From Labilibacter sediminis (GTDB lineage Bacteria; Bacteroidota; Bacteroidia; Bacteroidales; Marinilabiliaceae), in NCBI RefSeq assembly GCF_005877885.1, contig NZ_VCHY01000020.1, forward strand, positions 1 to 64,000: a stretch of 64,000 bases of DNA, read 5' to 3'. Shown piece after piece: positions 1-64,000 of the stretch. Every line of letters starts with the position of its first letter. Position 1 is the stretch's first letter. Position numbers and translations under genes: made by a program. The notes below the pieces were generated by a model that did no database searches, was not told the origin of the DNA, and saw only the letters and a list, made by a program, of their open reading frames with translations.

Positions 1-2
1 TG

Positions 3-1136
3 AAGCGTGCTGAAAAAAGATTCCCCTATTTTAAAGTAAGTTTACATGAAGGTTTTTTTTGGTATTACCTCGAACAAGTTGATGATCCGATTAGCATTGA
101 ACATGACTCAGAGGGGCCTTGCAAAGCATTTAACCGGAAAACAGAAAACAAATTACTGGTTAGAATACTTATTCATAAAAATAGGATAAGTGCTGAATTT
201 TCGCACATACTTACTGACGGCTACGGTTTATTAACCTTTCTAAAAACCATACTAATTTATTATTTTCAGGATAAAGGCCTTATTCACCTGAATCAAATAG
301 ATAATTTTTATACAATGAAAGCTGATAATGAAGAATTTGAAGATGCTTACAACAGGTATTTCAAAGAGAATACACCTCATGCGGTAAAACAACCCAAAGC
401 GTTTCATTTGCCATTTTTTTTAAAGAAAAAACCCCGATTCAATCTTTTATTTGCCATGTTATCTATTCAGCAAATAAAACAAAAAGCAAAGGAAAAAGGT
501 GTTAGCATCACAGATTATTTGGTTGGCGTTTATTTGTTGACACTTCAAGACATCTATTATGAATACAAGAAAAATGGAATTTACTCATCAAGTAAGATCG
601 CAAGGATTCAGGTACCAGTAAATATTAGAAATATTTATCCTACTAAAACACTGCGTAATTTTTCACTTTTTGTAATGCCCGAAATAGACTTTCGCTTAGG
701 GAAATATACATTTGATGAGATACTAAAAATTGTATATCATAAAATGAAGTTGGAAACTGATGAAAAACTAATCAGCAAAATCATTTCCCGTAACGTAAGT
801 GGTGAACGAAATTTATTTGTGAGGGGAATTCCTATTTGGCTCAAAAGTATAATCCTGTTTTATAAATACCATTCTCAAGGAACAAACTTGTATAGTGGTG
901 TTTTAACTAATCTGGGAAAAATAGAATTACCTGATCCAATTCGAAAAAAAGTTGATTATTTCACAATATCACCTCCTCCTCCAAATAAGAAGCTCAAGAT
1001 TAACTGTGGTGTAATCGGTTATGAGGATACGCTTACTTTAAGTTTTGGCAACATTACAAAATCCAATGAATTTGAACGAATGTATCTTCACTTTCTCTCT
1101 AAGCAAGGTATAAATATTAGAATAACTAAACACTAA
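3..1136 (+). CDS. Condensation/alcohol acetyltransferase-like protein, 5' end missing
   Basis: The reading frame is open from base 3, so the gene enters from the left edge; the ATG at 315 is internal. The translated part upstream of 315 carries an HxxxDG motif (HILTDGYG, near base 200-225), the active-site signature of condensation-domain, wax-ester and alcohol acyltransferases. The rest (about 270 residues) fits the C-terminal half of that fold, with a late SGVLTNLGKI stretch typical of it. The gene ends 9 bases before a zinc-ribbon membrane protein, so the two are probably co-transcribed. The substrate cannot be told. The fold call is fairly secure; the exact enzyme is not. Confidence 0.7.
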   Translation, partial: KRAEKRFPYFKVSLHEGFFWYYLEQVDDPISIEHDSEGPCKAFNRKTENKLLVRILIHKNRISAEFSHILTDGYGLLTFLKTILIYYFQDKGLIHLNQIDNFYTMKADNEEFEDAYNRYFKENTPHAVKQPKAFHLPFFLKKKPRFNLLFAMLSIQQIKQKAKEKGVSITDYLVGVYLLTLQDIYYEYKKNGIYSSSKIARIQVPVNIRNIYPTKTLRNFSLFVMPEIDFRLGKYTFDEILKIVYHKMKLETDEKLISKIISRNVSGERNLFVRGIPIWLKSIILFYKYHSQGTNLYSGVLTNLGKIELPDPIRKKVDYFTISPPPPNKKLKINCGVIGYEDTLTLSFGNITKSNEFERMYLHFLSKQGINIRITKH

Positions 1137-1145
1137 AATTAGTTT

Positions 1146-1868
1146 ATGGAATATTGTAAAAATTGTGAAGTAGAGTTGGATGATGATATGGTATTTTGCC
1201 CTTTATGTGGTCTTAGAGCTGGCGCAGAACCCATCTCAGTTAATATTCCCAAAGAGAAACATCCCGATTTTAGGGATAAAACTTTAAATGAAATTGAAAA
1301 CCTAAGTCTTATTCAAAAACTAAAGCTAATTTGGAAAATATCCGGAATTATTCTGATATCCGGAATTATTATCACACTTGCTATAAACTTTATAATAAGC
1401 CACAATATCAACTGGGCTAAGTATAATTTAATAGCTTCAATAACCACTTTTGCCAACATTAGTTTTGTTATCTTTTTTCGAAAAAAACCTTTGATTCTGA
1501 GTATATGCAGCTTGACATCCTTAATATTGATGTTTTTGATGATAGATTATTTTAATGGAGATAGTAATTGGGGGATAAAATTGGGAATTCCTATTGTTAT
1601 ATCCGTTTATGTTTTATCACTTGTAATTTTAGTATTAATTCGAATATCAAATCAAATAGGATTCAACATTTTAGCGGTCATTTTCATAGCCATAGCTTCA
1701 CTATTACTTTGTATTGAGATTTTTGTATCTCTATATTCTCATCACATAATTATACTTAAATGGAGTTTAATTGCAGGTGCATCATTAATGCCCATTTCCG
1801 GTTTATTATTTTTTGTGCATTATAAACTTAAAATGGGAATAGAGCTAAAGCGATTTTTTCATATATAA
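1146..1868 (+). CDS. Zinc-ribbon membrane protein (DUF6320-like)
   Basis: A 240-residue protein opens with a zinc ribbon (CKNC at residues 4-7 and CPLC at about 18-21), followed by a soluble linker and about six hydrophobic segments from residue ~63 to the end. The layout matches the DUF6320 family, which often sits beside condensation/acyltransferase-like genes as here. Its biochemical role is unknown. It starts 9 bases after the acyltransferase-like gene and its 3' end overlaps the convergent CPBP-like gene by 10 bases. Confidence 0.6.
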   Translation: MEYCKNCEVELDDDMVFCPLCGLRAGAEPISVNIPKEKHPDFRDKTLNEIENLSLIQKLKLIWKISGIILISGIIITLAINFIISHNINWAKYNLIASITTFANISFVIFFRKKPLILSICSLTSLILMFLMIDYFNGDSNWGIKLGIPIVISVYVLSLVILVLIRISNQIGFNILAVIFIAIASLLLCIEIFVSLYSHHIIILKWSLIAGASLMPISGLLFFVHYKLKMGIELKRFFHI

Positions 1869-2488
1869 AATCCTAACATGAGCTCTGACCAAAGATTACG
1901 CTCAAATACATAATAAAGCAAAAAGGTAGCTATCCATCCATGTGTAATACCAATTGCCCAAATATCACGCCATTTAAGAAAAACAGAAGCCAAAATCAAT
2001 TCGAGACCGAAGGCGTATATCATCAGAAAAGTATTTGGATAATGAACTATACCAAACAATGTTGACACAATAAAAACTAAAATAGTATTATTGGCTTTCC
2101 CATTAAAAAATACAATTAGATTCATCAAAATAACCTCAAGCATAATAAATTGCTGAATAACTGCCCAAAGTGGATAAAGAAGAAAAACCAATAGAATGTG
2201 CCAGGATATATAGAAGGTATTATTATTGTATGCATAAAATGCACAAGCCAAACCATTAAGTAGAATAATGGGTAATAAAATTATTAAAGAATGTTTAAAA
2301 TTATGCAGTTTAAATATTTTATACTCATTACGAGTTCTTTTACGAAACAATATGTAACCAATCCAGAAAATAGAAACACTTACGATATATATATTTCTCA
2401 CATAGAGCCAGTCTATCAACAGAAATTTTAAAATCGCTGTTAATAGTACTGCAATGAGTTCAAAATTCTTTTTTATCCAATTTTTCAA
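1859..2488 (-). CDS. Polytopic membrane protein, degenerate CPBP (CAAX protease-like) family
   Basis: This 209-residue protein has about six to seven membrane segments. The C-terminal half has CPBP-like spacing: a region where EExxxR is expected (here AVIQQFIMLEV, with QQ in place of EE), then FGIVHYPN and a final HGW. The histidines are retained but the glutamate pair is missing, so it may not be an active metalloprotease. It lies 5 bases downstream of a small hypothetical gene on the same strand and probably shares its transcript. The family assignment is moderate. Confidence 0.5.
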   Translation of the reverse strand: MKNWIKKNFELIAVLLTAILKFLLIDWLYVRNIYIVSVSIFWIGYILFRKRTRNEYKIFKLHNFKHSLIILLPIILLNGLACAFYAYNNNTFYISWHILLVFLLYPLWAVIQQFIMLEVILMNLIVFFNGKANNTILVFIVSTLFGIVHYPNTFLMIYAFGLELILASVFLKWRDIWAIGITHGWIATFLLYYVFERNLWSELMLGFYI

Positions 2489-2493
2489 CGAAC

Positions 2494-2790
2494 TTATAAT
2501 TTGTCATTTTTCCCATAAAAATCAGCTTTATTGGGGCCTTTTTCCATTGTAAGAAAATCCCAAACTTCATTTAATATTTGCCGTTCTTCTTTTTTCGATA
2601 GTTTGCTATCGTCAATATATTGTACCTCAGCAACATTCTGAAAGAATTTATCGAAATCAGCATAATACCCTTCTACACGTAAAAAACGAACAAATACTCT
2701 TGGAAAGCTTAACTTAATCACGAACTCGTATTCCGGGAAAAATAATGTATTTGATCCTAAATAGTAATTCTTGAATTTATTTGGTATCAT
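2494..2790 (-). CDS. Hypothetical protein, 98 aa
   Basis: A small soluble protein rich in aromatic residues and lysine, with no recognised motif. The ATG at 2790 is preceded by an AT-rich stretch, and the gene ends 5 bases before the CPBP-like gene, consistent with a two-gene unit. I do not recognise the family. It is supported as a gene by its clean length, its tight spacing and the absence of any competing frame. Confidence 0.45.
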   Translation of the reverse strand: MIPNKFKNYYLGSNTLFFPEYEFVIKLSFPRVFVRFLRVEGYYADFDKFFQNVAEVQYIDDSKLSKKEERQILNEVWDFLTMEKGPNKADFYGKNDKL

Positions 2791-2864
2791 ATCTTTTAAT
2801 ATTACAAACCTATATTATCTCAATAACCTATAAACATTTTTCCTTTAATTACAAATTTCTATTA

Positions 2865-3695
2865 TTAGTCGATTATTTTTGAATTGGGTATAGTAAACTT
2901 AAATTCACTCCCCTTACCAATAACGCTTTCAACCCATATTTGCCCACCTTCTATCTCAACCAATTCTTTACACAACAACAATCCAAATCCTGTACCAGAT
3001 TCCAGCCCAGTACCTTGTACTGATTTAACCCCCTCTATTTTAAAAATATTCTTAAGTGTTTCTTCATCTATTCCTATTCCATTATCTTTAACAGTTATCT
3101 CAACAAAGTCATTTTTTAATTGTGCAGAAACATCAATACTACTTTTTTTATTAGAAAACTTAATAGCATTATTGAGTAGATTCCTAAAAATAGTACTTAT
3201 CATATTGACATCGACATAGGCATAAATATTCTCACGTATGCAATTATTAATATTAATTTCTTTATGCTGAGCAGTCAAATTTGTCGCTAATATAGCCTCA
3301 GATAAAATTTTTGACACATCTACTTCTTCCGGGTTAAAAGATAACTTTTTACTATTTACACTTAGCCATTCTGAGAGGTTTACAAGCAATTCAAACGAAA
3401 TATTCGTAGTCCCATATAGAATAGTTAGAAAATTCTCAATTTCTCTTGGTTCATAACTATGAAAATTATTAAGTAATAATTCCAATATCCCAAGAATACT
3501 ATTAAAGGGATTACGTAATTCATGAGCTATAATCCTGTAAAATTTATCTTTTGTGCTTATAAGATCTATTAATTCCCTTGTTCTCTGCTCTACAATATTT
3601 TCAATATCCTCTTGTTGATTTTTTATAATACTTTTTAGTTCAGAATTCTTCTGTTCTAAAATTTGTATTTGTTTTTCATTGGATGCAGTTTTCAT
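2865..3695 (-). CDS. Sensor histidine kinase without sensory or membrane domain
   Basis: 276 residues. An N-terminal coiled coil (residues 1-45) leads into a HisKA dimerisation helix with H-box HELRNPFNS (His about residue 58), then a HATPase_c domain with N-box (FRNLLNNAIKFSN), G1 (DNGIGI) and G2 (GTGFGLLLCKE) motifs. No transmembrane segment or PAS domain is visible, so this is a soluble kinase. No response regulator gene is adjacent, which makes it an orphan. It probably phosphorylates a regulator encoded elsewhere. The family call is secure; the signal is unknown. Confidence 0.85.
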   Translation of the reverse strand: MKTASNEKQIQILEQKNSELKSIIKNQQEDIENIVEQRTRELIDLISTKDKFYRIIAHELRNPFNSILGILELLLNNFHSYEPREIENFLTILYGTTNISFELLVNLSEWLSVNSKKLSFNPEEVDVSKILSEAILATNLTAQHKEININNCIRENIYAYVDVNMISTIFRNLLNNAIKFSNKKSSIDVSAQLKNDFVEITVKDNGIGIDEETLKNIFKIEGVKSVQGTGLESGTGFGLLLCKELVEIEGGQIWVESVIGKGSEFKFTIPNSKIID

Positions 3696-4195
3696 TCCGC
3701 TTTCTAAAATTCCTATACCTTGTATAGATAAAGACTATAAGTTACGGTATTTCTTATTCCAAGACAATTAAAATAGAGAACTTTATAAAAAAAGAAATTC
3801 ATCACGAAATATAAATATTCTCAATCCATTATGATATTTTTAATTAGCATTTTACCCAATAATATCCTAAAATAAGATAAGTAAAAACCTACTAAATTAA
3901 GGATCTTATATATTGAATAACATTATGTCTTACTTTTAACCACCCAAAATATTTTGACAAAAATTACATTTTTAGGTTCGGTTCCTTTTTGCTACTTTTG
4001 GAGAGAAATGAGTTCATTAAAACGCATTTTAAACGGGCATTTTTTAGCCATCTTTGGTGGACTTACAGAGGACTTTAAAAATTGAATTCAAAATATTAAG
4101 AATAGGGCACTTAAAGAAAATTTTCGTTTCCCTCTATTTCCGCAATAAAGAGCTTAATATTTATTTAGCAAGCTCATCTTTTATACTTCTATTTT
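3696..4195. other. AT-rich intergenic region without a convincing gene
   Basis: The region lies between the divergently read histidine kinase and the 3' end of the PAP2 gene. It holds a TAnnTTTG-type box at 3994-4001 (TACTTTTG) a few bases before an ATG at 4009 that opens only a 25-codon frame. I see no tRNA, no repeat copy and no conserved ORF here. Confidence 0.4.
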
Positions 4196-4975
4196 TTATG
4201 CTGCTTTCAGAAAAAGCCTATCTACAAGACCACTAAGTATAATTACCATTCCCCAAAGACAACCAATTATTGCACCCAATGAAATATCTACAGGGCTATG
4301 CACTCCCAGCATAACACGAGACAATGCCACTAAAACAGCCCAACAAAAGAACACTCCAATTAATACTTTATTTCTATTGCCTGAATGAAGTAAAATAATA
4401 TAGCTCATTAAAATAGCCAATAAAAAAGCTGACACAGAATGCCCTGAAGGAAAAGAAAACCCGGTTTCTGTAGTCCAAAGTCTGAGCACCCTTGGACTCA
4501 AAACCTTTTCATCAATTCTTAAATAACCAATAAGGTTATCTTCAAAAAACTCCTTTAAATACAATGACCTGTTTTTTTTCCCTTTTAAAGCATAAAAAGT
4601 ATCATTATCAAAATTGTAGTGCTTATTCAATAACAATATATTAGGTCTGTGAATTTTTAAATTTTCCTTTATTAAATGCTCATTTGCTAAAGCAATCCCT
4701 CCAATGGTAATAGCAAAAAACAGACTACCCAAACCAAATATGCGTAATTTGTTCTTAATACCATTTTGCTTTATTGCTAAAATAGTAAGGCACATTAACA
4801 AAAGCACTGATACTCCCACAGTACTACCTGAATGTGTTATAAAAATCCAGATTAACGTAGCTATCTCAGAATATGAAGCACTCATATACAATGGCACCAA
4901 TAAGGAGCTACATACTAAAACAAGAGATACAACAATAAATATGGCCAACTGCCTGACTCTTCCTAACCTCATCAT
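4196..4975 (-). CDS. PAP2-family membrane phosphatase
   Basis: 259 residues with about six membrane segments. All three acid-phosphatase motifs are present: KENLKIHRP (KxxxxxxRP, about residue 105), PSGH (about residue 177) and SRVMLGVHSPVD (SRxxxxxHxxxD, about 219-230). The family dephosphorylates lipid phosphates such as phosphatidate, PGP or undecaprenyl pyrophosphate at the outer face of the membrane; the substrate here is not determined. It stands alone, transcribed away from the START-like/LptF cluster. Confidence 0.85.
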   Translation of the reverse strand: MMRLGRVRQLAIFIVVSLVLVCSSLLVPLYMSASYSEIATLIWIFITHSGSTVGVSVLLLMCLTILAIKQNGIKNKLRIFGLGSLFFAITIGGIALANEHLIKENLKIHRPNILLLNKHYNFDNDTFYALKGKKNRSLYLKEFFEDNLIGYLRIDEKVLSPRVLRLWTTETGFSFPSGHSVSAFLLAILMSYIILLHSGNRNKVLIGVFFCWAVLVALSRVMLGVHSPVDISLGAIIGCLWGMVIILSGLVDRLFLKAA

Positions 4976-5279
4976 ATTATATTTTGCATCAAAATTACAA
5001 TTTTACTTAGTACACAAACAGATTTACAAGATTTTTTAAAGTGTAAATAATGTTTATCACTGAAGCTCTCATTAAATCATATACAATCATAAAGCCTTTA
5101 TTACTCCCAACAGATATATTGCAAAACCATAATCTATTTGTCATAAATAAAAAATCATTAAACTATTGACATCTCCATTAATTATCACGTAATTAAGTAC
5201 TGTTGAAACCTGATTGATTTTATAAATAGATTTAAATATACTATATTGTCACGCATCAACAACCTAAACAATTTTCATA
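4976..5279. other. Intergenic region between divergent PAP2 and START-like genes
   Basis: About 300 bases of very AT-rich DNA carrying the promoters of both flanking genes. I see no ORF with support, no stable hairpin and no repeat-family copy. Confidence 0.35.
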
Positions 5280-5666
5280 ATGTCAGATATAAAAAAATTT
5301 GAACTGGAATTTATCATCAAAACCTCTCCTTCGATTTTATACAATCGGCTATCTTCTCCCAGCGGATTATCAGAGTGGTTTGCTGATGATGTAAATGTTA
5401 AAGGCAGCAATTATACCTTTATCTGGGATGGCGCTGAGCAAGAAGCTGAATTAGTACATAAAAAAGAAAACAAATCCATTCGTTTTCATTGGGTGGATGA
5501 TGAAAATGACGACACCTATTTTGAATTTAATATTAATGTTGATGACCTAACGGGAGAAACTGCCCTGGTTATTGTTGACTTTGCAGAAGAGGACGAAATT
5601 GAAGATTCCATGGAACTTTGGAATCAACAGGTAGACCAACTTAAACATGGTTTAGGTTCGATTTAA
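5280..5666 (+). CDS. START-like (SRPBCC/AHSA1) domain protein
   Basis: 128 residues that fill a single SRPBCC helix-grip domain: an N-terminal strand, SPSGLSEWFADDV (a typical AHSA1-type turn) and a C-terminal amphipathic helix (WNQQVDQLKHGLGSI). It is acidic and soluble. The function is unknown; the domain binds hydrophobic ligands or acts as a co-chaperone. It is immediately upstream of the LptF/LptG permease gene, but a hairpin terminator and a new promoter separate them. Confidence 0.75.
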   Translation: MSDIKKFELEFIIKTSPSILYNRLSSPSGLSEWFADDVNVKGSNYTFIWDGAEQEAELVHKKENKSIRFHWVDDENDDTYFEFNINVDDLTGETALVIVDFAEEDEIEDSMELWNQQVDQLKHGLGSI

Positions 5667-5694
5667 TATATTGCAAAACTTCAAATAAATGATA

Positions 5695-5702
5695 TAACTT
5701 TG
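5695..5702 (+). promoter_or_regulatory. Bacteroidetes -7 box upstream of the LptF/G gene
   Basis: TAACTTTG matches the TAnnTTTG -7 consensus, with a TTG at 5671-5673 in roughly the -33 position (21 bases apart). The next same-strand gene starts at 5791. It overlaps the left arm of the following hairpin by one base. Confidence 0.5.
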
Positions 5703-5741
5703 CACTCACTGGACATAACAGTTCGTGAGTGCATTTTTTTT
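5702..5741 (+). terminator. Hairpin followed by T-run (terminator or leader attenuator)
   Basis: Perfect 8-base arms GCACTCAC (5702-5709) and GTGAGTGC (5725-5732) are followed by A and eight T. It lies 36 bases after the START-like gene stop. Its first arm also coincides with the expected start of transcripts from the adjoining -7 box, so it could end upstream transcription, attenuate the LptF/G transcript, or both. Confidence 0.6.
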
Positions 5742-5790
5742 GCTTTCACAACACCATTATTTATTACTACAATTTTATTCGTCATACACT

Positions 5791-7302
5791 ATGAAGAAAC
5801 TTCATATATTCATTTTAAAAAGCTATCTAAATCCATTGATAATGACCTTTTTTATTTCGCTTTTTATATTGGTAATGCAAGTTTTATGGCGATATATTGA
5901 CGATTTGGTAGGTAAAGGATTAGAGACCTCTGTGTTGCTTGAATTATTGTTCTATGTAGCACTGCAAGTGCTACCCATGGCTTTGCCTTTAGCTATTTTA
6001 CTAGCATCACTCATGACTTTTGGTAACCTGGGCGAAAATTATGAATTAACCGCCATAAAATCAGCAGGCGTTTCTTTGCCCCGGATCATGAAACCTTTAA
6101 TTGTTTTTATGCTTATTGTATGCATTGGGGCTTTTAAGTTTTCGAATAATGTACTTCCTGTAGCCAATTTAAAATTTTATAGTTTAATGTGGTCTATCAG
6201 GCAAGCCAGCCCTGAATTCGACATCAAAGAAAAGATATTTTACGACGGGCTAACGGATTACAACATTAAAATAGAGCGTAAATCAAAAACATCAGATATG
6301 CTCTATGATATTATGATTTACGACCACAGGAATGCACTTGCCAAAAACAGTAATGTTACTGTTGCCGACTCAGGTTTACTTGAAATATCAGAAGATAAAA
6401 AGCATTTAAAATTAACCCTGTTTGATGGTATTAAATATGACGAAAAAGTAGACGATTCTAAAGGCAGGATAGATAGAAAGAGTAAACAAAAATTCAGGGT
6501 TGATCATTTTAAAAAACAAGTTGCCATGGTTCCTATGGTAGGTATGGACTTTAACAGGTATGACGAAGGTCTTTTTAAAAGCAATGACCGAATGAAAAAC
6601 CTGAAACAGCTTAGCCACGACGCAGATTCCATTCAACGCATGAAGGAAGATGACATCCAAAAAATGAAACCCCGCATAACAGCCAACTACTTTGTTCATC
6701 AACACAGAATATCTGCCAGAAGAAGAAAAGGCCCTAAACCGGAAGAAGTTGATTCAACCATAAAAATAAAACAAATTGAAGAGTATCCTTTGGCAAGTAT
6801 CGACAGCGCCTTTTCAACCTTTAATGCACAAACTAAAGCAATGATAGCAGAGAGTGCTGTAAGGCGTGCACGTGACACCAAAACGCAACTTGATGAACAA
6901 CTTGCATCAGTGCACAAAGCAGACTACAAGCTAATCAGGCATAAAATAGAATGGCATCGTAAATTTACCTTATCATTTGCTTGTTTTATCTTCTTTTTTA
7001 TCGGCGCACCACTGGGTGCCATTATTCGCAAAGGAGGACTTGGAATGCCTGTGGTAACATCTATTTTGTTTTTTATTGTGTACTACATCATCGATACCTT
7101 TGGATTAAAAATTAGTAAAGAAGCCATATGGCCTCCTCACATGGGTATTTGGCTTTCTTCAGCTGTATTATTTCCTATTGGTGTATTTTTAACTTATAAA
7201 GCAGCCACTGATTCAGCCATTTTAAATTCTGATGCATATGTGATATTTTTTCAGAAGGTATTTGCCCGGTTTAAAAAGAAAAAACAAGCTAAAAAAGCCT
7301 AA
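5791..7302 (+). CDS. LptF/LptG-family lipopolysaccharide export permease
   Basis: 504 residues when started at the ATG at 5791; an upstream in-frame GTG at 5725 lies inside the hairpin and is unlikely. Three N-terminal and three C-terminal membrane helices flank a long periplasmic domain, the YjgP/YjgQ arrangement. The N-terminal block (MKKLHIFILKSYLNP ... TFGNLGENYELTAIKSAGVS) is diagnostic. With LptB2 it extracts LPS from the inner membrane and feeds the Lpt bridge. The periplasmic part is longer than usual, with a charged low-complexity stretch around residues 270-330. No lptB is nearby. F versus G cannot be resolved. Confidence 0.88.
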   Translation: MKKLHIFILKSYLNPLIMTFFISLFILVMQVLWRYIDDLVGKGLETSVLLELLFYVALQVLPMALPLAILLASLMTFGNLGENYELTAIKSAGVSLPRIMKPLIVFMLIVCIGAFKFSNNVLPVANLKFYSLMWSIRQASPEFDIKEKIFYDGLTDYNIKIERKSKTSDMLYDIMIYDHRNALAKNSNVTVADSGLLEISEDKKHLKLTLFDGIKYDEKVDDSKGRIDRKSKQKFRVDHFKKQVAMVPMVGMDFNRYDEGLFKSNDRMKNLKQLSHDADSIQRMKEDDIQKMKPRITANYFVHQHRISARRRKGPKPEEVDSTIKIKQIEEYPLASIDSAFSTFNAQTKAMIAESAVRRARDTKTQLDEQLASVHKADYKLIRHKIEWHRKFTLSFACFIFFFIGAPLGAIIRKGGLGMPVVTSILFFIVYYIIDTFGLKISKEAIWPPHMGIWLSSAVLFPIGVFLTYKAATDSAILNSDAYVIFFQKVFARFKKKKQAKKA

Positions 7303-7352
7303 TAATTTATTAGATATTCGTATATAGAAAGCAGCATTGACTATTTTCATTG

Positions 7353-7380
7353 TTGGTCGTTAAATATTTAATTACCTTTG
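7353..7380 (+). promoter_or_regulatory. Bacteroidetes-type promoter of ribBA
   Basis: TTG at 7353-7355 and TACCTTTG at 7373-7380 are separated by 17 bases, matching the TTG / TAnnTTTG pattern of the primary Bacteroidetes sigma factor. It lies 40 bases before the ribBA start. Confidence 0.65.
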
Positions 7381-7420
7381 CGATCTCAAAAAATTTCATA
7401 CTACATAAATCACTATAAGG

Positions 7421-8662
7421 ATGAGCGGTCAATCGTACCAATTAAATACCATTGAAGAAGCTATTGAAGCTATCAAAAAGGGAGAGTTAATTATCGTCAT
7501 TGATGATGAGGATAGAGAGAATGAAGGAGATTTTATTGCTGCCGGGGAATTAATGACTCCTGAAAAAGTAAATTTTATGGCCACCCACGGTAGAGGTTTA
7601 ATTTGTACACCTATTACCGAAAAACGCTGTGAAGAGCTTGATTTGGAACTTATGGTAGGTAAAAACACTGCCTTACATGCTACTCCGTTTACTGTGTCTG
7701 TGGATTTAAACGGCCATGGTTGCACTACTGGTATTTCTGCATCTGACAGGGCTAAAACCATTTTAGCTCTTTGCGACCAAAAGACACAACCTGAAGATTT
7801 AGGAAGACCCGGACATATTTTTCCGCTTAAAGCTAAGAACAAAGGTGTACTTAGAAGAGCTGGTCATACGGAAGCTGCAGTTGATCTTGCACGCTTAGCC
7901 GGTTTATCACCTGTTGGAGTTTTGGTTGAGATAATGAACGAAGACGGAACAATGGCTCGCCTGCCAGAATTGATTAAAATAGCTGAGAAATTCGATCTTA
8001 AATTAATTACGATAAAAGACTTAATTGCTTATCGCTTAAAGCAGGAAAGTCTGGTTATAAAAGGTGTACAGGTAAATATGCCTACCGACTATGGTAACTT
8101 CCAGTTTATTCCTTTCAAACAAAAGTCAAATGGATTAGAACACATGGCTTTAATTAAAGGAGAATGGGCAGAAGACGAGCCTGTTTTGGTTAGGGTACAT
8201 TCATCATGCGCTACCGGAGATATTTTCCACTCCAAAAGATGTGAGTGTGGAGAACAACTCCACAAAGCTATGCAAACCATAGAAAAAGAAGGTAAAGGAG
8301 CAATTGTTTATATGAACCAGGAAGGCCGTGGAATTGGTTTAATGAATAAAATTAAAGCTTATAAACTACAAGAAGAAGGTATGGACACGGTTGATGCCAA
8401 TGTAGAATTAGGTTTTAATGCCGACGAAAGAGATTACGGTGTTGGTGCACAAATCCTTAGAGAATTAGGCGTGAGCAAAATGAGATTAATGACCAACAAT
8501 CCGGTAAAAAGAATCGGCCTGGAAGGATACGGGTTAGAAATTGTAGAAAATGTAAATCTTGAAGTTGAGCCCAACAAACACAATGAGTTTTATATGAAAA
8601 CTAAAAAAGAAAAAATGGGACACAACCTTGACTTTTTTAAGTATGACAATAAAGATAAATAG
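7421..8662 (+). CDS. ribBA: Bifunctional DHBP synthase / GTP cyclohydrolase II
   Basis: 413 residues. The N-terminal RibB domain (1-~205) carries [10 protein letters not shown] and the conserved [10 protein letters not shown] block. It makes 3,4-dihydroxy-2-butanone 4-phosphate from ribulose 5-phosphate. The C-terminal RibA domain (~206-400) has the zinc motif [15 protein letters not shown] and the NQEGRGIGL catalytic block, and opens GTP for riboflavin synthesis. The length is normal for fused RibBA. It is transcribed alone from the promoter at 7353-7380 and ends at a strong bidirectional terminator. No FMN riboswitch is evident in its short leader. Confidence 0.96.
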
Positions 8663-8695
8663 TTCTGTATTTTATAGACTTTAAAATATCAAGAG

Positions 8696-8724
8696 AAGAG
8701 TGACTGGTTGGTCACTCTTTTTTT
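8696..8724. terminator. Bidirectional terminator between ribBA and anmK
   Basis: Arms AAGAGTGAC (8696-8704) and GTCACTCTT (8711-8719) enclose a six-base loop and are followed by T on the + strand. The stem sits between the convergent ribBA and anmK genes and can serve both. Confidence 0.75.
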
Positions 8725-9793
8725 ATGCCATATAAATGCTACCCCCAATATTATCTTTACGTGCCCCAGTTACAGCAGACAAGCTGTTCACTTGCTTTTC
8801 TACCCGCAACACACCCAGAAAAGCAAAAATTAAAGCCTCTTTAAAATCAATAACCTCAGCCTCAGGAATAGTAATCTTTGCCTTTAAATTGGCATCTACT
8901 AACTCCATCAAGTAGCTGTTAAAAGCTCCGCCTCCCGTAAAAAGAACAGTGTCAACACCAACTTTATTAATCACTTTAGCAATCTGAAAAGAAAAATGAT
9001 GATAACAAGTTGTTAAAACATCTTCTTTTGAGAGGGAATCATAACGATCTAACACTGGAATAAACAACTTTTCTACCCATTCACGGGCCAGTGACTTAGG
9101 ACCTTCTTCTTTATAAAAATCAATATCATTTAATTCTTTTAATAGAGAAGCATTCAGTTTACCTTTTCTTCCCAACTCTCCGCCTTCATCATAATCATGC
9201 CCGTTAATCGATTTTACCAATTCGTTTAAAACAATATTTACCGGACAAATATCAAATGCTACTCTTTTATAGTCTTTATCTTTGTATGAGATATTCGCAA
9301 AGCCACCTAAATTAACACATGCCCCATATGACTTAAAAAGCACCTCATCACCAATGGGCACTAGCGGAGCACCTTGTCCTCCCATAGCAATATCCAACGT
9401 TCTAAAATCAGATATAACTTTTAGCTTAGATTTGGCCGCAATATGAGCACCACAACCAATCTGAAATGTCACTTGTTTTTCAGGCTCATGAAATACAGTA
9501 TGCCCATGCGAAGCAACAAAATCTACACCTTCAATATTCTCAACAAAATCAAGAATATGATCTCCAATAAAATTACCGTATTGCCGGTGCAATTTAACAA
9601 ACTCATATGCACTTAACTCCTGCGCCGTAGATAGATTATGCTTCCATACTGAATCATAGGCTATTGTTTTACATTTTATTATTTTAAATATCCAACCATT
9701 CTCCTCATACTTAAAGTCGCACAAAGCCATATCCAATCCATCCAAAGATGTTCCGCTCATCACTCCAACAACCCTATATTTAATTTCTCTCAT
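8723..9793 (-). CDS. anmK: Anhydro-N-acetylmuramic acid kinase
   Basis: 356 residues of the ASKHA fold. It opens with GVMSGTSLDGLDMALCDF, the AnmK phosphate-binding signature. SHGHTVFHEP and LFTGGGAFNSYLM are the other conserved blocks. The enzyme phosphorylates 1,6-anhydro-MurNAc to MurNAc-6-P in the cytoplasm, recycling cell-wall sugar. The length is slightly short of the usual ~370. It is not next to murQ. The start at 9793 is the only methionine ahead of the glycine-rich loop. Confidence 0.93.
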   Translation of the reverse strand: MREIKYRVVGVMSGTSLDGLDMALCDFKYEENGWIFKIIKCKTIAYDSVWKHNLSTAQELSAYEFVKLHRQYGNFIGDHILDFVENIEGVDFVASHGHTVFHEPEKQVTFQIGCGAHIAAKSKLKVISDFRTLDIAMGGQGAPLVPIGDEVLFKSYGACVNLGGFANISYKDKDYKRVAFDICPVNIVLNELVKSINGHDYDEGGELGRKGKLNASLLKELNDIDFYKEEGPKSLAREWVEKLFIPVLDRYDSLSKEDVLTTCYHHFSFQIAKVINKVGVDTVLFTGGGAFNSYLMELVDANLKAKITIPEAEVIDFKEALIFAFLGVLRVEKQVNSLSAVTGARKDNIGGSIYMA

Positions 9794-10044
9794 TATATTA
9801 TTATTATTCTTTGCCTCTACACAACAGTTAAAATATCCAAAGTTGACAGTTTTTTAAAAGCATCTTAAATTAGATACTTCTAAACTAACTTACAAACTCA
9901 TCAACAGGTTTATAATTACACCTGAATGTAGTTATAGCATAAATATTAACAGAAACTCATTAGATGATTAAAATCTTATTTAGTGTACAAAAATATTCCT
10001 AATTTTAAGATACTTGTTCATTAACCTTTTTCAAATATACAATT

Positions 10045-11031
10045 ATGCCTGATTTATCTACCTCTTACATGGGCCTCAAACTTAAAAGTCCGCTTATAGC
10101 CTCTAGTTCAGGATTAACCAATTCACTACAAGATATTATCGAACTCGAAAAACATGGAGTAGGAGCCGTTATTTTAAAATCATTATTTGAAGAAGAAATT
10201 GTTACCGAGATGGAACATCAGTTGCACAAAATGCACTCTGAAAATTATTTATACCCGGAAACAATGGAATTTTATGAATCTGATGATGTTGAAGACACTT
10301 TAACAAATTACCTGAAACTCATCAATAGTTGTAAACAAGAAATTAATATTCCAATTATTGCCAGTATCAATTGCATTAGTGCACACAACTGGCCATATTT
10401 TGCGAAATCACTGGAAGATGCAGGAGCTGATGCTCTAGAGCTAAACATTTCTATTCTTCCTTCTGATCCTGATTTAACAAGCAACGAAAGCGAAAAGGCA
10501 TATTTTGAAATCATTAAAGCTGTTAAACAAGAAGTATCTATTCCGGTATCCATTAAAATAAGCAACTATTTCTCGAATTTGGCAGGTATGCTAAAACGTT
10601 TTGCCAATGCAGGAGTTGACGGCATTGTTTTATTTAATCGATTTTATTCTCCGGATATAGACATTGACACATTTGATATTGTTCCGGCCCCGATTTTCAG
10701 CTCTCCCGATGATTATATCCTGCCTTTGAGGTGGATCTCTATCATGTCTGACAGAGTGGATTGCGACCTTTCTGCTTCAACAGGTGTTCATGATGGAACT
10801 ACCTTAATTAAAATGATATTAGCTGGAGCTTCATCCGTACAGGTTGCGTCTACCCTATACAAAAACGGGTATGCTCACATTCAAATCATGTTAAAAGAAC
10901 TGGAGGTTTGGATGAACAACAAAGATTTTAGTAACATTGCTCAGGTTAAGGGTATGCTGAGTCAGTCAAAATCAATTAATCCGGCCGGTTATTTGCGTGT
11001 TCAGTTTATGAAACACTTTGCCGAAAAATAA
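10045..11031 (+). CDS. Dihydroorotate dehydrogenase-like flavoprotein
   Basis: 328 residues forming a DHOD-type TIM barrel. It opens with DLSTSYMGLKLKSPLIASS, the class 1 DHOD start, and has SKI-type (VSIKISNYFSN) and C-terminal phosphate-binding (LAGASSVQVASTLYKNG) segments. The usual catalytic Cys-loop of true PyrD enzymes is not clear (ASINCISAHNW lies in that area), and this Bacteroidetes clade is commonly annotated as DHOD-like. It may reduce a pyrimidine or other substrate. It is monocistronic and ends in a strong terminator. Confidence 0.8.
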   Translation: MPDLSTSYMGLKLKSPLIASSSGLTNSLQDIIELEKHGVGAVILKSLFEEEIVTEMEHQLHKMHSENYLYPETMEFYESDDVEDTLTNYLKLINSCKQEINIPIIASINCISAHNWPYFAKSLEDAGADALELNISILPSDPDLTSNESEKAYFEIIKAVKQEVSIPVSIKISNYFSNLAGMLKRFANAGVDGIVLFNRFYSPDIDIDTFDIVPAPIFSSPDDYILPLRWISIMSDRVDCDLSASTGVHDGTTLIKMILAGASSVQVASTLYKNGYAHIQIMLKELEVWMNNKDFSNIAQVKGMLSQSKSINPAGYLRVQFMKHFAEK

Positions 11032-11100
11032 ACAACTGAGGCTTTTATTTAAACCCTTGTATATTTTACAAACCGTGTCCCGCTATTTTAATTAACAACA

Positions 11101-11130
11101 AAAGCCGAATGTTTTTTGCATTCGGCTTTT
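11101..11130 (+). terminator. Intrinsic terminator after DHOD-like gene
   Basis: Ten-base arms AAAGCCGAAT (11101-11110) and ATTCGGCTTT (11120-11129) with a T-rich end. It abuts the repeat copy that begins at 11131. Confidence 0.8.
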
Positions 11131-11300
11131 AACCCTCAATATGTATTAGAAAATCTATTACACATTGAAATCACTTCAAAACAAGACTCTTTGTTGCTTC
11201 ACTTCAACTCACCAGAACGATGCTATGCCTTGTTTCAGTAAAGCCTTGTTTTATCGTGTATTCAATGTTCATGACGAAGTTCTAATACATAATGCGGGTT
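11131..11300. repeat. ~170-bp interspersed repeat with terminal inverted repeats, copy A
   Basis: One of three copies in the window (others at 22405-22575 and 30967-31136). The left end AACCCTCAATATGTATTAG and the reverse complement of the right end (AACCCGCATTATGTATTAG) are near-identical terminal inverted repeats. The interior contains the shared string CTTCAACTCACCAGAACGAT. No ORF. It resembles a MITE or a structured intergenic element. Copies A and B have the same orientation and C is reversed. Confidence 0.85.
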
Positions 11301-11324
11301 TAAGTTAATATTCAAATCAACACA

Positions 11325-12365
11325 TTAGTTTGCATTTCTATCAAAAAATCTATCCACTTCTTTATTCCAATAATCTAAGGTTTTAGATCTTCCTTTATTT
11401 GTTAATTCAGAAGTTTCATTGAATTTTTTCACTTCCTTGTTAAATTCAGCAACCGCTTTATTGTAGGTTTCAACCTGTTCTTTTGTTCTTTTACTCTTCT
11501 TGGTTGTTTCCATTACTTTTTGAGCCTTTTCAAAATTATCTTTTGCTACATAAAAGTTAACCATTGAAGGATAATGAATTTTAGCTTCTTCATCGAAGTA
11601 TTTAAAAACCTGATTGGCAGCCACCTTTAATTGGGCATCACCATTGTAACTATCCAATTGTTTTAATTTTTCAACGCCTTCTTCATTAAATAACAACATT
11701 GAATTAATATTTTGCTCCATTGCATTTACATCAGCACGCTCAAAAGCATCCATTATATATGCCTCTTGCTTGTACGATTTAAAAAAGATTAAAAACACAT
11801 CATTATAATATTCCAAAGCTTTGCTTGCCTTATCAATCTTAGCTGATTTCTTATCCATCTCACCTTCAACCAGTGTAATATCATTTGCCGCAGCAAATTT
11901 TTCCTGAGCAGCAATTAACTTTTCAAAAGCGTCATCCAGTTTTTTATTTGCCAATTCTTTGGCTAAAATATATGCTTCCATTAAATCATACGACTGCTCC
12001 GCAATATCCTCCATATCCAATATCTTATCAAAATCTTCCTTTAAAACAGTATATGTCATTTGCAGATAATCTTTAACTGCATTTTTATAAGAAGCATCCT
12101 CTGTAAATGGCTTTTTTGCACTAACCTGACTTTTGCGAACACTCACCTCTTTAATCAGTTCCATCCGCTTTTTCTCGACCTTGCGAGCACCCTTCCCTTT
12201 GGTAACTGCCTTAAGATATTGCCAGGTTTCATCTTTTAATTCAGAAGTAATTGTGCTTAATTCCTGCATATAAGTAAGAGGAGGAGAAGTTGTTTGCGCT
12301 TTTAAAAATCCTGTTGCGACAAATAAAATAAGAAGTGATGCAACTTTTAAGTTTAAGTTTCTCAT
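11325..12365 (-). CDS. Exported helical protein (LIC11966-like surface protein)
   Basis: 346 residues. The N-terminal signal peptide MRNLNLKVASLLILFVATG ends near residue 23 (KAQ). The remainder is predicted almost wholly alpha-helical, rich in Lys, Glu and Ala, with several coiled-coil-like stretches. It resembles the LIC11966-type surface proteins of Bacteroidetes, but I can only suggest that. It begins 9 bases after the stop of the S41 peptidase gene on the same strand, so the two form an operon and this may be a partner or substrate of the protease. Confidence 0.55.
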   Translation of the reverse strand: MRNLNLKVASLLILFVATGFLKAQTTSPPLTYMQELSTITSELKDETWQYLKAVTKGKGARKVEKKRMELIKEVSVRKSQVSAKKPFTEDASYKNAVKDYLQMTYTVLKEDFDKILDMEDIAEQSYDLMEAYILAKELANKKLDDAFEKLIAAQEKFAAANDITLVEGEMDKKSAKIDKASKALEYYNDVFLIFFKSYKQEAYIMDAFERADVNAMEQNINSMLLFNEEGVEKLKQLDSYNGDAQLKVAANQVFKYFDEEAKIHYPSMVNFYVAKDNFEKAQKVMETTKKSKRTKEQVETYNKAVAEFNKEVKKFNETSELTNKGRSKTLDYWNKEVDRFFDRNAN

Positions 12366-12374
12366 AAAATTGGT

Positions 12375-14423
12375 TTATTTTAAATTAATTAGATCATTTA
12401 CTATTTGGAAAGATTCTGTGATATATTTATCCTGAGCTATTTGAGCCTGTTGTTTGCTTATTGACTGATCACTCTCTAAACCATAAGATTTTAGATACGC
12501 GGAACATAATACATTATAAACAGATGTATTATCCTGATCTTCTTTACTTTTTGATTTTTTCTCATTAAAATAACAAGCATAGTTTTTTGCATTTAACGGA
12601 ACAACATATGTAATTTCATTGCTCTTATGACTATCATTTTCAACAAAGGATTTAAAATGATTATTCTCCTTAATTCTGTCTCTGCTTTTTAACCTTAACG
12701 TACCTATGGGAATAACCGGAGAAGGATAAGCATAAACTTTTTTACTGATCGTATCATTACACAAAGCATTTGATGCGTTCACCTCTCCTATTGAATCTTT
12801 ATCAAAGATATTGGCCAATCTAATATCAGGTTGTACGCCTATTTTCTGATGAGTTGTACCATCAATTCTATAAAACTTACCAATGGTCACTTTTAAGTAG
12901 CCATCCTTGCCAATATTATCACTAAGAGTGTCTAAATCGTTACACAAAGGAACTATTTGCTGAATGGTTGATTTACCATATGAATGCGCCCCTACAATTA
13001 CAGCCCTGTTATAATCTTGCATTGCTGCTGCAAAAAGCTCCGATGCTGAAGCACTATATTGATTTTGAAGAACCACCATGGGCTTTGTAAAAGCCATTCC
13101 TCTATTCATATCTTTTATGGTTTCCAATCCGTCTTCCTTACTGTCACTTATACTTATTGCTCCATAATTTATAAAAATACCAGCCATATTAATGGCTTCA
13201 TACATCGACCCGCCTCCATTATTTCTGATATCAAAAATTAAACCTTCTATACCTTCGCGTTTAAGATTAAAAATGGCTTTGGCCACATCATTGGCACACC
13301 CCTGCGGGTAAAACCAATCATCAGAATTTGTATAAAACGATGGTAAATAAATGTACCCTATCTTCTTTTCTCCATCCAAAACAAAGCTCTGTATAGCATT
13401 TTCTTCCACATCAATTAACTCTTTCTGCAGCTCAACCTCTACTTGTTTTCCATTCTTTTTTTGAATTGAAAAAACCACCTTTTTAACTTTATCGGAGTAA
13501 ATGATCTCAACAGCTTCTTTAGTGGGTATACACTTCAGATCAAGCTTACTGTCGTTTTCTCCCTGTAAGGATTTTATAATATCTCCTTCATTAATTTTAT
13601 TTGATTTCCAGGCAGGCCCTCCCGGAATTAAAGATTCTATTTCCAGCTCTCCTCGGTTATTTCGATATAATTCAATGCCAAAGGAAAGGCTCTCTTTGGA
13701 TAGCGAATTATTAAAAAAATCATTTTCGGATGGAGATAAGTATAAAGTATGCGGATCAAAGGTATTTGACAATGATTTTAAGAACGAATCTTCAATGTAC
13801 TGCTCAATAGAGTTTCCCTGCGTTAACCTGTTTTGTATCCAACACAACTCTCCCTCTATGGCTTCATCTTTGAATTGCTTTAACCTGTCAGGTTCAACAG
13901 CAACATCTTCTCTTATGGTATCTGACTGTTGAAAATATAGTCTTAAAGCAGCATATTTTATCAGCTTTTGATATCTGACAACAAGATCTTTAGAGTTTAA
14001 ATAACCCCTATTTTTATAAAAACAAATTGAATCGTTTAACTCGAAATTATAATCTATATCCTTTTGACTATTTAAGAAAGATACCGTTTCATTTAATCTT
14101 TTGTTGTATAAGGTTGAGATTTCATTAATAAATGAATAATCCTTATTATTCATATAATTATCCAACTCATATTTATACTTATTTATTTGCTCAAGATCAC
14201 TGGTTGAGAATATCAACTTACGTTCATCTAAAGATTGAATGAAATCATCATACAAAAAAGCGGAAAACGAATCATCAATCGATCGGGGCTGATAATGACA
14301 CTTATCTATTGCATGAAGTAGTAGTTCAGATTTTTTTGTAACTTTTTTTTCTTGTCCGTTTAGGTATTGATAAAAGAAAATACTTATGCCAATAAGCACA
14401 ACTCTTAATGTTATTTTAATCAT
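12375..14423 (-). CDS. C-terminal processing (tail-specific) peptidase, S41 family
   Basis: 682 residues. A signal or anchor segment (residues 1-25) is followed by an N-terminal helical domain, a PDZ domain (about 240-330, with SFGIELYRNNRGELEI and GPAWKSNKINEGDIIKS), and the S41 core. The catalytic serine lies in SASASE (about residue 455) and the lysine in GAHSYGKST (about 480). A DUF3340-like tail follows. The family trims C-termini of periplasmic proteins (Prc/Tsp). It is close to the usual ~700 residues. The next gene on the strand encodes an exported helical protein. Confidence 0.88.
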   Translation of the reverse strand: MIKITLRVVLIGISIFFYQYLNGQEKKVTKKSELLLHAIDKCHYQPRSIDDSFSAFLYDDFIQSLDERKLIFSTSDLEQINKYKYELDNYMNNKDYSFINEISTLYNKRLNETVSFLNSQKDIDYNFELNDSICFYKNRGYLNSKDLVVRYQKLIKYAALRLYFQQSDTIREDVAVEPDRLKQFKDEAIEGELCWIQNRLTQGNSIEQYIEDSFLKSLSNTFDPHTLYLSPSENDFFNNSLSKESLSFGIELYRNNRGELEIESLIPGGPAWKSNKINEGDIIKSLQGENDSKLDLKCIPTKEAVEIIYSDKVKKVVFSIQKKNGKQVEVELQKELIDVEENAIQSFVLDGEKKIGYIYLPSFYTNSDDWFYPQGCANDVAKAIFNLKREGIEGLIFDIRNNGGGSMYEAINMAGIFINYGAISISDSKEDGLETIKDMNRGMAFTKPMVVLQNQYSASASELFAAAMQDYNRAVIVGAHSYGKSTIQQIVPLCNDLDTLSDNIGKDGYLKVTIGKFYRIDGTTHQKIGVQPDIRLANIFDKDSIGEVNASNALCNDTISKKVYAYPSPVIPIGTLRLKSRDRIKENNHFKSFVENDSHKSNEITYVVPLNAKNYACYFNEKKSKSKEDQDNTSVYNVLCSAYLKSYGLESDQSISKQQAQIAQDKYITESFQIVNDLINLK

Positions 14424-14596
14424 AAAGACTAATTCTCAAAGTTAGGTGGTTACAGTGAATATATTCAATAATTATGTTACAATAATATCGATACGCAGTT
14501 ATTAAACTTAGGTTACTTTTTTATGACGTTTTAATGCAAAATTATTTATTGGTTTTATGGTTTATACACTAAGTTTATATTTGTAAAAAAAATAAT

Positions 14597-14788
14597 ATGA
14601 ATTACATTGATGATTATTATCCGCAAAAACCTTTAAAAGAAGGTGAAGACTTTATCATGGACCCCAGAGGTTTCAGGGTTATGACTAAGAAGTTTTTAAC
14701 CGAAAGGGGATATTGCTGTGGTAATGGATGTAAAAACTGCCCGTATTTTCCCAAACATCAAAAAGGAAATACAACATTAAAAAACTGA
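14597..14788 (+). CDS. DUF5522 small cysteine-rich protein
   Basis: 63 residues with the characteristic RGYCCGNGCKNCPY block, four to five cysteines that could bind a metal. A small conserved Bacteroidetes family of unknown function. It ends 11 bases before fmt and is likely translated from the same mRNA. Confidence 0.8.
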   Translation: MNYIDDYYPQKPLKEGEDFIMDPRGFRVMTKKFLTERGYCCGNGCKNCPYFPKHQKGNTTLKN

Positions 14789-14799
14789 ATAAAGACACT

Positions 14800-15768
14800 A
14801 TGATGATAAAAAAGGAAGATTTAAGAATTGTATTTATGGGTACTCCTGATTTTGCTGTGGAGAGCCTTAAAATACTTGTAGAGAATAATTACAATGTAGT
14901 GGGTGTAATAACGGTTCCGGATAAACCTGCAGGACGAGGACAAAAAATAAAAACCTCGCCTGTTAAAGACTATGCCGTAGAACAGGGTATAAAAGTACTT
15001 CAACCGGAAAAACTAAAAGCTGAAGATTTTGTAAATGAACTAAAATCTTTAAAAGCACATTTGCAGGTTGTGGTGGCCTTTAGAATGTTACCTGAGGTAG
15101 TATGGGCTATGCCAGAGCTTGGAACCTTTAATCTTCACGGCTCGTTACTTCCACAATATCGTGGTGCTGCCCCAATCAACTGGGCTGTAATTAATGGCGA
15201 TAAAGAAACCGGTGTTACCACATTCTTTTTAAAACATGAGATTGATACAGGTAATATTATTGATCAGAAAAGAATGCCAATTGCTGAGACTGACAATGCA
15301 GGAATTGTTCATGATAACATGATGTTTTTAGGCGCCGGGTTAGTATTAGAGACAGTGGATAACATTTGCGCAGGTACGATTTCTGTTAAACCACAGGACG
15401 AATATATAAATGAAAATTCAGTTTTAAATCCTGCACCTAAAATATTTAAAGATGATTGTAAAATAGATTGGGATCAACCTGTTGATAAAATATACAATAA
15501 AATTAGAGGTTTAAGTCCATACCCTGCTGCATGGACAGAGTTAATTGATGAGAATGGGAAAAAGAGCAGCCTAAAAATATTTGCAACTGAAAAAGTAGCT
15601 GCTGAAAAAGAAGCTGGAAAAATTACATCTGATTCAAAATCTACTATTATTTTAAATTGTAACAATGGAGCTTTAAAAATTAATTCATTGCAGCTGGCAG
15701 GAAAAAAACGAATGACAGCCAAAGAGTTTTTAAATGGCTTTAAGGATATTGAAAAGTACAAGTTCTAA
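14800..15768 (+). CDS. fmt: Methionyl-tRNA formyltransferase
   Basis: 322 residues. The N-terminal Rossmann-like domain has RIVFMGTPDFAVESL, the 10-formyl-THF-binding SLLPQYRGAAPINWAVING block and the DTG motif (EIDTGNII). The C-terminal OB-fold recognises initiator tRNA (LSPYPAAWTEL onward). It formylates Met-tRNAfMet. Two adjacent methionines (14800, 14803) are possible starts. It is co-transcribed with the DUF5522 gene and ends at a hairpin terminator. Confidence 0.96.
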   Translation: MMIKKEDLRIVFMGTPDFAVESLKILVENNYNVVGVITVPDKPAGRGQKIKTSPVKDYAVEQGIKVLQPEKLKAEDFVNELKSLKAHLQVVVAFRMLPEVVWAMPELGTFNLHGSLLPQYRGAAPINWAVINGDKETGVTTFFLKHEIDTGNIIDQKRMPIAETDNAGIVHDNMMFLGAGLVLETVDNICAGTISVKPQDEYINENSVLNPAPKIFKDDCKIDWDQPVDKIYNKIRGLSPYPAAWTELIDENGKKSSLKIFATEKVAAEKEAGKITSDSKSTIILNCNNGALKINSLQLAGKKRMTAKEFLNGFKDIEKYKF

Positions 15769-15775
15769 ATAAATG

Positions 15776-15804
15776 AAATCCGGTATTTATGCCGGATTTT
15801 TTTA
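15776..15804. terminator. Terminator between convergent fmt and the following gene
   Basis: Arms AAATCCGG (15776-15783) and CCGGATTT (15792-15799) with an eight-base loop and T-run. It lies between two convergent genes and can serve both. Confidence 0.8.
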
Positions 15805-17958
15805 TGGCCTTAATTCGCTAAGCGAAATATTCTGATTTAAAGGAATTAATTGAATAACGCCTTCAGAAAGATCCAGTCCTGCTACCCGCATTAGCTCAGA
15901 AAGTGCAAAACTCACTCGCAAGGCGCTTAGTATGATATTTAAGGATTGTTCCTGAGAATAATATTTTTGATACTTGCTTCTATTATTATGTGATAGCTTA
16001 CTTAATCTTGAATTCACAGCATCAGCATAACCATTAATAACGAAAATATAATTTTCGCTCTCCTCCACTACCTCAATATCAACTCTTCGGGCATTTTTAT
16101 ATTCTGTCTTATTACTTAATTCATTTAAATATGCTGAACTATTCACTTTTGTCACGCTACTCTCAGAACTTTCTACACCATTTGCTTTTAATACCAGTTT
16201 AATTTCCTTCTCCTTGTTTGCTACGGCAGTTCCGATTTTCTTAAAGAGGTCATAATACTCCGAACCTAATGCGCAACCACAATCAAACTCGTCAGGTTCA
16301 AAATAAAAGGATTGATTAAAAATAGTATCCGGGATACCAACTTTATTAACAGCTACATCTTCTTTAGCACTAAACCTATTTACTCCACCCGTAGTATTTA
16401 CATACATCTGAACCTCATCTTTTTGGTCGATATAAAGCGTAAAGGAGGCCGCTATTAACTTAACCTCTACTTTTTTTAAAATGCTATCTTCCGCAAAAAT
16501 TAAATCTTGCGTAAAAGCATTAAATATGGTTCCGTCACTAAATGTATAAACTGAATCCCTCTTAGTCCATGTTTGAATATCATCCCCTAAAACAGCTTGC
16601 ATTTCATTAAGCTTACTTCTGGCTTGATCAATTTTCCGATATTCATCAGAAATTTTCTTCTCAAGTTTTTTGATTCTATTTTCTTTGTTGGTCAAATTGG
16701 AGAGATGAACAATAATTTTTTCTTTCCTGGATTCTTTGGCCTGAGGATTAAAACTTTCCAGTTTATTCAGCGAATCAATTTCTAATTCCAATGTTTCAAT
16801 CTGACCTAGAATGACCTCCTTTTTACTTTGCTCCTTTTGGTAAATGCTTAAAAGTCCGTTGCTTTTATTCAGCTCTTCGCCTGGAATGGTAATTTTCTTT
16901 AATTCAAACTCTACAAGCCTGTCTAAATACGAAATTCCCTTCGTTTTATTGGGATCAGGAGATATTTCTTTTGATAAGATATCGGCAAACAGCATATAAC
17001 TTTTACCGTCTTTTTTAATTAATATCAATGGTTTTTTATTGCTATCCATTCCCCATAACGATAAGTGTAAAAGAGTTGGTTCAGCAACCAATGTATTAAT
17101 ATAAACATCACTTTCAAAACGAGGTGTCAATTCCCCTCTTTTAGTTGCCATTTCGTAAGTAAACAACCCTATCCCCTTACCTGTACCTGTTTCTATCCAT
17201 TCTGATCCTCCTTTTTCATATTCTGACAACAAACCAGACGAACCACTTCCCTCTCCTACTGCTACCAAATTACCTTTAAAGTAAGTATCATCCTGAACTA
17301 TATTTTTAAAATAAATAGCCGACTGCTTTTCTACGTATTCAAGTACCAAATGATGCCACTTTTCCAATATGGCCTTTTGCCGGCTTACTGGCAGCTTTTT
17401 AATATCACTTAATATTCCTGCTTTTTTATTTAATGGCAAGCTTGGATTCAACAGCATGTAAAATGAAGAGGCATACTTTTTATGCACTTTACCATCTTTC
17501 TTTAAATCAGATGGAAGTACTTTAAACAATTCATCATGAAAATATCTGGCTGTTTTATTTATTGAAAATGGAGGTGACTGATCATAACCTTCTTTTAGAA
17601 TGACATACAACTCCCACAAAGCCAGTTTTACAGAAGCATCAGCGATTAGCCCGGGAGATGTTTTACGAATACCCGCATAATCAATAAGTAATATATCTGG
17701 ATTTACAATTATACTATCTTCTATTAAATCCCATTTCTCCCTCACCTTTGTTACTATTCTACCATTGACTGCATACCTATCCACATTGGCAGGTAGTTTT
17801 CCCTGGTAAACAAAAAACTCCTCCCAATTTCGTTTTAAGGGAGGAGTTTTCATCACTATTTTATATAGCCATGCTTTTTGCTGCGCATTAAAATCCTGAC
17901 CAAACAAGGTAGTCATTGACACCCATAACAATATGGTCGAGATGATTTTATGGAGCAT
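15802..17958 (-). CDS. Large exported protein of unknown function with possible OmpA-like C-terminus
   Basis: 718 residues with a short signal peptide (MLHKIISTILLWVSMTTLFG, cleavage near residue 20). The middle (about 380-470) is a strong coiled coil. The C-terminal 110 residues (FVINGYADAVNSRLSKL then an alternating helix/strand pattern) recall an OmpA-like peptidoglycan-binding domain, with N.RLS but without the full consensus. It starts 10 bases after the LysM glucosaminidase gene, consistent with a cell-envelope operon. I do not recognise a named family. Confidence 0.5.
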   Translation of the reverse strand: MLHKIISTILLWVSMTTLFGQDFNAQQKAWLYKIVMKTPPLKRNWEEFFVYQGKLPANVDRYAVNGRIVTKVREKWDLIEDSIIVNPDILLIDYAGIRKTSPGLIADASVKLALWELYVILKEGYDQSPPFSINKTARYFHDELFKVLPSDLKKDGKVHKKYASSFYMLLNPSLPLNKKAGILSDIKKLPVSRQKAILEKWHHLVLEYVEKQSAIYFKNIVQDDTYFKGNLVAVGEGSGSSGLLSEYEKGGSEWIETGTGKGIGLFTYEMATKRGELTPRFESDVYINTLVAEPTLLHLSLWGMDSNKKPLILIKKDGKSYMLFADILSKEISPDPNKTKGISYLDRLVEFELKKITIPGEELNKSNGLLSIYQKEQSKKEVILGQIETLELEIDSLNKLESFNPQAKESRKEKIIVHLSNLTNKENRIKKLEKKISDEYRKIDQARSKLNEMQAVLGDDIQTWTKRDSVYTFSDGTIFNAFTQDLIFAEDSILKKVEVKLIAASFTLYIDQKDEVQMYVNTTGGVNRFSAKEDVAVNKVGIPDTIFNQSFYFEPDEFDCGCALGSEYYDLFKKIGTAVANKEKEIKLVLKANGVESSESSVTKVNSSAYLNELSNKTEYKNARRVDIEVVEESENYIFVINGYADAVNSRLSKLSHNNRSKYQKYYSQEQSLNIILSALRVSFALSELMRVAGLDLSEGVIQLIPLNQNISLSELRP

Positions 17959-17968
17959 ATAAACTAAC

Positions 17969-18925
17969 TTATTTCTTTTTCTTTCTTAATTGAATGACCT
18001 GACCGTCTTTCACTTTATCACCTTTCTTTAATCCATTGTATTTATATAACCTACTTATCTTAACTCCATATTTTTGAGACAGGTAATGAAGCGTTTCGCC
18101 TTGTTTTAATTTGTGCGATGTATGTTTACGATGGGCTTTACTGCGTTTAGGCTGTACATATAAATACTTGTATTTTTGAATATTGGCATTTTGCTCAAGG
18201 TCGTTATAGGCAAATATTTCCCATTCCTTTAATCCAAATTCAGTACAAACCGAAGAAAAAGAATCATCAGGATTTACTTTGATATACTTTACCCCGTTAT
18301 TTTGTTCCACCTTATGACTTCCAAAAGCATCAATGGTGAAGTTATCCGTTTTAGATCCTCTGCGAGTTTCCTTAACAACAGGTTTACTTGCTGTATGCTT
18401 TACTTTAACTCCACTATCAAATCGTTCCAGATCATTTTCCTCTATAATATGAATAAGTCGATGTGCATATTTGGGATCAGTAGCATAACCTGCCTTTTTT
18501 AAACCTTTAGCCCAACCTTTATAATCAGTTGTTTTTAACTCAAACAACGAAGCATATCTTGTTTTCCCCGTTAAAAAATCAGAATGATCAATATACGAGT
18601 CATAAACATTTTTATACTTTCTGAAACACTCCCCTTTTCTGTCATCATCATGATAAACCTTTTTGCCATTCCAATCGCTATGGCATTTAATACCAAAGTG
18701 ATTATTTGACCTTCGGGCAAGGTTTGAGTTACCATTTCCCGACTCCAACATTCCCTGAGCAAGTGTAATACTGGCCGGAATACCAACCCTTTTCATTTCT
18801 TTTACAGCCAACTCGCTATACTTACTAATATATTGATCTTTGGTAATTTTAGTTTGTGCGTTTAGTAAAAATCCACTAAAAAGTATACCTATAACCAGAA
18901 AAGATAATTGTAATTTATTTCCCAT
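17969..18925 (-). CDS. Secreted glucosaminidase (FlgJ/lysozyme-like) with LysM repeats
   Basis: 318 residues. After a signal peptide (to about NAQ at residue 24) lies a glucosaminidase domain (about 30-165) with ITLAQGMLESGNGNSNLA carrying the catalytic glutamate, and HFGIKC. A linker leads to a degenerate LysM around 210-250 and a clear LysM (LKQGETLHYLSQKYGVKISR) at the C-terminus. The enzyme would cleave peptidoglycan glycan strands in the periplasm or at the septum. It is first in a two-gene unit with the large exported protein. Confidence 0.88.
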   Translation of the reverse strand: MGNKLQLSFLVIGILFSGFLLNAQTKITKDQYISKYSELAVKEMKRVGIPASITLAQGMLESGNGNSNLARRSNNHFGIKCHSDWNGKKVYHDDDRKGECFRKYKNVYDSYIDHSDFLTGKTRYASLFELKTTDYKGWAKGLKKAGYATDPKYAHRLIHIIEENDLERFDSGVKVKHTASKPVVKETRRGSKTDNFTIDAFGSHKVEQNNGVKYIKVNPDDSFSSVCTEFGLKEWEIFAYNDLEQNANIQKYKYLYVQPKRSKAHRKHTSHKLKQGETLHYLSQKYGVKISRLYKYNGLKKGDKVKDGQVIQLRKKKK

Positions 18926-19212
18926 CTTAAAAAAAATGTATCGTGTGAGTTGCCAGCAAATATAAACATTTGACCTTAAATTTCTTCACTAAAAAAGAAT
19001 AGCTGTTGAATCACAATAAACAACTATTGCTTAATTGAAAGTATATCGTATTTTTGAATCAAATATTGTTTACAATAGATGTTAGATCCTAAACAAAAGG
19101 TATGAGACTGATTAGTAATACATCTAACATCAGTGATTTAGCAAAATACAATATTCGATTTACCAAACCCTGATTTTCTGCACATTATAAAAGTTTAGCG
19201 AAGTATTGATTT
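18926..19212. other. Divergent intergenic region upstream of cdd
   Basis: Around 290 AT-rich bases carrying the start signals of the glucosaminidase (minus strand) and cdd (plus strand). I see no ORF, repeat copy or hairpin of note. Confidence 0.35.
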
Positions 19213-19695
19213 ATGAAGAAGATTGATATTACCACCAAGATAGAGAAATACGATAATATAAGTGAGTTACCTGAACAGGAACAACAACTAATAAATTTAG
19301 CCAGAGAGGCAGCTGAAAAATCCTATTCGCCTTACTCAAAATTTAAGGTTGGGGTAGCATTATTATTAAGCAATGATAAAATTGTTACCGGGAATAATCA
19401 GGAAAATGCAGCTTATCCGTCTGGCTTATGCGCTGAAAGAACCGCTATATATTATGCCAACGCTCAATATCCAGATGCTGCCATACTTAAAATGGCTGTA
19501 TCAGCTACTCATCAGGGGCTGATAATTGAAAATCCCATATCGCCTTGTGGTGCCTGCAGACAGGTAATGATTGAAACAGAAACGCGTTTTAAAACTAACA
19601 TTAAAACGATTCTGGATGGAGAGAAAGCAATTTATATTTCGAAGAGTGCAGCCAATTTATTGCCTTTATCTTTTACGCAATCCGATTTAGATTAA
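19213..19695 (+). CDS. cdd: Cytidine deaminase
   Basis: 160 residues. The zinc-site motifs are complete: CAERTAIYYA (Cys and catalytic Glu, around residue 76) and PCGACRQVM (two Cys, around 116). NQENAAYPSGL is the substrate-binding stretch. It deaminates cytidine and deoxycytidine for pyrimidine salvage. The length is normal for the homotetrameric type with a short N-terminal extension. It is monocistronic. Confidence 0.94.
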   Translation: MKKIDITTKIEKYDNISELPEQEQQLINLAREAAEKSYSPYSKFKVGVALLLSNDKIVTGNNQENAAYPSGLCAERTAIYYANAQYPDAAILKMAVSATHQGLIIENPISPCGACRQVMIETETRFKTNIKTILDGEKAIYISKSAANLLPLSFTQSDLD

Positions 19696-19797
19696 TGGTT
19701 ATTGGTTGTTGGTTATTGGTAAAAGTTGAGACGGAAAAAGTTATGAAATTTTAATAATCTTATAAATGAATAATTCAATTTTTAATTCGACATTCCT

Positions 19798-20088
19798 TTA
19801 TACACCAATTTGTCCGCTATACAAATCCGAAATGGGAAAAATTAAGTCGTAATCGTTCCAATTTAAATTTCCATCAGTCAATGAGAAGTTGGAAAATTTA
19901 TCCTCATCCAAATATTTCTTAATTGATGGATGACAAGATTTCGATAAAAATGGTTTGAAATCTATCAATTTTTCATTTCCATCGCTAAATATAACACGGA
20001 TTGCATAGTCCGATAAATATTTAGCTGATTCAATCTTTAACTGATTTAATCCAGATTCAGAATCCTTATAATCAACAATTATTCTCAT
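19798..20088 (-). CDS. DUF2442 protein, partner of DUF4160
   Basis: 96 residues matching DUF2442: VIFSDGNEKLIDFKPFL followed by a LTDGNLNWNDYDLIFPISDLY end. It overlaps the upstream DUF4160 gene by four bases (ATGA), so translation is coupled. The pair is widespread in bacterial mobile regions and has been listed as a possible toxin-antitoxin-like module, but biochemical function is not established. Confidence 0.75.
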   Translation of the reverse strand: MRIIVDYKDSESGLNQLKIESAKYLSDYAIRVIFSDGNEKLIDFKPFLSKSCHPSIKKYLDEDKFSNFSLTDGNLNWNDYDLIFPISDLYSGQIGV

Positions 20089-20390
20089 TTTAATCTTTTT
20101 GTAATTCTTTCAAACTTAACATCCTTATGATAGATAAAATAGTTTATCCATTTTTCTACTATTTTGTCTGCATATTCCTCAAGGAAAACTTCAAAATCCT
20201 TCAAGTCTTTTCCTTTTATTGGTCTTGATCCTGAAATATTGGTAATCTTTATTTCCAATATCTCACCATCAACAATATAGAATTCAGCTTTACTTTCAAA
20301 TTCTCCTTTCTTTGCATGAACATGAATAGGTTCATGCTCATTTGAATAAAAGAAAATAAGAATCCCCAAATATTCGAATATCTTTGGCAT
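20085..20390 (-). CDS. DUF4160 protein
   Basis: About 101 residues when started at MPKIFEYLG (20390). It has the DUF4160 hallmark NEHEPIHVHAKKGE near residue 18-31. The histidine-rich HVHAK motif suggests metal or nucleic-acid chemistry but no activity is known. An upstream ATG at 20420 exists but lengthens the protein beyond the family norm. It forms a coupled pair with DUF2442 downstream. Confidence 0.75.
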   Translation of the reverse strand: MPKIFEYLGILIFFYSNEHEPIHVHAKKGEFESKAEFYIVDGEILEIKITNISGSRPIKGKDLKDFEVFLEEYADKIVEKWINYFIYHKDVKFERITKRLK

Positions 20391-20584
20391 TATTTTTTTT
20401 ATCAGTTTGGACCTATACAAATTTACAAAATCTAATGTTCATGCAAAATCAATACCTACAGTTGTTTTTTAACCATTACTCTCTCCTTTAAACCCTACTT
20501 AACCAAAGGTACAATCAAACTAAAAAAAAACACCTAATCTATTATTAAGATTAAGTGCTTTTTCATATTATCTGCTTTTACCAT

Positions 20585-21271
20585 CTACATCACATTGGCA
20601 AACTCACTCCACAAATTATCTTCTTTGGGAGGAGCCACATCAATGATAACCGGCTCTTTTTTTACTGGGTGCTCAAACTCAACTCTTTTTGCATGTAAAT
20701 TAATACCGCCTCCTTTTAAGGAACGTGCTGCACCGTATTTTAAATCACCGCGGATAGGACAACCAATTTTGGCAAGCTGACAGCGAATTTGATGATGCCT
20801 TCCTGTCTCCAAATCAATTTCTAACAAATGATAATTAGCAGAACTGGAAATCATCTTATAATTAAGTATGGCTTCTTTTGCCTTTTTGCGCGGGGTATCA
20901 TATGCCTTAGATCTGTTCTTTTCCTGATCCTTTATCATATAATGCTTCAGCGTACCATGATCTGATTCAGGAAGGTTTTTTACTATCGCCCAGTATGTTT
21001 TCTTAATTTGTTTTTCTAAAAACATTTTGCTCAATCGTGTAGCTGCCTTACTGGTACGCGCAAACAATACAATACCACTTACCGGACGATCAATTCGGTG
21101 TACCACTCCTAAATACACATCTCCCGGCTTATTGTATTTCTTTTTGATATAAGCCTTTACCTTATCGCTTAAAGCCTCATCTCCACTTTTATCGCCCTGA
21201 ACAATTTCAGAGTTGGTTTTATTGACCGCGATGATATGATTATCCTCGTATACTATATCTAGTTTATTCAT
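20585..21271 (-). CDS. RluA-family RNA pseudouridine synthase
   Basis: About 228 residues from the ATG at 21271 (an upstream ATG at 21292 is less likely). The catalytic aspartate lies in HRIDRPVSGIVLFARTSKAA; ETGRHHQIRCQLA and CPIRGDLKYG complete the RluA fingerprints. There is no S4 domain, so it is a catalytic-core-only member like RluA or TruC. It isomerises uridine in rRNA or tRNA; the site is unknown. It precedes panB's 3' side on the same strand, spaced about 60 bases. Confidence 0.9.
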   Translation of the reverse strand: MNKLDIVYEDNHIIAVNKTNSEIVQGDKSGDEALSDKVKAYIKKKYNKPGDVYLGVVHRIDRPVSGIVLFARTSKAATRLSKMFLEKQIKKTYWAIVKNLPESDHGTLKHYMIKDQEKNRSKAYDTPRKKAKEAILNYKMISSSANYHLLEIDLETGRHHQIRCQLAKIGCPIRGDLKYGAARSLKGGGINLHAKRVEFEHPVKKEPVIIDVAPPKEDNLWSEFANVM

Positions 21272-21354
21272 TTGTTTATTGTCGTTGGTCATTAGTCATT
21301 GGTTAATAGTATTTTCTACCAACAACCAATAATTAACAACTAGTAACTATTAAA

Positions 21355-22173
21355 TTAGTATTGTTCTCTTTCGTTCGGGAAGTCAACAGACTTAACATCT
21401 TCTATATAAGTACCAACAGCACCCTGAATCTCGGCAAACAGATTGTGATATCTACGTAAAAAACGAGGCGAAAACTCCTGGTTGATACCTAGCATATCAT
21501 GTAACACCAATACTTGTCCATCTACTCCGCTACCAGCTCCAATACCAATAATCGGAATAGTCAACTGCTCAGCCACTTTGGTAGCCAGTTCAGCCGGAAT
21601 TTTTTCCAACACTATGGCAAAACATCCTGCTTCCTGTAATAAATGAGCATCCTCAATCAACTTTTTAGCCTCCTCTTCCTGCTTGGCTCTTACCGTATAT
21701 GTACCAAATTTATGAATTGATTGTGGGGTTAGTCCCAAGTGCCCCATAACCGGAATTCCGGCTGAAATAATTCTGGTTACCGACTCAACTACTTCACTTC
21801 CACCTTCCAGTTTCACCGAATCAGCAGCCGTTTCTTTCATAATACGAATGGCCGAGGTCAAAGCTTCTTTTGAATTTCCCTGGTAAGTACCAAAAGGCAT
21901 GTCTACCACCACCAATGCTCTGTTTACAGCCCTCACTACTGAGGCACCATGATATATCATTTGATCTAAAGTAATAGGTAATGTGGTTTCCCACCCGGCC
22001 ATTACATTAGAAGCGGAATCTCCTACTAAAATCACATCAACGCCTGCCTGATCAACAATCTTTGCCAATGAATAATCATAGGCCGTTAGCATGGCAATTT
22101 TTTCCTTATTATGCTTCATTTCACTCAATACATGAGTGGTCACCTTTTTTTGGCGATTCATTGCTACTGACAT
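21355..22173 (-). CDS. panB: 3-methyl-2-oxobutanoate hydroxymethyltransferase
   Basis: 272 residues. It shows the PanB blocks [32 protein letters not shown] (Mg-binding Asp), VKLEGG and [12 protein letters not shown], and the ending [21 protein letters not shown]. It transfers a hydroxymethyl group from methylene-THF to alpha-ketoisovalerate, the first committed step of pantothenate synthesis. No panC lies next to it. The start [10 protein letters not shown] may be at the first or second Met (22173 or 22161). Confidence 0.96.
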
Positions 22174-22404
22174 AATACCTACTTTTGTTTTTGTTGAATA
22201 TAAATTAACCCTATAAAAAATCGCGATAACTCTTGCCCCTCATGCTATTGCAACACTCTGATTTTAAATCAGGATTTATTTTTAAAGTTTAATGGCTGCA
22301 AAGTTAGTAAATAGTTAGTACAGTTTAGGGTAACGACGGTTTGAATAAATTAATTAATCTTAAAATGATACCAAAAAACAATGTAATCCGTTGATTCTTT
22401 ATTA

Positions 22405-22575
22405 AACCCGCTTTATGCATTAGAAAATCTATTACACATTGAAATCACATCAAAACAAGACACTTTGTTGCTTCACTTCAACTCACCAGAACGATGCTAT
22501 GCCTCGTTTCAGTAAAAGCCTTGTTTTATCGTGCTTTCAATGTTCTTGACGAAGTTCTAATAAATAATGCGGGTT
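22405..22575. repeat. ~170-bp interspersed repeat, copy B
   Basis: Same family and orientation as copy A. The left end AACCCGCTTTATGCATTAG and the reverse complement of the right end (AACCCGCATTATTTATTAG) form the terminal inverted repeat. It lies upstream of the small beta-barrel protein and could contribute to its leader. Confidence 0.88.
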
Positions 22576-22711
22576 AAACAAGCTCATTATTTTTCACACA
22601 CAACACAAAAACAAGTACATCATGAAACGAGCCTTGAGGAAAGCATCCTCACACACGAGGATGACTAAATTGGCGAGTTCCATATGGCCATTAAAAGCAA
22701 ATTTTAGACAT

Positions 22712-23269
22712 ATGAAAAATTTAATTATTTTATTAATCCTCCTTGTCACATCTTTATCAATAAACGCACAAGCCTTAACTTATGGCGAACACAGTCTTGG
22801 CATAGGCATTGGCGTACCTGCCATCAACAATACGCATACATCACGCAGTCCTGCAATCACTGCAACTTACGAATATGGTTTTAGCGATAAAATTGGTATT
22901 GGTTACATAGGCGGAGGTGCATTATTGTCATTTTCGGGGGCAGAAAACGAATACACCTATATAAATACCAAACATACAAGTAACTATAGCAATGTGATTA
23001 TGGGCCCCAGAGCTGCATACCACTTTGATATGGTTGAATTAACCGGCGACAATAACTGGAGTAATATTGATGTATACAGCGGCTTGTTCCTGGGGCTGAA
23101 CTTCCAAAACCACAAATATACCAACACCGAAATTAAACAAAACAACACCAAACTTATCACTGATATTTTTGCCGGCATCAGGTATGGTTTTAATGATAAA
23201 CTAGGTGCTTTTGCAGAAGTAGGATTTGGCGTTACTTATTTGAATTTGGGGGTGAATGTGAGGTTATAG
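22712..23269 (+). CDS. Small outer-membrane beta-barrel protein
   Basis: About 186 residues from the ATG at 22712, which opens a clear signal peptide (MKNLIILLILLVTSLSINAQ). An upstream in-frame ATG at 22622 adds a basic, non-signal stretch and is rejected. The mature part has alternating strands (ITATYEYGFSDKIGIGYIG) and ends in the typical barrel strand VTYLNLGVNVRL. It resembles small eight-stranded porin-like proteins. Function unknown. It lies about 140 bases after repeat copy B. Confidence 0.7.
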   Translation: MKNLIILLILLVTSLSINAQALTYGEHSLGIGIGVPAINNTHTSRSPAITATYEYGFSDKIGIGYIGGGALLSFSGAENEYTYINTKHTSNYSNVIMGPRAAYHFDMVELTGDNNWSNIDVYSGLFLGLNFQNHKYTNTEIKQNNTKLITDIFAGIRYGFNDKLGAFAEVGFGVTYLNLGVNVRL

Positions 23270-23720
23270 GATGTAGCTCTCCTTTATGGATACCTTTTCA
23301 AAGAATAGTTTTTATTTATTACTGGATAATAATTCCAAAATATAACATTGTGATTGCCTCATAATGATTTTCTAAAAAAATACTTCAAGATCATAACTTT
23401 GAACCAGAAAGAATTCTGATATTTTGAAATGTCGCCTTTATTAATTTTATAATCATAAACGATTACTTTTCTATAAACTGTTGCGGTCTTACATGTATTA
23501 TAAATTCCTCCACTTTAACTGAAATTATATCAGGTAATCATTTAATACTACCTAAATATTTTACTATTTTACACATTTCAACTTCACCACAACACACAAA
23601 CATAACACTCTGCTATATTGCAACTTATAGTTTGTCACGCTTTTGTCACGCATATTTCTACATTCTTTTTTGATTTTTTAATTGTTTTGCCCACCCATAA
23701 CCTTAATACTAAACATAAAC
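23270..23720. other. Intergenic region upstream of the peptide-export locus
   Basis: About 450 AT-rich bases with no supported ORF and no repeat-family copy. It contains two nearby TTGTCACGC-type strings (about 23632 and 23642), a possible short direct repeat or operator ahead of the small HTH gene. Confidence 0.4.
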
Positions 23721-24065
23721 ATGATTTTAATTGACAAATGTCGTCAACTTGACAGGTTGGCTAAATTAATAGAGACAAGACAAACTGGAAATGCAACACA
23801 GCTTGCAAAAAAAATAAACGTTTCCAGAAGCAAGCTTTACGAAATTTTTGAAGACTTTAAAATGCTGGGAGTTGATATTTCTTTTTCAAAAGAGATTAAT
23901 TCGTATTATTACACTTCACACTTTCGGTTAAAAGTTAACACTCCTATTCAAGTAATTTCCTCTGACGAAAAAGAACTAGTAAATGGTGGCTGTTCAATCA
24001 ACCTAGCAACTAACAACACACCCAACAACTTCTGTAAATCACTGATGTACAACGCCGCAATCTAA
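23721..24065 (+). CDS. Small HTH protein of a peptide-export locus, with GG-like tail
   Basis: About 114 residues from the ATG at 23721 (an upstream start at 23682 is in frame but less likely). Residues 1-55 form a winged-helix HTH (LIETRQTGNATQLAKKINVSRSK...YEIFEDFK), similar to HTH_11/DeoR N-termini. No effector domain follows; instead there is a ~50-residue tail containing KELVNGGC, reminiscent of a double-glycine leader site, with two cysteines after it. It lies 28 bases upstream of the HlyD gene. It is probably a local regulator; the tail may also be a peptide substrate. Confidence 0.6.
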   Translation: MILIDKCRQLDRLAKLIETRQTGNATQLAKKINVSRSKLYEIFEDFKMLGVDISFSKEINSYYYTSHFRLKVNTPIQVISSDEKELVNGGCSINLATNNTPNNFCKSLMYNAAI

Positions 24066-24093
24066 TTACCAAACTTAATAACAGTATAAAATA

Positions 24094-25254
24094 ATGAAAG
24101 ATAAAATATTCCCTATTGAAATACTAAATTCAACCACCGAAAACCATTACATAAAAAATAGCAAACCATTTAAATACATCTATTTAACCATTTTATTATT
24201 AATATTTAGTTTTTTAATATCTCTTCCATTAGTAGATGTTTCAATTACTTCACAAAGCAGAGGAATTATAAAAACACAAAAAGAAAGTACTCCCATCCAA
24301 ACTGCAACATACGGATTGGTTGAGTACTGTTTTATTGAGGAAGGTAAAAATGTTAGTAAAGGTGATACTTTACTAATTCTTAATACAGATAATATAAGAG
24401 AACAGATTAATCAAATATCCAAAACAATATCTGACAACAAACTTTTTATTAAAGACCTAAATTGTTTATTATTTCAAAACAAAAGCATCTCTTCAGCAAA
24501 GTACCTACAAATCTTTTCTGAATATCAATCTAAATTGAAAGAATTTGATATTCAACTACAACTTTTAAGAAAGGAATATGAAATTGCTGAATATTTATTT
24601 AAAGAAAAGGTAACTGCTGAAATAGAATACCTTAAAAAGAAAAACTCATATGAATCACTACTTGCGGAAAAAGAGTTATTCAAAAAACAGTATCAGAATC
24701 AATGGCAGTCAGAAAAAACTAAACTTGAACTTGAAAACGAGAAACTTAGATTAACTATCAGGCAGCATACTAAAGAGAAAAAACAATACCTTATTACTTC
24801 TCCAACAAACGGTACTATTATAGATGCCAAAGGTATCAGTACGGGCAGTTTTCTTAGCCCTGGTCAAACAATAGCTTACATTTCTCCTGATGAAGAGTTA
24901 ATTGCTGAATGTTACATTTCACCTAGCGATATTGGATATATTAAACTTTACCAACATGTAAACTTTCAGGTTGATGCATATAATTACAATAACTGGGGAT
25001 TTATCGAGGGTAAGGTTATTCATATTTCAGAAGACATTATTACTATTAATGACAATCCAACTTTTAAGGTTCAATGTCAGCTGTTACAAAAACAGCTAAA
25101 ATTAAATTCCGGGTATGCCGGAAATATAAAAAAGGGAATGACATTGACCGGACGCTTTTACCTTAACAAACGATCCTTGTTCCAGCTATTGTACGATAAA
25201 GCTGATGACTGGATGAACCCTAAAAATAACCTATTATCTAACCTGAATAACTAA
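24094..25254 (+). CDS. HlyD-family membrane fusion protein of peptide exporter
   Basis: 386 residues. It has one N-terminal membrane segment (about 29-49), a lipoyl-like strand pair, a long coiled coil (about 95-225, rich in Glu, Lys and Leu) and a second half-barrel (YLITSPTNGTIIDAKGISTG, then YISPSDIGYIKLYQHVNFQVD). It bridges the inner-membrane ABC exporter to an outer-membrane channel. The stop is 3 bases before the exporter gene, so the two are translated together. No TolC-like gene is adjacent. Confidence 0.88.
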   Translation: MKDKIFPIEILNSTTENHYIKNSKPFKYIYLTILLLIFSFLISLPLVDVSITSQSRGIIKTQKESTPIQTATYGLVEYCFIEEGKNVSKGDTLLILNTDNIREQINQISKTISDNKLFIKDLNCLLFQNKSISSAKYLQIFSEYQSKLKEFDIQLQLLRKEYEIAEYLFKEKVTAEIEYLKKKNSYESLLAEKELFKKQYQNQWQSEKTKLELENEKLRLTIRQHTKEKKQYLITSPTNGTIIDAKGISTGSFLSPGQTIAYISPDEELIAECYISPSDIGYIKLYQHVNFQVDAYNYNNWGFIEGKVIHISEDIITINDNPTFKVQCQLLQKQLKLNSGYAGNIKKGMTLTGRFYLNKRSLFQLLYDKADDWMNPKNNLLSNLNN

Positions 25255-25257
25255 ACT

Positions 25258-27432
25258 ATGTCCGTTAAAATAAAACAAAGAGATATTACTGATTGTGGTG
25301 CTGCATGTATTGGATCAATTGCTGCCAATTATAAATTCAAGCTACCTATATCTAGAATAAGGCAAATGGCTGGTACAGATAAAAAGGGAACAAACGTATT
25401 AGGTTTAATCAAAGCTGCCGAAAAGCTAGGTTTTACAGCTAAAGGTGTTAAAGGCGGCATTGATGCACTGCCTAAAATTCCTTTACCCGCCATTGCCCAT
25501 GTAGTTGTAAAAGAAGTTCTTCACCATTATGTTGTTATATATAAAGTTACTAAGGGTAATGTTGAGTACATGGATCCTGCAGATGGTGCGATGCACAAAT
25601 TACCTATCGAAGCATTTGAAAAGATATGGACAGGAGTACTTGTTTTAATGGTTCCAAATGAAGACTTTTCTGTTGGTAATCAGAAGGTATCCAATTTTAA
25701 AAGGTTTATGTATCTGCTTAAACCTCATAAAAGCATAATAACTCAAGCTTTAGTTGGTGCAATTATTTATACTATATTGGGATTATCTACCTCTATATAT
25801 ATTCAAAAAATAACTGATTTTGTATTGGTAGACAGAAACTCCAACCTACTCAACCTTTTAAGTATTGGAATGATTGTTATACTGCTTTTCCAGGTATTTA
25901 TAGGTTCGGCTAAATCAGTACTAATGCTAAGAACCGGACAAAAGATAGATGCTCAGCTAATTTTAGGATATTATAAACATTTGTTAAAACTTCCTCAACG
26001 TTTTTTTGACACCATGCGAGTTGGGGAAATAATATCAAGAATTAATGATGCTGTTAAAATCAGAGCTTTTATAAACGATACGGCAATTACATTAATTGTA
26101 AATCTCCTAATCATCGTGTTTTCATATGCCCTTATGTTTTCATATAGTTGGAAATTGGCATTAATTATGACATTAATTCTTCCTTTATACGCTTTAACTT
26201 ATGCAATTACTAATCAATTAAATAAAAAAAGAGAGCGGAAATTAATGGAAAACTCCGCTGAGTTAGAAAGTCAACTTGTTGAATCTTTAAATTCAGTTAA
26301 AACCATAAAGCAGTTTGGACTGGAAAGCTTTGCAAACCTTAAAACCGAAATGAGGTTTATCACCTTATTAAAAACAGTTTATAAATCGGGCATAAACTCT
26401 CTATTTTCTGATAACTCTACCGAATTCATTAGTAGGATATTTACCATTGTAATGCTTTGGTGTGGTTCCTATTTCGTGATCGACCGGGAAATAACTCCAG
26501 GAGAATTACTTTCGTTTTATGCTTTAATTGGATATTTAACCAGCCCTGCCAGTTCTTTAATTAGCATGAACAAAACCATACAAAATGCATTAATTGCTGC
26601 AGACAGGTTATTTGAAATTATGGATTTAGAAAGAGAAGGGGATGAAAATAAAATTGAATTAAAGCATGACCTAGTTGATGATATTAAGTTTGATAACATA
26701 GATTTTACCTATGGTACAAGAACTGAAGTTTTTAAAGAATTTAGTTTAAACATTAAAAAAGGAGAATTAACAGCTATTATTGGAGAAAGTGGCTCTGGAA
26801 AAACAACCCTGGCATCCTTGTTACAAAACCTATATCCTTTAAATAAAGGGAAAATTACTATTGGAGATAGAAACATCAACTATTACACCAATAGCAGCCT
26901 TAGACAATTAATTGCTTGTGTGCCCCAAAACCTGGATTTATTTGCAGGTAATGTAGTTGAAAATATTGCTGTTGGAGAATTTAATCCTGATATGGAAAAA
27001 GTACTTGACGTATGTAAAACACTAGGCATATTACCTTTTATTGAAGGCTTACCACAAGGTTTTGGCACTTACCTTGGTGAAAATGGAGCAAGTTTATCAG
27101 GTGGACAAAAGCAAAGGCTGGCTATTGCAAGAGCATTATATAAAAATCCTGAGATACTAATCATGGATGAAGCCACCTCATCTTTAGACTCTGAATCAGA
27201 ATTATTTGTACAAAATACAATTAAACAATTAAAAAAACAGGGTAAAACTATAATTGTTATTGCCCATCGTTTAAGTACTGTTATGAATGCCAACAAAATA
27301 GTGGTACTTGAAAATGGTAAATTAATTGAGGTAGGAACACACTATAAGTTATATGATATTAAAGGTAAATACTATCAAATGTGGCAAAAACAATTTCCTA
27401 TTTTAAAAGAAGAAAAGTTTGCTTTAAGATAA
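25258..27432 (+). CDS. Peptidase-containing ABC exporter (C39 type) for double-glycine peptides
   Basis: 724 residues. Residues 1-~130 form a C39 peptidase with catalytic Cys13 (QRDITDCGAAC), its His in HHYVVIYKV and Asp in MDPADG. About six transmembrane helices (~165-440) follow, then the nucleotide-binding domain with Walker A GESGSGKTT, signature LSGGQKQR, Walker B ILIMDEATSSLD and H-loop IAHRLS. This architecture cleaves GG leaders and exports the core peptide. Three GG-leader genes lie directly downstream. It is complete, with no missing residues. Confidence 0.95.
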   Translation: MSVKIKQRDITDCGAACIGSIAANYKFKLPISRIRQMAGTDKKGTNVLGLIKAAEKLGFTAKGVKGGIDALPKIPLPAIAHVVVKEVLHHYVVIYKVTKGNVEYMDPADGAMHKLPIEAFEKIWTGVLVLMVPNEDFSVGNQKVSNFKRFMYLLKPHKSIITQALVGAIIYTILGLSTSIYIQKITDFVLVDRNSNLLNLLSIGMIVILLFQVFIGSAKSVLMLRTGQKIDAQLILGYYKHLLKLPQRFFDTMRVGEIISRINDAVKIRAFINDTAITLIVNLLIIVFSYALMFSYSWKLALIMTLILPLYALTYAITNQLNKKRERKLMENSAELESQLVESLNSVKTIKQFGLESFANLKTEMRFITLLKTVYKSGINSLFSDNSTEFISRIFTIVMLWCGSYFVIDREITPGELLSFYALIGYLTSPASSLISMNKTIQNALIAADRLFEIMDLEREGDENKIELKHDLVDDIKFDNIDFTYGTRTEVFKEFSLNIKKGELTAIIGESGSGKTTLASLLQNLYPLNKGKITIGDRNINYYTNSSLRQLIACVPQNLDLFAGNVVENIAVGEFNPDMEKVLDVCKTLGILPFIEGLPQGFGTYLGENGASLSGGQKQRLAIARALYKNPEILIMDEATSSLDSESELFVQNTIKQLKKQGKTIIVIAHRLSTVMNANKIVVLENGKLIEVGTHYKLYDIKGKYYQMWQKQFPILKEEKFALR

Positions 27433-27512
27433 TTTGTGACAGTCCATTTTTCTGGACAAATACCATACTATATTTAACTTGCTTTAAAATTTTGGCCAAA
27501 TAATAAAAGCAA

Positions 27513-27570
27513 CCCCGTTGGTTCCATTTGCAAGCGGAGTACCAACAGGGCGCAAGGTTTATAACCCTGC
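27513..27570 (+). promoter_or_regulatory. Double-hairpin leader before the peptide genes
   Basis: Stem 1 pairs CCCCGTTGGT (27513-27522) plus TCC with GGA plus ACCAACAGGG (27541-27550), with one mismatch. Stem 2 is GCAAGGTT/AACCCTGC (27552-27570) around a TAT centre. They lie between the exporter stop and the first peptide start, and could stabilise, process or attenuate a separate peptide mRNA. Confidence 0.55.
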
Positions 27571-27612
27571 ACAAAATTAATTATTTTATTAACAATTTTA
27601 ATTTTTGTGAAA

Positions 27613-27741
27613 ATGAAAAATTTAAATGAATTAGGCGTTCAGGAGATTTCCTGTGATCAACTTAAAGAAACAAATGGCGGTGGCATAGTGACAATAGCAC
27701 TTCTTGCAATAGCTACATATGTAATAATTGAACTGCTTTAA
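27613..27741 (+). CDS. Double-glycine leader peptide 1 (bacteriocin-like), 42 aa
   Basis: A 42-codon gene, too short for routine ORF calling. The leader MKNLNELGVQEISCDQLKET ends in NGG at residues 21-23 and matches the leader type seen in Bacteroidetes lactobin/cerein-like class II bacteriocins. The predicted core is only about 19 residues and almost wholly hydrophobic (starting GIVTIALLAI). The leader shares KNLN.LGVQE with peptide 2. Its position right behind a C39 exporter strongly supports it as cargo. Function as toxin or signal is inferred. Confidence 0.8.
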   Translation: MKNLNELGVQEISCDQLKETNGGGIVTIALLAIATYVIIELL

Positions 27742-27759
27742 TTTTATTATTTTATAAAT

Positions 27760-27894
27760 ATGAAAAATTTAAACGATTTGGGCGTTCAAGAAATGAATGT
27801 TCAAGAACAAAAAACAACTGAAGGAGGAGCCTTAATAGCACTTATAGCTTTAGGTTTAGCTTTTGCAGCTCTTGGTTATGTCTCATTTAAATAA
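27760..27894 (+). CDS. Double-glycine leader peptide 2 (bacteriocin-like), 44 aa
   Basis: 44 codons. Its leader MKNLNDLGVQEMNVQEQKTT is closely related to peptide 1 and ends with EGG at residues 21-23. The core of about 21 residues is hydrophobic with small residues (ALIALIALGLAFAALG) and ends YVSFK. It starts 18 bases after peptide 1. The two could act as a two-peptide (class IIb-like) pair, because the leaders are paralogous while the cores differ. Confidence 0.8.
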   Translation: MKNLNDLGVQEMNVQEQKTTEGGALIALIALGLAFAALGYVSFK

Positions 27895-27903
27895 TATTAA
27901 ATT

Positions 27904-28044
27904 ATGAATTTATCTTTAGAAGAATTAGAATTAACTGAACTTAGTAAAAAAGAACAGCACACAATTGAAGGAGGGCTTCCCATAATAGCCGTTTGCGTTG
28001 GTGGTTTTCTTATAGGAGCTGCTATTGCTTTGTTAACAAAATAA
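27904..28044 (+). CDS. Double-glycine leader peptide 3 (bacteriocin-like), 46 aa
   Basis: 46 codons. The leader is of a different lineage (MNLSLEELELTELSKKEQ) with IEGG at residues 21-24. The core of about 22 residues is hydrophobic and Gly-rich (AVCVGGFLIGAAIALL) with one cysteine and a GxxxG-like helix-packing pattern. It begins 9 bases after peptide 2 and is followed by a hairpin terminator. No obvious immunity protein is encoded between the peptides. Confidence 0.78.
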   Translation: MNLSLEELELTELSKKEQHTIEGGLPIIAVCVGGFLIGAAIALLTK

Positions 28045-28056
28045 CGACACTACTTG

Positions 28057-28086
28057 GTCAGTGAGTATTAATACTCGCTGACTTTT
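28057..28086 (+). terminator. Hairpin after the peptide gene cluster
   Basis: The near-perfect palindrome GTCAGTGAGTATTAATACTC followed by GCTGAC (28057-28082; one mismatch per arm) precedes TTTT. It probably ends or reduces transcription from the peptide genes into the next gene at 28100. Confidence 0.7.
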
Positions 28087-28099
28087 CCATAAAAGTACC

Positions 28100-30004
28100 A
28101 TGAGAAAATTTTATTTTATTTTTTGTATTCTTATTACTATTACTAAAGTTCATTATTGCCAAAACATAACTATATACGGAACAATTGAAAACATACACAA
28201 TAAAGACTTTATACCATTTGTAAATATTGGCTTAAAAGAGACCTACCTTGGAACTACAACTAACCTTAACGGTGAATTTGAAATAAAACTACCTTCCAAT
28301 AAAAAATACAGAACATTGGTTATTAGCTGTATTGGTTATGAAAACAAAGAAGTTGAAGTTTCCGAAAACCAAACTCAGCTAAACATTTCCTTAACTCCAC
28401 TAATGTATGACATTAGTGAAGTGACAATCATGCCCGATAGTACCCTTCGATCTTTTTTATTAAAAGCTTACAGAAAAATTCCAGAGAACTACCCAAATTT
28501 CCCAAGCAGGTACGAGGGCTTTTACAGAGCATCCATACAAAAAGAAAATCAAGAGTATATCAGATTTATGGAGGTTCTAACAGAGTTTTATAAAACATCC
28601 TATAAAAACAAAGAAAGTGGCACTGTAAAGGTTATTGAATCGCGAAAATTTGTTTCTGAGAAAGAATACAATGACCTACCTGTAGTTTATTATGGTGGAA
28701 TTCATTATTGCCATAGAGCTGATATGGTAAAATTCAGATCAGAATATTTAAAAGCAAGTAAGAAATACAACTATAAACTTGTTGGAAATACCATGTTTAA
28801 TAACAAGGAAGTTTATATTATCGATTTTTATCCTGCGAAGCCTAACTCCGATTGTTATAAGGGTACACTCTATATTGAAAGTGAAAGTTTAGCTTATGTA
28901 AAAATAGAAGAAGCCTATACCGAAAAGCAACTCAAAAAAAGATCACAAATTCCGGCTATACTATTAAAAGGCATTACATCAACAACAAAATCTTTAGTAA
29001 CTAACTATTCGAATTACAATGGCAAATATTATTTAAAATCTATTTACGAAACTGAAACCTTAAAAACCAGGGATGGTAAATTATTTTATGCCCCAGTTGA
29101 GTATGTAGTAACCTGTGTAGCCAGAGATAGTGTTGAGAAAATACCATATAATGAAATATCCCCCATTACCTATACTCCTGCTATTGAAGCTCAGGATTAC
29201 CATGAAAGCAATTGGAAAGATTACGGTACCCTTCCTTTAAACAACAAAATTAATTTAGATAGTCTTCAAAATGATAATACTTTTAAAACTAAGAAACTAA
29301 CTATTCATCAGTTAATTCCTATAATTCAAAAATTGAATATAGAAATGGGAATTGGCATTCACCCGGTGTCAGTAAAACATGGCAACTATTCGCTAAAATA
29401 TCAACACTTGCAATTTGATAAAAAACTGAATGATATAAATCATCAACTTTCATTTTATGGTAACATTGGTTACAACTTTTCGTCAAGGCATCAATTAGAA
29501 TATGGCGGACAACAAAATTTAAGCAAAAATGACTTTGTAAAAATCTATCATTTAAAATATAAACATACCGTACCTATTAAAACCATGGGGCGTCAAATAT
29601 CGGCACATTTTAATGCAGGTTGGGAATGGCAAAAGAATGGTGTTTCACTGGGTACACAAACTTCAGATACTGACTTTAAATTTGGTGATAAGAAGTTTAA
29701 TAACCATAAAGTACAAGCTTATACAGGAACTAAAACTCATGGCTTATCTCTAGGCGGAGGTTTAAATATTCAAATCAGCAATCTGTTACACTTAAGTTTT
29801 TCAGCTTCTTATTTTTCTCCTGTAAAAACAGAAGAAGTCATCATACTTCAGGAAAGATCCGGGTTTATTTTAAGCAGGAAAAAAGCTAATCAACCTATTT
29901 CTAATTCCGACATTTTCTACTCTATTGATGGGCTAGAATCAACCGACAGTGGTTTTAAGAAAGAAAACTGGAATACATTTTTTGGGCTTAGCATGAAATT
30001 CTAA
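28100..30004 (+). CDS. CarboxypepD_reg-like domain outer-surface protein linked to peptide exporter
   Basis: 634 residues. A signal peptide (to about residue 20) is followed by a carboxypeptidase regulatory-like/CNA-B-like beta domain (about 22-105: ENIHNKDFIPFVNIGLKET then TNLNGEFEIKLP), as at the start of many TonB-dependent receptors. A large middle domain resembles uncharacterised Bacteroidetes proteins of this class. The C-terminal ~200 residues look like beta strands of a membrane barrel (YNFSSRHQLEYGGQ, FFGLSMKF at the end). There is no TonB plug. It may be an outer-membrane partner or receptor for the peptides, but that rests only on position. Confidence 0.6.
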   Translation: MRKFYFIFCILITITKVHYCQNITIYGTIENIHNKDFIPFVNIGLKETYLGTTTNLNGEFEIKLPSNKKYRTLVISCIGYENKEVEVSENQTQLNISLTPLMYDISEVTIMPDSTLRSFLLKAYRKIPENYPNFPSRYEGFYRASIQKENQEYIRFMEVLTEFYKTSYKNKESGTVKVIESRKFVSEKEYNDLPVVYYGGIHYCHRADMVKFRSEYLKASKKYNYKLVGNTMFNNKEVYIIDFYPAKPNSDCYKGTLYIESESLAYVKIEEAYTEKQLKKRSQIPAILLKGITSTTKSLVTNYSNYNGKYYLKSIYETETLKTRDGKLFYAPVEYVVTCVARDSVEKIPYNEISPITYTPAIEAQDYHESNWKDYGTLPLNNKINLDSLQNDNTFKTKKLTIHQLIPIIQKLNIEMGIGIHPVSVKHGNYSLKYQHLQFDKKLNDINHQLSFYGNIGYNFSSRHQLEYGGQQNLSKNDFVKIYHLKYKHTVPIKTMGRQISAHFNAGWEWQKNGVSLGTQTSDTDFKFGDKKFNNHKVQAYTGTKTHGLSLGGGLNIQISNLLHLSFSASYFSPVKTEEVIILQERSGFILSRKKANQPISNSDIFYSIDGLESTDSGFKKENWNTFFGLSMKF

Positions 30005-30334
30005 ACACTTACAAAACTTTAAACCTTTTCCAAAGTTCGGAACTTTGGAAAAGGTATGCTCTTTGGAAAAGAGCAACTATTTCAATCCTAAATTCCTTAA
30101 AAAACTAAAAACTACAATCACACCTTTCTCCTTCAACCAAAAATAACTAAGTATTAAAGCAAACTTTGTTATTCTGAAAATATAGTTGCAATAATTACTA
30201 CTGATCTCCATAGAAACTTTAGTGAGTATTACAATTTGCAATAAACTAAATCAGCTGTATTAACTCTCCTTTTCAGTCTGCTTAAAAGCGCAATTACCTT
30301 TAAAGTGTAAAATTATTAACCTTTAAAATGTTGT
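30005..30334. other. Intergenic region with long palindrome
   Basis: It carries the perfect palindrome at 30024-30054 (listed separately) plus a partial third arm CTTTGGAAAAG just after. The rest is AT-rich without a gene. Confidence 0.45.
30024..30054. repeat. Palindromic repeat, copy 1
   Basis: Fifteen-base arms CCTTTTCCAAAGTTC (30024-30038) and GAACTTTGGAAAAGG (30040-30054) surround one base. Nearly the same palindrome occurs at 35915-35944. It may act as a terminator for the surface-protein gene or be an interspersed palindrome. Confidence 0.75.
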
Positions 30335-30982
30335 GTGATGATACTTGTTGTGTTTGTTTTATTCAGGATGCTTTTAGTGGAAGACCCTTTGAGGGTGTCT
30401 GGAAAAGCTTTAATGACCGGTTCAACTATCTATAGCGAATGGGTTTGTGTAAAGAATGCCAAGGGAGTTACCCTGCACGAACGTTGGGTTAAGGTTGATG
30501 AATCGCTTAAGGTAAGAATGCGAAAAGGTGAGTTTGAAGTAGATTGTTCGTTTGAAGAGGCTATTGCTTTTATCGAAAATTACAGAACCATTGAAACATG
30601 GATGAAAGGTATAGAGCAGATTACTCCTCTTACCGAAAATGATAAAATGGTTTATGTCATGATTAACTTACCCTGGCCTTTTTCAAACAGAGATTTTGTA
30701 GCACGATCATCATCTGTTAATGTGGATGACAATAAACATGTAGTAAGATTTAAAAGCGAAAATTACCATGTTAAGCATAAAAAGGGATGTGTAAGGATTA
30801 AAGATTATTCGGCTTCGTGGACTATTGAAAGGATAAGTAATCATAAATCAAAAATTACTTTTACTGTTTTTTCCAGTGAACCGCCATTATTCCCTGAGTG
30901 GATTCAGGAACCTGTTATTAAAAATGTGTTTTTGAATAACCTGCACAGATTAAAAAAACATCTTTCAACCCGCATTATGTAA
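30335..30982 (+). CDS. START-domain lipid-binding protein
   Basis: 215 residues. A short hydrophobic N-terminus (MMILVVFVLFRMLLV, maybe a signal or anchor) precedes a StAR-related lipid-transfer domain, with the blocks ETWMKGIEQI, INLPWPFSNRDFVARSS and ASWTIERISNHKSKITFTVFSSEP. It probably binds a hydrophobic ligand in the envelope. The last five codons and stop lie within repeat copy C, so the repeat has supplied the C-terminus. Confidence 0.75.
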   Translation: MMILVVFVLFRMLLVEDPLRVSGKALMTGSTIYSEWVCVKNAKGVTLHERWVKVDESLKVRMRKGEFEVDCSFEEAIAFIENYRTIETWMKGIEQITPLTENDKMVYVMINLPWPFSNRDFVARSSSVNVDDNKHVVRFKSENYHVKHKKGCVRIKDYSASWTIERISNHKSKITFTVFSSEPPLFPEWIQEPVIKNVFLNNLHRLKKHLSTRIM

Positions 30983-31136
30983 TAGAACTTCGTCATGAGG
31001 ATTGAAAGTGCAATAAAACGAGACTTTACCGAAGCGAGGCATAGCATTGTTCTGGTAAGTTGAGGAGAAGTAACGAAGTGGCTTGTTTTGAAGGAATTTC
31101 AATGCGTAATAGATTTTATATTACATATTGTGGGTT
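30967..31136. repeat. ~170-bp interspersed repeat, copy C (reverse orientation)
   Basis: Reverse complement of copies A and B. It begins AACCCGCATTATGTAATAGAA and ends with a GGGTT complement of the terminal repeat. It overlaps the final 16 bases of the START-domain gene, which shows that copies can land at coding ends. It is the most diverged of the three. Confidence 0.85.
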
Positions 31137-31188
31137 CAGATTAACTCAAAGACAGACTGTGTGTACATTCATTTAAATTGAAACCAAG

Positions 31189-32025
31189 ATGAAAACCAGA
31201 AATGCCATAATTACTGGCGCTACAAGCGGATTAGGCAAAGCCTACGCACTACTTTTAGCAAAAGAAGGGTGGAACTTGCTTATTACCGGACGCCAACGCA
31301 AAAAGCTACATGAACTAAAAACACATTTAGAGCAAACTTATAGAATTCATGTAATTGTAATTGTGGCAGAACTTAATAATACAAATGAATTTAATGCTCT
31401 GTTGCAAAGTATTCAAAAACTCAATTCGGTCGATTTACTCATTAATAATGCCGGCTTTGGTTGTAGAAATGGATTTTTTAAGGCAGACTTCAATGATCAA
31501 CAAAAAATGCTACAGGTACATGTAACTGCCAGCACTAAACTGATATATACCGTTGTCCCGAAAATGGTAAAAAACAATGGCGGAGCTATTATTAATGTTT
31601 CTTCATTATCGGCTTTTTTACCCAGTACGCTCAATTATTTTTATTGTTCTACTAAGGCCTTCCTGGTTTCGTTTACCGAGTGCTTACATATGGATCTAAA
31701 CTCAAAAAACATAAAAGTGCAGGCATTATGTCCCGGCTTTATTAAAACTCATTTTCACGATAGAATTGCTGAAGTAAATAAGCCCAAATCCGGCTTTGCA
31801 AAATTTTTATGGATGCAGGCTGATGATGTGGCTCGATATAGCTTAAAAAAATTACAAAAACACTCTGTTATATGCATACCCGGATTAATCAATAAAGTAC
31901 TGTACTTTTTATTACACTTTATTCCTCGCAGAGCATATTATGTGTTGATGACTCACTTTGCTGCTCACAAAAATATTAAAGAAGACACTTTTAAACACGG
32001 GCAGCTTGCCATAGCAAATGTTTAA
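31189..32025 (+). CDS. Short-chain dehydrogenase/reductase (SDR) 1
   Basis: 278 residues. NAD(P)-binding TGATSGLGKAYA at the N-terminus, NNAG at about residue 83, catalytic Ser in INVSSLSAF and YxxxK in YCSTKAF. It is a classical SDR with a C-terminal hydrophobic segment (LINKVLYFLLHFIPRRAYY), like the DltE/YqjQ-like group. The substrate is unknown. A paralogue (SDR 2) follows 280 bases later and shares the GLINK motif in the tail. Confidence 0.88.
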   Translation: MKTRNAIITGATSGLGKAYALLLAKEGWNLLITGRQRKKLHELKTHLEQTYRIHVIVIVAELNNTNEFNALLQSIQKLNSVDLLINNAGFGCRNGFFKADFNDQQKMLQVHVTASTKLIYTVVPKMVKNNGGAIINVSSLSAFLPSTLNYFYCSTKAFLVSFTECLHMDLNSKNIKVQALCPGFIKTHFHDRIAEVNKPKSGFAKFLWMQADDVARYSLKKLQKHSVICIPGLINKVLYFLLHFIPRRAYYVLMTHFAAHKNIKEDTFKHGQLAIANV

Positions 32026-32308
32026 CTTTTAAAATTTCAGTTAAAAATTCGAATCAAGAGTTGAATTATTTTAATCTAATTTATAATACAGGGGTTTTAT
32101 GACATAAATAGTAATTATTTTCTTTGAATGTCATAGATTTTCAATTCACCCCTAAAACCCTGACTTCATTTTTTGTTTTGATACAAAAAACAGAAGCCAG
32201 CCTACCGGCAGGCAGGCAAAAAAAATCAAGACTGCGCCTGGTTCGTACTTTACAGTTATCATATTTCAAATCTTGATTCACACTAAAAACCTACTTTAAG
32301 TCGAGAAA
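32026..32308. other. Intergenic region with a CCTGCCGGTAGG-type palindrome
   Basis: Around 280 bases. It contains AGCCAGCCTACCGGCAGGCAGG at about 32194-32216, of the GC-rich palindromic CCTGCCGG repeat type that is scattered in Bacteroidetes genomes. No ORF. Confidence 0.4.
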
Positions 32309-33136
32309 ATGAAAACAAATAAAATATATGCACTTGTAACTGGCGCCGGTAAGGGGTTGGGTAAGGCTATTGCTTCTGAACTTGCTCAAAAAGGGCATCA
32401 TTTGTTATTGATTGCCCGTGAAGGCGAGAACCTTTCTGACCTTTCTTGTTATTTAAGTTTGATGTATAAAGTTGATGTCCGGTTTCTGGAAATAGATTTT
32501 TTAAATGAGAATGCACTGAAGGCAATTGAGGAATGGATTCTTCCGTATAACATTGATATTTTAGTGAATAATGCCGGCATTGGAGGCTCAACTTTTTTTG
32601 ATCATTCCGATTTACCCGGTATTGATGCAATTTTACAAGTCAACGTTAGAACTCTGGCCTTACTAACCCGACTTGTTGTTTATAAACTTCAACAGCAAAC
32701 TACTTCATATATTTTAAATGTGGCCAGCATGGCTTCTTTCTGCCCCATTGCATACAAAACAGTATATCCTGCCTCAAAAGCCTTTGTTTATTCCTTTTCT
32801 AAAGGATTGGCTTTAGAGTTAAAAGATCACGGTGTTCATGTTTGCATTTTATCACCCGGGCCAATAAAAACCAATGCTGAGGTAAGCAAAAGAATTGAAC
32901 AGCAGGGCTGGTGGGTAAAGGCAGGCTTATGGAGCCCCGAGAAACTAGCCAGCATGACCATACGAAAGATGTTCAACGGGCAAAAAGTAATTATACCCGG
33001 ACTAATTAATAAACTAAACTGGGCATTACTAAAAATTCTTCCTACAACAATTAGTATTCCTATTGTATCTAAAGCTGTAAAAAACGAAATTTACATGGTA
33101 AACCAAGCCAGCCCATATAGCATGAGTACTACTTGA
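32309..33136 (+). CDS. Short-chain dehydrogenase/reductase (SDR) 2
   Basis: 275 residues. TGAGKGLGKAIASELA binds the cofactor; NNAGIGG, a Ser in VASMASF and YPASKAF (YxxxK) are the catalytic landmarks. It is paralogous to SDR 1, including the C-terminal VIIPGLINKLNWALLKILP tail, which could bind a membrane. It is convergent with the epimerase gene, 14 bases away. The substrate is unknown. Confidence 0.88.
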   Translation: MKTNKIYALVTGAGKGLGKAIASELAQKGHHLLLIAREGENLSDLSCYLSLMYKVDVRFLEIDFLNENALKAIEEWILPYNIDILVNNAGIGGSTFFDHSDLPGIDAILQVNVRTLALLTRLVVYKLQQQTTSYILNVASMASFCPIAYKTVYPASKAFVYSFSKGLALELKDHGVHVCILSPGPIKTNAEVSKRIEQQGWWVKAGLWSPEKLASMTIRKMFNGQKVIIPGLINKLNWALLKILPTTISIPIVSKAVKNEIYMVNQASPYSMSTT

Positions 33137-33149
33137 TGTATAAATTCTG

Positions 33150-34151
33150 TCAGTCTTTATTTCCGAAAATATCGTCTTTTAGCCAATACACTGTTTCTGA
33201 AAGTGCCTTTTCAAATGAGGTTGGTGAGTAATCTAATAAAGCCATTGACTTTTCACAATTGACTTCCCAATCATATACAAACTTCTTCACAAATGCACTT
33301 GTTATTAAAGGAGGTATCCCCGTCAATTGGGTTCGAACCAGAAATAAGTATGCTATCAGTTTCATCAACCACAGCGGTATTTTAAATAGAGAATAAGACA
33401 AGCCGGAAACCTTTTTTAAGTGATTAAAAAAATCAATATAGCTAAGATTAGTACCTCCCAATAAATAACCTTCTCCGCCAGCTCCTCTCTCATAGGCCTG
33501 GATATGTCCTTTTACCACATCATCTATATAAACATAGTTACCTACAGCCTGTCCGTTACCTGGTATAAAATGCCATTTACCAAGGATGTATCGATGAATC
33601 ATCAAGGAAACACTATTACTCTCTCCTAATAAGCCCGGACCAAAAATACGAGTAGGATAAACCAATATGGGTTTAAATGTATCGGATTGTGCTTTCAATA
33701 TGGCTTCATCAGCAAGATACTTGGATCGTTCATAGTCACTAATAAAAGGAAGAGGGTTTAGCTGGGATTCAGCAATGGGTTTTGTGATTGCAGGCCCCAA
33801 CACTCCGGCTGAAGTAGTAAAAACAGCTTTTGTAATCCCAGCTTCTTTAGCTGCAGCAATCACATTTTTGGTTCCTTCTACATTCACCTTATAAAAAACA
33901 CTCACATCTTTTGCCCACAAACGAGCAAGGGCAGCAGTATGAAATAGTCCTTCACAACCTCTCATTGCGATTTGCAACGAACCTATATCATCTAAATCAC
34001 CTTTATAATAGACAATATTTTTATGCTTAATGTTTGGCAGTTTCTTTTCATCTCTGTATAAAGCGTGAACCTGATATCCAGTAATGGCAAGTTCTTCAAT
34101 TAACTTAGAACCAACATAACCTGTAGACCCGGTAACAAAAACGCGTTTCAT
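33150..34151 (-). CDS. NAD-dependent epimerase / dihydroflavonol-reductase-like enzyme
   Basis: 333 residues of the extended SDR type. VTGSTGYVGSKLIEEL binds NAD(P); catalytic Ser/Thr in TTSAGVLG and YERSKYLAD (YxxxK, about residue 140) are present. The C-terminus ends with the EALSETVYWLKD helix typical of 3-beta-HSD/DFR relatives. Its start overlaps the CPBP gene by four bases. It is the last gene of a regulator-CPBP-epimerase operon. The substrate (a sterol-like, hopanoid or sugar compound) is not known. Confidence 0.85.
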   Translation of the reverse strand: MKRVFVTGSTGYVGSKLIEELAITGYQVHALYRDEKKLPNIKHKNIVYYKGDLDDIGSLQIAMRGCEGLFHTAALARLWAKDVSVFYKVNVEGTKNVIAAAKEAGITKAVFTTSAGVLGPAITKPIAESQLNPLPFISDYERSKYLADEAILKAQSDTFKPILVYPTRIFGPGLLGESNSVSLMIHRYILGKWHFIPGNGQAVGNYVYIDDVVKGHIQAYERGAGGEGYLLGGTNLSYIDFFNHLKKVSGLSYSLFKIPLWLMKLIAYLFLVRTQLTGIPPLITSAFVKKFVYDWEVNCEKSMALLDYSPTSFEKALSETVYWLKDDIFGNKD

Positions 34152-34828
34152 TCAGCTACATTTTTATATCGAGTTAAAGATTTAGCTTTTATGCAAAATA
34201 AATCATTCGATATTGCTATGAGACAATGAAGAAAGCAAGCTGTGTAAAAACTATTAGTCTTTATAGAAATAAAACAAAAGAGAATACCTAACGGAATTGC
34301 ACCAATAGTTTCGAACTTACCTTTGGGTAGATGCGCAATAGCATAAAGTATTGTGTTTATAATGACAGATATAATAATTCCCCATTGTTTTATACCTACA
34401 AATAAAAGTATACCCCTAAATAAAAACTCATAAGCGATAAGATACAATAACCACAACAGGGTGTTTCCTATAAGGAAAGTAGATTTCCAATAAGTCACTT
34501 TTATTTGAGGATACGCTTTATTGTGCGTCGGCTTTTTCGACAATCTGTAATTAACAAATAGAATAATTGGACTTAGCGTAAACACAGAAATGGCCATCCA
34601 ATTAAATTGATCTGAATGAATTCTGGCGAAAGCAAAATCAACTTGCAAAACCTTTATTATTGCAACAGAAATAATTCCATAAAGAATAACAGCAAGTAAC
34701 TTGATGCCTATTATGCTTTTATTTGATAATTCCCTTTTATAAAAAAAATAAGTAAAAACAGTGTGCCCAATTACAGCAATGCTTGCATAAATAAGAATAA
34801 ACGCTGATGCTGTAATTCCTCTTATCAT
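34148..34828 (-). CDS. CPBP-family intramembrane metalloprotease-like protein
   Basis: 226 residues with about seven membrane segments. LIAYEFLFRGILLFVG gives an ExxxR motif with the second glutamate replaced by F. HLPKGKFETIGAIPLG contributes the first histidine, and FLHCLIAISNDL the third motif. So the metal site is only partly conserved. It overlaps both neighbours by four bases (start with the regulator's stop, stop with the epimerase's start), which means tight translational coupling. Confidence 0.7.
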   Translation of the reverse strand: MIRGITASAFILIYASIAVIGHTVFTYFFYKRELSNKSIIGIKLLAVILYGIISVAIIKVLQVDFAFARIHSDQFNWMAISVFTLSPIILFVNYRLSKKPTHNKAYPQIKVTYWKSTFLIGNTLLWLLYLIAYEFLFRGILLFVGIKQWGIIISVIINTILYAIAHLPKGKFETIGAIPLGILFCFISIKTNSFYTACFLHCLIAISNDLFCIKAKSLTRYKNVAE

Positions 34829-35832
34829 GACAAATCGTATTTATGCCTGAACTGCTCTATGCTTTGATGCAATTTTTTAAAAAAGCGATTGCGCTCTTTT
34901 TCGCCAACCATACTAATTAGGTTCGAAGCAGAAATTAACGACTTGTGAAACTCATGTATTCCGGCAAAAAATACAGGATTAGTTGATGCCAATAGTCCTA
35001 AAACATTGTAGGTAATAAATGTCATTTGTTTATCGTTGGCCGTAATACAAAGACTATTATCATTGATGATGATCTCGTTTTCGTAAAGAACATACGACCC
35101 CTCAACACCCCTTGGCGTTTGTCCGTAGCCAAACCGCATACCATAAGCCGCTTCAACCTGGTTATGATTTAACCACTCTTCAATCTGATCCAGCAAAACC
35201 AGGATGTCATCTTTACTTTTAAAATAATCCGATACCCAATAATACTCCACCTGCCTCATCAAGATTCTGAAGGTATCTTCATTCCAAATTTCGGTAGTCG
35301 GCACTTTTAATGACAGGCTTGAAATAAGCTGACATTTATGTACCGTATCACTATTTAGGTTTGATACATCAAACTTTACATCAGTCAGGCCTTTTCCTTT
35401 AAATAAGGTTTTTTCCCAAAAGAAGAATTTGAAAGCCGCTATTTCAGGGAAACAGAAGTAATTAAAAATTGGTGGATCTTTGGCCGCGTATATAATTTTC
35501 TTTTCCGACGCATCGGATATCATTTTTAAATTACCTATGATAAAATCGAGCCAACTGCTTACGCAAAAACACCCCGGTTCAACATGAAAGCGCTTAAAAG
35601 ACATGGATGCTTCATCGTAGTGGGCAATTTCGTCTAATGAAAGATTAAAGTGCCTGCATAGCAATACAGCTTCTTCTAAAGTTATTTTCTTTTCTCCTCT
35701 TAAACGTCTGTAAACACTATCATAGCTAACATTTAGCACTTCAGATATTTCATGAACCAAGGATAAGTTAGCATCCAGATTTTCTTTGATGTGCTTAAAA
35801 AAATCGTCTTGTATTTCCGATAAATCAGCCAT
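34825..35832 (-). CDS. HTH (XRE/BetR-like) transcriptional regulator
   Basis: About 335 residues from the ATG at 35832. The called frame extends upstream into the palindrome, but MADLSEIQDDFF is the natural start. The N-terminal XRE-type HTH (residues ~18-60: EISEVLNVSYDSVYRRLRGEKKITLEEAVLLCRHF) precedes a ~270-residue domain typical of Bacteroidetes BetR-like regulators with no clear ligand motif. It is first in an operon with a CPBP protein and an epimerase, and probably controls it. Confidence 0.75.
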   Translation of the reverse strand: MADLSEIQDDFFKHIKENLDANLSLVHEISEVLNVSYDSVYRRLRGEKKITLEEAVLLCRHFNLSLDEIAHYDEASMSFKRFHVEPGCFCVSSWLDFIIGNLKMISDASEKKIIYAAKDPPIFNYFCFPEIAAFKFFFWEKTLFKGKGLTDVKFDVSNLNSDTVHKCQLISSLSLKVPTTEIWNEDTFRILMRQVEYYWVSDYFKSKDDILVLLDQIEEWLNHNQVEAAYGMRFGYGQTPRGVEGSYVLYENEIIINDNSLCITANDKQMTFITYNVLGLLASTNPVFFAGIHEFHKSLISASNLISMVGEKERNRFFKKLHQSIEQFRHKYDLS

Positions 35833-35914
35833 AGCATTAAAGTTACGGCTAAAACCAACATTTATCAATGTAAAGAACTCTTTACTATCATCGTTTTCAA
35901 CGCTCTTGTATAAA

Positions 35915-35962
35915 CCTTTTCCAAAGTTCAAAACTTTGGAAAAGATCTAAACTTTGGAAAAG
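35915..35962. repeat. Palindromic repeat, copy 2, with a duplicated arm
   Basis: CTTTTCCAAAGTT (35916-35928), a three-base centre, AACTTTGGAAAAG (35932-35944), and then a second copy of the right arm (about 35950-35962) separated by ATCTA. It is the same core as 30024-30054. It sits between the flavin reductase gene's 3' end and the regulator gene's 5' end. Confidence 0.7.
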
Positions 35963-35979
35963 ATCTAATCATTACATCA

Positions 35980-36684
35980 TTAATCCTCATACATTTTAAG
36001 TGCTTGTCCGGGCTTGGCAACATAATTACCTAAACCGTAATAGCCATTGGCCAGTATAAGCGGATCTAACTTCTCCACATCCACATTCTTTTTTCCTTTT
36101 AAAAAGGCTTTGGTTACTTTGGTATCCAATACCTCTCCTATAAACTGACGGTGCGAACCCAGATCAATAATTTCTGTAATCTTACATTCAATAGCAATAG
36201 GAAATTCTTTTATATAAGGTGCGTATACTGAGTCGCCTTGCAAGGGCGTTAAGCCAAGCTTCTCAAATTTCTGCATATCATGACCCGAATACCTGCCCAC
36301 ATAGTCCGCAACACCAACCCATTCGGTAGAAGGTACATTTATGGTAAAAGCCTTATTTAACGTAAGGTTATGATACGATAAGGTAGCAGGACGCATTGAT
36401 ACTGCCATTTTTAAAGGATGTGAATTCACCACACCCGTCCATGCCGCAGTCATAATATTAGGTACACCATCTTTATCATACGACCCAATTACCACTGCAG
36501 GCTTTGGAAACATCAGGTTTTTCTTTCCTAAACTTACTTTCGTTTTTAACGAATCCGGAATCATTTCTGTTTTTAAGGCTACCTCATTGCTTTCTTCCGG
36601 TTTCTCATTTTTTACTACACTCCTTTGGTATACCAAAAACAAAACCAGAAGTGCCAATACTATATTTAATACTTTGCTTGCCAT
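35980..36684 (-). CDS. Membrane-anchored flavin reductase-like protein
   Basis: 234 residues. An N-terminal hydrophobic helix (MASKVLNIVLALLVLFLVYQ) anchors the protein or acts as a signal. The rest is a flavin-reductase split-barrel (PKPAVVIGSYDKDGVPNIMTAAWTGVVNSHP and ATLSYHNLTLNKAFTINVPS). It likely binds FMN. Placed 7 bases after the FMN-bind/ferredoxin gene, it suggests an extracytoplasmic flavin electron-transfer unit. A periplasmic location is unusual for this normally cytosolic family. Confidence 0.78.
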   Translation of the reverse strand: MASKVLNIVLALLVLFLVYQRSVVKNEKPEESNEVALKTEMIPDSLKTKVSLGKKNLMFPKPAVVIGSYDKDGVPNIMTAAWTGVVNSHPLKMAVSMRPATLSYHNLTLNKAFTINVPSTEWVGVADYVGRYSGHDMQKFEKLGLTPLQGDSVYAPYIKEFPIAIECKITEIIDLGSHRQFIGEVLDTKVTKAFLKGKKNVDVEKLDPLILANGYYGLGNYVAKPGQALKMYED

Positions 36685-36691
36685 AGCTTAT

Positions 36692-37834
36692 TTATTTTTT
36701 TACAGGTTCTAATGTTCTTAAAAGGCACCCTGTCGGACAAACGGAGCACCATGGTTTATTTATAAAGATTGACAATAGTAATACCACTGCTGTTAATATT
36801 ATTATGCCATATCCCGCAATTTTAAACGAAAAAATCATGAAAGGTTCTAAAGTGGATAGTTCCATATTAAATCCAGACAATAAAGCCACCCAAATAACGG
36901 TCAGGTATAATTGCGACAGGGATATATTTTTCCATCTAATAGTTTGTAATGTTCTTTTTTTAATTGGAGATATCTGCCCCACCAACTCCTGCATTGCGCC
37001 CATGGGACATATATACAAGCAATAAAAGCTACGTTGTTTTAACCAGGGAATGATTATAGCGAGGAGAAGCAACACCGCAACCTCCCAATTGCTTTGCCAA
37101 GGCAAACCATTCTTTAATACTCCTTGCACAAATTCCAGCGAAAGCATTTTTCTGGCCATTACCCCCATCAGCAATACAACCACGATTAAATAATACTTTC
37201 GGTATTTTTTTAAGCCCTTTATATAAATGCTTATCACAGCATAAAATAGTAAGAGCACAAAAAGCATAGTGTTTACGGCCTTGCTCCAGTCCATTTTTTT
37301 ATCTGCTATCGAAGCGTCTAAAACAGATACAGCAACGGCTTTCAAATCCTTTAATACGGCTTCACTGGTTTCTGTTGCACCTGAAACTGCATCAACCTTA
37401 TCGTTTAATACCTCACTTAAAGCCAGGTCGCTGAATCCGTTCATAAACTCAACAGCTTTCAGATGATCTAAAAATTCAGGCGTTTCATTATTCGATAGCA
37501 TAAGTGAGCCATTAATTACCATGGTAGTATCCACAGCCCATAACACCGGAACGTAGCCTCCATAACCTGAGGTCAGTTTATACTTATAACTTGGATATAC
37601 ATAGCCCAGCTCCTTGTGCTTATTACCGTATACAAGCAGCTCACCATCTTTCTTTTCCGAAAAACCTTTTGCCTTTGGATATAATTCTTTCACCTGATCC
37701 AAGGTTAGGTGCGGCTCTTGAAACTTATCAGTAGTAAACAAACTGGTTCCACTCTGAATGGCCACAGCAAGTAGTATAATAAGCACAAGCAAATAAGTGT
37801 GAACTTGATTAAATAGCTTTTTATTCAACTTCAT
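36692..37834 (-). CDS. FMN-binding, 4Fe-4S membrane protein (NosR/NapH-like)
   Basis: 380 residues. One N-terminal helix, a periplasmic FMN_bind domain (about 60-165) with the covalent flavinylation motif DAVSGATETS, then about four to five membrane helices, a CLYICPMGA motif and a C-terminal CSVCPTGCL cysteine pair. It resembles NosR/RnfG-NapH fusions that move electrons across the membrane through covalently bound FMN. ApbE would be required in trans. It is transcribed ahead of the flavin reductase. Confidence 0.8.
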   Translation of the reverse strand: MKLNKKLFNQVHTYLLVLIILLAVAIQSGTSLFTTDKFQEPHLTLDQVKELYPKAKGFSEKKDGELLVYGNKHKELGYVYPSYKYKLTSGYGGYVPVLWAVDTTMVINGSLMLSNNETPEFLDHLKAVEFMNGFSDLALSEVLNDKVDAVSGATETSEAVLKDLKAVAVSVLDASIADKKMDWSKAVNTMLFVLLLFYAVISIYIKGLKKYRKYYLIVVVLLMGVMARKMLSLEFVQGVLKNGLPWQSNWEVAVLLLLAIIIPWLKQRSFYCLYICPMGAMQELVGQISPIKKRTLQTIRWKNISLSQLYLTVIWVALLSGFNMELSTLEPFMIFSFKIAGYGIIILTAVVLLLSIFINKPWCSVCPTGCLLRTLEPVKK

Positions 37835-38134
37835 GTAAATTTAAATTTAAGATGCACCAAAAATAACCAATCAAATGATAATGGAATCATGCCACAGCGT
37901 TAACGCATTGTTAATGTCCCATACTGGTAACATCTCGTTTAAACGAATAAATTCAGGTACGTCAGAAAGCAAAGTGTCTTTTTGTCACGAAAACATGACA
38001 GCTCAAAAGCACATTTCTGTTTATCCGTGTCATAATTGCATTAAAATGTCAGGTTTTGTCCATGGCACAGCATTTGAAATAAGGATGCTCAGAAATAATA
38101 ATTGAAAACTAAAAAGTCTTAAAAATAAATTAAA
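37835..38134. promoter_or_regulatory. dnaK upstream region with TGTCA/TGACA inverted repeat
   Basis: Around 300 bases. An inverted repeat TGTCA-N8-TGACA lies at 37983-38000. No CIRCE element is visible. An in-frame ORF across the region has no supporting features and is rejected. The repeat is a plausible regulator site for the heat-shock gene or its divergent neighbour. Confidence 0.4.
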
Positions 38135-40051
38135 ATGGGAAAAATAATTGGAATCGATTTAGGGACAACCAACTCATGCGTTTCTGTAATGGAAGGAAGC
38201 GAACCGGTTGTAATTCCAAATAGCGAAGGTAAAAGAACAACTCCATCTATTGTTGCATTTATTGATGGTGGCGAAAGAAAAGTAGGAGACCCTGCAAAAC
38301 GTCAGGCAATTACTAACCCTGCACACACAGTATACTCAATCAAGCGTTTTATTGGAGATAACTTCGATGAAATTCCAAAGGAAGTATCACGTGTACCATA
38401 TAACGTAATTAAAGGAGATAACAATACGCCACGTGTTGTTATTGAAGACAGAAAATATTCTCCACAAGAAATTTCAGCTATGATTCTTCAAAAAATGAAG
38501 AAAACTGCTGAAGATTATCTTGGACAAGAAGTAGACGAAGCCGTAGTTACTGTACCTGCTTACTTTAACGATGCTCAACGTCAGGCTACTAAAGAAGCTG
38601 GTGAAATTGCCGGTTTAAAAGTACGTCGTATCATCAATGAGCCAACTGCTGCATCTTTAGCATACGGTTTAGATAAGATGGACAAGGATATGAAAATTGC
38701 AGTATTTGACCTTGGTGGTGGTACTTTCGATATTTCTGTTCTTGAGCTTGGTGATGGTGTATTCGAAGTAAAATCAACTAACGGTGATACTCACCTTGGG
38801 GGTGATGACTTTGATGATGTAATCATTAACTGGTTAGCCGAAGAGTTTCTTAAAGATGAAGGTATTGACTTGCGTAAAGACGCGATGGCTCACCAACGTT
38901 TAAAAGATGCTGCTGAAAAAGCTAAAATTGAGCTTTCAAGCAGTAACTCTACTGAAATCAACTTGCCTTATATTATGCCTGTTGATGGTATCCCAAAGCA
39001 CTTGGTTAAAACTTTAAGCCGTGCACAGTTTGAGCAATTGGCTGATAAATTAATTCAAGCTACACTTGAGCCATGTAAAGTAGCTTTATCTGATGCAGGA
39101 ATGTCTCCTTCTGATATTGATGAAGTAATTCTTGTTGGTGGATCTACTCGTATACCTGCTATCCAGGAAATTGTTAAGAAATTCTTTGGTAAAGAAGCTT
39201 CTAAAGGTGTTAACCCTGATGAGGTTGTAGCTGTAGGTGCTGCTATCCAGGGTGGTGTTTTAACTGGTGAGGTTAAAGATGTATTGTTATTAGATGTTAC
39301 TCCCCTTTCATTAGGTATTGAAACAATGGGTGGTGTAATGACTAAGTTGATTGAAGCCAATACGACTATCCCAACTAAAAAGTCTGAAACATTTACAACT
39401 GCTGCTGATAACCAGCCTTCTGTAGAAATTCATATTGTACAGGGTGAGCGTCCAATGGCTGCTCAAAACAAAACAATTGGTCGTTTCCATTTAGATGGAA
39501 TTGCTCCTGCTCAGCGTGGTGTACCACAAATTGAAGTATCATTTGATATTGATGCCAATGGTATCCTTCATGTAACTGCTAAGGACAAAGCTACCGGTAA
39601 AGAGCAAAGTATTCGTATTGAGGCTTCTTCTGGATTAAGCGATGACGAAATCAAGCGCATGAAGGATGAAGCTGCTGCCAATGCAGAGGCTGACAACCAG
39701 GCTAAAGAAAAGATCGATAAGATGAACGGTGCTGACAGCCTTATCTTCCAAACTGAAAAGCAATTAAAAGAGTTTGGCGATAAATTACCTGCTGACAAAA
39801 AAGCGCCTATCGAAGCTGCTTTAGAAAAATTAAAAGCTGCTCACAAAGCTGAAGACTTAGCTGCTATTGACGAAGCTACTAACGAATTAAACACTGTATT
39901 CCAAGCTGCTTCTCAAGAGATGTACAATGCTAGTCAGGCAGAAGGTGGACAACCAGGTGGAGCTCAGCCGGGACCTGATGCAGGCGCACAAGCTGGTCAA
40001 CCTAAAGGTGATGACGAAGTGACAGATGTTGACTTTGAAGAAGTGAAATAG
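38135..40051 (+). CDS. dnaK: Chaperone DnaK (Hsp70)
   Basis: 638 residues. It starts [20 protein letters not shown] and has the ATPase signatures ([27 protein letters not shown]), the substrate-binding domain and the C-terminal EEVK end. Codon use looks more strongly biased than its neighbours, as expected for a highly expressed gene. It folds proteins with DnaJ and GrpE, which are not adjacent here. It ends at a strong terminator, after which the mobilizable element begins. Confidence 0.98.
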
Positions 40052-40083
40052 AAAGCGATTATTAACAATAATCAATAATTAGC

Positions 40084-40118
40084 AAAACGCAGTAAGTCTT
40101 TGATTTACTGCGTTTTTT
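40084..40118 (+). terminator. dnaK terminator
   Basis: Twelve-base arms AAAACGCAGTAA (40084-40095) and TTACTGCGTTTT (40105-40116) followed by T. A second weaker inverted repeat, TGAGAAA / TTTCTCA (40124-40153), lies right after and may belong to the element end. Confidence 0.85.
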
Positions 40119-40282
40119 ATTTGTGAGAAATTATTTACATGAATAGTTTCTCATTATTTTTTGTCACATATTTGTACCATATCTGTTCCGCGCGTTATTA
40201 GATGTTAATGTGCGCCTTAAGCGGTCTTATTTGGTCTTATGCATGCTTATTTCGTATAACAAGGCTAAAAACTGAGGAAAGT

Positions 40283-40852
40283 ATGGCAAAAAGTAACTTG
40301 AAAATACCCAGGATTTGTGAGCAATGTGGAAAGCCATTTGAAGCTAAAACTGTAGCCACTCGCTTTTGTAGCTCTTATTGTGTAAATAAATCAGGAAGAG
40401 AGAAAAAAAGAAGGGCAAAGGAAGCAGAGCAAAAGCAAATATTACTGGAAGAGTCTATTGGAAAGATTGCTGAAATTCAAACTCGACCATTTATTTCTGT
40501 TTCAGAAGCAACTGTTCTTTTTGGTATATCAAAAGATACTATTCGCCGTCTTATTAAAGCAGGAAAAATTCCGTCTTTTAATTTAGGGCAACGACTGACT
40601 AGAGTTAGTCGCACACATATTGAAGCAATGTTTACTGCAGTAGATTTGCCTGAAGTCCCCGAAGAAAAGCCTGTTCGAATGCAGTATGATAAAAATGAAT
40701 GTTATAATATAGCTGAGGTTTCCGAAAAATTTGGAGTATCTCCTTCAACTGTAAACAAAACGATTCGAAAGTACAGCATCCCCAGAAGACAAATTGGAAA
40801 GTATGTATATGTGCCTAAAGAGCAAATCGAAATGTTATTTTCAAGCAAATAA
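40283..40852 (+). CDS. Zinc-finger, double HTH DNA-binding protein
   Basis: About 189 residues from the ATG at 40283 (ribosome site GAGGAAA just upstream); the longer frame from 40202 lacks this signal. CEQC and CSSYC form a zinc knuckle (residues ~12-35), then two excisionase-type HTH motifs follow: FISVSEATVLFGISKDTIRRLI and CYNIAEVSEKFGVSPSTVNKTI. It lies 11 bases before the integrase gene and probably regulates or directs recombination of the element. Confidence 0.75.
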   Translation: MAKSNLKIPRICEQCGKPFEAKTVATRFCSSYCVNKSGREKKRRAKEAEQKQILLEESIGKIAEIQTRPFISVSEATVLFGISKDTIRRLIKAGKIPSFNLGQRLTRVSRTHIEAMFTAVDLPEVPEEKPVRMQYDKNECYNIAEVSEKFGVSPSTVNKTIRKYSIPRRQIGKYVYVPKEQIEMLFSSK

Positions 40853-40863
40853 TCTAACACCCC

Positions 40864-42126
40864 ATGAAACAATTGTCAAAAACAAAAGTAACCGTAAGGC
40901 TTCGTAAAGTGGAAGACCGAAAAGAGTGGTACATTTACTTGGAGAGTTATCCTGTATTTGTTCCAGGAAAAACGAATTCTCAGCGCATTCGTGAGTATTT
41001 AAACAGAAGTATTACAACGGTAACTTGGGATAAAAAAAGAACTGCCCGAACCAATGCAAGCGGCGTAAAAACATACAAACCCAAACGTGATGATAATGGT
41101 ATAATTATATGCCGGAGCGAACTGGATAGAGAAAGTATGCTGTATGCTGATGGTGTTCGTAAACTTCGCCAACGTGAATATGACCATGCAGATTTGTACA
41201 GTGACACTGAAACTGCCCAGGCTGAACTGAAAGAACGTTTACAGCATAATTTTGTCGAGTATTTTGAAAAGGTAACTATTAAACGCCATGGGAATAGTTC
41301 CTCGTCCATTATAGTTAATTGGCAGCGCACAAATGAATTGATAAAACTTTTTGCAGGAGATACACTTTTGTTTTCTCAAATAAATGTTGCTTTAGCTGAA
41401 AATTTTAAGCTTTTCTTGTTGTCAGCACCCCAGGGAGGTAATAAAAGTGGAATTATTTCACAAAATACCGCATCAACCTATTTCTCTATTTTTAAAGCAG
41501 TACTAAAGCAGGCTTTTATTGATGGATACTTGCAAAGTGATTTATCTGCAAAGCTTAAAGGGATTCAGGAGAAAGAATCACGCCGCGAGTATTTGACGGT
41601 GGAAGAACTGAATAAACTTGTGGCTACACCCTGCGAACGCGATGTTCTTAAACGTGCAGCACTTTTTTCTGCCCTTACTGGATTGAGGCATATTGATATT
41701 CAGAATCTTAAATGGAGTGAAATCAGTATTGAAGGTGACCAGGCAAGGCTGCATTTTACCCAGCAAAAAACAAAAGGAGTAGAATATACTCCAATTTCGG
41801 AACAAGCTTTGCAGTTATGTGGGGAAGTTGGAACGCCAGAGCAATTGGTCTTTGAAGATTTGCCGGGACCGGCATGGATTTCGCGGCCATTAAAAAATTG
41901 GATTGAAGCTGCAGGCATCAAAAAGAAGATTACTTTTCATTGCTTTCGTCACACATTTGCTACCTTGCAATTATCAAGCGGAACGGATATTTATACTGTT
42001 AGCAAGATGCTTGGGCATACTGACGTGAAAACCACTCAGATTTATGCCAAAGTGGTGGATGAGAAGAAAAATAAAGCGGCACAGGCCATAAAAATAAATA
42101 ATATACAAAACACAGATTTAAATTAG
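40864..42126 (+). CDS. Tyrosine-type integrase
   Basis: 420 residues. An Arm-type DNA-binding N-terminus is followed by a SAM-like core-binding domain (about 130-235) and the catalytic domain. The catalytic residues are all visible: Arg in ALTGLRHIDIQNLKW, Lys in QQKTKG, HCFRHTFAT (HxxR), LGHTDVKTTQ and the nucleophile Tyr in IYAKV. It inserts and excises the element by site-specific recombination. It is complete, and is first transcribed with the upstream HTH gene. Confidence 0.93.
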   Translation: MKQLSKTKVTVRLRKVEDRKEWYIYLESYPVFVPGKTNSQRIREYLNRSITTVTWDKKRTARTNASGVKTYKPKRDDNGIIICRSELDRESMLYADGVRKLRQREYDHADLYSDTETAQAELKERLQHNFVEYFEKVTIKRHGNSSSSIIVNWQRTNELIKLFAGDTLLFSQINVALAENFKLFLLSAPQGGNKSGIISQNTASTYFSIFKAVLKQAFIDGYLQSDLSAKLKGIQEKESRREYLTVEELNKLVATPCERDVLKRAALFSALTGLRHIDIQNLKWSEISIEGDQARLHFTQQKTKGVEYTPISEQALQLCGEVGTPEQLVFEDLPGPAWISRPLKNWIEAAGIKKKITFHCFRHTFATLQLSSGTDIYTVSKMLGHTDVKTTQIYAKVVDEKKNKAAQAIKINNIQNTDLN

Positions 42127-42165
42127 CGGTTAAACTCCAAAGTCGATTCTGATAAAACAAAGAAG

Positions 42166-42840
42166 ATGAATCCCAAATATCTTGAATATATCGTAGTTTA
42201 TTTGTCGGTACTGGTTGGTTGCGTATTGTTGGGAACTTGTGCCAGACTATTTGTTATTAATATTGGGGCAGATGAATTCACTGCGGGAATAGTATTCTGG
42301 GCAGTTACTATTTTAGGTGTAATAACTTACGCTATTCTTGCGCTTTTAATTGATGGGCTTTATATGGCAACCGTTCGGTGGTTTTTCCGGAAAAAGAAGC
42401 AATCAAAACTGTTTAATCTAAATTTGAATAATTCAGAAAAAATTGAACAGATTAGGACAGAGCAGCAACAGTTGAATGATAAAATCGAAAAGGACAAAAA
42501 AGATATTGCCGTTAATTACACTCAACAGGAATTCGCGGCATATTGCTCAGATGAAGATTTAGATTTGCTTTGTCAATATGTAATCCTCTATTCAGAGAAT
42601 AAATCATTAAAGGATATTCGACCCATAATTGTTAAAGATTTATCGAATCTTGATTTGTACCACTTTGGATGGAATATTTGGAATCATTTCAAAGTAAGTA
42701 AACAGATAGAGGTTGCCTCTTTTCTTAAAAAGGTATTTCCCGAATTACTTAATGATGTGGAAAAAGAAACTATCAAACGGCATTTAAAAGATGATGAATT
42801 GAAAGGTGTAGTTAAGATTCGCAAAAGCCTTTCGATGTAA
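42166..42840 (+). CDS. Element-encoded two-helix membrane protein
   Basis: 224 residues. Two membrane segments (about 10-30 and 43-70) precede a coiled coil (KIEQIRTEQQQLNDKIEKDKKDI) and a soluble helical tail. This arrangement is typical of hypothetical proteins next to integrases in Bacteroides mobilizable elements. The function is unknown; no catalytic motif is seen. Confidence 0.55.
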   Translation: MNPKYLEYIVVYLSVLVGCVLLGTCARLFVINIGADEFTAGIVFWAVTILGVITYAILALLIDGLYMATVRWFFRKKKQSKLFNLNLNNSEKIEQIRTEQQQLNDKIEKDKKDIAVNYTQQEFAAYCSDEDLDLLCQYVILYSENKSLKDIRPIIVKDLSNLDLYHFGWNIWNHFKVSKQIEVASFLKKVFPELLNDVEKETIKRHLKDDELKGVVKIRKSLSM

Positions 42841-42954
42841 CAATAATCAAAATCTCTCACCATTTTTTGTGTTTTTAAAGTGTTTTCTCAGTGTTGCAGA
42901 AACACGGCCAAAACACATGTTTTATTTGCATCATAACAATTAAAAACAATAGTT

Positions 42955-43308
42955 ATGAATGTAAATGAAATATCTTTTGAAAATCTGCCAAAAGCAGTTG
43001 CTCATTTGGTCAGTGAAGTGGAAGAACTGAAACTTCTTGTTGAAAAAGGTCAAACACCTGTATTACCTCAAAAACGTATTCCTATTGGTATTGAGGAGGC
43101 TTGCCGAATTATTGGAAAAGCAAAGCCTACCGTTTATGCACTTGTCCGTAAACGCATGCTCCCTTGTTACAAAAATGGTAAAAAACTCTACTTTTTTGAA
43201 GAGGAATTATTAGAGTGGATTACCAATGGTAAAAAGAAAACTTTACAGGAGATTGAAACCGAAGCAATGGCTGAATTCAAAAAACGACCTAAAGGTATCC
43301 GAAAATGA
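42955..43308 (+). CDS. Excisionase-type HTH protein
   Basis: 117 residues. An N-terminal coiled coil (EVEELKLLVEKG) precedes an HTH_17/MerR-like domain (IPIGIEEACRIIGKAKPTVYALVRKRMLPCYKNGKKLYF). It probably bends DNA during excision or regulates mobilisation. The stop overlaps the next start by four bases, so it is translated with the following gene. Confidence 0.75.
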   Translation: MNVNEISFENLPKAVAHLVSEVEELKLLVEKGQTPVLPQKRIPIGIEEACRIIGKAKPTVYALVRKRMLPCYKNGKKLYFFEEELLEWITNGKKKTLQEIETEAMAEFKKRPKGIRK

Positions 43309-43697
43309 ATCTGTTCGAACTGTTGGCCAATTTTTGGCGAGTAGATGAGCAGAAGAATTTCACCGGAAACGAAACTCGATTGTATTTTTTTCTCATTCAT
43401 TTGGCAAATCGCTCGTTTTGGCCCGACTGGGTTGAATTCGCAGATAAAAGAATGGTAGCCAATGCCAATATTTCTCTACAGGTGTTAAAATCTGCAAGGG
43501 AAAGATTGAGAGATGCGGAACTGTTAAACTATATCCCTGGGGGCGGTTATAGGGTTAAAACTAAGTATCAGATTCTGACACCTAAGTCCAAGCTTAAACA
43601 CCAACCTTACTATAATAGTACTAAAGACAAAAACTCAAAGATAAATTCAAATGGAAAGAAGAAAGGATTTGTCCACACAGGAAGCGATTTTGATTAA
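43305..43697 (+). CDS. Small winged-helix protein, replication-like
   Basis: 130 residues. The N-terminal ~85 residues resemble a winged-helix replication domain (WRVDEQKNFTGNETRLYFFLIHLAN, VANANISLQVLKSARERLRD). The tail is basic and asparagine/lysine-rich. Its 3' end overlaps the ATPase gene by 47 bases in another frame. Such pairs act as replication initiator plus loader in mobilizable elements; this is inferred. Confidence 0.55.
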   Translation: MNLFELLANFWRVDEQKNFTGNETRLYFFLIHLANRSFWPDWVEFADKRMVANANISLQVLKSARERLRDAELLNYIPGGGYRVKTKYQILTPKSKLKHQPYYNSTKDKNSKINSNGKKKGFVHTGSDFD

Positions 43698-44376
43698 ACC
43701 AGATTCGGTGGAAGCATTGCAAAATGATGCTAAAAAAATTATTGCTGGTGAAAAAGAAAAGAACAGGCAACGGCGTTTTTTCTTGCCATTCAAATATGCC
43801 GATTTTCGAAACTTGTTTATCTCGTTCGGTACGGTTTGTTTAAACAAACGATGCCAAAACAACAAATTTGTAATTGATGAAAATAACGAACCTGTAATAC
43901 AACAGCTGTACTTCTATGCAACCCATAATTCTTCTTTTGACGGTGATTTAACCAAAGGGATATTATTGCAAGGAAAATATGGCTGTGGTAAAACAATTCT
44001 TTTTGAGACTTACTCAATGCTTCACAACCATATTGTTACAAAATTCAATCTTAATCATCCCCTGCTTTTGTTTGTAAAATCGGTAGAACTACAGGAGCTA
44101 ATCCGAAAACAATCAGTGAAAATGTTTGTGCGTCGTCCAATGATTATTGATGAATTTGGAAGAGAATCAAAAACGATTCAGGATTATGGAAATGTTATTC
44201 GTCCAATATCTGAATTGCTGAGTTTGAGAAGTGATTTAGGAACGCTTACTCATGGTACTTCCAACTTTACATTGCAAACACTTTCATCCGAATATTTTTA
44301 TGGAAGGATGATTGGAGACCGGCTGAAAATGATGTTCAACTTCATCACTTTGCCCGGTGAAAGCAGGAGAGTTTAA
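43651..44376 (+). CDS. DnaC/IstB-like P-loop ATPase
   Basis: 241 residues. Walker A is GKYGCGKT (about residue 110-117), with Walker B in RRPMIIDEFGRE (about 168). The overall layout is like helicase loaders. The start is within the previous gene, which may mean ribosome re-initiation. It probably serves replication or mobilisation of the element's circular form. It ends just before the oriT-like palindrome. Confidence 0.7.
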   Translation: MERRKDLSTQEAILIKPDSVEALQNDAKKIIAGEKEKNRQRRFFLPFKYADFRNLFISFGTVCLNKRCQNNKFVIDENNEPVIQQLYFYATHNSSFDGDLTKGILLQGKYGCGKTILFETYSMLHNHIVTKFNLNHPLLLFVKSVELQELIRKQSVKMFVRRPMIIDEFGRESKTIQDYGNVIRPISELLSLRSDLGTLTHGTSNFTLQTLSSEYFYGRMIGDRLKMMFNFITLPGESRRV

Positions 44377-44401
44377 AATTGCCAACCTTCTAGTTTTTTA
44401 G

Positions 44402-44460
44402 AGAGCAAGTTTGTGTTTTGGTCAGACCAAAACCTTGCTCTGCGAGGCAAAACATCCCGT
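44402..44460 (+). other. Candidate oriT: large palindrome upstream of mobilization genes
   Basis: GTTTTGGTC (44415-44423) and GACCAAAAC (44425-44433) form a perfect nine-base arm pair with a one-base centre. They are extended by AGAGCAAG (44402-44409) and CTTGCTCT (44434-44441), which pair after a five-base bulge. It lies between the ATPase and the MobC-like gene, the expected place for a nick region read by the adjacent relaxase. Confidence 0.7.
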
Positions 44461-44492
44461 TGGTCTCATTAATTATTAATTGAAAGAATAAT

Positions 44493-44855
44493 ATGAAAAC
44501 GATAAAAAACAGAAATAAAAATGGCCGTCCGGTCAAAGGACTTTCGGAAAAAAAGGCCTATAAAGTAACCGTAAAAATGGCAACAGAAGAATTTTACACA
44601 CTAAAAGCCAAGGCAAAAGAAGCCGGTATTAATCGTTGCGAGTTTATTCGTTGCTGCATTCGTTCCGGTGTGGTACGACAACGGATTACACCCGATTTGA
44701 TGACGCACATCCGTCAGCTTTGCGGTATGGCAAACAATGTAAATCAGATTGCCCGAACAGCGAATGCTACTGGTTATTTTGATGTCCACCAACGATGCCT
44801 TGAGATGAATGAAAGGATAGGTAAGGTAATTAAACAGATTGATAATGATGGCTAA
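44493..44855 (+). CDS. MobC-like relaxosome accessory protein
   Basis: 120 residues with a basic N-terminus and a ribbon-helix-helix-like region (YKVTVKMATEEFYTLKAKAKEAG INRCEFIRCCI, spaced here), then the MobC motif LRQLCGMANNVNQIARTAN-like stretch (IRQLCGMANNVNQIA). It binds oriT and helps the relaxase. Its 3' end overlaps the relaxase start by 11-17 bases, so the two are coupled. Confidence 0.85.
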   Translation: MKTIKNRNKNGRPVKGLSEKKAYKVTVKMATEEFYTLKAKAKEAGINRCEFIRCCIRSGVVRQRITPDLMTHIRQLCGMANNVNQIARTANATGYFDVHQRCLEMNERIGKVIKQIDNDG

Positions 44856-45753
44856 AATTGTTCAGGGAAGCGGATTTCGGGGCACCGTAAACTATGTGAT
44901 GGATAAAAAAGATGCCCGTTTGCTTGCAGGGAATGGAGTACTATTAAATGATAAGGAATCAATCATTAAAAGTTTTATTACCCAAAGTAAAATGAAACCA
45001 AACATTTCAAAACCGGTAGCGCATATCTCTCTCAATTTCTCGGAACAAGACAAAAGCTGCTTGACCGATAAGTTTATGGTAGGTATTGCCAATGAGTATT
45101 TGGAAAAAATGGGATATGGGGACACACAATATATCGCCGTTCGCCACTTCGATACAAAACACCCACACCTGCACCTGGTGATAAACCGGATTGGCAATAA
45201 CGGAAACCGAATCTCAGATAAAAATGAAAAGTTGCGCAGCACCAAAGTTTGTAAAGAACTAACAGAAAAATATGAATTGTATTTGGCAAAAGGCAAAGAA
45301 AAGGTAAACGAACATCGATTGCGCGAACCGGATAAAACAAAATACGAAATATACAATATTCTGAAAGACGCTATTCCTAATTGTAAAAACTGGCGAGAGC
45401 TAATTGTGCAATTACATCGACAAGGCGTAAAAGTCGACTTTAAGTATAAAGGAAAAACCAAGGAGGTTCAGGGAGTGATATTCTCTAAAAACAACCTCAT
45501 TTTTAATGGTTCGAAGGTGGACAGGCAGTTCAGCTTTTCAAAAATTAATTATCAGCTGAATAATAACAATTATCAGTCTATTGTTAAAACAGAACAAGCA
45601 TTCTGGCAATCGAACAAAACCCAGTCTGCACAGAATATTTTGGGTGGTTGGCTGGCTAATACATACCCCCAGTACAACGAAGACATCGCAGAACAAAAAC
45701 GGGAAGAATTTAATAGGAGGAAACGCAAAAAGAGAAAAGGTTATAGAATGTAG
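44839..45753 (+). CDS. MobA/BmgA-type relaxase (MOB_P-like)
   Basis: 304 residues. The N-terminal relaxase domain has catalytic region MMAKIVQGSGFRGTVNYVMD, and the metal-binding HxxxxxHxHxV-type motif FDTKHPHLHLVINR at about residue 100-113. The C-terminus is short and basic (RRKRKKRKGYRM). It nicks oriT and pilots DNA during transfer. Without a coupling ATPase or mating genes nearby, transfer needs a helper. The short tail lacks a primase or helicase domain. Confidence 0.9.
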   Translation: MIMMAKIVQGSGFRGTVNYVMDKKDARLLAGNGVLLNDKESIIKSFITQSKMKPNISKPVAHISLNFSEQDKSCLTDKFMVGIANEYLEKMGYGDTQYIAVRHFDTKHPHLHLVINRIGNNGNRISDKNEKLRSTKVCKELTEKYELYLAKGKEKVNEHRLREPDKTKYEIYNILKDAIPNCKNWRELIVQLHRQGVKVDFKYKGKTKEVQGVIFSKNNLIFNGSKVDRQFSFSKINYQLNNNNYQSIVKTEQAFWQSNKTQSAQNILGGWLANTYPQYNEDIAEQKREEFNRRKRKKRKGYRM

Positions 45754-45774
45754 TTGACCTAAAAACACTTTATT

Positions 45775-46359
45775 ATGAGTAATAATTCAATAATTAGTGT
45801 GTTGTTCGAAGAGATAAAAAGTAGAATAACCTCATTAGAAAATAAAATTGATAAAATAAGTAATGCTGAAAAAACAGAAACAACTTTACCTGCCATTCCA
45901 TGCGAAGTAGATTATTCTCGTATTGAACAAATAATTCAGCAAAACATCCTAGAAATTGATTCTTCATCGAAAGAACCAAATCCACAACGGCATTATCATA
46001 CACTGGATGTGAAGTCGACAAAAGTACTGGTTGCCATTGTTGTTATGTCGCTGTTATTAAATGGGTCTTTGCTTTATAATATTCATCAATATCGTGAAAA
46101 CAAACGCCTGAATGAGAGTGATATTAAATATCGATATATAAAAGCTGCAAATGGCATAAATCCGGAGGAGCTTGATGAACTAGAAAACCACTTTCATTAC
46201 AACCGGGATAAGAAAAAAATCAGGGAAATTCGCAGGAATGTAATAGAGCATGAACGCGAGGTAAAACAACGTGCCGAAGATTTGGAACGTGCCCGATTAA
46301 AAGAAGCCCAAGCCGAGAAACTTAGACAAGAGGCAGAGGCATTAAAAGGCAATAAGTAG
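45775..46359 (+). CDS. Coiled-coil membrane protein downstream of relaxase
   Basis: 194 residues. One membrane segment (VLVAIVVMSLLLNGSLLYNI, about 83-102) separates an N-terminal coiled coil (residues 1-40) from a long charged C-terminal helix rich in Glu, Arg and Ala (about 125-194). This type of protein follows MobA in many Bacteroidetes mobilizable elements, but its function is not known. It starts 21 bases after the relaxase gene. Confidence 0.6.
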   Translation: MSNNSIISVLFEEIKSRITSLENKIDKISNAEKTETTLPAIPCEVDYSRIEQIIQQNILEIDSSSKEPNPQRHYHTLDVKSTKVLVAIVVMSLLLNGSLLYNIHQYRENKRLNESDIKYRYIKAANGINPEELDELENHFHYNRDKKKIREIRRNVIEHEREVKQRAEDLERARLKEAQAEKLRQEAEALKGNK

Positions 46360-46697
46360 TTCAATTCCCTAATTTTTCTCAAAAAACATAGCCTTATTGA
46401 CGAAAAAGTATTAATTGCAATGTTTTCGTTATTAGTGGGACTGACTAATCCCAAATCACAAACAAAGGTGTTCAATTTAATCCAAACAAGCCTGCGGTTG
46501 CAAAAGACTTCTATATAACTCTCAGGCGACAATTCATGTATTTAACTTTGTCCTTTTAATATAATCTATCATCCGCAGAGAGTGTTTTTTCGTTCAGAAC
46601 CCCTCCCCTTTGGTTGTTTACGAGGGGATTCCGAACGAAAAAATTAGTACAAATTATATCGGAAAAACACGAGAGGGAAACTTCTTTGATATAAAAA
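46360..46697. other. Region between mobilization genes and IS110 with a long hairpin
   Basis: About 340 bases without a gene. It contains an inverted repeat at 46585-46643 and possibly one end of the IS110 element near the transposase stop. Confidence 0.45.
46585..46643. repeat. Long inverted repeat
   Basis: Arms TTTTTTCGTTC (46585-46595) and GAACGAAAAAA (46633-46643) with inner arms CCCCTC (46600-46605) and GAGGGG (46622-46627). It may be a terminator for the mobilization genes, or a structure near the IS110 end or att site. Confidence 0.65.
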
Positions 46698-48040
46698 TCA
46701 TGCAGCTTCTTCCAAAGTTTTCTGCAGGTGTTCAACTTTTTTCTTCAGATTGTTAAGTCGCCTTAGTTGACTATTTCTTTTCATACTTTGCAAAATTGTT
46801 TCATCATATTCCACTTGCCGTGTAACCATAGTATAAACTACTGAAGCTAATTTGTTCCCAGTTGCGATTGCTGCTGCTTTTCCTCCATTTTTGGCCCGCT
46901 GTATTCGATAGTAATCACCTAGTGGCCCTTTGCTTTTCCACAGACAACTTCCACACTTTCGAAAGATTAATCCAGCAGTATTTTTTCTGTTCAACATATG
47001 ACTACTTATTAACCTTCCGCCTGACTTTTTATTATTAGAGACAAGGTTGAGCCAGGATAGAAATTGTTTTCTGGTAGGCCACTTGCTAAAGTCACTTCCT
47101 ATTTCTGCCAGAATATTCATCCCGCTCAAACTATCAATACCATCAATCTGGGTTAAATCAACACCAAAATGTACTTTTAGGTAACTGTCCAAATCAAATT
47201 TAGGAGTATTCCTGTTTTTCTTTCTGGTAGATTTCTTTTCAATAACAACTTCCAGTCCTTGATTAATTTCACAGCTCCTTTCTTTTAGTGCTTTATGAAT
47301 CTTTTCATCACATTCCGAGATTTGTCTTTGAGTAAAATTATATGCATCATATGCTTGTTGGAGAGTAAAAATAAATTCTTCCCTCCAAGTTCCCTGTAAT
47401 GATTTTACAATCGTTTCTTTGCTTGCCCTGATACTTCGGTCTCGAAGTTCGGCTAATGTTTCAGCATCGTGTTCTCCCTGCAGTATAGCACCAACAATTG
47501 TCATTCCTGTTTTTCCGGCTATGTCCCGGATTACTTTATGGAGTTTTAAGTTCATTAACTCCATGGATTTTTGCATATGTTGGATATAGCGACTGGCCTG
47601 ACGGATTAAATTCTGACGATGCCTGCTATAGCAACGCAGCTTTCTGGTATAGTTGTCGGGTTGAAAGCTATTTGTAAGAAGCCCACAACTATGAAGCGTT
47701 TGTATCCACTCTGCATCGCTCATGTCCGTTTTTCTACCACTTACGTTTTTTACATACCTTGCATTTACAAGATATACTTCAAAGCCATAGTCTTCCAATA
47801 ATAAGAACAGGTTTAACCAATAAATACCAGTAGATTCCATTGCCACGGTTTTAATCTTACATTTTTGAAGCCACCTGGCAATTTGATGTAGGTCACAGGT
47901 GAATGCGGAAAAGCATTTTACATTCTCTTTGTCTCTTTCTGACGGAACAGCCACCCAATGTTCCGTACTGCCATGTCTATCCCTGCTGCATTTGGATTTA
48001 GCATAGGCATCTCAACAACGGTTTTCTTGGAACGTACCAT
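46698..48040 (-). pseudogene. IS110-family transposase, frameshifted near the N-terminus
   Basis: The intact part (46698-47954, up to 418 residues) carries the IS110 layout: VAMESTGIYWLNLF, then KTDMSDAEWI of the DEDD domain, and a C-terminal Tnp_IS116/110/902 domain (LTQIDGIDSLSGMNILAEIG) with the serine-containing region. The true start is the ATG at 48040 (MVRSKKTVVEM...NPNAAGIDM). Between GIDM and the expected GSTEHWVAVP one base is missing at about 47974 (ATGGC where ATGGGC would restore the frame). So the first catalytic Asp is out of frame and the gene is probably inactive, unless the base is a sequencing error. Confidence 0.88.
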
Positions 48041-48240
48041 AATTAAAAGTTTAAAAATTACAAATAGCTGCGAGGTCCGCTTGTTTTATAAGTTTGTAAC
48101 CTTCTATGAGGGATTGCAATGCATCACCAATAAATAACCTACAACAAGCGGGGGTCATACTACCGGCAAGGGTTTAGAAACACCAATGTCTTTTAGACCT
48201 TAGCTACCTCGAAGCCAGTATACAAGTTATTAAATTTATG
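48041..48240 (-). ncRNA. Candidate IS110 bridge RNA region
   Basis: IS110-group elements encode a structured bridge RNA in the non-coding stretch upstream of the transposase. Here nine-base complementary arms CCGCTTGTT (48077-48085) and AACAAGCGG (48143-48151) frame a ~57-base loop, and further self-complementary stretches follow. The ends of the RNA and its guide loops cannot be defined by eye. Confidence 0.5.
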
Positions 48241-48863
48241 ACCCAATTCCGCTATTGGAGGTTACTTCGGCATAAACGCAGCAAACAAATGAGCAAGAGT
48301 TTTTGTGAGGGGTTATATTATTTGCCTGAATACGCCTTTCTCATTCTTCCAAAGGCAAATTCATTGCAAAATAGTGGTAAAAACACTTGCCATTTATTTG
48401 CCTCCAGCCCACCAATGCCATTTATTCCGATTCCTTTTGCAATTTGAATTAAATTGATTTTTGGGTGTTTACGATTTGGGATGATGACAGCTATTTGCAA
48501 TAGTAGTCATTTAGTGAAACCTATTAATGACGAGAATCTTGAAATAAATGATTTCAAACCACCTTACACTTAGGTAGGGAGTATAAGTTTATTCTTTTTG
48601 AATCTTATCTAATCATCTGTTTAAATGTAGCAATTCTATTTCTTGTATTTAATTAGCAAGTGAATATAAATAACTGGTTTAATGGTTATCGAAATAGTTT
48701 CTTTATAATTAAAAGCTAATGGACTGATTTAGAATAAGAATTTTCTGACAAATATTAAGATTTAGTTTAATTTTGTACTTGCATCGTGCCAAGAACAGGA
48801 CGATTCTGTGTTTCTTGTGCGCCTAAAATAAGTTTGTTATTTTTAGGTGAAGGCTACACATTT
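48241..48863. other. Non-coding stretch at the right end of the mobile region
   Basis: About 620 bases with no credible gene; short frames at 48238-48447 and 48318-48500 have no motif, signal or ribosome site. A TAATTTTG box occurs at 48769-48776. I expect the element's right boundary here, but no direct repeat matching the left side is obvious. Confidence 0.4.
48822..48847 (-). terminator. Hairpin downstream of the AraC gene
   Basis: CCTAAAATAA (48822-48831) and TTATTTTTAGG (48837-48847) form a stem around a five-base loop just after the AraC regulator stop. Confidence 0.6.
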
Positions 48864-49721
48864 CTATAACAGTTTTCGATATTGAGAAGGCGTTAATTTG
48901 GTAATTTTCTTAAACTGCTTATTAAAATGACTTAGATTATTAAATCCACTGTCAAATGCTACATCAAGAATACTCAGGTCGGGATTGCGAAGTAAATTAC
49001 AGGAAAGCTCAATCTTAATCTGGTTCAGGTATTCAAAAATTGTCATTCCCATCTGTGATTTAAAAAAGCGGCATAAGGAACCTTTTGCCATGCTCACCAG
49101 ATCAGCCATTTCATCTAAATCAATTTCTTCCCGATAATGGATCATCATATGTTCGTGTATATTCGCAATTCTTCGGTTTCCTGTGGTGAATCTCTTCTTT
49201 GCATATTCTTCGCTAACTAAAAGTTCAATGCTCGTGCTTCTTCCAATACAATCCAATATTTTATAGAAATGCATCATTTGCTGGAATTTTTCCATATAAG
49301 GCATTTCCAGCAGTAGTTCACTAACTTGGTTTAATGTTTGATCGTTAATTTTCATTCCCCGTTCTGCCAGCCGAAGAGCTTTCGAAACCGATTTAAATTC
49401 AGGTAAAGACAAAAGTTTGCCTGGAAGAACAGTCATGTCGAATCGAAGATATGCCGTTTCAAGATATCTGCCAGATGGGGATTCCATGTGTTTGTCAGCA
49501 AGCCATACATGCGGTAAGTTTTGGCCTATGAAGATCATATCGCCTGGAAAGAAGTTTTCTATTGAATCACCAATAATTCTTTTCCCAACACCTTCAAGAA
49601 TAAAATTTATTTCAAATCCATTGTGATAGTGCCAGGTACTTTTCTCCAGGGTATCCTGAAAAATACCTATAAAGAATGAACTATCTGTTTTTGAATTGCT
49701 TTGAAAAAGCTGACTACTCAT
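48864..49721 (-). CDS. AraC-family regulator with cupin-like N-terminus
   Basis: 285 residues. The N-terminal ~120 residues form a cupin-like sensor (STWHYHNGFEINFILEGVGKRIIGDSIENFFPGDMIFIG...LPHVW). The C-terminus has two HTH motifs (DLDEMADLVSMAKGSLCRFFKSQMG, SILDVAFDSGFNNLSHFNKQFKK). It is transcribed divergently from the corrinoid protein gene, 146 bases away, and is the obvious candidate regulator of the methyl-transfer genes. The effector is unknown; related cupin-AraC proteins bind small carbon compounds. Confidence 0.85.
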   Translation of the reverse strand: MSSQLFQSNSKTDSSFFIGIFQDTLEKSTWHYHNGFEINFILEGVGKRIIGDSIENFFPGDMIFIGQNLPHVWLADKHMESPSGRYLETAYLRFDMTVLPGKLLSLPEFKSVSKALRLAERGMKINDQTLNQVSELLLEMPYMEKFQQMMHFYKILDCIGRSTSIELLVSEEYAKKRFTTGNRRIANIHEHMMIHYREEIDLDEMADLVSMAKGSLCRFFKSQMGMTIFEYLNQIKIELSCNLLRNPDLSILDVAFDSGFNNLSHFNKQFKKITKLTPSQYRKLL

Positions 49722-49867
49722 TGTGATTTGTTTTTGTCAATATAAGTATTAAATGTGAATATAGCATTATTATTTGTAATAATTGGCCTAGTATTTAGTG
49801 AAAAACACCCATAATTTTACACTATGATTTAATTATAAAGGATTTATAAAACAATAGACTATCTGAC

Positions 49868-50536
49868 ATGAGTGAACTAATTAAAAAATTATCGGAGTGC
49901 GTAGAGTTTGGAAAGGTTGATAAAAATTCACCTTTTCCACCACAAATGAAAGGACAAGACGGTGCTTTCGAATTGACGGAACAAGCCTTGAAAGAGGGGA
50001 TTGACTCTCAGGCAATTCTTGAAGAAGCTTTAGTGCCTGCAATGGATCGTGTAGGTAAAAAGTTTTCTGAAAATAAAATTTTTGTACCTCAAATGTTAAT
50101 GTCGGCAAAAGCGATGGGAGCTGCAATGGTTGTGTTAAAACCGTACTTTATGTCCGGTGATATAAAAACCAAAGGAACATTTATTATTGGAACTGTTTTT
50201 GGCGATTTACATGATATTGGCAAGAACCTTGTTGCTATGATGATTGAAGGTAGTGGTTGGTCTGTGATTGACCTTGGGGTTGATGTTTCATCTGACAAAT
50301 TTGTTGAAACGATTAAAGAGAATCCTGGGGCTGTTGTTGGATTATCTGCTTTGCTTACAACAACAATGGTGAACATGGAAGAAGTAACCCAAGCAATTAA
50401 AGATGCTTCTCCTGAAACAAAAGTAACTATTGGTGGTGCTCCTGTAAATGACGACTTCTGTAAAAAGATTGGAGCCGATAATTACTCTCCCGATCCACAA
50501 GGTGTTGTGGAGTGGCTGAATAAGCTGGCAAGCTAA
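49868..50536 (+). CDS. mtaC: MtaC-like corrinoid protein
   Basis: 222 residues. A four-helix cap (residues 1-~95) precedes the B12-binding Rossmann domain with the DxHxxG motif at D113-H115-G118 (GDLHDIGKN), the SxL region (VVGLSALLTTT) and a GG motif (VTIGGAPVND). In the methanol and methylamine pathways this protein carries the methyl group on cobalt between two methyltransferases. Its gene lies upstream of the MtaB-like gene with the same orientation, as in mtaCB operons. It is complete. Confidence 0.88.
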   Translation: MSELIKKLSECVEFGKVDKNSPFPPQMKGQDGAFELTEQALKEGIDSQAILEEALVPAMDRVGKKFSENKIFVPQMLMSAKAMGAAMVVLKPYFMSGDIKTKGTFIIGTVFGDLHDIGKNLVAMMIEGSGWSVIDLGVDVSSDKFVETIKENPGAVVGLSALLTTTMVNMEEVTQAIKDASPETKVTIGGAPVNDDFCKKIGADNYSPDPQGVVEWLNKLAS

Positions 50537-50628
50537 AAATACAACTTTTTTATTCGTAGTGAATTAGCTGTTTTTAGAAATACAGAATGTGGTTAGTATG
50601 CCTTGGAATTATTAAAAAAGAAACTTAA

Positions 50629-52005
50629 ATGAAATATAATAAATTAGTAATTGATAAACCGGAAGACCTGATGTTTGGTATTGCACCAAATCCTGTGAAA
50701 ACCAGACGTGGTCTTGAGATTGGTGGGGGAGCTGTATATGCTGAATTGAATTTTACGCTCCCAACAATGAGTATTAATAAAGACACACTTACCCGTGTAA
50801 ATCAGCATTATAAAGAAATTGCAGAAGGTGCACTGGAACGAGCTTTGCATCTGAATTCAAAAGGCGTCGTTCTTGAGTTTGAAACGCTTCTTGAAATGAC
50901 CCAAACTCCTTCAATTGGAATTGAGCTGGTAAAAATCATGAATGAAGTTTGCGAGAAATATTACCAACAACATGGTTTAGCTTCTGAAATACGTCTTACC
51001 CCGAATGACCTTAGGGAATTTGAAAGGCCGGCATTGCAGCGCACATCCAGCCTGCTTGAGCCTATGATGGAGCTTTTTGAAGAAGGAATGCTTGCTGGTG
51101 GTGACTTGCTTTCAATTGAAAGTACCGGAGGGAAAGAAGTATCCGATGAAGCTTTGATGATGTGTGATATTAAAGGACTTATGTTTGCCCTTGCTGTTTT
51201 AGGTGTTCGTGATATGCAGTTTATTTGGAAAAAAATTAGTGCCCTCGCAAATAAGCACAATAAAATTGCAGCAGGGGACTCAGCTTGCGGTTTTGCCAAT
51301 ACAGCAATGGTTTTGGCTGAAAAGAAATACATTCCAACTGTATTTGCTGCGTTGGTCCGTGTAATTTCTGTTGTACGTTCAATCGTTGCAGTGGAAGAAG
51401 GAGCCATAGGACCAGAAAAAGATTGTGGTTACGAAGGGCCATTCTTAAAGGCGATTACCGGTATCCCAATTTCTATGGAGGGAAAAACTGCGGCTTGTGC
51501 ACACTTTAGCCCAATTGGCAACATTGCTTTTGCTTGTACTGACCTCTGGAGTAATGAGTCTGTTCAGAATATCAAGTTATTATCGGGAATGGCTCCAACA
51601 GCATATTTAGAACAGTTAGAGTATGATGTGCGTTTGTCGAATGAAGCATTAAGAATGGGGAAAACTCACAGCCAGATTCTGCAACAGTTGCTTGTAAACT
51701 CGGATGTGTACACTGATCCTCAGGCGTTAATTTTAGCTCCCGAGAATGTGATAAAAATTTCGAAATCATTAATTAAAGGAGATACATATATTGCCAATGC
51801 CAAGAATGGAGCATTAACTGCTCTTGATATAATAGAAGAGGCATACAATTCCGGGCAATTGAAACTTTCAGATATGGAAACTACTTATTTGCCAATTTTA
51901 CGAGTAGACTTGGAAAGTATACCAGATGATGAAAGCCAGTTTGTAGAAATGATGTTGCCCATGTTGGATCAGAGTAAGTTTATTCTTGCTGAATATGGTT
52001 TGTAG
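50629..52005 (+). CDS. mtaB: MtaB-like zinc methyltransferase (methanol:corrinoid type)
   Basis: 458 residues, the length of MtaB. Three residues equivalent to the zinc ligands of Methanosarcina MtaB sit in the expected places: Glu164 in LLSIESTGGKE, Cys220 in GDSACGFANT and Cys266 in GPEKDCGYEGP. It would take a methyl group from a methyl-oxygen donor such as methanol and pass it to Co(I) in the adjacent corrinoid protein. The substrate may differ from methanol. This family is best known from archaea and Firmicutes, so its presence in a Bacteroidete is notable. It is 92 bases after mtaC. Confidence 0.85.
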   Translation: MKYNKLVIDKPEDLMFGIAPNPVKTRRGLEIGGGAVYAELNFTLPTMSINKDTLTRVNQHYKEIAEGALERALHLNSKGVVLEFETLLEMTQTPSIGIELVKIMNEVCEKYYQQHGLASEIRLTPNDLREFERPALQRTSSLLEPMMELFEEGMLAGGDLLSIESTGGKEVSDEALMMCDIKGLMFALAVLGVRDMQFIWKKISALANKHNKIAAGDSACGFANTAMVLAEKKYIPTVFAALVRVISVVRSIVAVEEGAIGPEKDCGYEGPFLKAITGIPISMEGKTAACAHFSPIGNIAFACTDLWSNESVQNIKLLSGMAPTAYLEQLEYDVRLSNEALRMGKTHSQILQQLLVNSDVYTDPQALILAPENVIKISKSLIKGDTYIANAKNGALTALDIIEEAYNSGQLKLSDMETTYLPILRVDLESIPDDESQFVEMMLPMLDQSKFILAEYGL

Positions 52006-52063
52006 AGTTTTTAAAATCATTTAGTTAATCATTTGCTAAAGCTGCCTGGAGAAAGGTTTTTTA

Positions 52064-52975
52064 ATGGAGAAGATAAAAGTCAATATTATCACGGGATTTT
52101 TAGGTGCTGGGAAAACCACAACTATCTTAAATCTTTTGAAGAAAAAAGATAAGAACGAAAACTGGGCAGTAATAGTAAATGAGTTTGGAGAAATCTCAAT
52201 TGATACATTAACTCTGTCTGAGTCGACAGACTCGGGCAGGGTTTATGACATTTATGGTGGCTGTATTTGTTGTTCAGCCAAAGAATACTTTCATGAAAAC
52301 CTGAATAAGATCATTCAGGAAAAGAAATTTGACCGCATTGTTATTGAACCAACCGGTCTTGGTGGACCGGATATGGTTGCCGAAATCATTCTTTCAGTTC
52401 CTGAATTGGAGTTGATGCCTTCAATTTGTTTGGTTGATCCGGGTTATTTTGAGAATATGCGAATTCAAATGATCCCGTTGTTCCGAATTCAAATTCAGCG
52501 GGCTGATGTTGTCGTATTGAGCAAATGTGATTTAGTTGCTGACCAGCAAAAGTTGAAATCAATAATGAAAAACATCCAACAAATATTTCCGGGGAAATTA
52601 AGTTATTCTTTTTCAGTAAACGGTGATTTAGATATTGGGTTGCTGGATTCTGGTAAGCCAATTCAAAAAAGAGATGTATTGGGAATCAACCTTTCAACGA
52701 AAGAAGTGAAAAGCAAAACCTACACAATACCAAATTCAGAGATTGTTGATATTGAAGGATTACTTGATTATTTTAAAAATGAGGAAAGTATCATACGTGC
52801 AAAAGGATATGTTAAAGGAGCATCAGGATGGCGACTAATTAATTATACATTAACAGGTCAAAAAATAGAGGTCAGTTCGGATTTACATCAGGGAGTAATC
52901 ACTATTTTTACTGAATTCAAGGATGGCGATTCGTTCAACCGAATTGATCAGAGCATCCAGGATTGCAAGGTATAA
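52064..52975 (+). CDS. CobW-family GTPase, plus-strand copy
   Basis: 303 residues. The P-loop is GFLGAGKTTTILNLL, the metal motif GGCICCSAKEYF (CxCC complete), and the G3/G4 regions IEPTGLGGP and LSKCDLV. The CobW C-terminal domain is present but divergent. The family delivers Zn2+ or Co2+ to target enzymes. Since MtaB needs zinc, and corrinoids cobalt, this gene may metallate the adjacent proteins. It follows mtaB by 58 bases and is probably the last gene of the mtaCB-cobW operon. Confidence 0.87.
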   Translation: MEKIKVNIITGFLGAGKTTTILNLLKKKDKNENWAVIVNEFGEISIDTLTLSESTDSGRVYDIYGGCICCSAKEYFHENLNKIIQEKKFDRIVIEPTGLGGPDMVAEIILSVPELELMPSICLVDPGYFENMRIQMIPLFRIQIQRADVVVLSKCDLVADQQKLKSIMKNIQQIFPGKLSYSFSVNGDLDIGLLDSGKPIQKRDVLGINLSTKEVKSKTYTIPNSEIVDIEGLLDYFKNEESIIRAKGYVKGASGWRLINYTLTGQKIEVSSDLHQGVITIFTEFKDGDSFNRIDQSIQDCKV

Positions 52976-53173
52976 ATTGATATTGGCCAAATGAAGAAGT
53001 ATGAAATTAGGCTGAATCCACTTGGGATAGTTCTTGTCCTATAAGTTGCAATCTAATCTTGTGTAACGATTTGAAGCTGCTGCTCACCGCGTCACTCACT
53101 CAAATTTGTTTTGAAGTTAAAACTGCTCTTTTGTATTTGGATAGAATTTTTTGCTTTCTTGTAGAATTTTGAT

Positions 53174-55438
53174 TTAGAACTCATCAAAGGCAATCATCTT
53201 GTCAGATACACCCAGTTTCTTCAACATTCCCATTGATGCTTTTATCATCGCAGGAGGACCACATAAGTAGAACTCGATCTCTTTGATATTCTCATGTTTT
53301 GAAAGGTATTCATTCAAAAGATACTCATGAATAAAACCTACTTCCCCATCCCACTTATCATCTTTGGCTGGTTCGGAAAGTGCAACATTGACTGAAAAAT
53401 TCGAATGTTCCTTTTCAAACTTCTCAAAATAATCTTCATAAAATAAATCATTCAAAGATCTTGCTCCATACCAAAAGCTTACTTTTCTGTTTGTTTTTTG
53501 TGTCTCAAACAAATAGGATAAATGAGATCGGATAGGAGCCATTCCTGCTCCACCTCCAAGGTAAACCATCTCACGATCCGTATTTTTAATCAGAAAGTCA
53601 CCAAAAGGACCAGTAAGTTTTACTTGTTCACCTTCTTTCAGGTTAAATACATATGAAGAACCGACACCTGCAGTAATTGAGTTGGTATCTGGAGATAATG
53701 CAATGCGGATATTGAACTTCAAATTTGAATCTTTTGCCGGATTAGTTGCCAATGAATAATTTCGTTTGGAATAAATGGTATTTTCAGACCATGAATCAAA
53801 CAATTTTTCATCTTCCCATGCTTTATGATAAGGTTTATCTATTTTAAAATCAGAAAAGCTGGTTTTATGTGGGGGTATGGACAGATGAATATATTGTCCG
53901 GGCTGATACGAAATTGCATCGCCATTAACAGCTTCAAGCTCCAATTCTTTTATAAATATTCCAACGTTTTTATTGCTAACAACCTTAAATGACTTCTTCA
54001 ACTCTTCATCTTTCCCTTGAACTTCTTTTAAATCCAGGTAAACAATGTCATTAATAATCTCAACTTTGAATGTGTTAATACCAACACAAACAGGTATTCG
54101 TTTTGGAGAACCGTCTTTTAAATCGAAGCGGCCATTATGTTTGGGACATTCAATAATATCACCAATAACAACACCTTCTGCCAAGTGGGCATTTCCATGG
54201 GTGCAAATTCCATCGGTTGCATAAAAACGATCACTATTTGTTTTGTACAACGCGTAAGTTTTCTGTTCAAAATCAAAGCGAATCACATCTCCTTTTGGCA
54301 ATTCATTAAAATGACAAATTTCAATTTTGCCATTAACAAGCTTTCCAGTTCGTACTTCTACATTAGATACTCTAGAACTTCCTACAGTACCGGCTCCTTT
54401 AGGTAATTCCCTGTCAACATAGAATGATGGATCTTTCACCTGTTTCAAAATTGTAGGGATAATTTCCTTATATGTTTCAATAATACCGTTGTATGGGGGA
54501 GGACAATCGTCTTTCATTAAATCATGCAGACTGGGCAGGGCATGGTAAGGTACCAATGGAAACATGTGGTGCTCCACATGATAGTTCATGTTCCAGTATA
54601 AAAACCGATTAATACGATTCATATAAACCGTACGGCAGTTCAAGCGATGATCCAGTACGTTTTCCCGTAACCCTGCGTGCTGTGTAAGGCTGTAAATGGG
54701 TCCTAGCCAGGTCCCTATTAAAGTGGGTATGCCGAAAAGAAAGAAAGGCATAACGGTCTGATGAAATACTGCCAAGAAAATAACTGTAGAAATAATCAAT
54801 ACATAAACACGGGCTTTGAAGAAGACCTTCCCGTATTCTGATTCAGGAACGTAATTGGCCACTTCCTTATCGATTTTCCCAATGGCATGTTTAAACAAAC
54901 GCTTACCTTCAGCTTTTGCCTGAGCAATGCCAAAGAAACCAAGAATGATCATTCTAATATCGGGAGGTGTCGGCACCGCAATTTCCGGATCACGTCCCCG
55001 GATGATGGTATCGCTGTGGTGGCGAGCATGGCTCCAACGCCAGACGGTCGATTGGCGGAGTACCATGAATGATGATATTTCATAAAGCAGGTTGTTCATC
55101 CAATCTGACTTAAATGCCGTTCCGTGGCTTGATTCATGCCATCGGGAATCGGCCCCAGTGGCAAACAACACACTGTAAATGAGTATCGGAAAGATAACAT
55201 ACCATGCTCCCCAAAACAGATAAATCAAGTAACCTGATGCGAAAATCAGACCAAACCAAATAATGGTATCACGGATGGCAGGGTAATTCTTCCTGGTCAA
55301 CAATTCGCGCATCTGTTCTCTAGGGACCGGCGATTGATACCATTCAGCATCGGCCAAACCCATTTCTAACGCTTTTTGGGCTTCAACACCGATTAAGCTA
55401 TAGTCTCTCATCATTTGTACTTCTTCTTTTGTAGGCAT
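53174..55438 (-). CDS. Fatty-acid-desaturase-type di-iron oxygenase fused to Rieske and NqrF-like reductase
   Basis: About 754 residues from the ATG at 55438 (MPTKEEVQ); the 73 extra residues to 55657 overlap the upstream TIM-barrel gene and are rejected. Residues ~50-300 form a membrane di-iron domain with histidine boxes HESSH (101-105), HARHH (137-141) and HVEHH (287-291). A Rieske domain follows with C412/H414 and C431/H434. The rest (~480-754) is a ferredoxin-NAD(P)H reductase like NqrF with GGGAGMAPIRS and a terminal AFDEF. This is a self-sufficient oxygenase or desaturase that needs only NAD(P)H and O2. The substrate is unknown. Confidence 0.85.
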   Translation of the reverse strand: MPTKEEVQMMRDYSLIGVEAQKALEMGLADAEWYQSPVPREQMRELLTRKNYPAIRDTIIWFGLIFASGYLIYLFWGAWYVIFPILIYSVLFATGADSRWHESSHGTAFKSDWMNNLLYEISSFMVLRQSTVWRWSHARHHSDTIIRGRDPEIAVPTPPDIRMIILGFFGIAQAKAEGKRLFKHAIGKIDKEVANYVPESEYGKVFFKARVYVLIISTVIFLAVFHQTVMPFFLFGIPTLIGTWLGPIYSLTQHAGLRENVLDHRLNCRTVYMNRINRFLYWNMNYHVEHHMFPLVPYHALPSLHDLMKDDCPPPYNGIIETYKEIIPTILKQVKDPSFYVDRELPKGAGTVGSSRVSNVEVRTGKLVNGKIEICHFNELPKGDVIRFDFEQKTYALYKTNSDRFYATDGICTHGNAHLAEGVVIGDIIECPKHNGRFDLKDGSPKRIPVCVGINTFKVEIINDIVYLDLKEVQGKDEELKKSFKVVSNKNVGIFIKELELEAVNGDAISYQPGQYIHLSIPPHKTSFSDFKIDKPYHKAWEDEKLFDSWSENTIYSKRNYSLATNPAKDSNLKFNIRIALSPDTNSITAGVGSSYVFNLKEGEQVKLTGPFGDFLIKNTDREMVYLGGGAGMAPIRSHLSYLFETQKTNRKVSFWYGARSLNDLFYEDYFEKFEKEHSNFSVNVALSEPAKDDKWDGEVGFIHEYLLNEYLSKHENIKEIEFYLCGPPAMIKASMGMLKKLGVSDKMIAFDEF

Positions 55439-55449
55439 TTTTCGTTTTT

Positions 55450-56262
55450 TTAATCTAATTCTTTCTTTAAAAAATCCTTCATAAACACATTCACGTCCCA
55501 TTGGCTTGTAATAGGTTGCTGAGAGAATGGCAGAATAGTCATGTACGGATAAGGTCCAAATTCTGGGGTGATAGTAAAAACTTCTTTTTCCTCTCTTTTT
55601 TTTAGGGAAATGATCTTTTTCCACCAGCTCAGATGGATTTGAAGAGCCTCTTCCCATTCAGGGACGCGGGGATCAGGGACTTGCGGCCCTTCCGGGAAAC
55701 CTACCCGGGCATGGATGTGGTCTGCCCTTGATATAGCAAGTTCAACAGTATCCGTTTGGTCATGCAAGAATGTTTCGGCTACATTGCACCAATGCGAAAC
55801 ATCAAAACCAATACGCAAATCGGGTAGTTCCTTCAGATAGCTAGCCATTATATGGGCTGCAAAACTAAACTTTCCCCGGTGGGTTTCGTGGATGATCTTT
55901 ACATCATGTTTTTGCGAAACTTCATCAGCAATGGCAATCAATTCTGAATTCTGTTTGAATGTAAAATAATCCTTCCCTGTTTGTGTATTGACGAACAAAG
56001 GATTTGCAGTTGCCAGATTTTCAAGCCTTTTTCTAAACTCGGCTTTGTGTTTCTGAAAGTTGTCCGTCATGGTTTCCCAATGTTGGGCAATTAACGAAAG
56101 GCCATGCTGTTTTATCAAACTAGTTATTTTATTCTTCTCTGTTTTATCAAGCGGTAGACTCATTTCAACACCATCGTAGCCAGCATCTTTCACTTTTTGA
56201 AAAAATACTTCATTTTCCAAATGTTCGGATCCCCATAAGGGACAAAGAAACTCAATTTTCAT
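55450..56262 (-). CDS. Sugar phosphate isomerase/epimerase-like TIM barrel
   Basis: 270 residues of the xylose-isomerase-like AP_endonuc_2 fold. It opens MKIEFLCPLWGSEH and has metal-binding acids and histidines typical of the fold (VEMSLP, IIHETHRGKF, IGFDVSHWCNV, HARVGFPEGP, TPEFGPYPY). It could isomerise or hydrolyse a sugar or sugar acid. It is 12 bases ahead of the oxygenase fusion and about 100 bases downstream of the ferredoxin reductase, in the same operon. Its presence hints that the substrate is a carbohydrate derivative. Confidence 0.8.
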   Translation of the reverse strand: MKIEFLCPLWGSEHLENEVFFQKVKDAGYDGVEMSLPLDKTEKNKITSLIKQHGLSLIAQHWETMTDNFQKHKAEFRKRLENLATANPLFVNTQTGKDYFTFKQNSELIAIADEVSQKHDVKIIHETHRGKFSFAAHIMASYLKELPDLRIGFDVSHWCNVAETFLHDQTDTVELAISRADHIHARVGFPEGPQVPDPRVPEWEEALQIHLSWWKKIISLKKREEKEVFTITPEFGPYPYMTILPFSQQPITSQWDVNVFMKDFLKKELD

Positions 56263-56360
56263 AATTTTACGATTTATAATTTTAAGGGGAAACCTGGAGA
56301 AAGTGCCCTCTTAAAAATCAATTATTTAATAGCTCCTAACCTTTGATATTTTAGTTGACT

Positions 56361-57617
56361 TTACATGAATTTCAAATTGGTTGGCTTAAGTTCCACATCG
56401 GGATCTCTTAATTTTGATTTATCCAAAGGAGTATTTTCTTTAATAAATTTGGTCCCAATTACATAAGCTTTCATGTCATTTACAGCTTGAACGGCAAGTA
56501 ACTTGTTGTCTTGAAAATACCATATTGAAAACTTCTTTTTATTGTTGTTTTCTTGACGAATTATTATATCATTAGCTCCTTCCGACAAACCAATAATTTG
56601 TAATTTGACATCGTATTGATCAGACCAAAACCAAGGAATTGAATGGTTAGAAACTTCTTGTTTACAAATTACGGATGCTGCAATTTCAGCCTGATCATTG
56701 GCATTTTGAATTGATTCTAGACGAACATAACGCCTATAAAAAGAATGGTATTGAAATGCACAGTCTCCAATTGCAAAAACATTTTTATCAATGGTTCTTG
56801 CTTCATCATTAACAACAACTCCATTTTTTACTTCTAAGCCCGTCTCTTCCGCTAATTCTTTATTCGCATGAATTCCTATTCCAACGATAATTAAATCAGC
56901 GAAATAACTTGAACCATCTGAACAAATCACTTCTTTATCACTACTATTTGATCGTACTTCAATCACCTCTTTATTGGTAAAGATCTCAACACCATTTCGT
57001 TTGTGCAGAAATTCATAGAAATTGGATAAGTGAGGTGCGGTTACTCGCGATAAAACTCTTTCTTCTTTTTCAAGGACTGTAACATTTGCCTTTAATTTAA
57101 TTAATGAGGCAGCGGTTTCAAGACCAATATATCCGGCGCCAATTATTAAAGCCCGACGTTTCTCACTTTTATCCAAGGTATTTCGTATTGCAATGGTATC
57201 TCGGGATGTACGAATTGTAAAAATTGATTCCGAATTTTTTAATCCTGGTATATTGGGAATTATCGGTCGACCACCCATCGCTAAAACTAGTATATCGTAT
57301 TTATAGAAACTACCATTATCCAAAAATATTTGTTTGGAAATTCTATCAATGGATGTTACCTTATGTCCTAATTTCAACGTAATATTCTCTTTTTTATAGA
57401 GGTGGATGGGTTTAAGGGCGTGGTCGCCCAAAGATTCTGAGCCAATCAATACTGACTTGGACAGTGGAGGTCGATAATAAGGTAATTCAGGATCCATATC
57501 AAATAATGTGATATCCCCCTTCCATCCTTTTTCACGTAAGGCAAAGGCTATGCTAACACCGGCCTGATTTGCACCAATGATAACGCATGAATTTAAATGT
57601 GAATTTTTCGCTCCCAT
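56361..57617 (-). CDS. Ferredoxin reductase (putidaredoxin/rhodocoxin-reductase-like)
   Basis: 418 residues. FAD-binding CVIIGANQAGVSIAFALRE at the N-terminus, NAD-binding RALIIGAGYIGLETAASL (about 155), and the VFAIGDCAFQYHSFY FAD contact (about 290). The C-terminal domain is of the reductase type. It passes electrons from NADH to the [2Fe-2S] ferredoxin encoded 14 bases upstream and on to the P450. Confidence 0.92.
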   Translation of the reverse strand: MGAKNSHLNSCVIIGANQAGVSIAFALREKGWKGDITLFDMDPELPYYRPPLSKSVLIGSESLGDHALKPIHLYKKENITLKLGHKVTSIDRISKQIFLDNGSFYKYDILVLAMGGRPIIPNIPGLKNSESIFTIRTSRDTIAIRNTLDKSEKRRALIIGAGYIGLETAASLIKLKANVTVLEKEERVLSRVTAPHLSNFYEFLHKRNGVEIFTNKEVIEVRSNSSDKEVICSDGSSYFADLIIVGIGIHANKELAEETGLEVKNGVVVNDEARTIDKNVFAIGDCAFQYHSFYRRYVRLESIQNANDQAEIAASVICKQEVSNHSIPWFWSDQYDVKLQIIGLSEGANDIIIRQENNNKKKFSIWYFQDNKLLAVQAVNDMKAYVIGTKFIKENTPLDKSKLRDPDVELKPTNLKFM

Positions 57618-57631
57618 CTTAGAATTTCTAA

Positions 57632-57946
57632 TTAATCTCGTTCTGCTACTTTCAATTCAATTCCATCTAAATCGTCTGATATCTGAATTTGGCAACATAA
57701 ACGACTGTATTCGTTAGAATGATCGTTAAGTTCTAGTAAGTCTTTTTCAAATTCACTGGCTTCTCCTGCTTTATCCATATGTTCCGGGTTAACGTGAACG
57801 TGACACGTTGCGCAAGAACAAACACCACCACATTCTCCGTCAATACCTTTTACTCCATTATCTTTAGCTAATTTCATCAATGACCCGGAATTGCCTTCTA
57901 ATGTAATTTTCTTATTATCCAGTGTTACATAATTTATTTTTGCCAT
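57632..57946 (-). CDS. Putidaredoxin-type [2Fe-2S] ferredoxin
   Basis: 104 residues. The cluster ligands C39, C45 and C48 (GECGGVCSCATCHVHV) and the final cysteine in SRLCCQIQIS match the spacing of putidaredoxin/adrenodoxin. It shuttles electrons between the reductase and the P450. It lies between the two in the same operon. Confidence 0.95.
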   Translation of the reverse strand: MAKINYVTLDNKKITLEGNSGSLMKLAKDNGVKGIDGECGGVCSCATCHVHVNPEHMDKAGEASEFEKDLLELNDHSNEYSRLCCQIQISDDLDGIELKVAERD

Positions 57947-58018
57947 TTCTTTAAGATTTTAAAATTAATTTTTGATAGACTTCTCTTTTATGTGTTCATG
58001 CTCGATTTCTGAAACTAT

Positions 58019-59176
58019 TTATCTTTTTGAAAATCTTACTTTTAGTTTCTGGAACCCTACTTTGCGTTTGATAGAATCAAGATTTTCAATGTTCTCAATG
58101 CAATCTAAAATTTCCATTGATTGAACTTTATTAACCAGTATTTCCAGCAATATCTTCATTATTGTACGTGCATGTGTTGCTCCCAAACAATTATGAACTC
58201 CAAATCCAAAACCTACATGCGGATTTATTTTTCGGTCAAGAATAATTTCGTTTGGATTCTCAAACACTGTAGCATCACGATTTGCGGATGCCCAGCATAG
58301 AGAAACCCGTGTGTCCTTTTTAGCGTTATGGCCACAAACTCTACTATCATGGGTGACAACTCTTCCCATTTGTGTCAATGGTGTAAAATATCTGATAAGT
58401 TCTTCAATTGCTGTTTCAATAATTTCCGGTTCGTTTCGTAATCTTTCAATCGATTCACGATAATCGGCTAAATAAGCTATTGTATTAGTTACCATATTTA
58501 TTACAGTATCTCTACCTCCTGCAAAAGTTAAAACCATCACACCTTTAACTTCTTCTTCAGTTAATTTTCTTCCTTCGAATTCTGAATTCAGTAGCACAGA
58601 ATAAAGATCTTCTACAGGATTTTCTTTTGCCTCAGCAATTTTTTTATCTAAATAATCATAGAGAATATTGGCTTTACTACCATCCAAAGGATCATCTTCG
58701 CTGCGAAATACATGTGTTCCCCACGAAATCCAAGTTTCAGCTTCTTCGAAAGGAGTATTTAATAATACAGTCAATGCACGAGACTGTAACGGTAAAGAGA
58801 AATCGTGAACAACTTCAACTTCACCTTTGGATATAGTTTCATCAATTAAATTATCAATAATTGATTTAAGTTTATTCTGATATTCTGGTTCCCTTGGACG
58901 TTTAAACCACGGTTCTACTATACTTCTATAGTCTTTGTGTTGTGGGGGATCAACTTCAAAAGGAATTTGACGAATGTCACGAATATTTACTTCTGATGGT
59001 ACGACAATTCGTCCGGGTTCTGCGCCCGATTGAAAGGTTTTCCAGTTGTGAGCTGTTTTGCGGACATCTTTATGTCTTAAGATCATTGTAACTGGGTCAT
59101 CTTGATCGTTCATTTCAGTATGTCCTTTTTCAGTTCTTATCACCTCAAAAGGATCTTGAAAAGTACTTTTTTTCAT
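58019..59176 (-). CDS. Cytochrome P450 (class I system)
   Basis: 385 residues from the ATG at 59176 (MKKSTFQDP); the upstream in-frame start at 59254 adds a 26-residue tail without features. The I-helix has AGGRDT, the ExxR motif is EELIR, and the heme loop GFGFGVHNCLGATHAR places the thiolate at Cys330. With the ferredoxin and reductase it forms a complete three-part system. N-terminal similarity (NWKTFQSGAEPGRIVVPSEV) recalls Bacteroidetes P450s reported to O-demethylate 6-O-methyl-D-galactose, but this is from memory only. The product of such demethylation would be formaldehyde. Confidence 0.92.
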   Translation of the reverse strand: MKKSTFQDPFEVIRTEKGHTEMNDQDDPVTMILRHKDVRKTAHNWKTFQSGAEPGRIVVPSEVNIRDIRQIPFEVDPPQHKDYRSIVEPWFKRPREPEYQNKLKSIIDNLIDETISKGEVEVVHDFSLPLQSRALTVLLNTPFEEAETWISWGTHVFRSEDDPLDGSKANILYDYLDKKIAEAKENPVEDLYSVLLNSEFEGRKLTEEEVKGVMVLTFAGGRDTVINMVTNTIAYLADYRESIERLRNEPEIIETAIEELIRYFTPLTQMGRVVTHDSRVCGHNAKKDTRVSLCWASANRDATVFENPNEIILDRKINPHVGFGFGVHNCLGATHARTIMKILLEILVNKVQSMEILDCIENIENLDSIKRKVGFQKLKVRFSKR

Positions 59177-59284
59177 AATTTTTATCTTTATTGTTATTTT
59201 TATTAACCCTTCTGTAAAACATATTTCATTTATTTTGCTCCACCCACAACCCAACTTACATATAATTCTTAAAGCGACTATTTG

Positions 59285-60802
59285 TTAAGTAGTGTTAAAC
59301 TGGATAGAATTAAAATACATATTCATTGCAAATTCAAGTTCAAATTCCGGGTGAGTTGAAAGCTCAATAAGCTGAGACCTTTTAATTACTTCGTACATAA
59401 GGTCCATAAACTTGTAGTTAATTACATGAAGTTTTGCTCCCGAGCCAGATGTATTGCCCACCGGGATGATATTATTCTTTAGTTCAAAAGGCATAAGTCC
59501 TATTTTTAATGCGTTGATTGGATCCATGAAATTGCCAAAACCACCAGCTAAGAAAACAGCATCAATGTCATCATAAGTCAAACCAGCCTTTTTTATTAAA
59601 ATATTTATTCCAGTACAAATTGCACTTTTGGCTAATTGTACTTCTCTTATATCCTGTGGAGTTATTACGATATCCTTTCCTGTGCCAGAATCATTTTGCG
59701 AAGCAACAACAAAATCATTTATTAGGTTTCCATCTGATGATATTATTTCATTTTCCAATGAGTACGCTATTATGTCAATTAATCCTGATCCACAAATGCC
59801 CACTGGTTTTGTGTCTCCAATTGTTTTATAGCCATTCTTATCAAAAGCTGATATGGCGCCATCAAAAGCACCCATACCACAAAAAATATTGGCACCCTCA
59901 AAGGCTGGACCTGCAGCTGTTGCGCAACAATAAATATTATCTGGAGTAACCAATGCCATCTCTCCATTTGTGCCTATATCAATAAAAAGGTATATTTTTA
60001 TATTCTCATCTGGTACAAGTGAAGCGATTCCTGCTACGATATCAGAACCAACATAAGCGGAAATGGAAGGTAATAAGTAGACATCTCCATCCTGGTGGAT
60101 ATTAATACTTAAGTTTTTAGCTTTGTAATGTTGAGTATCTGTAAATGAGGCTTTAAATGGAGCTAAAGCAATTGGTGTTGGATTAATTCCTGCCAATAAA
60201 TGTAACATTGTAGTATTAGCAGTCACAGATACTTTTACTATTGATTTATTGGAAATTTTTTCGTTTTCAACGAAGTCTTCAACTTGAAAGTTGATTGCTT
60301 CAATAATCTTTTGTTGTAATATTGAAACAGCATTCTTATTCGAACAGAAATTAATTCGACTAATTACATCCGCTCCATATTTAACTTGTGGATTACTAAT
60401 CCCAATATTTTTAATCATATTTCCGTTGGACAAATCGATCCAGTACAGAACTATACTCGTTGTTCCTATATCAATGGCTAAACCAACCGGGGAATCTGAG
60501 TTCAATGCAAGTGTTGAAGGCAATAATGGGAGATTAAGTGTGTAGATAGACTGATGGGTGAGAACAAGTGCCTCAGATTTTGTCGGTAAAAATACCTCCA
60601 GATTATCAGTTGGGATATATGTACAGGAGTTGACAAATCCTTTATTCTTTACTTTTACTTTACATTTGCCACATGTTCCATTACCTCCACAAGGAGCAGA
60701 AACTATTAAATCTTCAGCTTGAATTATCTGCAACAAGCTTAAACCCGTTTCATACCTTTTTGCAATTATTTGACCATTATCATGTATAATTAGTTTCGGC
60801 AT
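59285..60802 (-). CDS. RACo-type reductive activator of corrinoid proteins
   Basis: 505 residues. An N-terminal [2Fe-2S] domain with C38, C44, C47 and C60 (SAPCGGNGTCGKCKV) is followed by a linker and an ASKHA-type ATPase domain (DUF4445-like), with VGLAIDIGTTSIVLYWIDL and GFGNFMDPINA blocks. It uses ATP and an electron donor to bring inactive Co(II) back to Co(I). The short form fits RACo of acetogens. The missing linker length relative to RACo (~630) means it is a compact variant. Confidence 0.88.
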   Translation of the reverse strand: MPKLIIHDNGQIIAKRYETGLSLLQIIQAEDLIVSAPCGGNGTCGKCKVKVKNKGFVNSCTYIPTDNLEVFLPTKSEALVLTHQSIYTLNLPLLPSTLALNSDSPVGLAIDIGTTSIVLYWIDLSNGNMIKNIGISNPQVKYGADVISRINFCSNKNAVSILQQKIIEAINFQVEDFVENEKISNKSIVKVSVTANTTMLHLLAGINPTPIALAPFKASFTDTQHYKAKNLSINIHQDGDVYLLPSISAYVGSDIVAGIASLVPDENIKIYLFIDIGTNGEMALVTPDNIYCCATAAGPAFEGANIFCGMGAFDGAISAFDKNGYKTIGDTKPVGICGSGLIDIIAYSLENEIISSDGNLINDFVVASQNDSGTGKDIVITPQDIREVQLAKSAICTGINILIKKAGLTYDDIDAVFLAGGFGNFMDPINALKIGLMPFELKNNIIPVGNTSGSGAKLHVINYKFMDLMYEVIKRSQLIELSTHPEFELEFAMNMYFNSIQFNTT

Positions 60803-60823
60803 GATGTGTTATTTTTGAAGTAA

Positions 60824-61525
60824 TTATTTTTTTCTATAAATACAATTCCCGCTATTGCAATTATCACAAACATGATTGTGAAATTTTACACTGTCTCCAA
60901 TACCCATAATTCCACTTACTGACTTAATAGGTGACATCAAGCTAGATTCACACAGATGGACATTACAGAAATTATTTGGGAAAAATGTAAATAATCCTTT
61001 CTGTTCTTGTACATTCCATTCGCAGTAACCAGGACTATATCTATTGGTTATAATTATGCCATGTTTCTTCAATGATTTTTGAACTGATTCATGAATCTTG
61101 TCCATAGCTTTCTCCACGATTACAGATCCCAAAAGGTCTAATAAATATCCTTCTATTAATTTTCCTGTATTTGTATGTTCTTTAGCTCTTTGTGTGATTT
61201 CATTTCCCGCGGTACACACAAAAACAGCTGCATGAGTCATTCCTTTTAAGAAATGCACCACTTGTTCTCCTGCAAAAAACACTTTATCCTTTAAGAAGAT
61301 TTTATCTTTTTGTGCTCTACCTTCAATAATAATTAATCCTCCTTCAATGTTAGCGGTATCTTCTAATATGCTCATTTCCCGATCTAAAAAGCCTTTATAT
61401 GATTGGATTTCTCCAATTTTAGCTAATTCAAGGAGATGCCCAATTGAAATGCCTAATTCATTTGGACTGAATCGATAGTGCATTAAAGGATTAAGATCCA
61501 ATAATTCTGATAACTGCTTATTCAT
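60824..61525 (-). CDS. Stand-alone B12-dependent methionine-synthase activation-domain protein
   Basis: 233 residues matching the activation (AdoMet-binding) domain of MetH: LIGSVIVEKAMDKI-like stretch, NRYSPGYCEWNVQEQKGLF (the RxSPGY region) and a C-terminal CDNCNSGNCIYRKK. In MetH this domain methylates the cobalamin with AdoMet for reactivation. A detached copy beside a RACo gene suggests a second way to rescue or load the corrinoid protein. It is 21 bases upstream of the RACo gene. The C-terminal Cys trio may bind a metal cluster. Confidence 0.78.
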   Translation of the reverse strand: MNKQLSELLDLNPLMHYRFSPNELGISIGHLLELAKIGEIQSYKGFLDREMSILEDTANIEGGLIIIEGRAQKDKIFLKDKVFFAGEQVVHFLKGMTHAAVFVCTAGNEITQRAKEHTNTGKLIEGYLLDLLGSVIVEKAMDKIHESVQKSLKKHGIIITNRYSPGYCEWNVQEQKGLFTFFPNNFCNVHLCESSLMSPIKSVSGIMGIGDSVKFHNHVCDNCNSGNCIYRKK

Positions 61526-61529
61526 ATCG

Positions 61530-62045
61530 TCAGGAAGTTTTTGTGCTACTACAACACGAGCTTTGTTTTGTATTGAATAACTGTTTGGAAATTTCGGTTA
61601 TAAAACACCAGTTGTAATAACCTGCAAAAGAAGCTAACAAAATCAGCAATAATACTGGAGTATAAGCTGCGACTAAATTATCCTGTACAATTTGATAAGC
61701 GGCATTTAGGAATATAAAACTACCTAAAGCACATCCAATCTTCCTGTGTTTGCTATGTTTAGGAACCTGCCCCCATTTTAGAAATCCCGAGAATATATAT
61801 TTGTAAAGTAAATCGTAGAAACTTAAAGAGCTAAATACCCCAATTAGCATCAAAATGGATAGGCTCATGAAATAATAAACTGAGCCAGTGAATAATCCTA
61901 TTGTACTAAAAAACATACAAGCAAAAGGAGTAAACCTGGTAAGCCATCTTGATTTTGGATTAGCACTAATTTCTATTTCCAGATAACCTTGATCGATTAA
62001 TCTATCTAATTCTTTATCCTCTTTCATTTTATTTGTACTAAGCAA
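61530..62045 (-). CDS. DUF4395-type membrane protein
   Basis: About 171 residues with four hydrophobic segments, opening with a soluble stretch that contains NPKSRWLTRFTPFACMFFS. The DUF4395 layout (loop with P-K-H, then helices 3 and 4) fits. It ends in a Cys-rich tail (SSCCSSTKTS). It overlaps the CobW gene by 8 bases at its start and lies 4 bases before the activation-domain gene. The function is unknown; in a corrinoid operon it may handle a membrane-bound component or thiol. Confidence 0.65.
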   Translation of the reverse strand: MLSTNKMKEDKELDRLIDQGYLEIEISANPKSRWLTRFTPFACMFFSTIGLFTGSVYYFMSLSILMLIGVFSSLSFYDLLYKYIFSGFLKWGQVPKHSKHRKIGCALGSFIFLNAAYQIVQDNLVAAYTPVLLLILLASFAGYYNWCFITEISKQLFNTKQSSCCSSTKTS

Positions 62046-62949
62046 TTCTTTCCTTAAATTTTTTCCTCAAATCGGTAATGTTAATGTCATACCCAAATAC
62101 AATCAACTCGGAAGGACCTATATGTTTTTTAACTTCCTTGATCTCAAGGCGATTAAAAACACTATGAACCGAAACCTTTTTTCCATTCGTAAGATTTAAA
62201 AATCCCTTAATCCTAGGACAATTCTTTTGCATACCCTTAATGAAACTCTTTAAGCAATGTTCACTAATTTTATCATGTGTTCTTAATACGCATGTTTTGA
62301 TGTCGGGTTGACCGCCAGCTAACCTGCCAGTAAATCGCTTAGACGCTGCTCCTTTTATGGAGAGATTTACCTCAAAATCAGCCCAATATATTTGAGCATA
62401 GGTTGTAGGTAGTATTTCTGCAAAAGGATTTAGCTCCTTCAGCTTTTCTTCAATAGCTGTTAAATGTCCTTCAAACAGATCTGTTTTATTTATAATAATC
62501 TTGTCGGCCACCATAATCTGATGCTTAAATCGAACAAGAGAAGAGAGACCTTTGAAAAAATTGGGAGCATCAACCAAACAAATACTTTTATCAAGCGCAA
62601 CTTTATCTTTAAGCTCTTCTGTTTGCAATAATTCAACAATGCTAATGGGATCAGCCAAACCCGAAGCTTCAAGAAAAATGATGTCAGGCTTATAATCTTC
62701 AATAAGTTTTAGCAAATTCTGAACAAAATTACTCAACTGACAAACACAAAAAACAGAACCATTATTGATTTCAACCAACTTAAAATCATCATTCAAGCGG
62801 CTTAGTTCCTTCCCGTCGATACCCGATGCAGCAAACTCATTTTGTATAACTGCAATACGATTTTTTGCTGATAATTCTTCAAGTAAATTTCCCAACAGAG
62901 TTGTTTTACCACTACCTAAAAAACCGGTTATAAGATTAAATTGTATCAT
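62038..62949 (-). CDS. CobW-family GTPase, minus-strand copy with reduced Cys motif
   Basis: 303 residues. The P-loop is GFLGSGKTTLLGNLL, but the CxCC metal motif is reduced to VFCVCQLS (CxC then Q). EASGLADP and INKTDLF are the other G motifs. It differs from the copy at 52064 and probably prefers a different metal or client. It is the second gene in the visible part of the minus-strand operon, following the UroD-thioredoxin fusion by about 70 bases. Confidence 0.86.
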   Translation of the reverse strand: MIQFNLITGFLGSGKTTLLGNLLEELSAKNRIAVIQNEFAASGIDGKELSRLNDDFKLVEINNGSVFCVCQLSNFVQNLLKLIEDYKPDIIFLEASGLADPISIVELLQTEELKDKVALDKSICLVDAPNFFKGLSSLVRFKHQIMVADKIIINKTDLFEGHLTAIEEKLKELNPFAEILPTTYAQIYWADFEVNLSIKGAASKRFTGRLAGGQPDIKTCVLRTHDKISEHCLKSFIKGMQKNCPRIKGFLNLTNGKKVSVHSVFNRLEIKEVKKHIGPSELIVFGYDINITDLRKKFKERIA

Positions 62950-63022
62950 TTATTATTTAAAAGATAACATAAAGCAGTCAACAAAATTACTGTTGACTGC
63001 CTATTGCTTTCCCAGCACTTTT

Positions 63023-64000
63023 TTAATTCTTAAAAGTCAAATATCCTTCAATTTTAGATTTAATTTCGCTTATGGGTGGAATTTGCGAAATAAAGTCAAT
63101 ATTACCATCTATTACAATAGTGGGTAAATTTTGAACACCCAGCGAAGCCATCATTTGCACACCTTCCATCTCTTTTATGCGGTGTTCTTTGTACACTACT
63201 TTATCACCAAAGGGTTCAGCAGCACGTGCAACAGCGTCAACCATATACTGGCATGGTGCACATGATGAAGAATCAAGCGTTATGATATCGATAATTACTT
63301 TTTCATTATCCCAGTGCCCGGCAAGATCCAATAACTCCACTTCCATTCCTTTTGCTTCTGAAGCCCGCAACTCTCCCTGAAGAATTTCATCATGTACCAA
63401 TTCTGAAACAGCTACAATATTCTCTACAGGTGTATCCATTGCTAAATCGCAACCCGGTGCTAGGATAAATCCTTTCTTACCTCCAATATCCATACATTCC
63501 AAAGCATCTCTTCGCGAAGCATCTTCATCACCCATGAGTAATACAACTGTAAGTTTAATATTTCCACCAAAAGAGACATTATGCTTAAGTGCCATGTCTC
63601 GTACAAAATCCAACGGAATATTTTCGTCAATCGAAAGGTTATCAGGACCTGTTTTACACATAACTTCAATATTTTGTTGCGCATTTCCACAAACGAAGAA
63701 TGAACTCAAGGCATCACACTCGCGCACAAAATCAAATACTTCCTTTACATAAGGAGAAACAAATGTTTCAAAGCTCATCGGATCTATCTGACTGGTCATT
63801 GGATCAACCACAGCAATAACATCTGCTCCGGCCTCAATATAATTGCCTGCCATTATTTTAGCCACATCTGTGGTAAAGCGCATTAGCTTATGCACTTCAT
63901 CGGGCTCGGTCATCATTTGCATAAATATGTCAGTACCTAAGAGGTGTAAGGCTAAAGTAAAAGGACCTGTTATTAAACCATACAAAGCCATGTCGGGATG
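63023..64000 (-). CDS. UroD/MtbA-like methylcobamide methyltransferase fused to thioredoxin, 5' end beyond window
   Basis: The visible part has about 325 residues and the frame stays open to the right edge (HPD before MALYG), so the gene is cut off. The first ~235 residues are the C-terminal half of a UroD-like barrel: GPFTLALHLLGTDIFMQ, SIDENIPLDFV and LAPGCDLAMDTPVENI. The Zn-site Cys of the second motif is present (VCGN), but the usual His two residues earlier is Phe (FFVCGN). A thioredoxin-like domain with SSSCAPC follows (about 245-325). It should move the methyl group from the corrinoid protein to an acceptor such as CoM or a folate. Confidence 0.83.
   Translation of the reverse strand, partial: HPDMALYGLITGPFTLALHLLGTDIFMQMMTEPDEVHKLMRFTTDVAKIMAGNYIEAGADVIAVVDPMTSQIDPMSFETFVSPYVKEVFDFVRECDALSSFFVCGNAQQNIEVMCKTGPDNLSIDENIPLDFVRDMALKHNVSFGGNIKLTVVLLMGDEDASRRDALECMDIGGKKGFILAPGCDLAMDTPVENIVAVSELVHDEILQGELRASEAKGMEVELLDLAGHWDNEKVIIDIITLDSSSCAPCQYMVDAVARAAEPFGDKVVYKEHRIKEMEGVQMMASLGVQNLPTIVIDGNIDFISQIPPISEIKSKIEGYLTFKN

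Follow-up and report, generated by a model that had tools for sequence, protein, structure and literature searches.

Gene content and extent of the island

Positions 1-64,000 of contig NZ_VCHY01000020.1 of Labilibacter sediminis (assembly GCF_005877885.1), in the following called the window, contain in the segment examined (48864-64000) a methanol-type corrinoid set of AraC, MtaC, MtaB and CobW, which faces a run of eleven genes on one strand (Table 1). The run starts with a second MtaC (MtaC2) and continues with a UroD-thioredoxin fusion, CobW, a DUF4395-like protein, a B12-activation protein, RACo, a P450, a ferredoxin, a ferredoxin reductase, a TIM barrel and a fusion of FA-desaturase, Rieske and reductase domains, with intergenic gaps of 287, 73, -8, 4, 21, 108, 72, 14, 98 and 8 bp in gene order. 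All classes named in the initial annotation (MtaB, MtaC, RACo, UroD and B12-activation genes, a full P450 system and a di-iron/Rieske oxygenase) were recovered together by profile match, and the E-values of the main families exclude chance (DUF4395-like and thioredoxin-like matches lie below cut-off). Scans of the window for tRNAs and Rfam families gave no match.

Table 1. Features of the examined segment and of the adjoining contig.
Feature	Position	Strand	Profile match or other evidence
AraCa, AraC-type regulator of mtaCB module	48864..49721	-	PF12833 E 3e-22
MtaC1, corrinoid carrier protein	49868..50536	+	PF02310, PF02607; DxHxxG motif
MtaB, methanol:corrinoid methyltransferase family	50629..52005	+	PF12176 E 7e-160
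CobWa, CobW-type GTPase/metallochaperone	52064..52975	+	PF02492 E 2e-41
Fused MocD-like FA_desaturase oxygenase, MocE-like Rieske and NqrF-like reductase	53174..55657	-	PF00487, PF00355, PF00175
TIM-barrel sugar isomerase-like protein	55450..56262	-	PF01261 E 1e-8
Ferredoxin reductase of P450 system	56361..57617	-	PF07992, PF14759; 44-54% to reductases adjoining seven P450 homologues
2Fe-2S ferredoxin of P450 system	57632..57946	-	PF00111; 56-69% to ferredoxins adjoining seven P450 homologues
P450, 6G5O type	58019..59254	-	PF00067; 637 bits to 6g5o/6g5q
RACo-type reductive activator of corrinoid proteins	59285..60802	-	PF14574 E 2e-70, PF17651 E 8e-52
Stand-alone B12 activation-domain protein (MetH-activation type)	60824..61525	-	PF02965 E 5e-8, 33 bits (cut-off 25)
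DUF4395-like protein (weak)	61530..62045	-	PF14340 22.8 bits, below cut-off 24.5
CobWb, second CobW-type protein	62038..62949	-	PF02492 E 5e-41
UroD1trx, UroD-family methyltransferase with CxxC thioredoxin-like domain	63023..64000 (cut by window, ends at contig 64408)	-	PF01208 E 1e-63
Second MtaC, second AraC, SusC/SusD, two further UroDs, glycoside hydrolases, sugar transporter, sulfatase	contig past window

The locus exceeds the window and reaches about contig position 96.7 kb, and where the contig runs on it enters a polysaccharide utilisation locus (PUL). A susC/susD pair (PF07715, PF07980, PF14322) is accompanied there by PF10091 (twice), GH2 (twice), GH3, GH35 and a sulfatase, as well as by a sugar transporter and a propeller-type regulator. 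No porphyranase-type family was found among the glycosidases scanned. An assembly chimera of two organisms would fit the draft state of the genome (372 contigs) and the absence of MtaB from the other 70 genomes of the family, but is highly improbable: RACo and P450 are joined within one contig that has zero N bases in 48864-64000 and in the adjoining stretches up to position 102000, G+C content computed per 2 kb bin has no step at this join, and the P450 triad is also carried by two congeners (G379 and G436).

Corrinoid proteins and UroD-family methyltransferases

MtaB matches PF12176 over nearly its whole length (533 bits, cut-off 25) and aligns to structure 2i2x_A (E 2e-91) with all three zinc ligands Glu-Cys-Cys identical (presumably Glu164, Cys220 and Cys269). 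Judged by these ligands MtaB looks methanol-type; its score against the NCBIfam methanol equivalog is below the cut-off (421.8 bits vs 720). RACo belongs to its class by its middle and ASKHA domains, both over cut-off, and by the N-terminal 2Fe-2S cysteine motif CGGNGTCGKC, with the Fer2 profile scoring below cut-off (19.7 vs 21). The two MtaC proteins share 70% identity and are, with a MetH-like frame and a MerR-type regulator, the four matches of a PF02607 genome scan. As they are thus the only PF02607 corrinoid carriers of the genome besides the MetH-like frame, the two UroD-family proteins of the PUL (UroD2 and UroD3), if corrinoid enzymes, would depend on MtaC1 and MtaC2. Scanning the genome for pterin-binding-family methyltransferases gave nothing besides the MetH-like frame and one 316-aa frame.

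Between UroD1trx and CobWb lies a hairpin, so that the eleven-gene run may comprise two transcripts; promoter and terminator scans gave counts at or below chance. AraCa clusters in a tree with AraCs adjoining mtaCB elsewhere and is 94% identical to its counterpart in locus L046. A first tree had grouped AraCb with four AraCs from the P450 side, which would have made it a regulon link; this orthology was dropped when AraCb ranked third in an own-genome search with one of them and a tree including own paralogues gave no support.

All three UroD-family proteins score below the NCBIfam mtaA_cmuA cut-off (122-168 bits vs 235.4), and the nearest solved fold to UroD1trx is MtaA (4ay7). UroD2, aligned to 4ay7, and UroD3, with the motifs LHICG and AGC read from its sequence, have a His-Cys-Cys zinc site, and such sites have been linked to sulfur or selenium methyl transfer rather than to oxygen substrates in PMC10418091. 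The UroD-type proteins might accordingly belong to the metabolism of methylated sulfur or selenium compounds, the role proposed for type 1 mlp clusters, with MtaB alone handling carbon substrates, and the CxxC thioredoxin-like domain on UroD1trx (PF13192 23.8 bits, just below the cut-off of 24.8) would also suit such a role. We nevertheless consider this quite unlikely, as the zinc histidine of UroD1trx is replaced by phenylalanine in 5/5 aligned rows (the window protein and four orthologues), leaving no His-Cys-Cys site, and as UroD2 and UroD3 both sit between glycoside hydrolase genes of the PUL, UroD2 11 bp before a GH2 gene and UroD3 overlapping the upstream glycoside hydrolase gene by 8 bp. 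The proteins scanned around this run included none recognisable as belonging to sulfur or selenium metabolism.

Oxygenases and the distribution of the two gene sets

The P450 aligns to 6G5O over 383 residues without a gap (E 1e-190), its true start being near 59176, i.e., residue 27 of the listed frame. Since we take 6G5O/6g5q to be the 6-O-methyl-galactose demethylase P450 from Zobellia, the protein resembles O-demethylases in sequence. A ferredoxin/reductase pair adjoins the P450 in 7/7 other genomes and on 2/2 plasmids, and agarase-type or sulfatase genes are found near some of the homologues.

The fused oxygenase contains three histidine boxes (HESSH, HARHH, HVEHH) and a Rieske motif, and is 49-53% identical to three plasmid MocD-type proteins and 48% to one MocE, while its Rieske part stays below the cut-off of the MocE family model TIGR02377 (107.9 bits vs 136.15). 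MocD and MocE act in demethylation, and the fusion is likewise O-demethylase-like by sequence. Its start is probably about 72 codons downstream, near 55441: the frame as listed runs into the TIM-barrel gene, and similarity to MocD begins only around residue 84. An FAD reductase follows mocDE in the three plasmid contexts viewed; a separate MocF-type FAD reductase is missing here, and an NqrF-like reductase is fused instead. The TIM-barrel protein is 24% identical to the one encoded next to mocDEF, on its downstream side, in Acidiphilium, while in Rhizobium such a gene lies upstream on the other strand; purU/folD are close to mocDE in Agrobacterium.

By its own account the initial annotation would be refuted if the mta and oxygenase genes never co-occurred in homologous genomes, and the neighbourhoods of homologous genes come close to this. 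Around the best 80 of 427 confirmed MtaB matches (median length 15.7 kb, full 10 kb flanks in 22/80) no P450, ferredoxin, reductase or fused oxygenase was found in any locus, and corrinoid genes were absent from all nine neighbourhoods of other P450s; the absences on both sides were repeated with tblastn, independently of gene calling. Within 393 genomes of the order only two hold both MtaB and P450 (G000 and G042, the latter on different contigs of a draft); 2/3 of the P450 genomes in this sample have MtaB, but, one of them being the ascertained genome, we attach no significance to this. MtaB was not found on plasmids at E 1e-40. Among the genomes sampled the juxtaposition is lineage-specific, an observation as direct as those of gene identity, order, strand and spacing and of the UroD genes in the glycoside hydrolase run.

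It is possible, if somewhat doubtful, that horizontal transfer brought a methanol corrinoid module (mtaCB-cobW, uroD-trx, raco and B12 activation) to the side of an unrelated methyl-sugar catabolic locus, with neither substrate nor regulation in common. Indeed mtaCB recurs elsewhere with its own AraC and without P450, and L112 has the set mtaC-mtaB-uroDtrx-cobW-B12 activation-raco, likewise without P450. MtaB occurs in 1/71 genomes of the family, integrase, relaxase and IS110 genes lie at 40.2-48.0 kb, and a C-terminal CobW remnant between MtaC2 and UroD1trx suggests that a second mtaB has been lost at that spot. On the other hand, RACo and P450 adjoin on one strand at 108 bp, two UroD genes are interleaved with glycoside hydrolases, and in Bacteroidales bin.687 (L095) MtaC, B12-activation, MtaB, two CobW genes and a UroD1trx orthologue, all on one strand, are flanked by GH3/GH2/GH39-like and GH43 genes. 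The stretches 39.5-49.0 kb and 90-122 kb of the contig share no exact repeats of at least 15 bp. A regulator combining a GntR with a Peripla_BP_3 domain sits before mtaC or mtaB in L112, L100 and L114 (GntR just below cut-off in L112). A stretch of L046 (6344-10452) considered as hydrogenase was ruled out, its Pfam matches being those of ilvN/ilvB/ilvD-type genes.

A putative PUL for an O-methylated glycan and its relation to known systems

We tentatively read the island as an acquired PUL for an O-methylated glycan that combines oxygen-dependent demethylases with a corrinoid methyl-transfer chain. The initial annotation had proposed a dual demethylation locus for one methylated substrate or, alternatively, two modules joined by regulation, and the dual part holds to the extent that both chemistries are present, both oxygenases are O-demethylase-like, the P450 is preceded on its own strand by the corrinoid activation genes and UroD genes lie inside the glycoside hydrolase run. 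The single substrate fares less well, as MtaB keeps methanol-type zinc ligands and mtaCB comes with an AraC of its own, and we infer it together with all individual substrates, a shared transcript, a switch by oxygen and the acceptor that finally takes the methyl group.

O-methyl groups are an obstacle to the breakdown of sugars. The PUL would have been acquired horizontally and its glycan would probably contain galactose and sulfate. When oxygen is present, the P450, supplied by its ferredoxin and reductase, would strip a 6-O-methyl group from a released hexose, and the MocD/MocE-like fusion would act on methyl ethers of another kind; formaldehyde would be formed in either case. Corrinoid methyl transfer of this kind is normally used without oxygen, and when little oxygen is present the chain would take methyl groups from that same glycan. 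MtaC1 and MtaC2 would be kept active as Co(I) by RACo, the B12-activation protein and the CobW proteins, MtaB would charge the carrier with methyl groups of methanol or of a methyl-ether sugar, and the UroD-family proteins would hand the methyl group on. In Zobellia, RuMP genes are reported to be upregulated on porphyran (Brott 2022, cited in PMC10033563). RuMP as formaldehyde sink was dropped here, since a genome scan for HxlA gave no match over the model cut-off and one partial match of 30 bits.

A more far-reaching version, which we regard as unlikely, is that the corrinoid chain directly O-demethylates the O-methyl sugars attacked by the two oxygenases, which would give the island an oxygen-dependent and an oxygen-independent route of demethylating methylated glycans, and that the UroD-family proteins encoded in the glycoside hydrolase run are the missing anaerobic sugar O-demethylases. 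Anaerobic galactose demethylation is described as unsolved in PMC12316285. With genes for corrinoid methyl transfer on the strand of a carbohydrate-demethylase-like P450, and UroD-family genes between glycoside hydrolases, the island offers named candidate genes for anaerobic demethylation of methylated sugars. The presence of UroD genes in glycan loci also provides a search handle for other anaerobes.

The oxidative demethylation of 6-O-methyl-D-galactose by P450, ferredoxin and ferredoxin reductase in Zobellia and Formosa (Reisky 2018 as cited in PMC10033563) involves the same three-gene order as the Labilibacter triad, whereas in Labilibacter corrinoid genes adjoin and no porphyranase-type family is found among the proteins scanned. 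MocDEF, which belongs to the catabolism of the rhizopine 3-O-methyl-scyllo-inosamine (PMC10107442), has MocD and MocE similar to the corresponding parts of the fusion (48-53%) and an adjacent TIM-barrel gene, but in Labilibacter these parts form one chain that includes an NqrF-like reductase, and the setting is a Bacteroidota PUL. With the MtaB/MtaC methanol system with RACo the island has these three families and the zinc ligands in common; it differs in the UroD-thioredoxin fusion, in scores below the NCBIfam equivalog cut-offs and in having no pterin-binding-family methyltransferase besides the two frames mentioned above. Type 1 mlp clusters, as portrayed in PMC10418091, similarly combine several UroD-family proteins, a corrinoid protein and a reductive activator in a cluster without THF methylase, while Labilibacter has in addition MtaB, oxygenases and glycoside hydrolases, and one UroD without the zinc histidine. 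Finally, SusC/SusD, glycoside hydrolases, sugar transporter, sulfatase and propeller-type regulator are those of a Bacteroidota PUL, to which the Labilibacter island adds corrinoid-type methyltransferases and two O-demethylase-like oxygenases.

Layout of the locus and its continuation

Pfam and NCBIfam profile matches bear out all the gene classes that the initial annotation had named in this corrinoid methyl-transfer and oxygenase locus, the window being positions 1-64000 of the 122,820-base contig C111 in a genome (G000) of 6.36 Mb in 372 contigs. Past the window, out of sight of that annotation, the locus continues as a polysaccharide utilisation locus (PUL). Successive intergenic gaps in the minus-strand run, using corrected starts for the P450 and the fused oxygenase, are 287, 73, -8, 4, 21, 108, 72, 14, 98 and 8 bp. 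Because many relatives have a CobW gene next after MtaB (CobWa labelled in 25/80 MtaB loci), a second mtaB was probably lost between MtaC2 and UroD1trx, the CobW remnant there being a likely sign of a lost mtaB-cobW copy.

Features of the locus and its surroundings (contig positions)
Feature	Position	Strand	Remark
Mobile element	40202-47954		beside locus; HTH_17 protein, tyrosine integrase, MobA/VirD2-type relaxase, IS110 transposase
MtaC1, MtaB, CobWa		+	AraC divergent from trio
MtaC2	64696-65364	-	first gene of minus-strand run
CobW remnant	64409-64695		C-terminal part, between MtaC2 and UroD1trx; 2409-2695 of fetched locus L005; best E 2e-8
UroD1trx	63023-64408	-	second gene of run
CobWb, DUF4395-like, stand-alone B12-activation protein, RACo, P450		-	after UroD1trx
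Ferredoxin, ferredoxin reductase, TIM-barrel protein, fused oxygenase		-	after P450
AraCb	65470-66327
Reg_prop/Y_Y_Y regulator	66556-69414
SusC	69989-73030
SusD	73043-74545
PF10091 glycosidase	74774-77161		matches include endo-beta-1,2-glucanase 5gzh
UroD2	77296-78324		ends 11 bp before GH2 gene
GH2	78336-81407
PF10091 glycosidase (second)	82321-83745
UroD3	83738-84733		8 bp overlap with preceding glycosidase gene
GH3	84772-87015
Sugar transporter	87029-88462
GH2 (second)	88745-92407
GH35	92466-94856
Sulfatase	95214-96698
Integrase-family gene	~97.9 kb

Corrinoid and UroD-family proteins

MtaB keeps its Glu-Cys-Cys ligands. His-Cys-Cys is likewise kept in UroD2 (aligned to MtaA, 4ay7) and, by sequence reading, in UroD3. 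UroD1trx, a UroD-thioredoxin fusion, has Phe in place of the His, as do four aligned orthologues (5/5 rows); its predicted structure (pLDDT 81) is nearest to MtaA 4ay7, with the loop bearing the last Cys poorly predicted. Members of this conserved subfamily without the Zn His (L112 9579-10946, L119 2282-3652, L095 13470-14822, L039 10624-12243; 58-68% to UroD1trx) occur in MtaB clusters of Bacteroidales-type MAGs.

Five UroD-family matches occur in the genome: UroD1trx, UroD2, UroD3, one on contig C311 and a 345-aa frame on C45, HemE-like to judge by its score. PF02607 matches four proteins, namely MtaC1, MtaC2, a MetH-like frame and a MerR-type regulator; the latter, with its B12-binding_2 match (C311:273100-276306, L004), is CarH-like and unlinked to the locus. 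The pterin-binding family is represented by only two frames, one of 316 aa, which its size suggests to be FolP-like, and the MetH-like one of 1247 aa, and the usual THF methyltransferase partner was therefore not found in G000 by this search.

Linkage in relatives and a proposed functional connection

MtaB (E 1e-30) was found in 15/393 genomes of the order and 1/71 of the family, and the P450 in 3/393 and 4/71 (E 1e-60) and in 4/295 class genomes (E 1e-100), G000 being included in each of these counts. UroD1trx (E 1e-40) was found in 1/395 class genomes. Within the order sample, only G000 and a second genome, G042, hold both MtaB and P450. In the G042 draft they lie on different contigs, but may still be linked, its P450 genes being ~4 kb from a contig end. 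The window P450 is 74% identical to that of G042, which belongs to another family, and 70-73% to those of two congeners.

We compared the best 80 of 427 MtaB loci, labelling genes by best BLASTP hit (E 1e-6). Besides CobWa, labels included MtaC-type (61), AraCa (32), RACo (31) and B12 activation (22), and UroD1trx orthologues (at least 56%) occur in five loci (L095, L104 (partial), L106, L112, L119). P450, ferredoxin, reductase, fused oxygenase or TIM protein were labelled in 0/80, and again in 0/80 by tblastn, with full 10 kb flanks in 22/80 only. Nine other P450 neighbourhoods (seven genomic of 15-46 kb, two plasmid of 25 kb) all carry the ferredoxin/reductase pair beside the P450, and none has corrinoid genes by similarity to the window's proteins. 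One gene ~9 kb from the Catenovulum P450 bears the annotation of a methionine-synthase-type methyltransferase but has no Pfam match. Absent from the compared MtaB loci and P450 neighbourhoods, the linkage of the corrinoid genes to the P450 system is thus a lineage-specific join.

L095 (Bacteroidales bin.687, 2-15933) has corrinoid methyl-transfer genes, including MtaB and a UroD1trx orthologue, embedded in a series of glycoside hydrolase genes on one strand (GH3, GH2, GH39-like with CBM6, GH43). In L057 (1206-7061), a UroD2 orthologue (61%) comes straight after a GH38 gene, near a GlcNAc 2-epimerase family gene. Nine MAGs with like-styled bin names (L078, L082-L088, L091), named Tannerella, Tannerellaceae, Prevotellaceae or Dysgonamonadaceae, hold MtaB at 75-77% identity, and in 6/9 a UroD-family protein of 417-430 aa is encoded nearby.

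A functional link between the corrinoid and oxygenase genes is nevertheless the better bet, because RACo and P450 are continuous on the same strand, because the UroDs sit among glycoside hydrolases and, if corrinoid-dependent, would need MtaC1/MtaC2, because L095 is a separate case of corrinoid genes inside a glycoside hydrolase run, and because the resemblance of both oxygenases to O-demethylases ties the island to methylated compounds. As to the substrate of the corrinoid chain, one would expect methanol from MtaB, sugars from where UroD2/UroD3 lie, and thiols from the His-Cys-Cys motif of these two proteins, by the rule given in PMC10418091. Among the matches listed from open-licence PMC articles, mostly at abstract level, we found no description of this set or of a corrinoid methyltransferase, UroD or MtaB set with a PUL, methylated sugars or porphyran.

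The oxygenases and known demethylation systems

The P450 aligns without gaps over 383 residues (637 bits) to 6g5o/6g5q, which we take to be the Zobellia 6-O-methyl-galactose demethylase. Such P450 demethylation, with ferredoxin and reductase, yields galactose and formaldehyde, according to an excerpt of PMC10033563.

The fused oxygenase, combining MocD-like FA_desaturase, MocE-like Rieske and NqrF-like reductase parts in one chain, has the Rieske motif and three His boxes. MocDEF takes off a 3-O-methyl group. Rhizopine catabolism includes mocDEF and mocC, as an excerpt of PMC10107442 has it. Of the 275 plasmid records matched by residues 1-545 (E 1e-20), 229 come from Rhizobium or Sinorhizobium, and the matches, where listed rows carry annotation, span 'fatty acid desaturase' and 'MocE family' genes. 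Three MocD-type proteins share 49-53% identity with the fusion, and one MocE shares 48%. Among 295 class genomes only G000 gave a full-length match at E 1e-60, a threshold that would miss unfused MocD genes with weaker matches; 100/295 genomes matched in all, and the matches listed for the others begin at residue 532 or later, in the reductase part. A TIM-barrel gene lies downstream in an Acidiphilium plasmid context and upstream, on the opposite strand, in Rhizobium, and purU and folD are close to the mocDE-type genes in an Agrobacterium one, as would be expected if formaldehyde is released.

Both oxygenases thus look like O-demethylases, and the island would therefore concern methylated compounds. 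Compared with the MocDE plasmid systems, the fused oxygenase has homologous MocD and MocE parts, whereas there a separate FAD reductase gene comes next after the mocDE-type genes (3/3 contexts).
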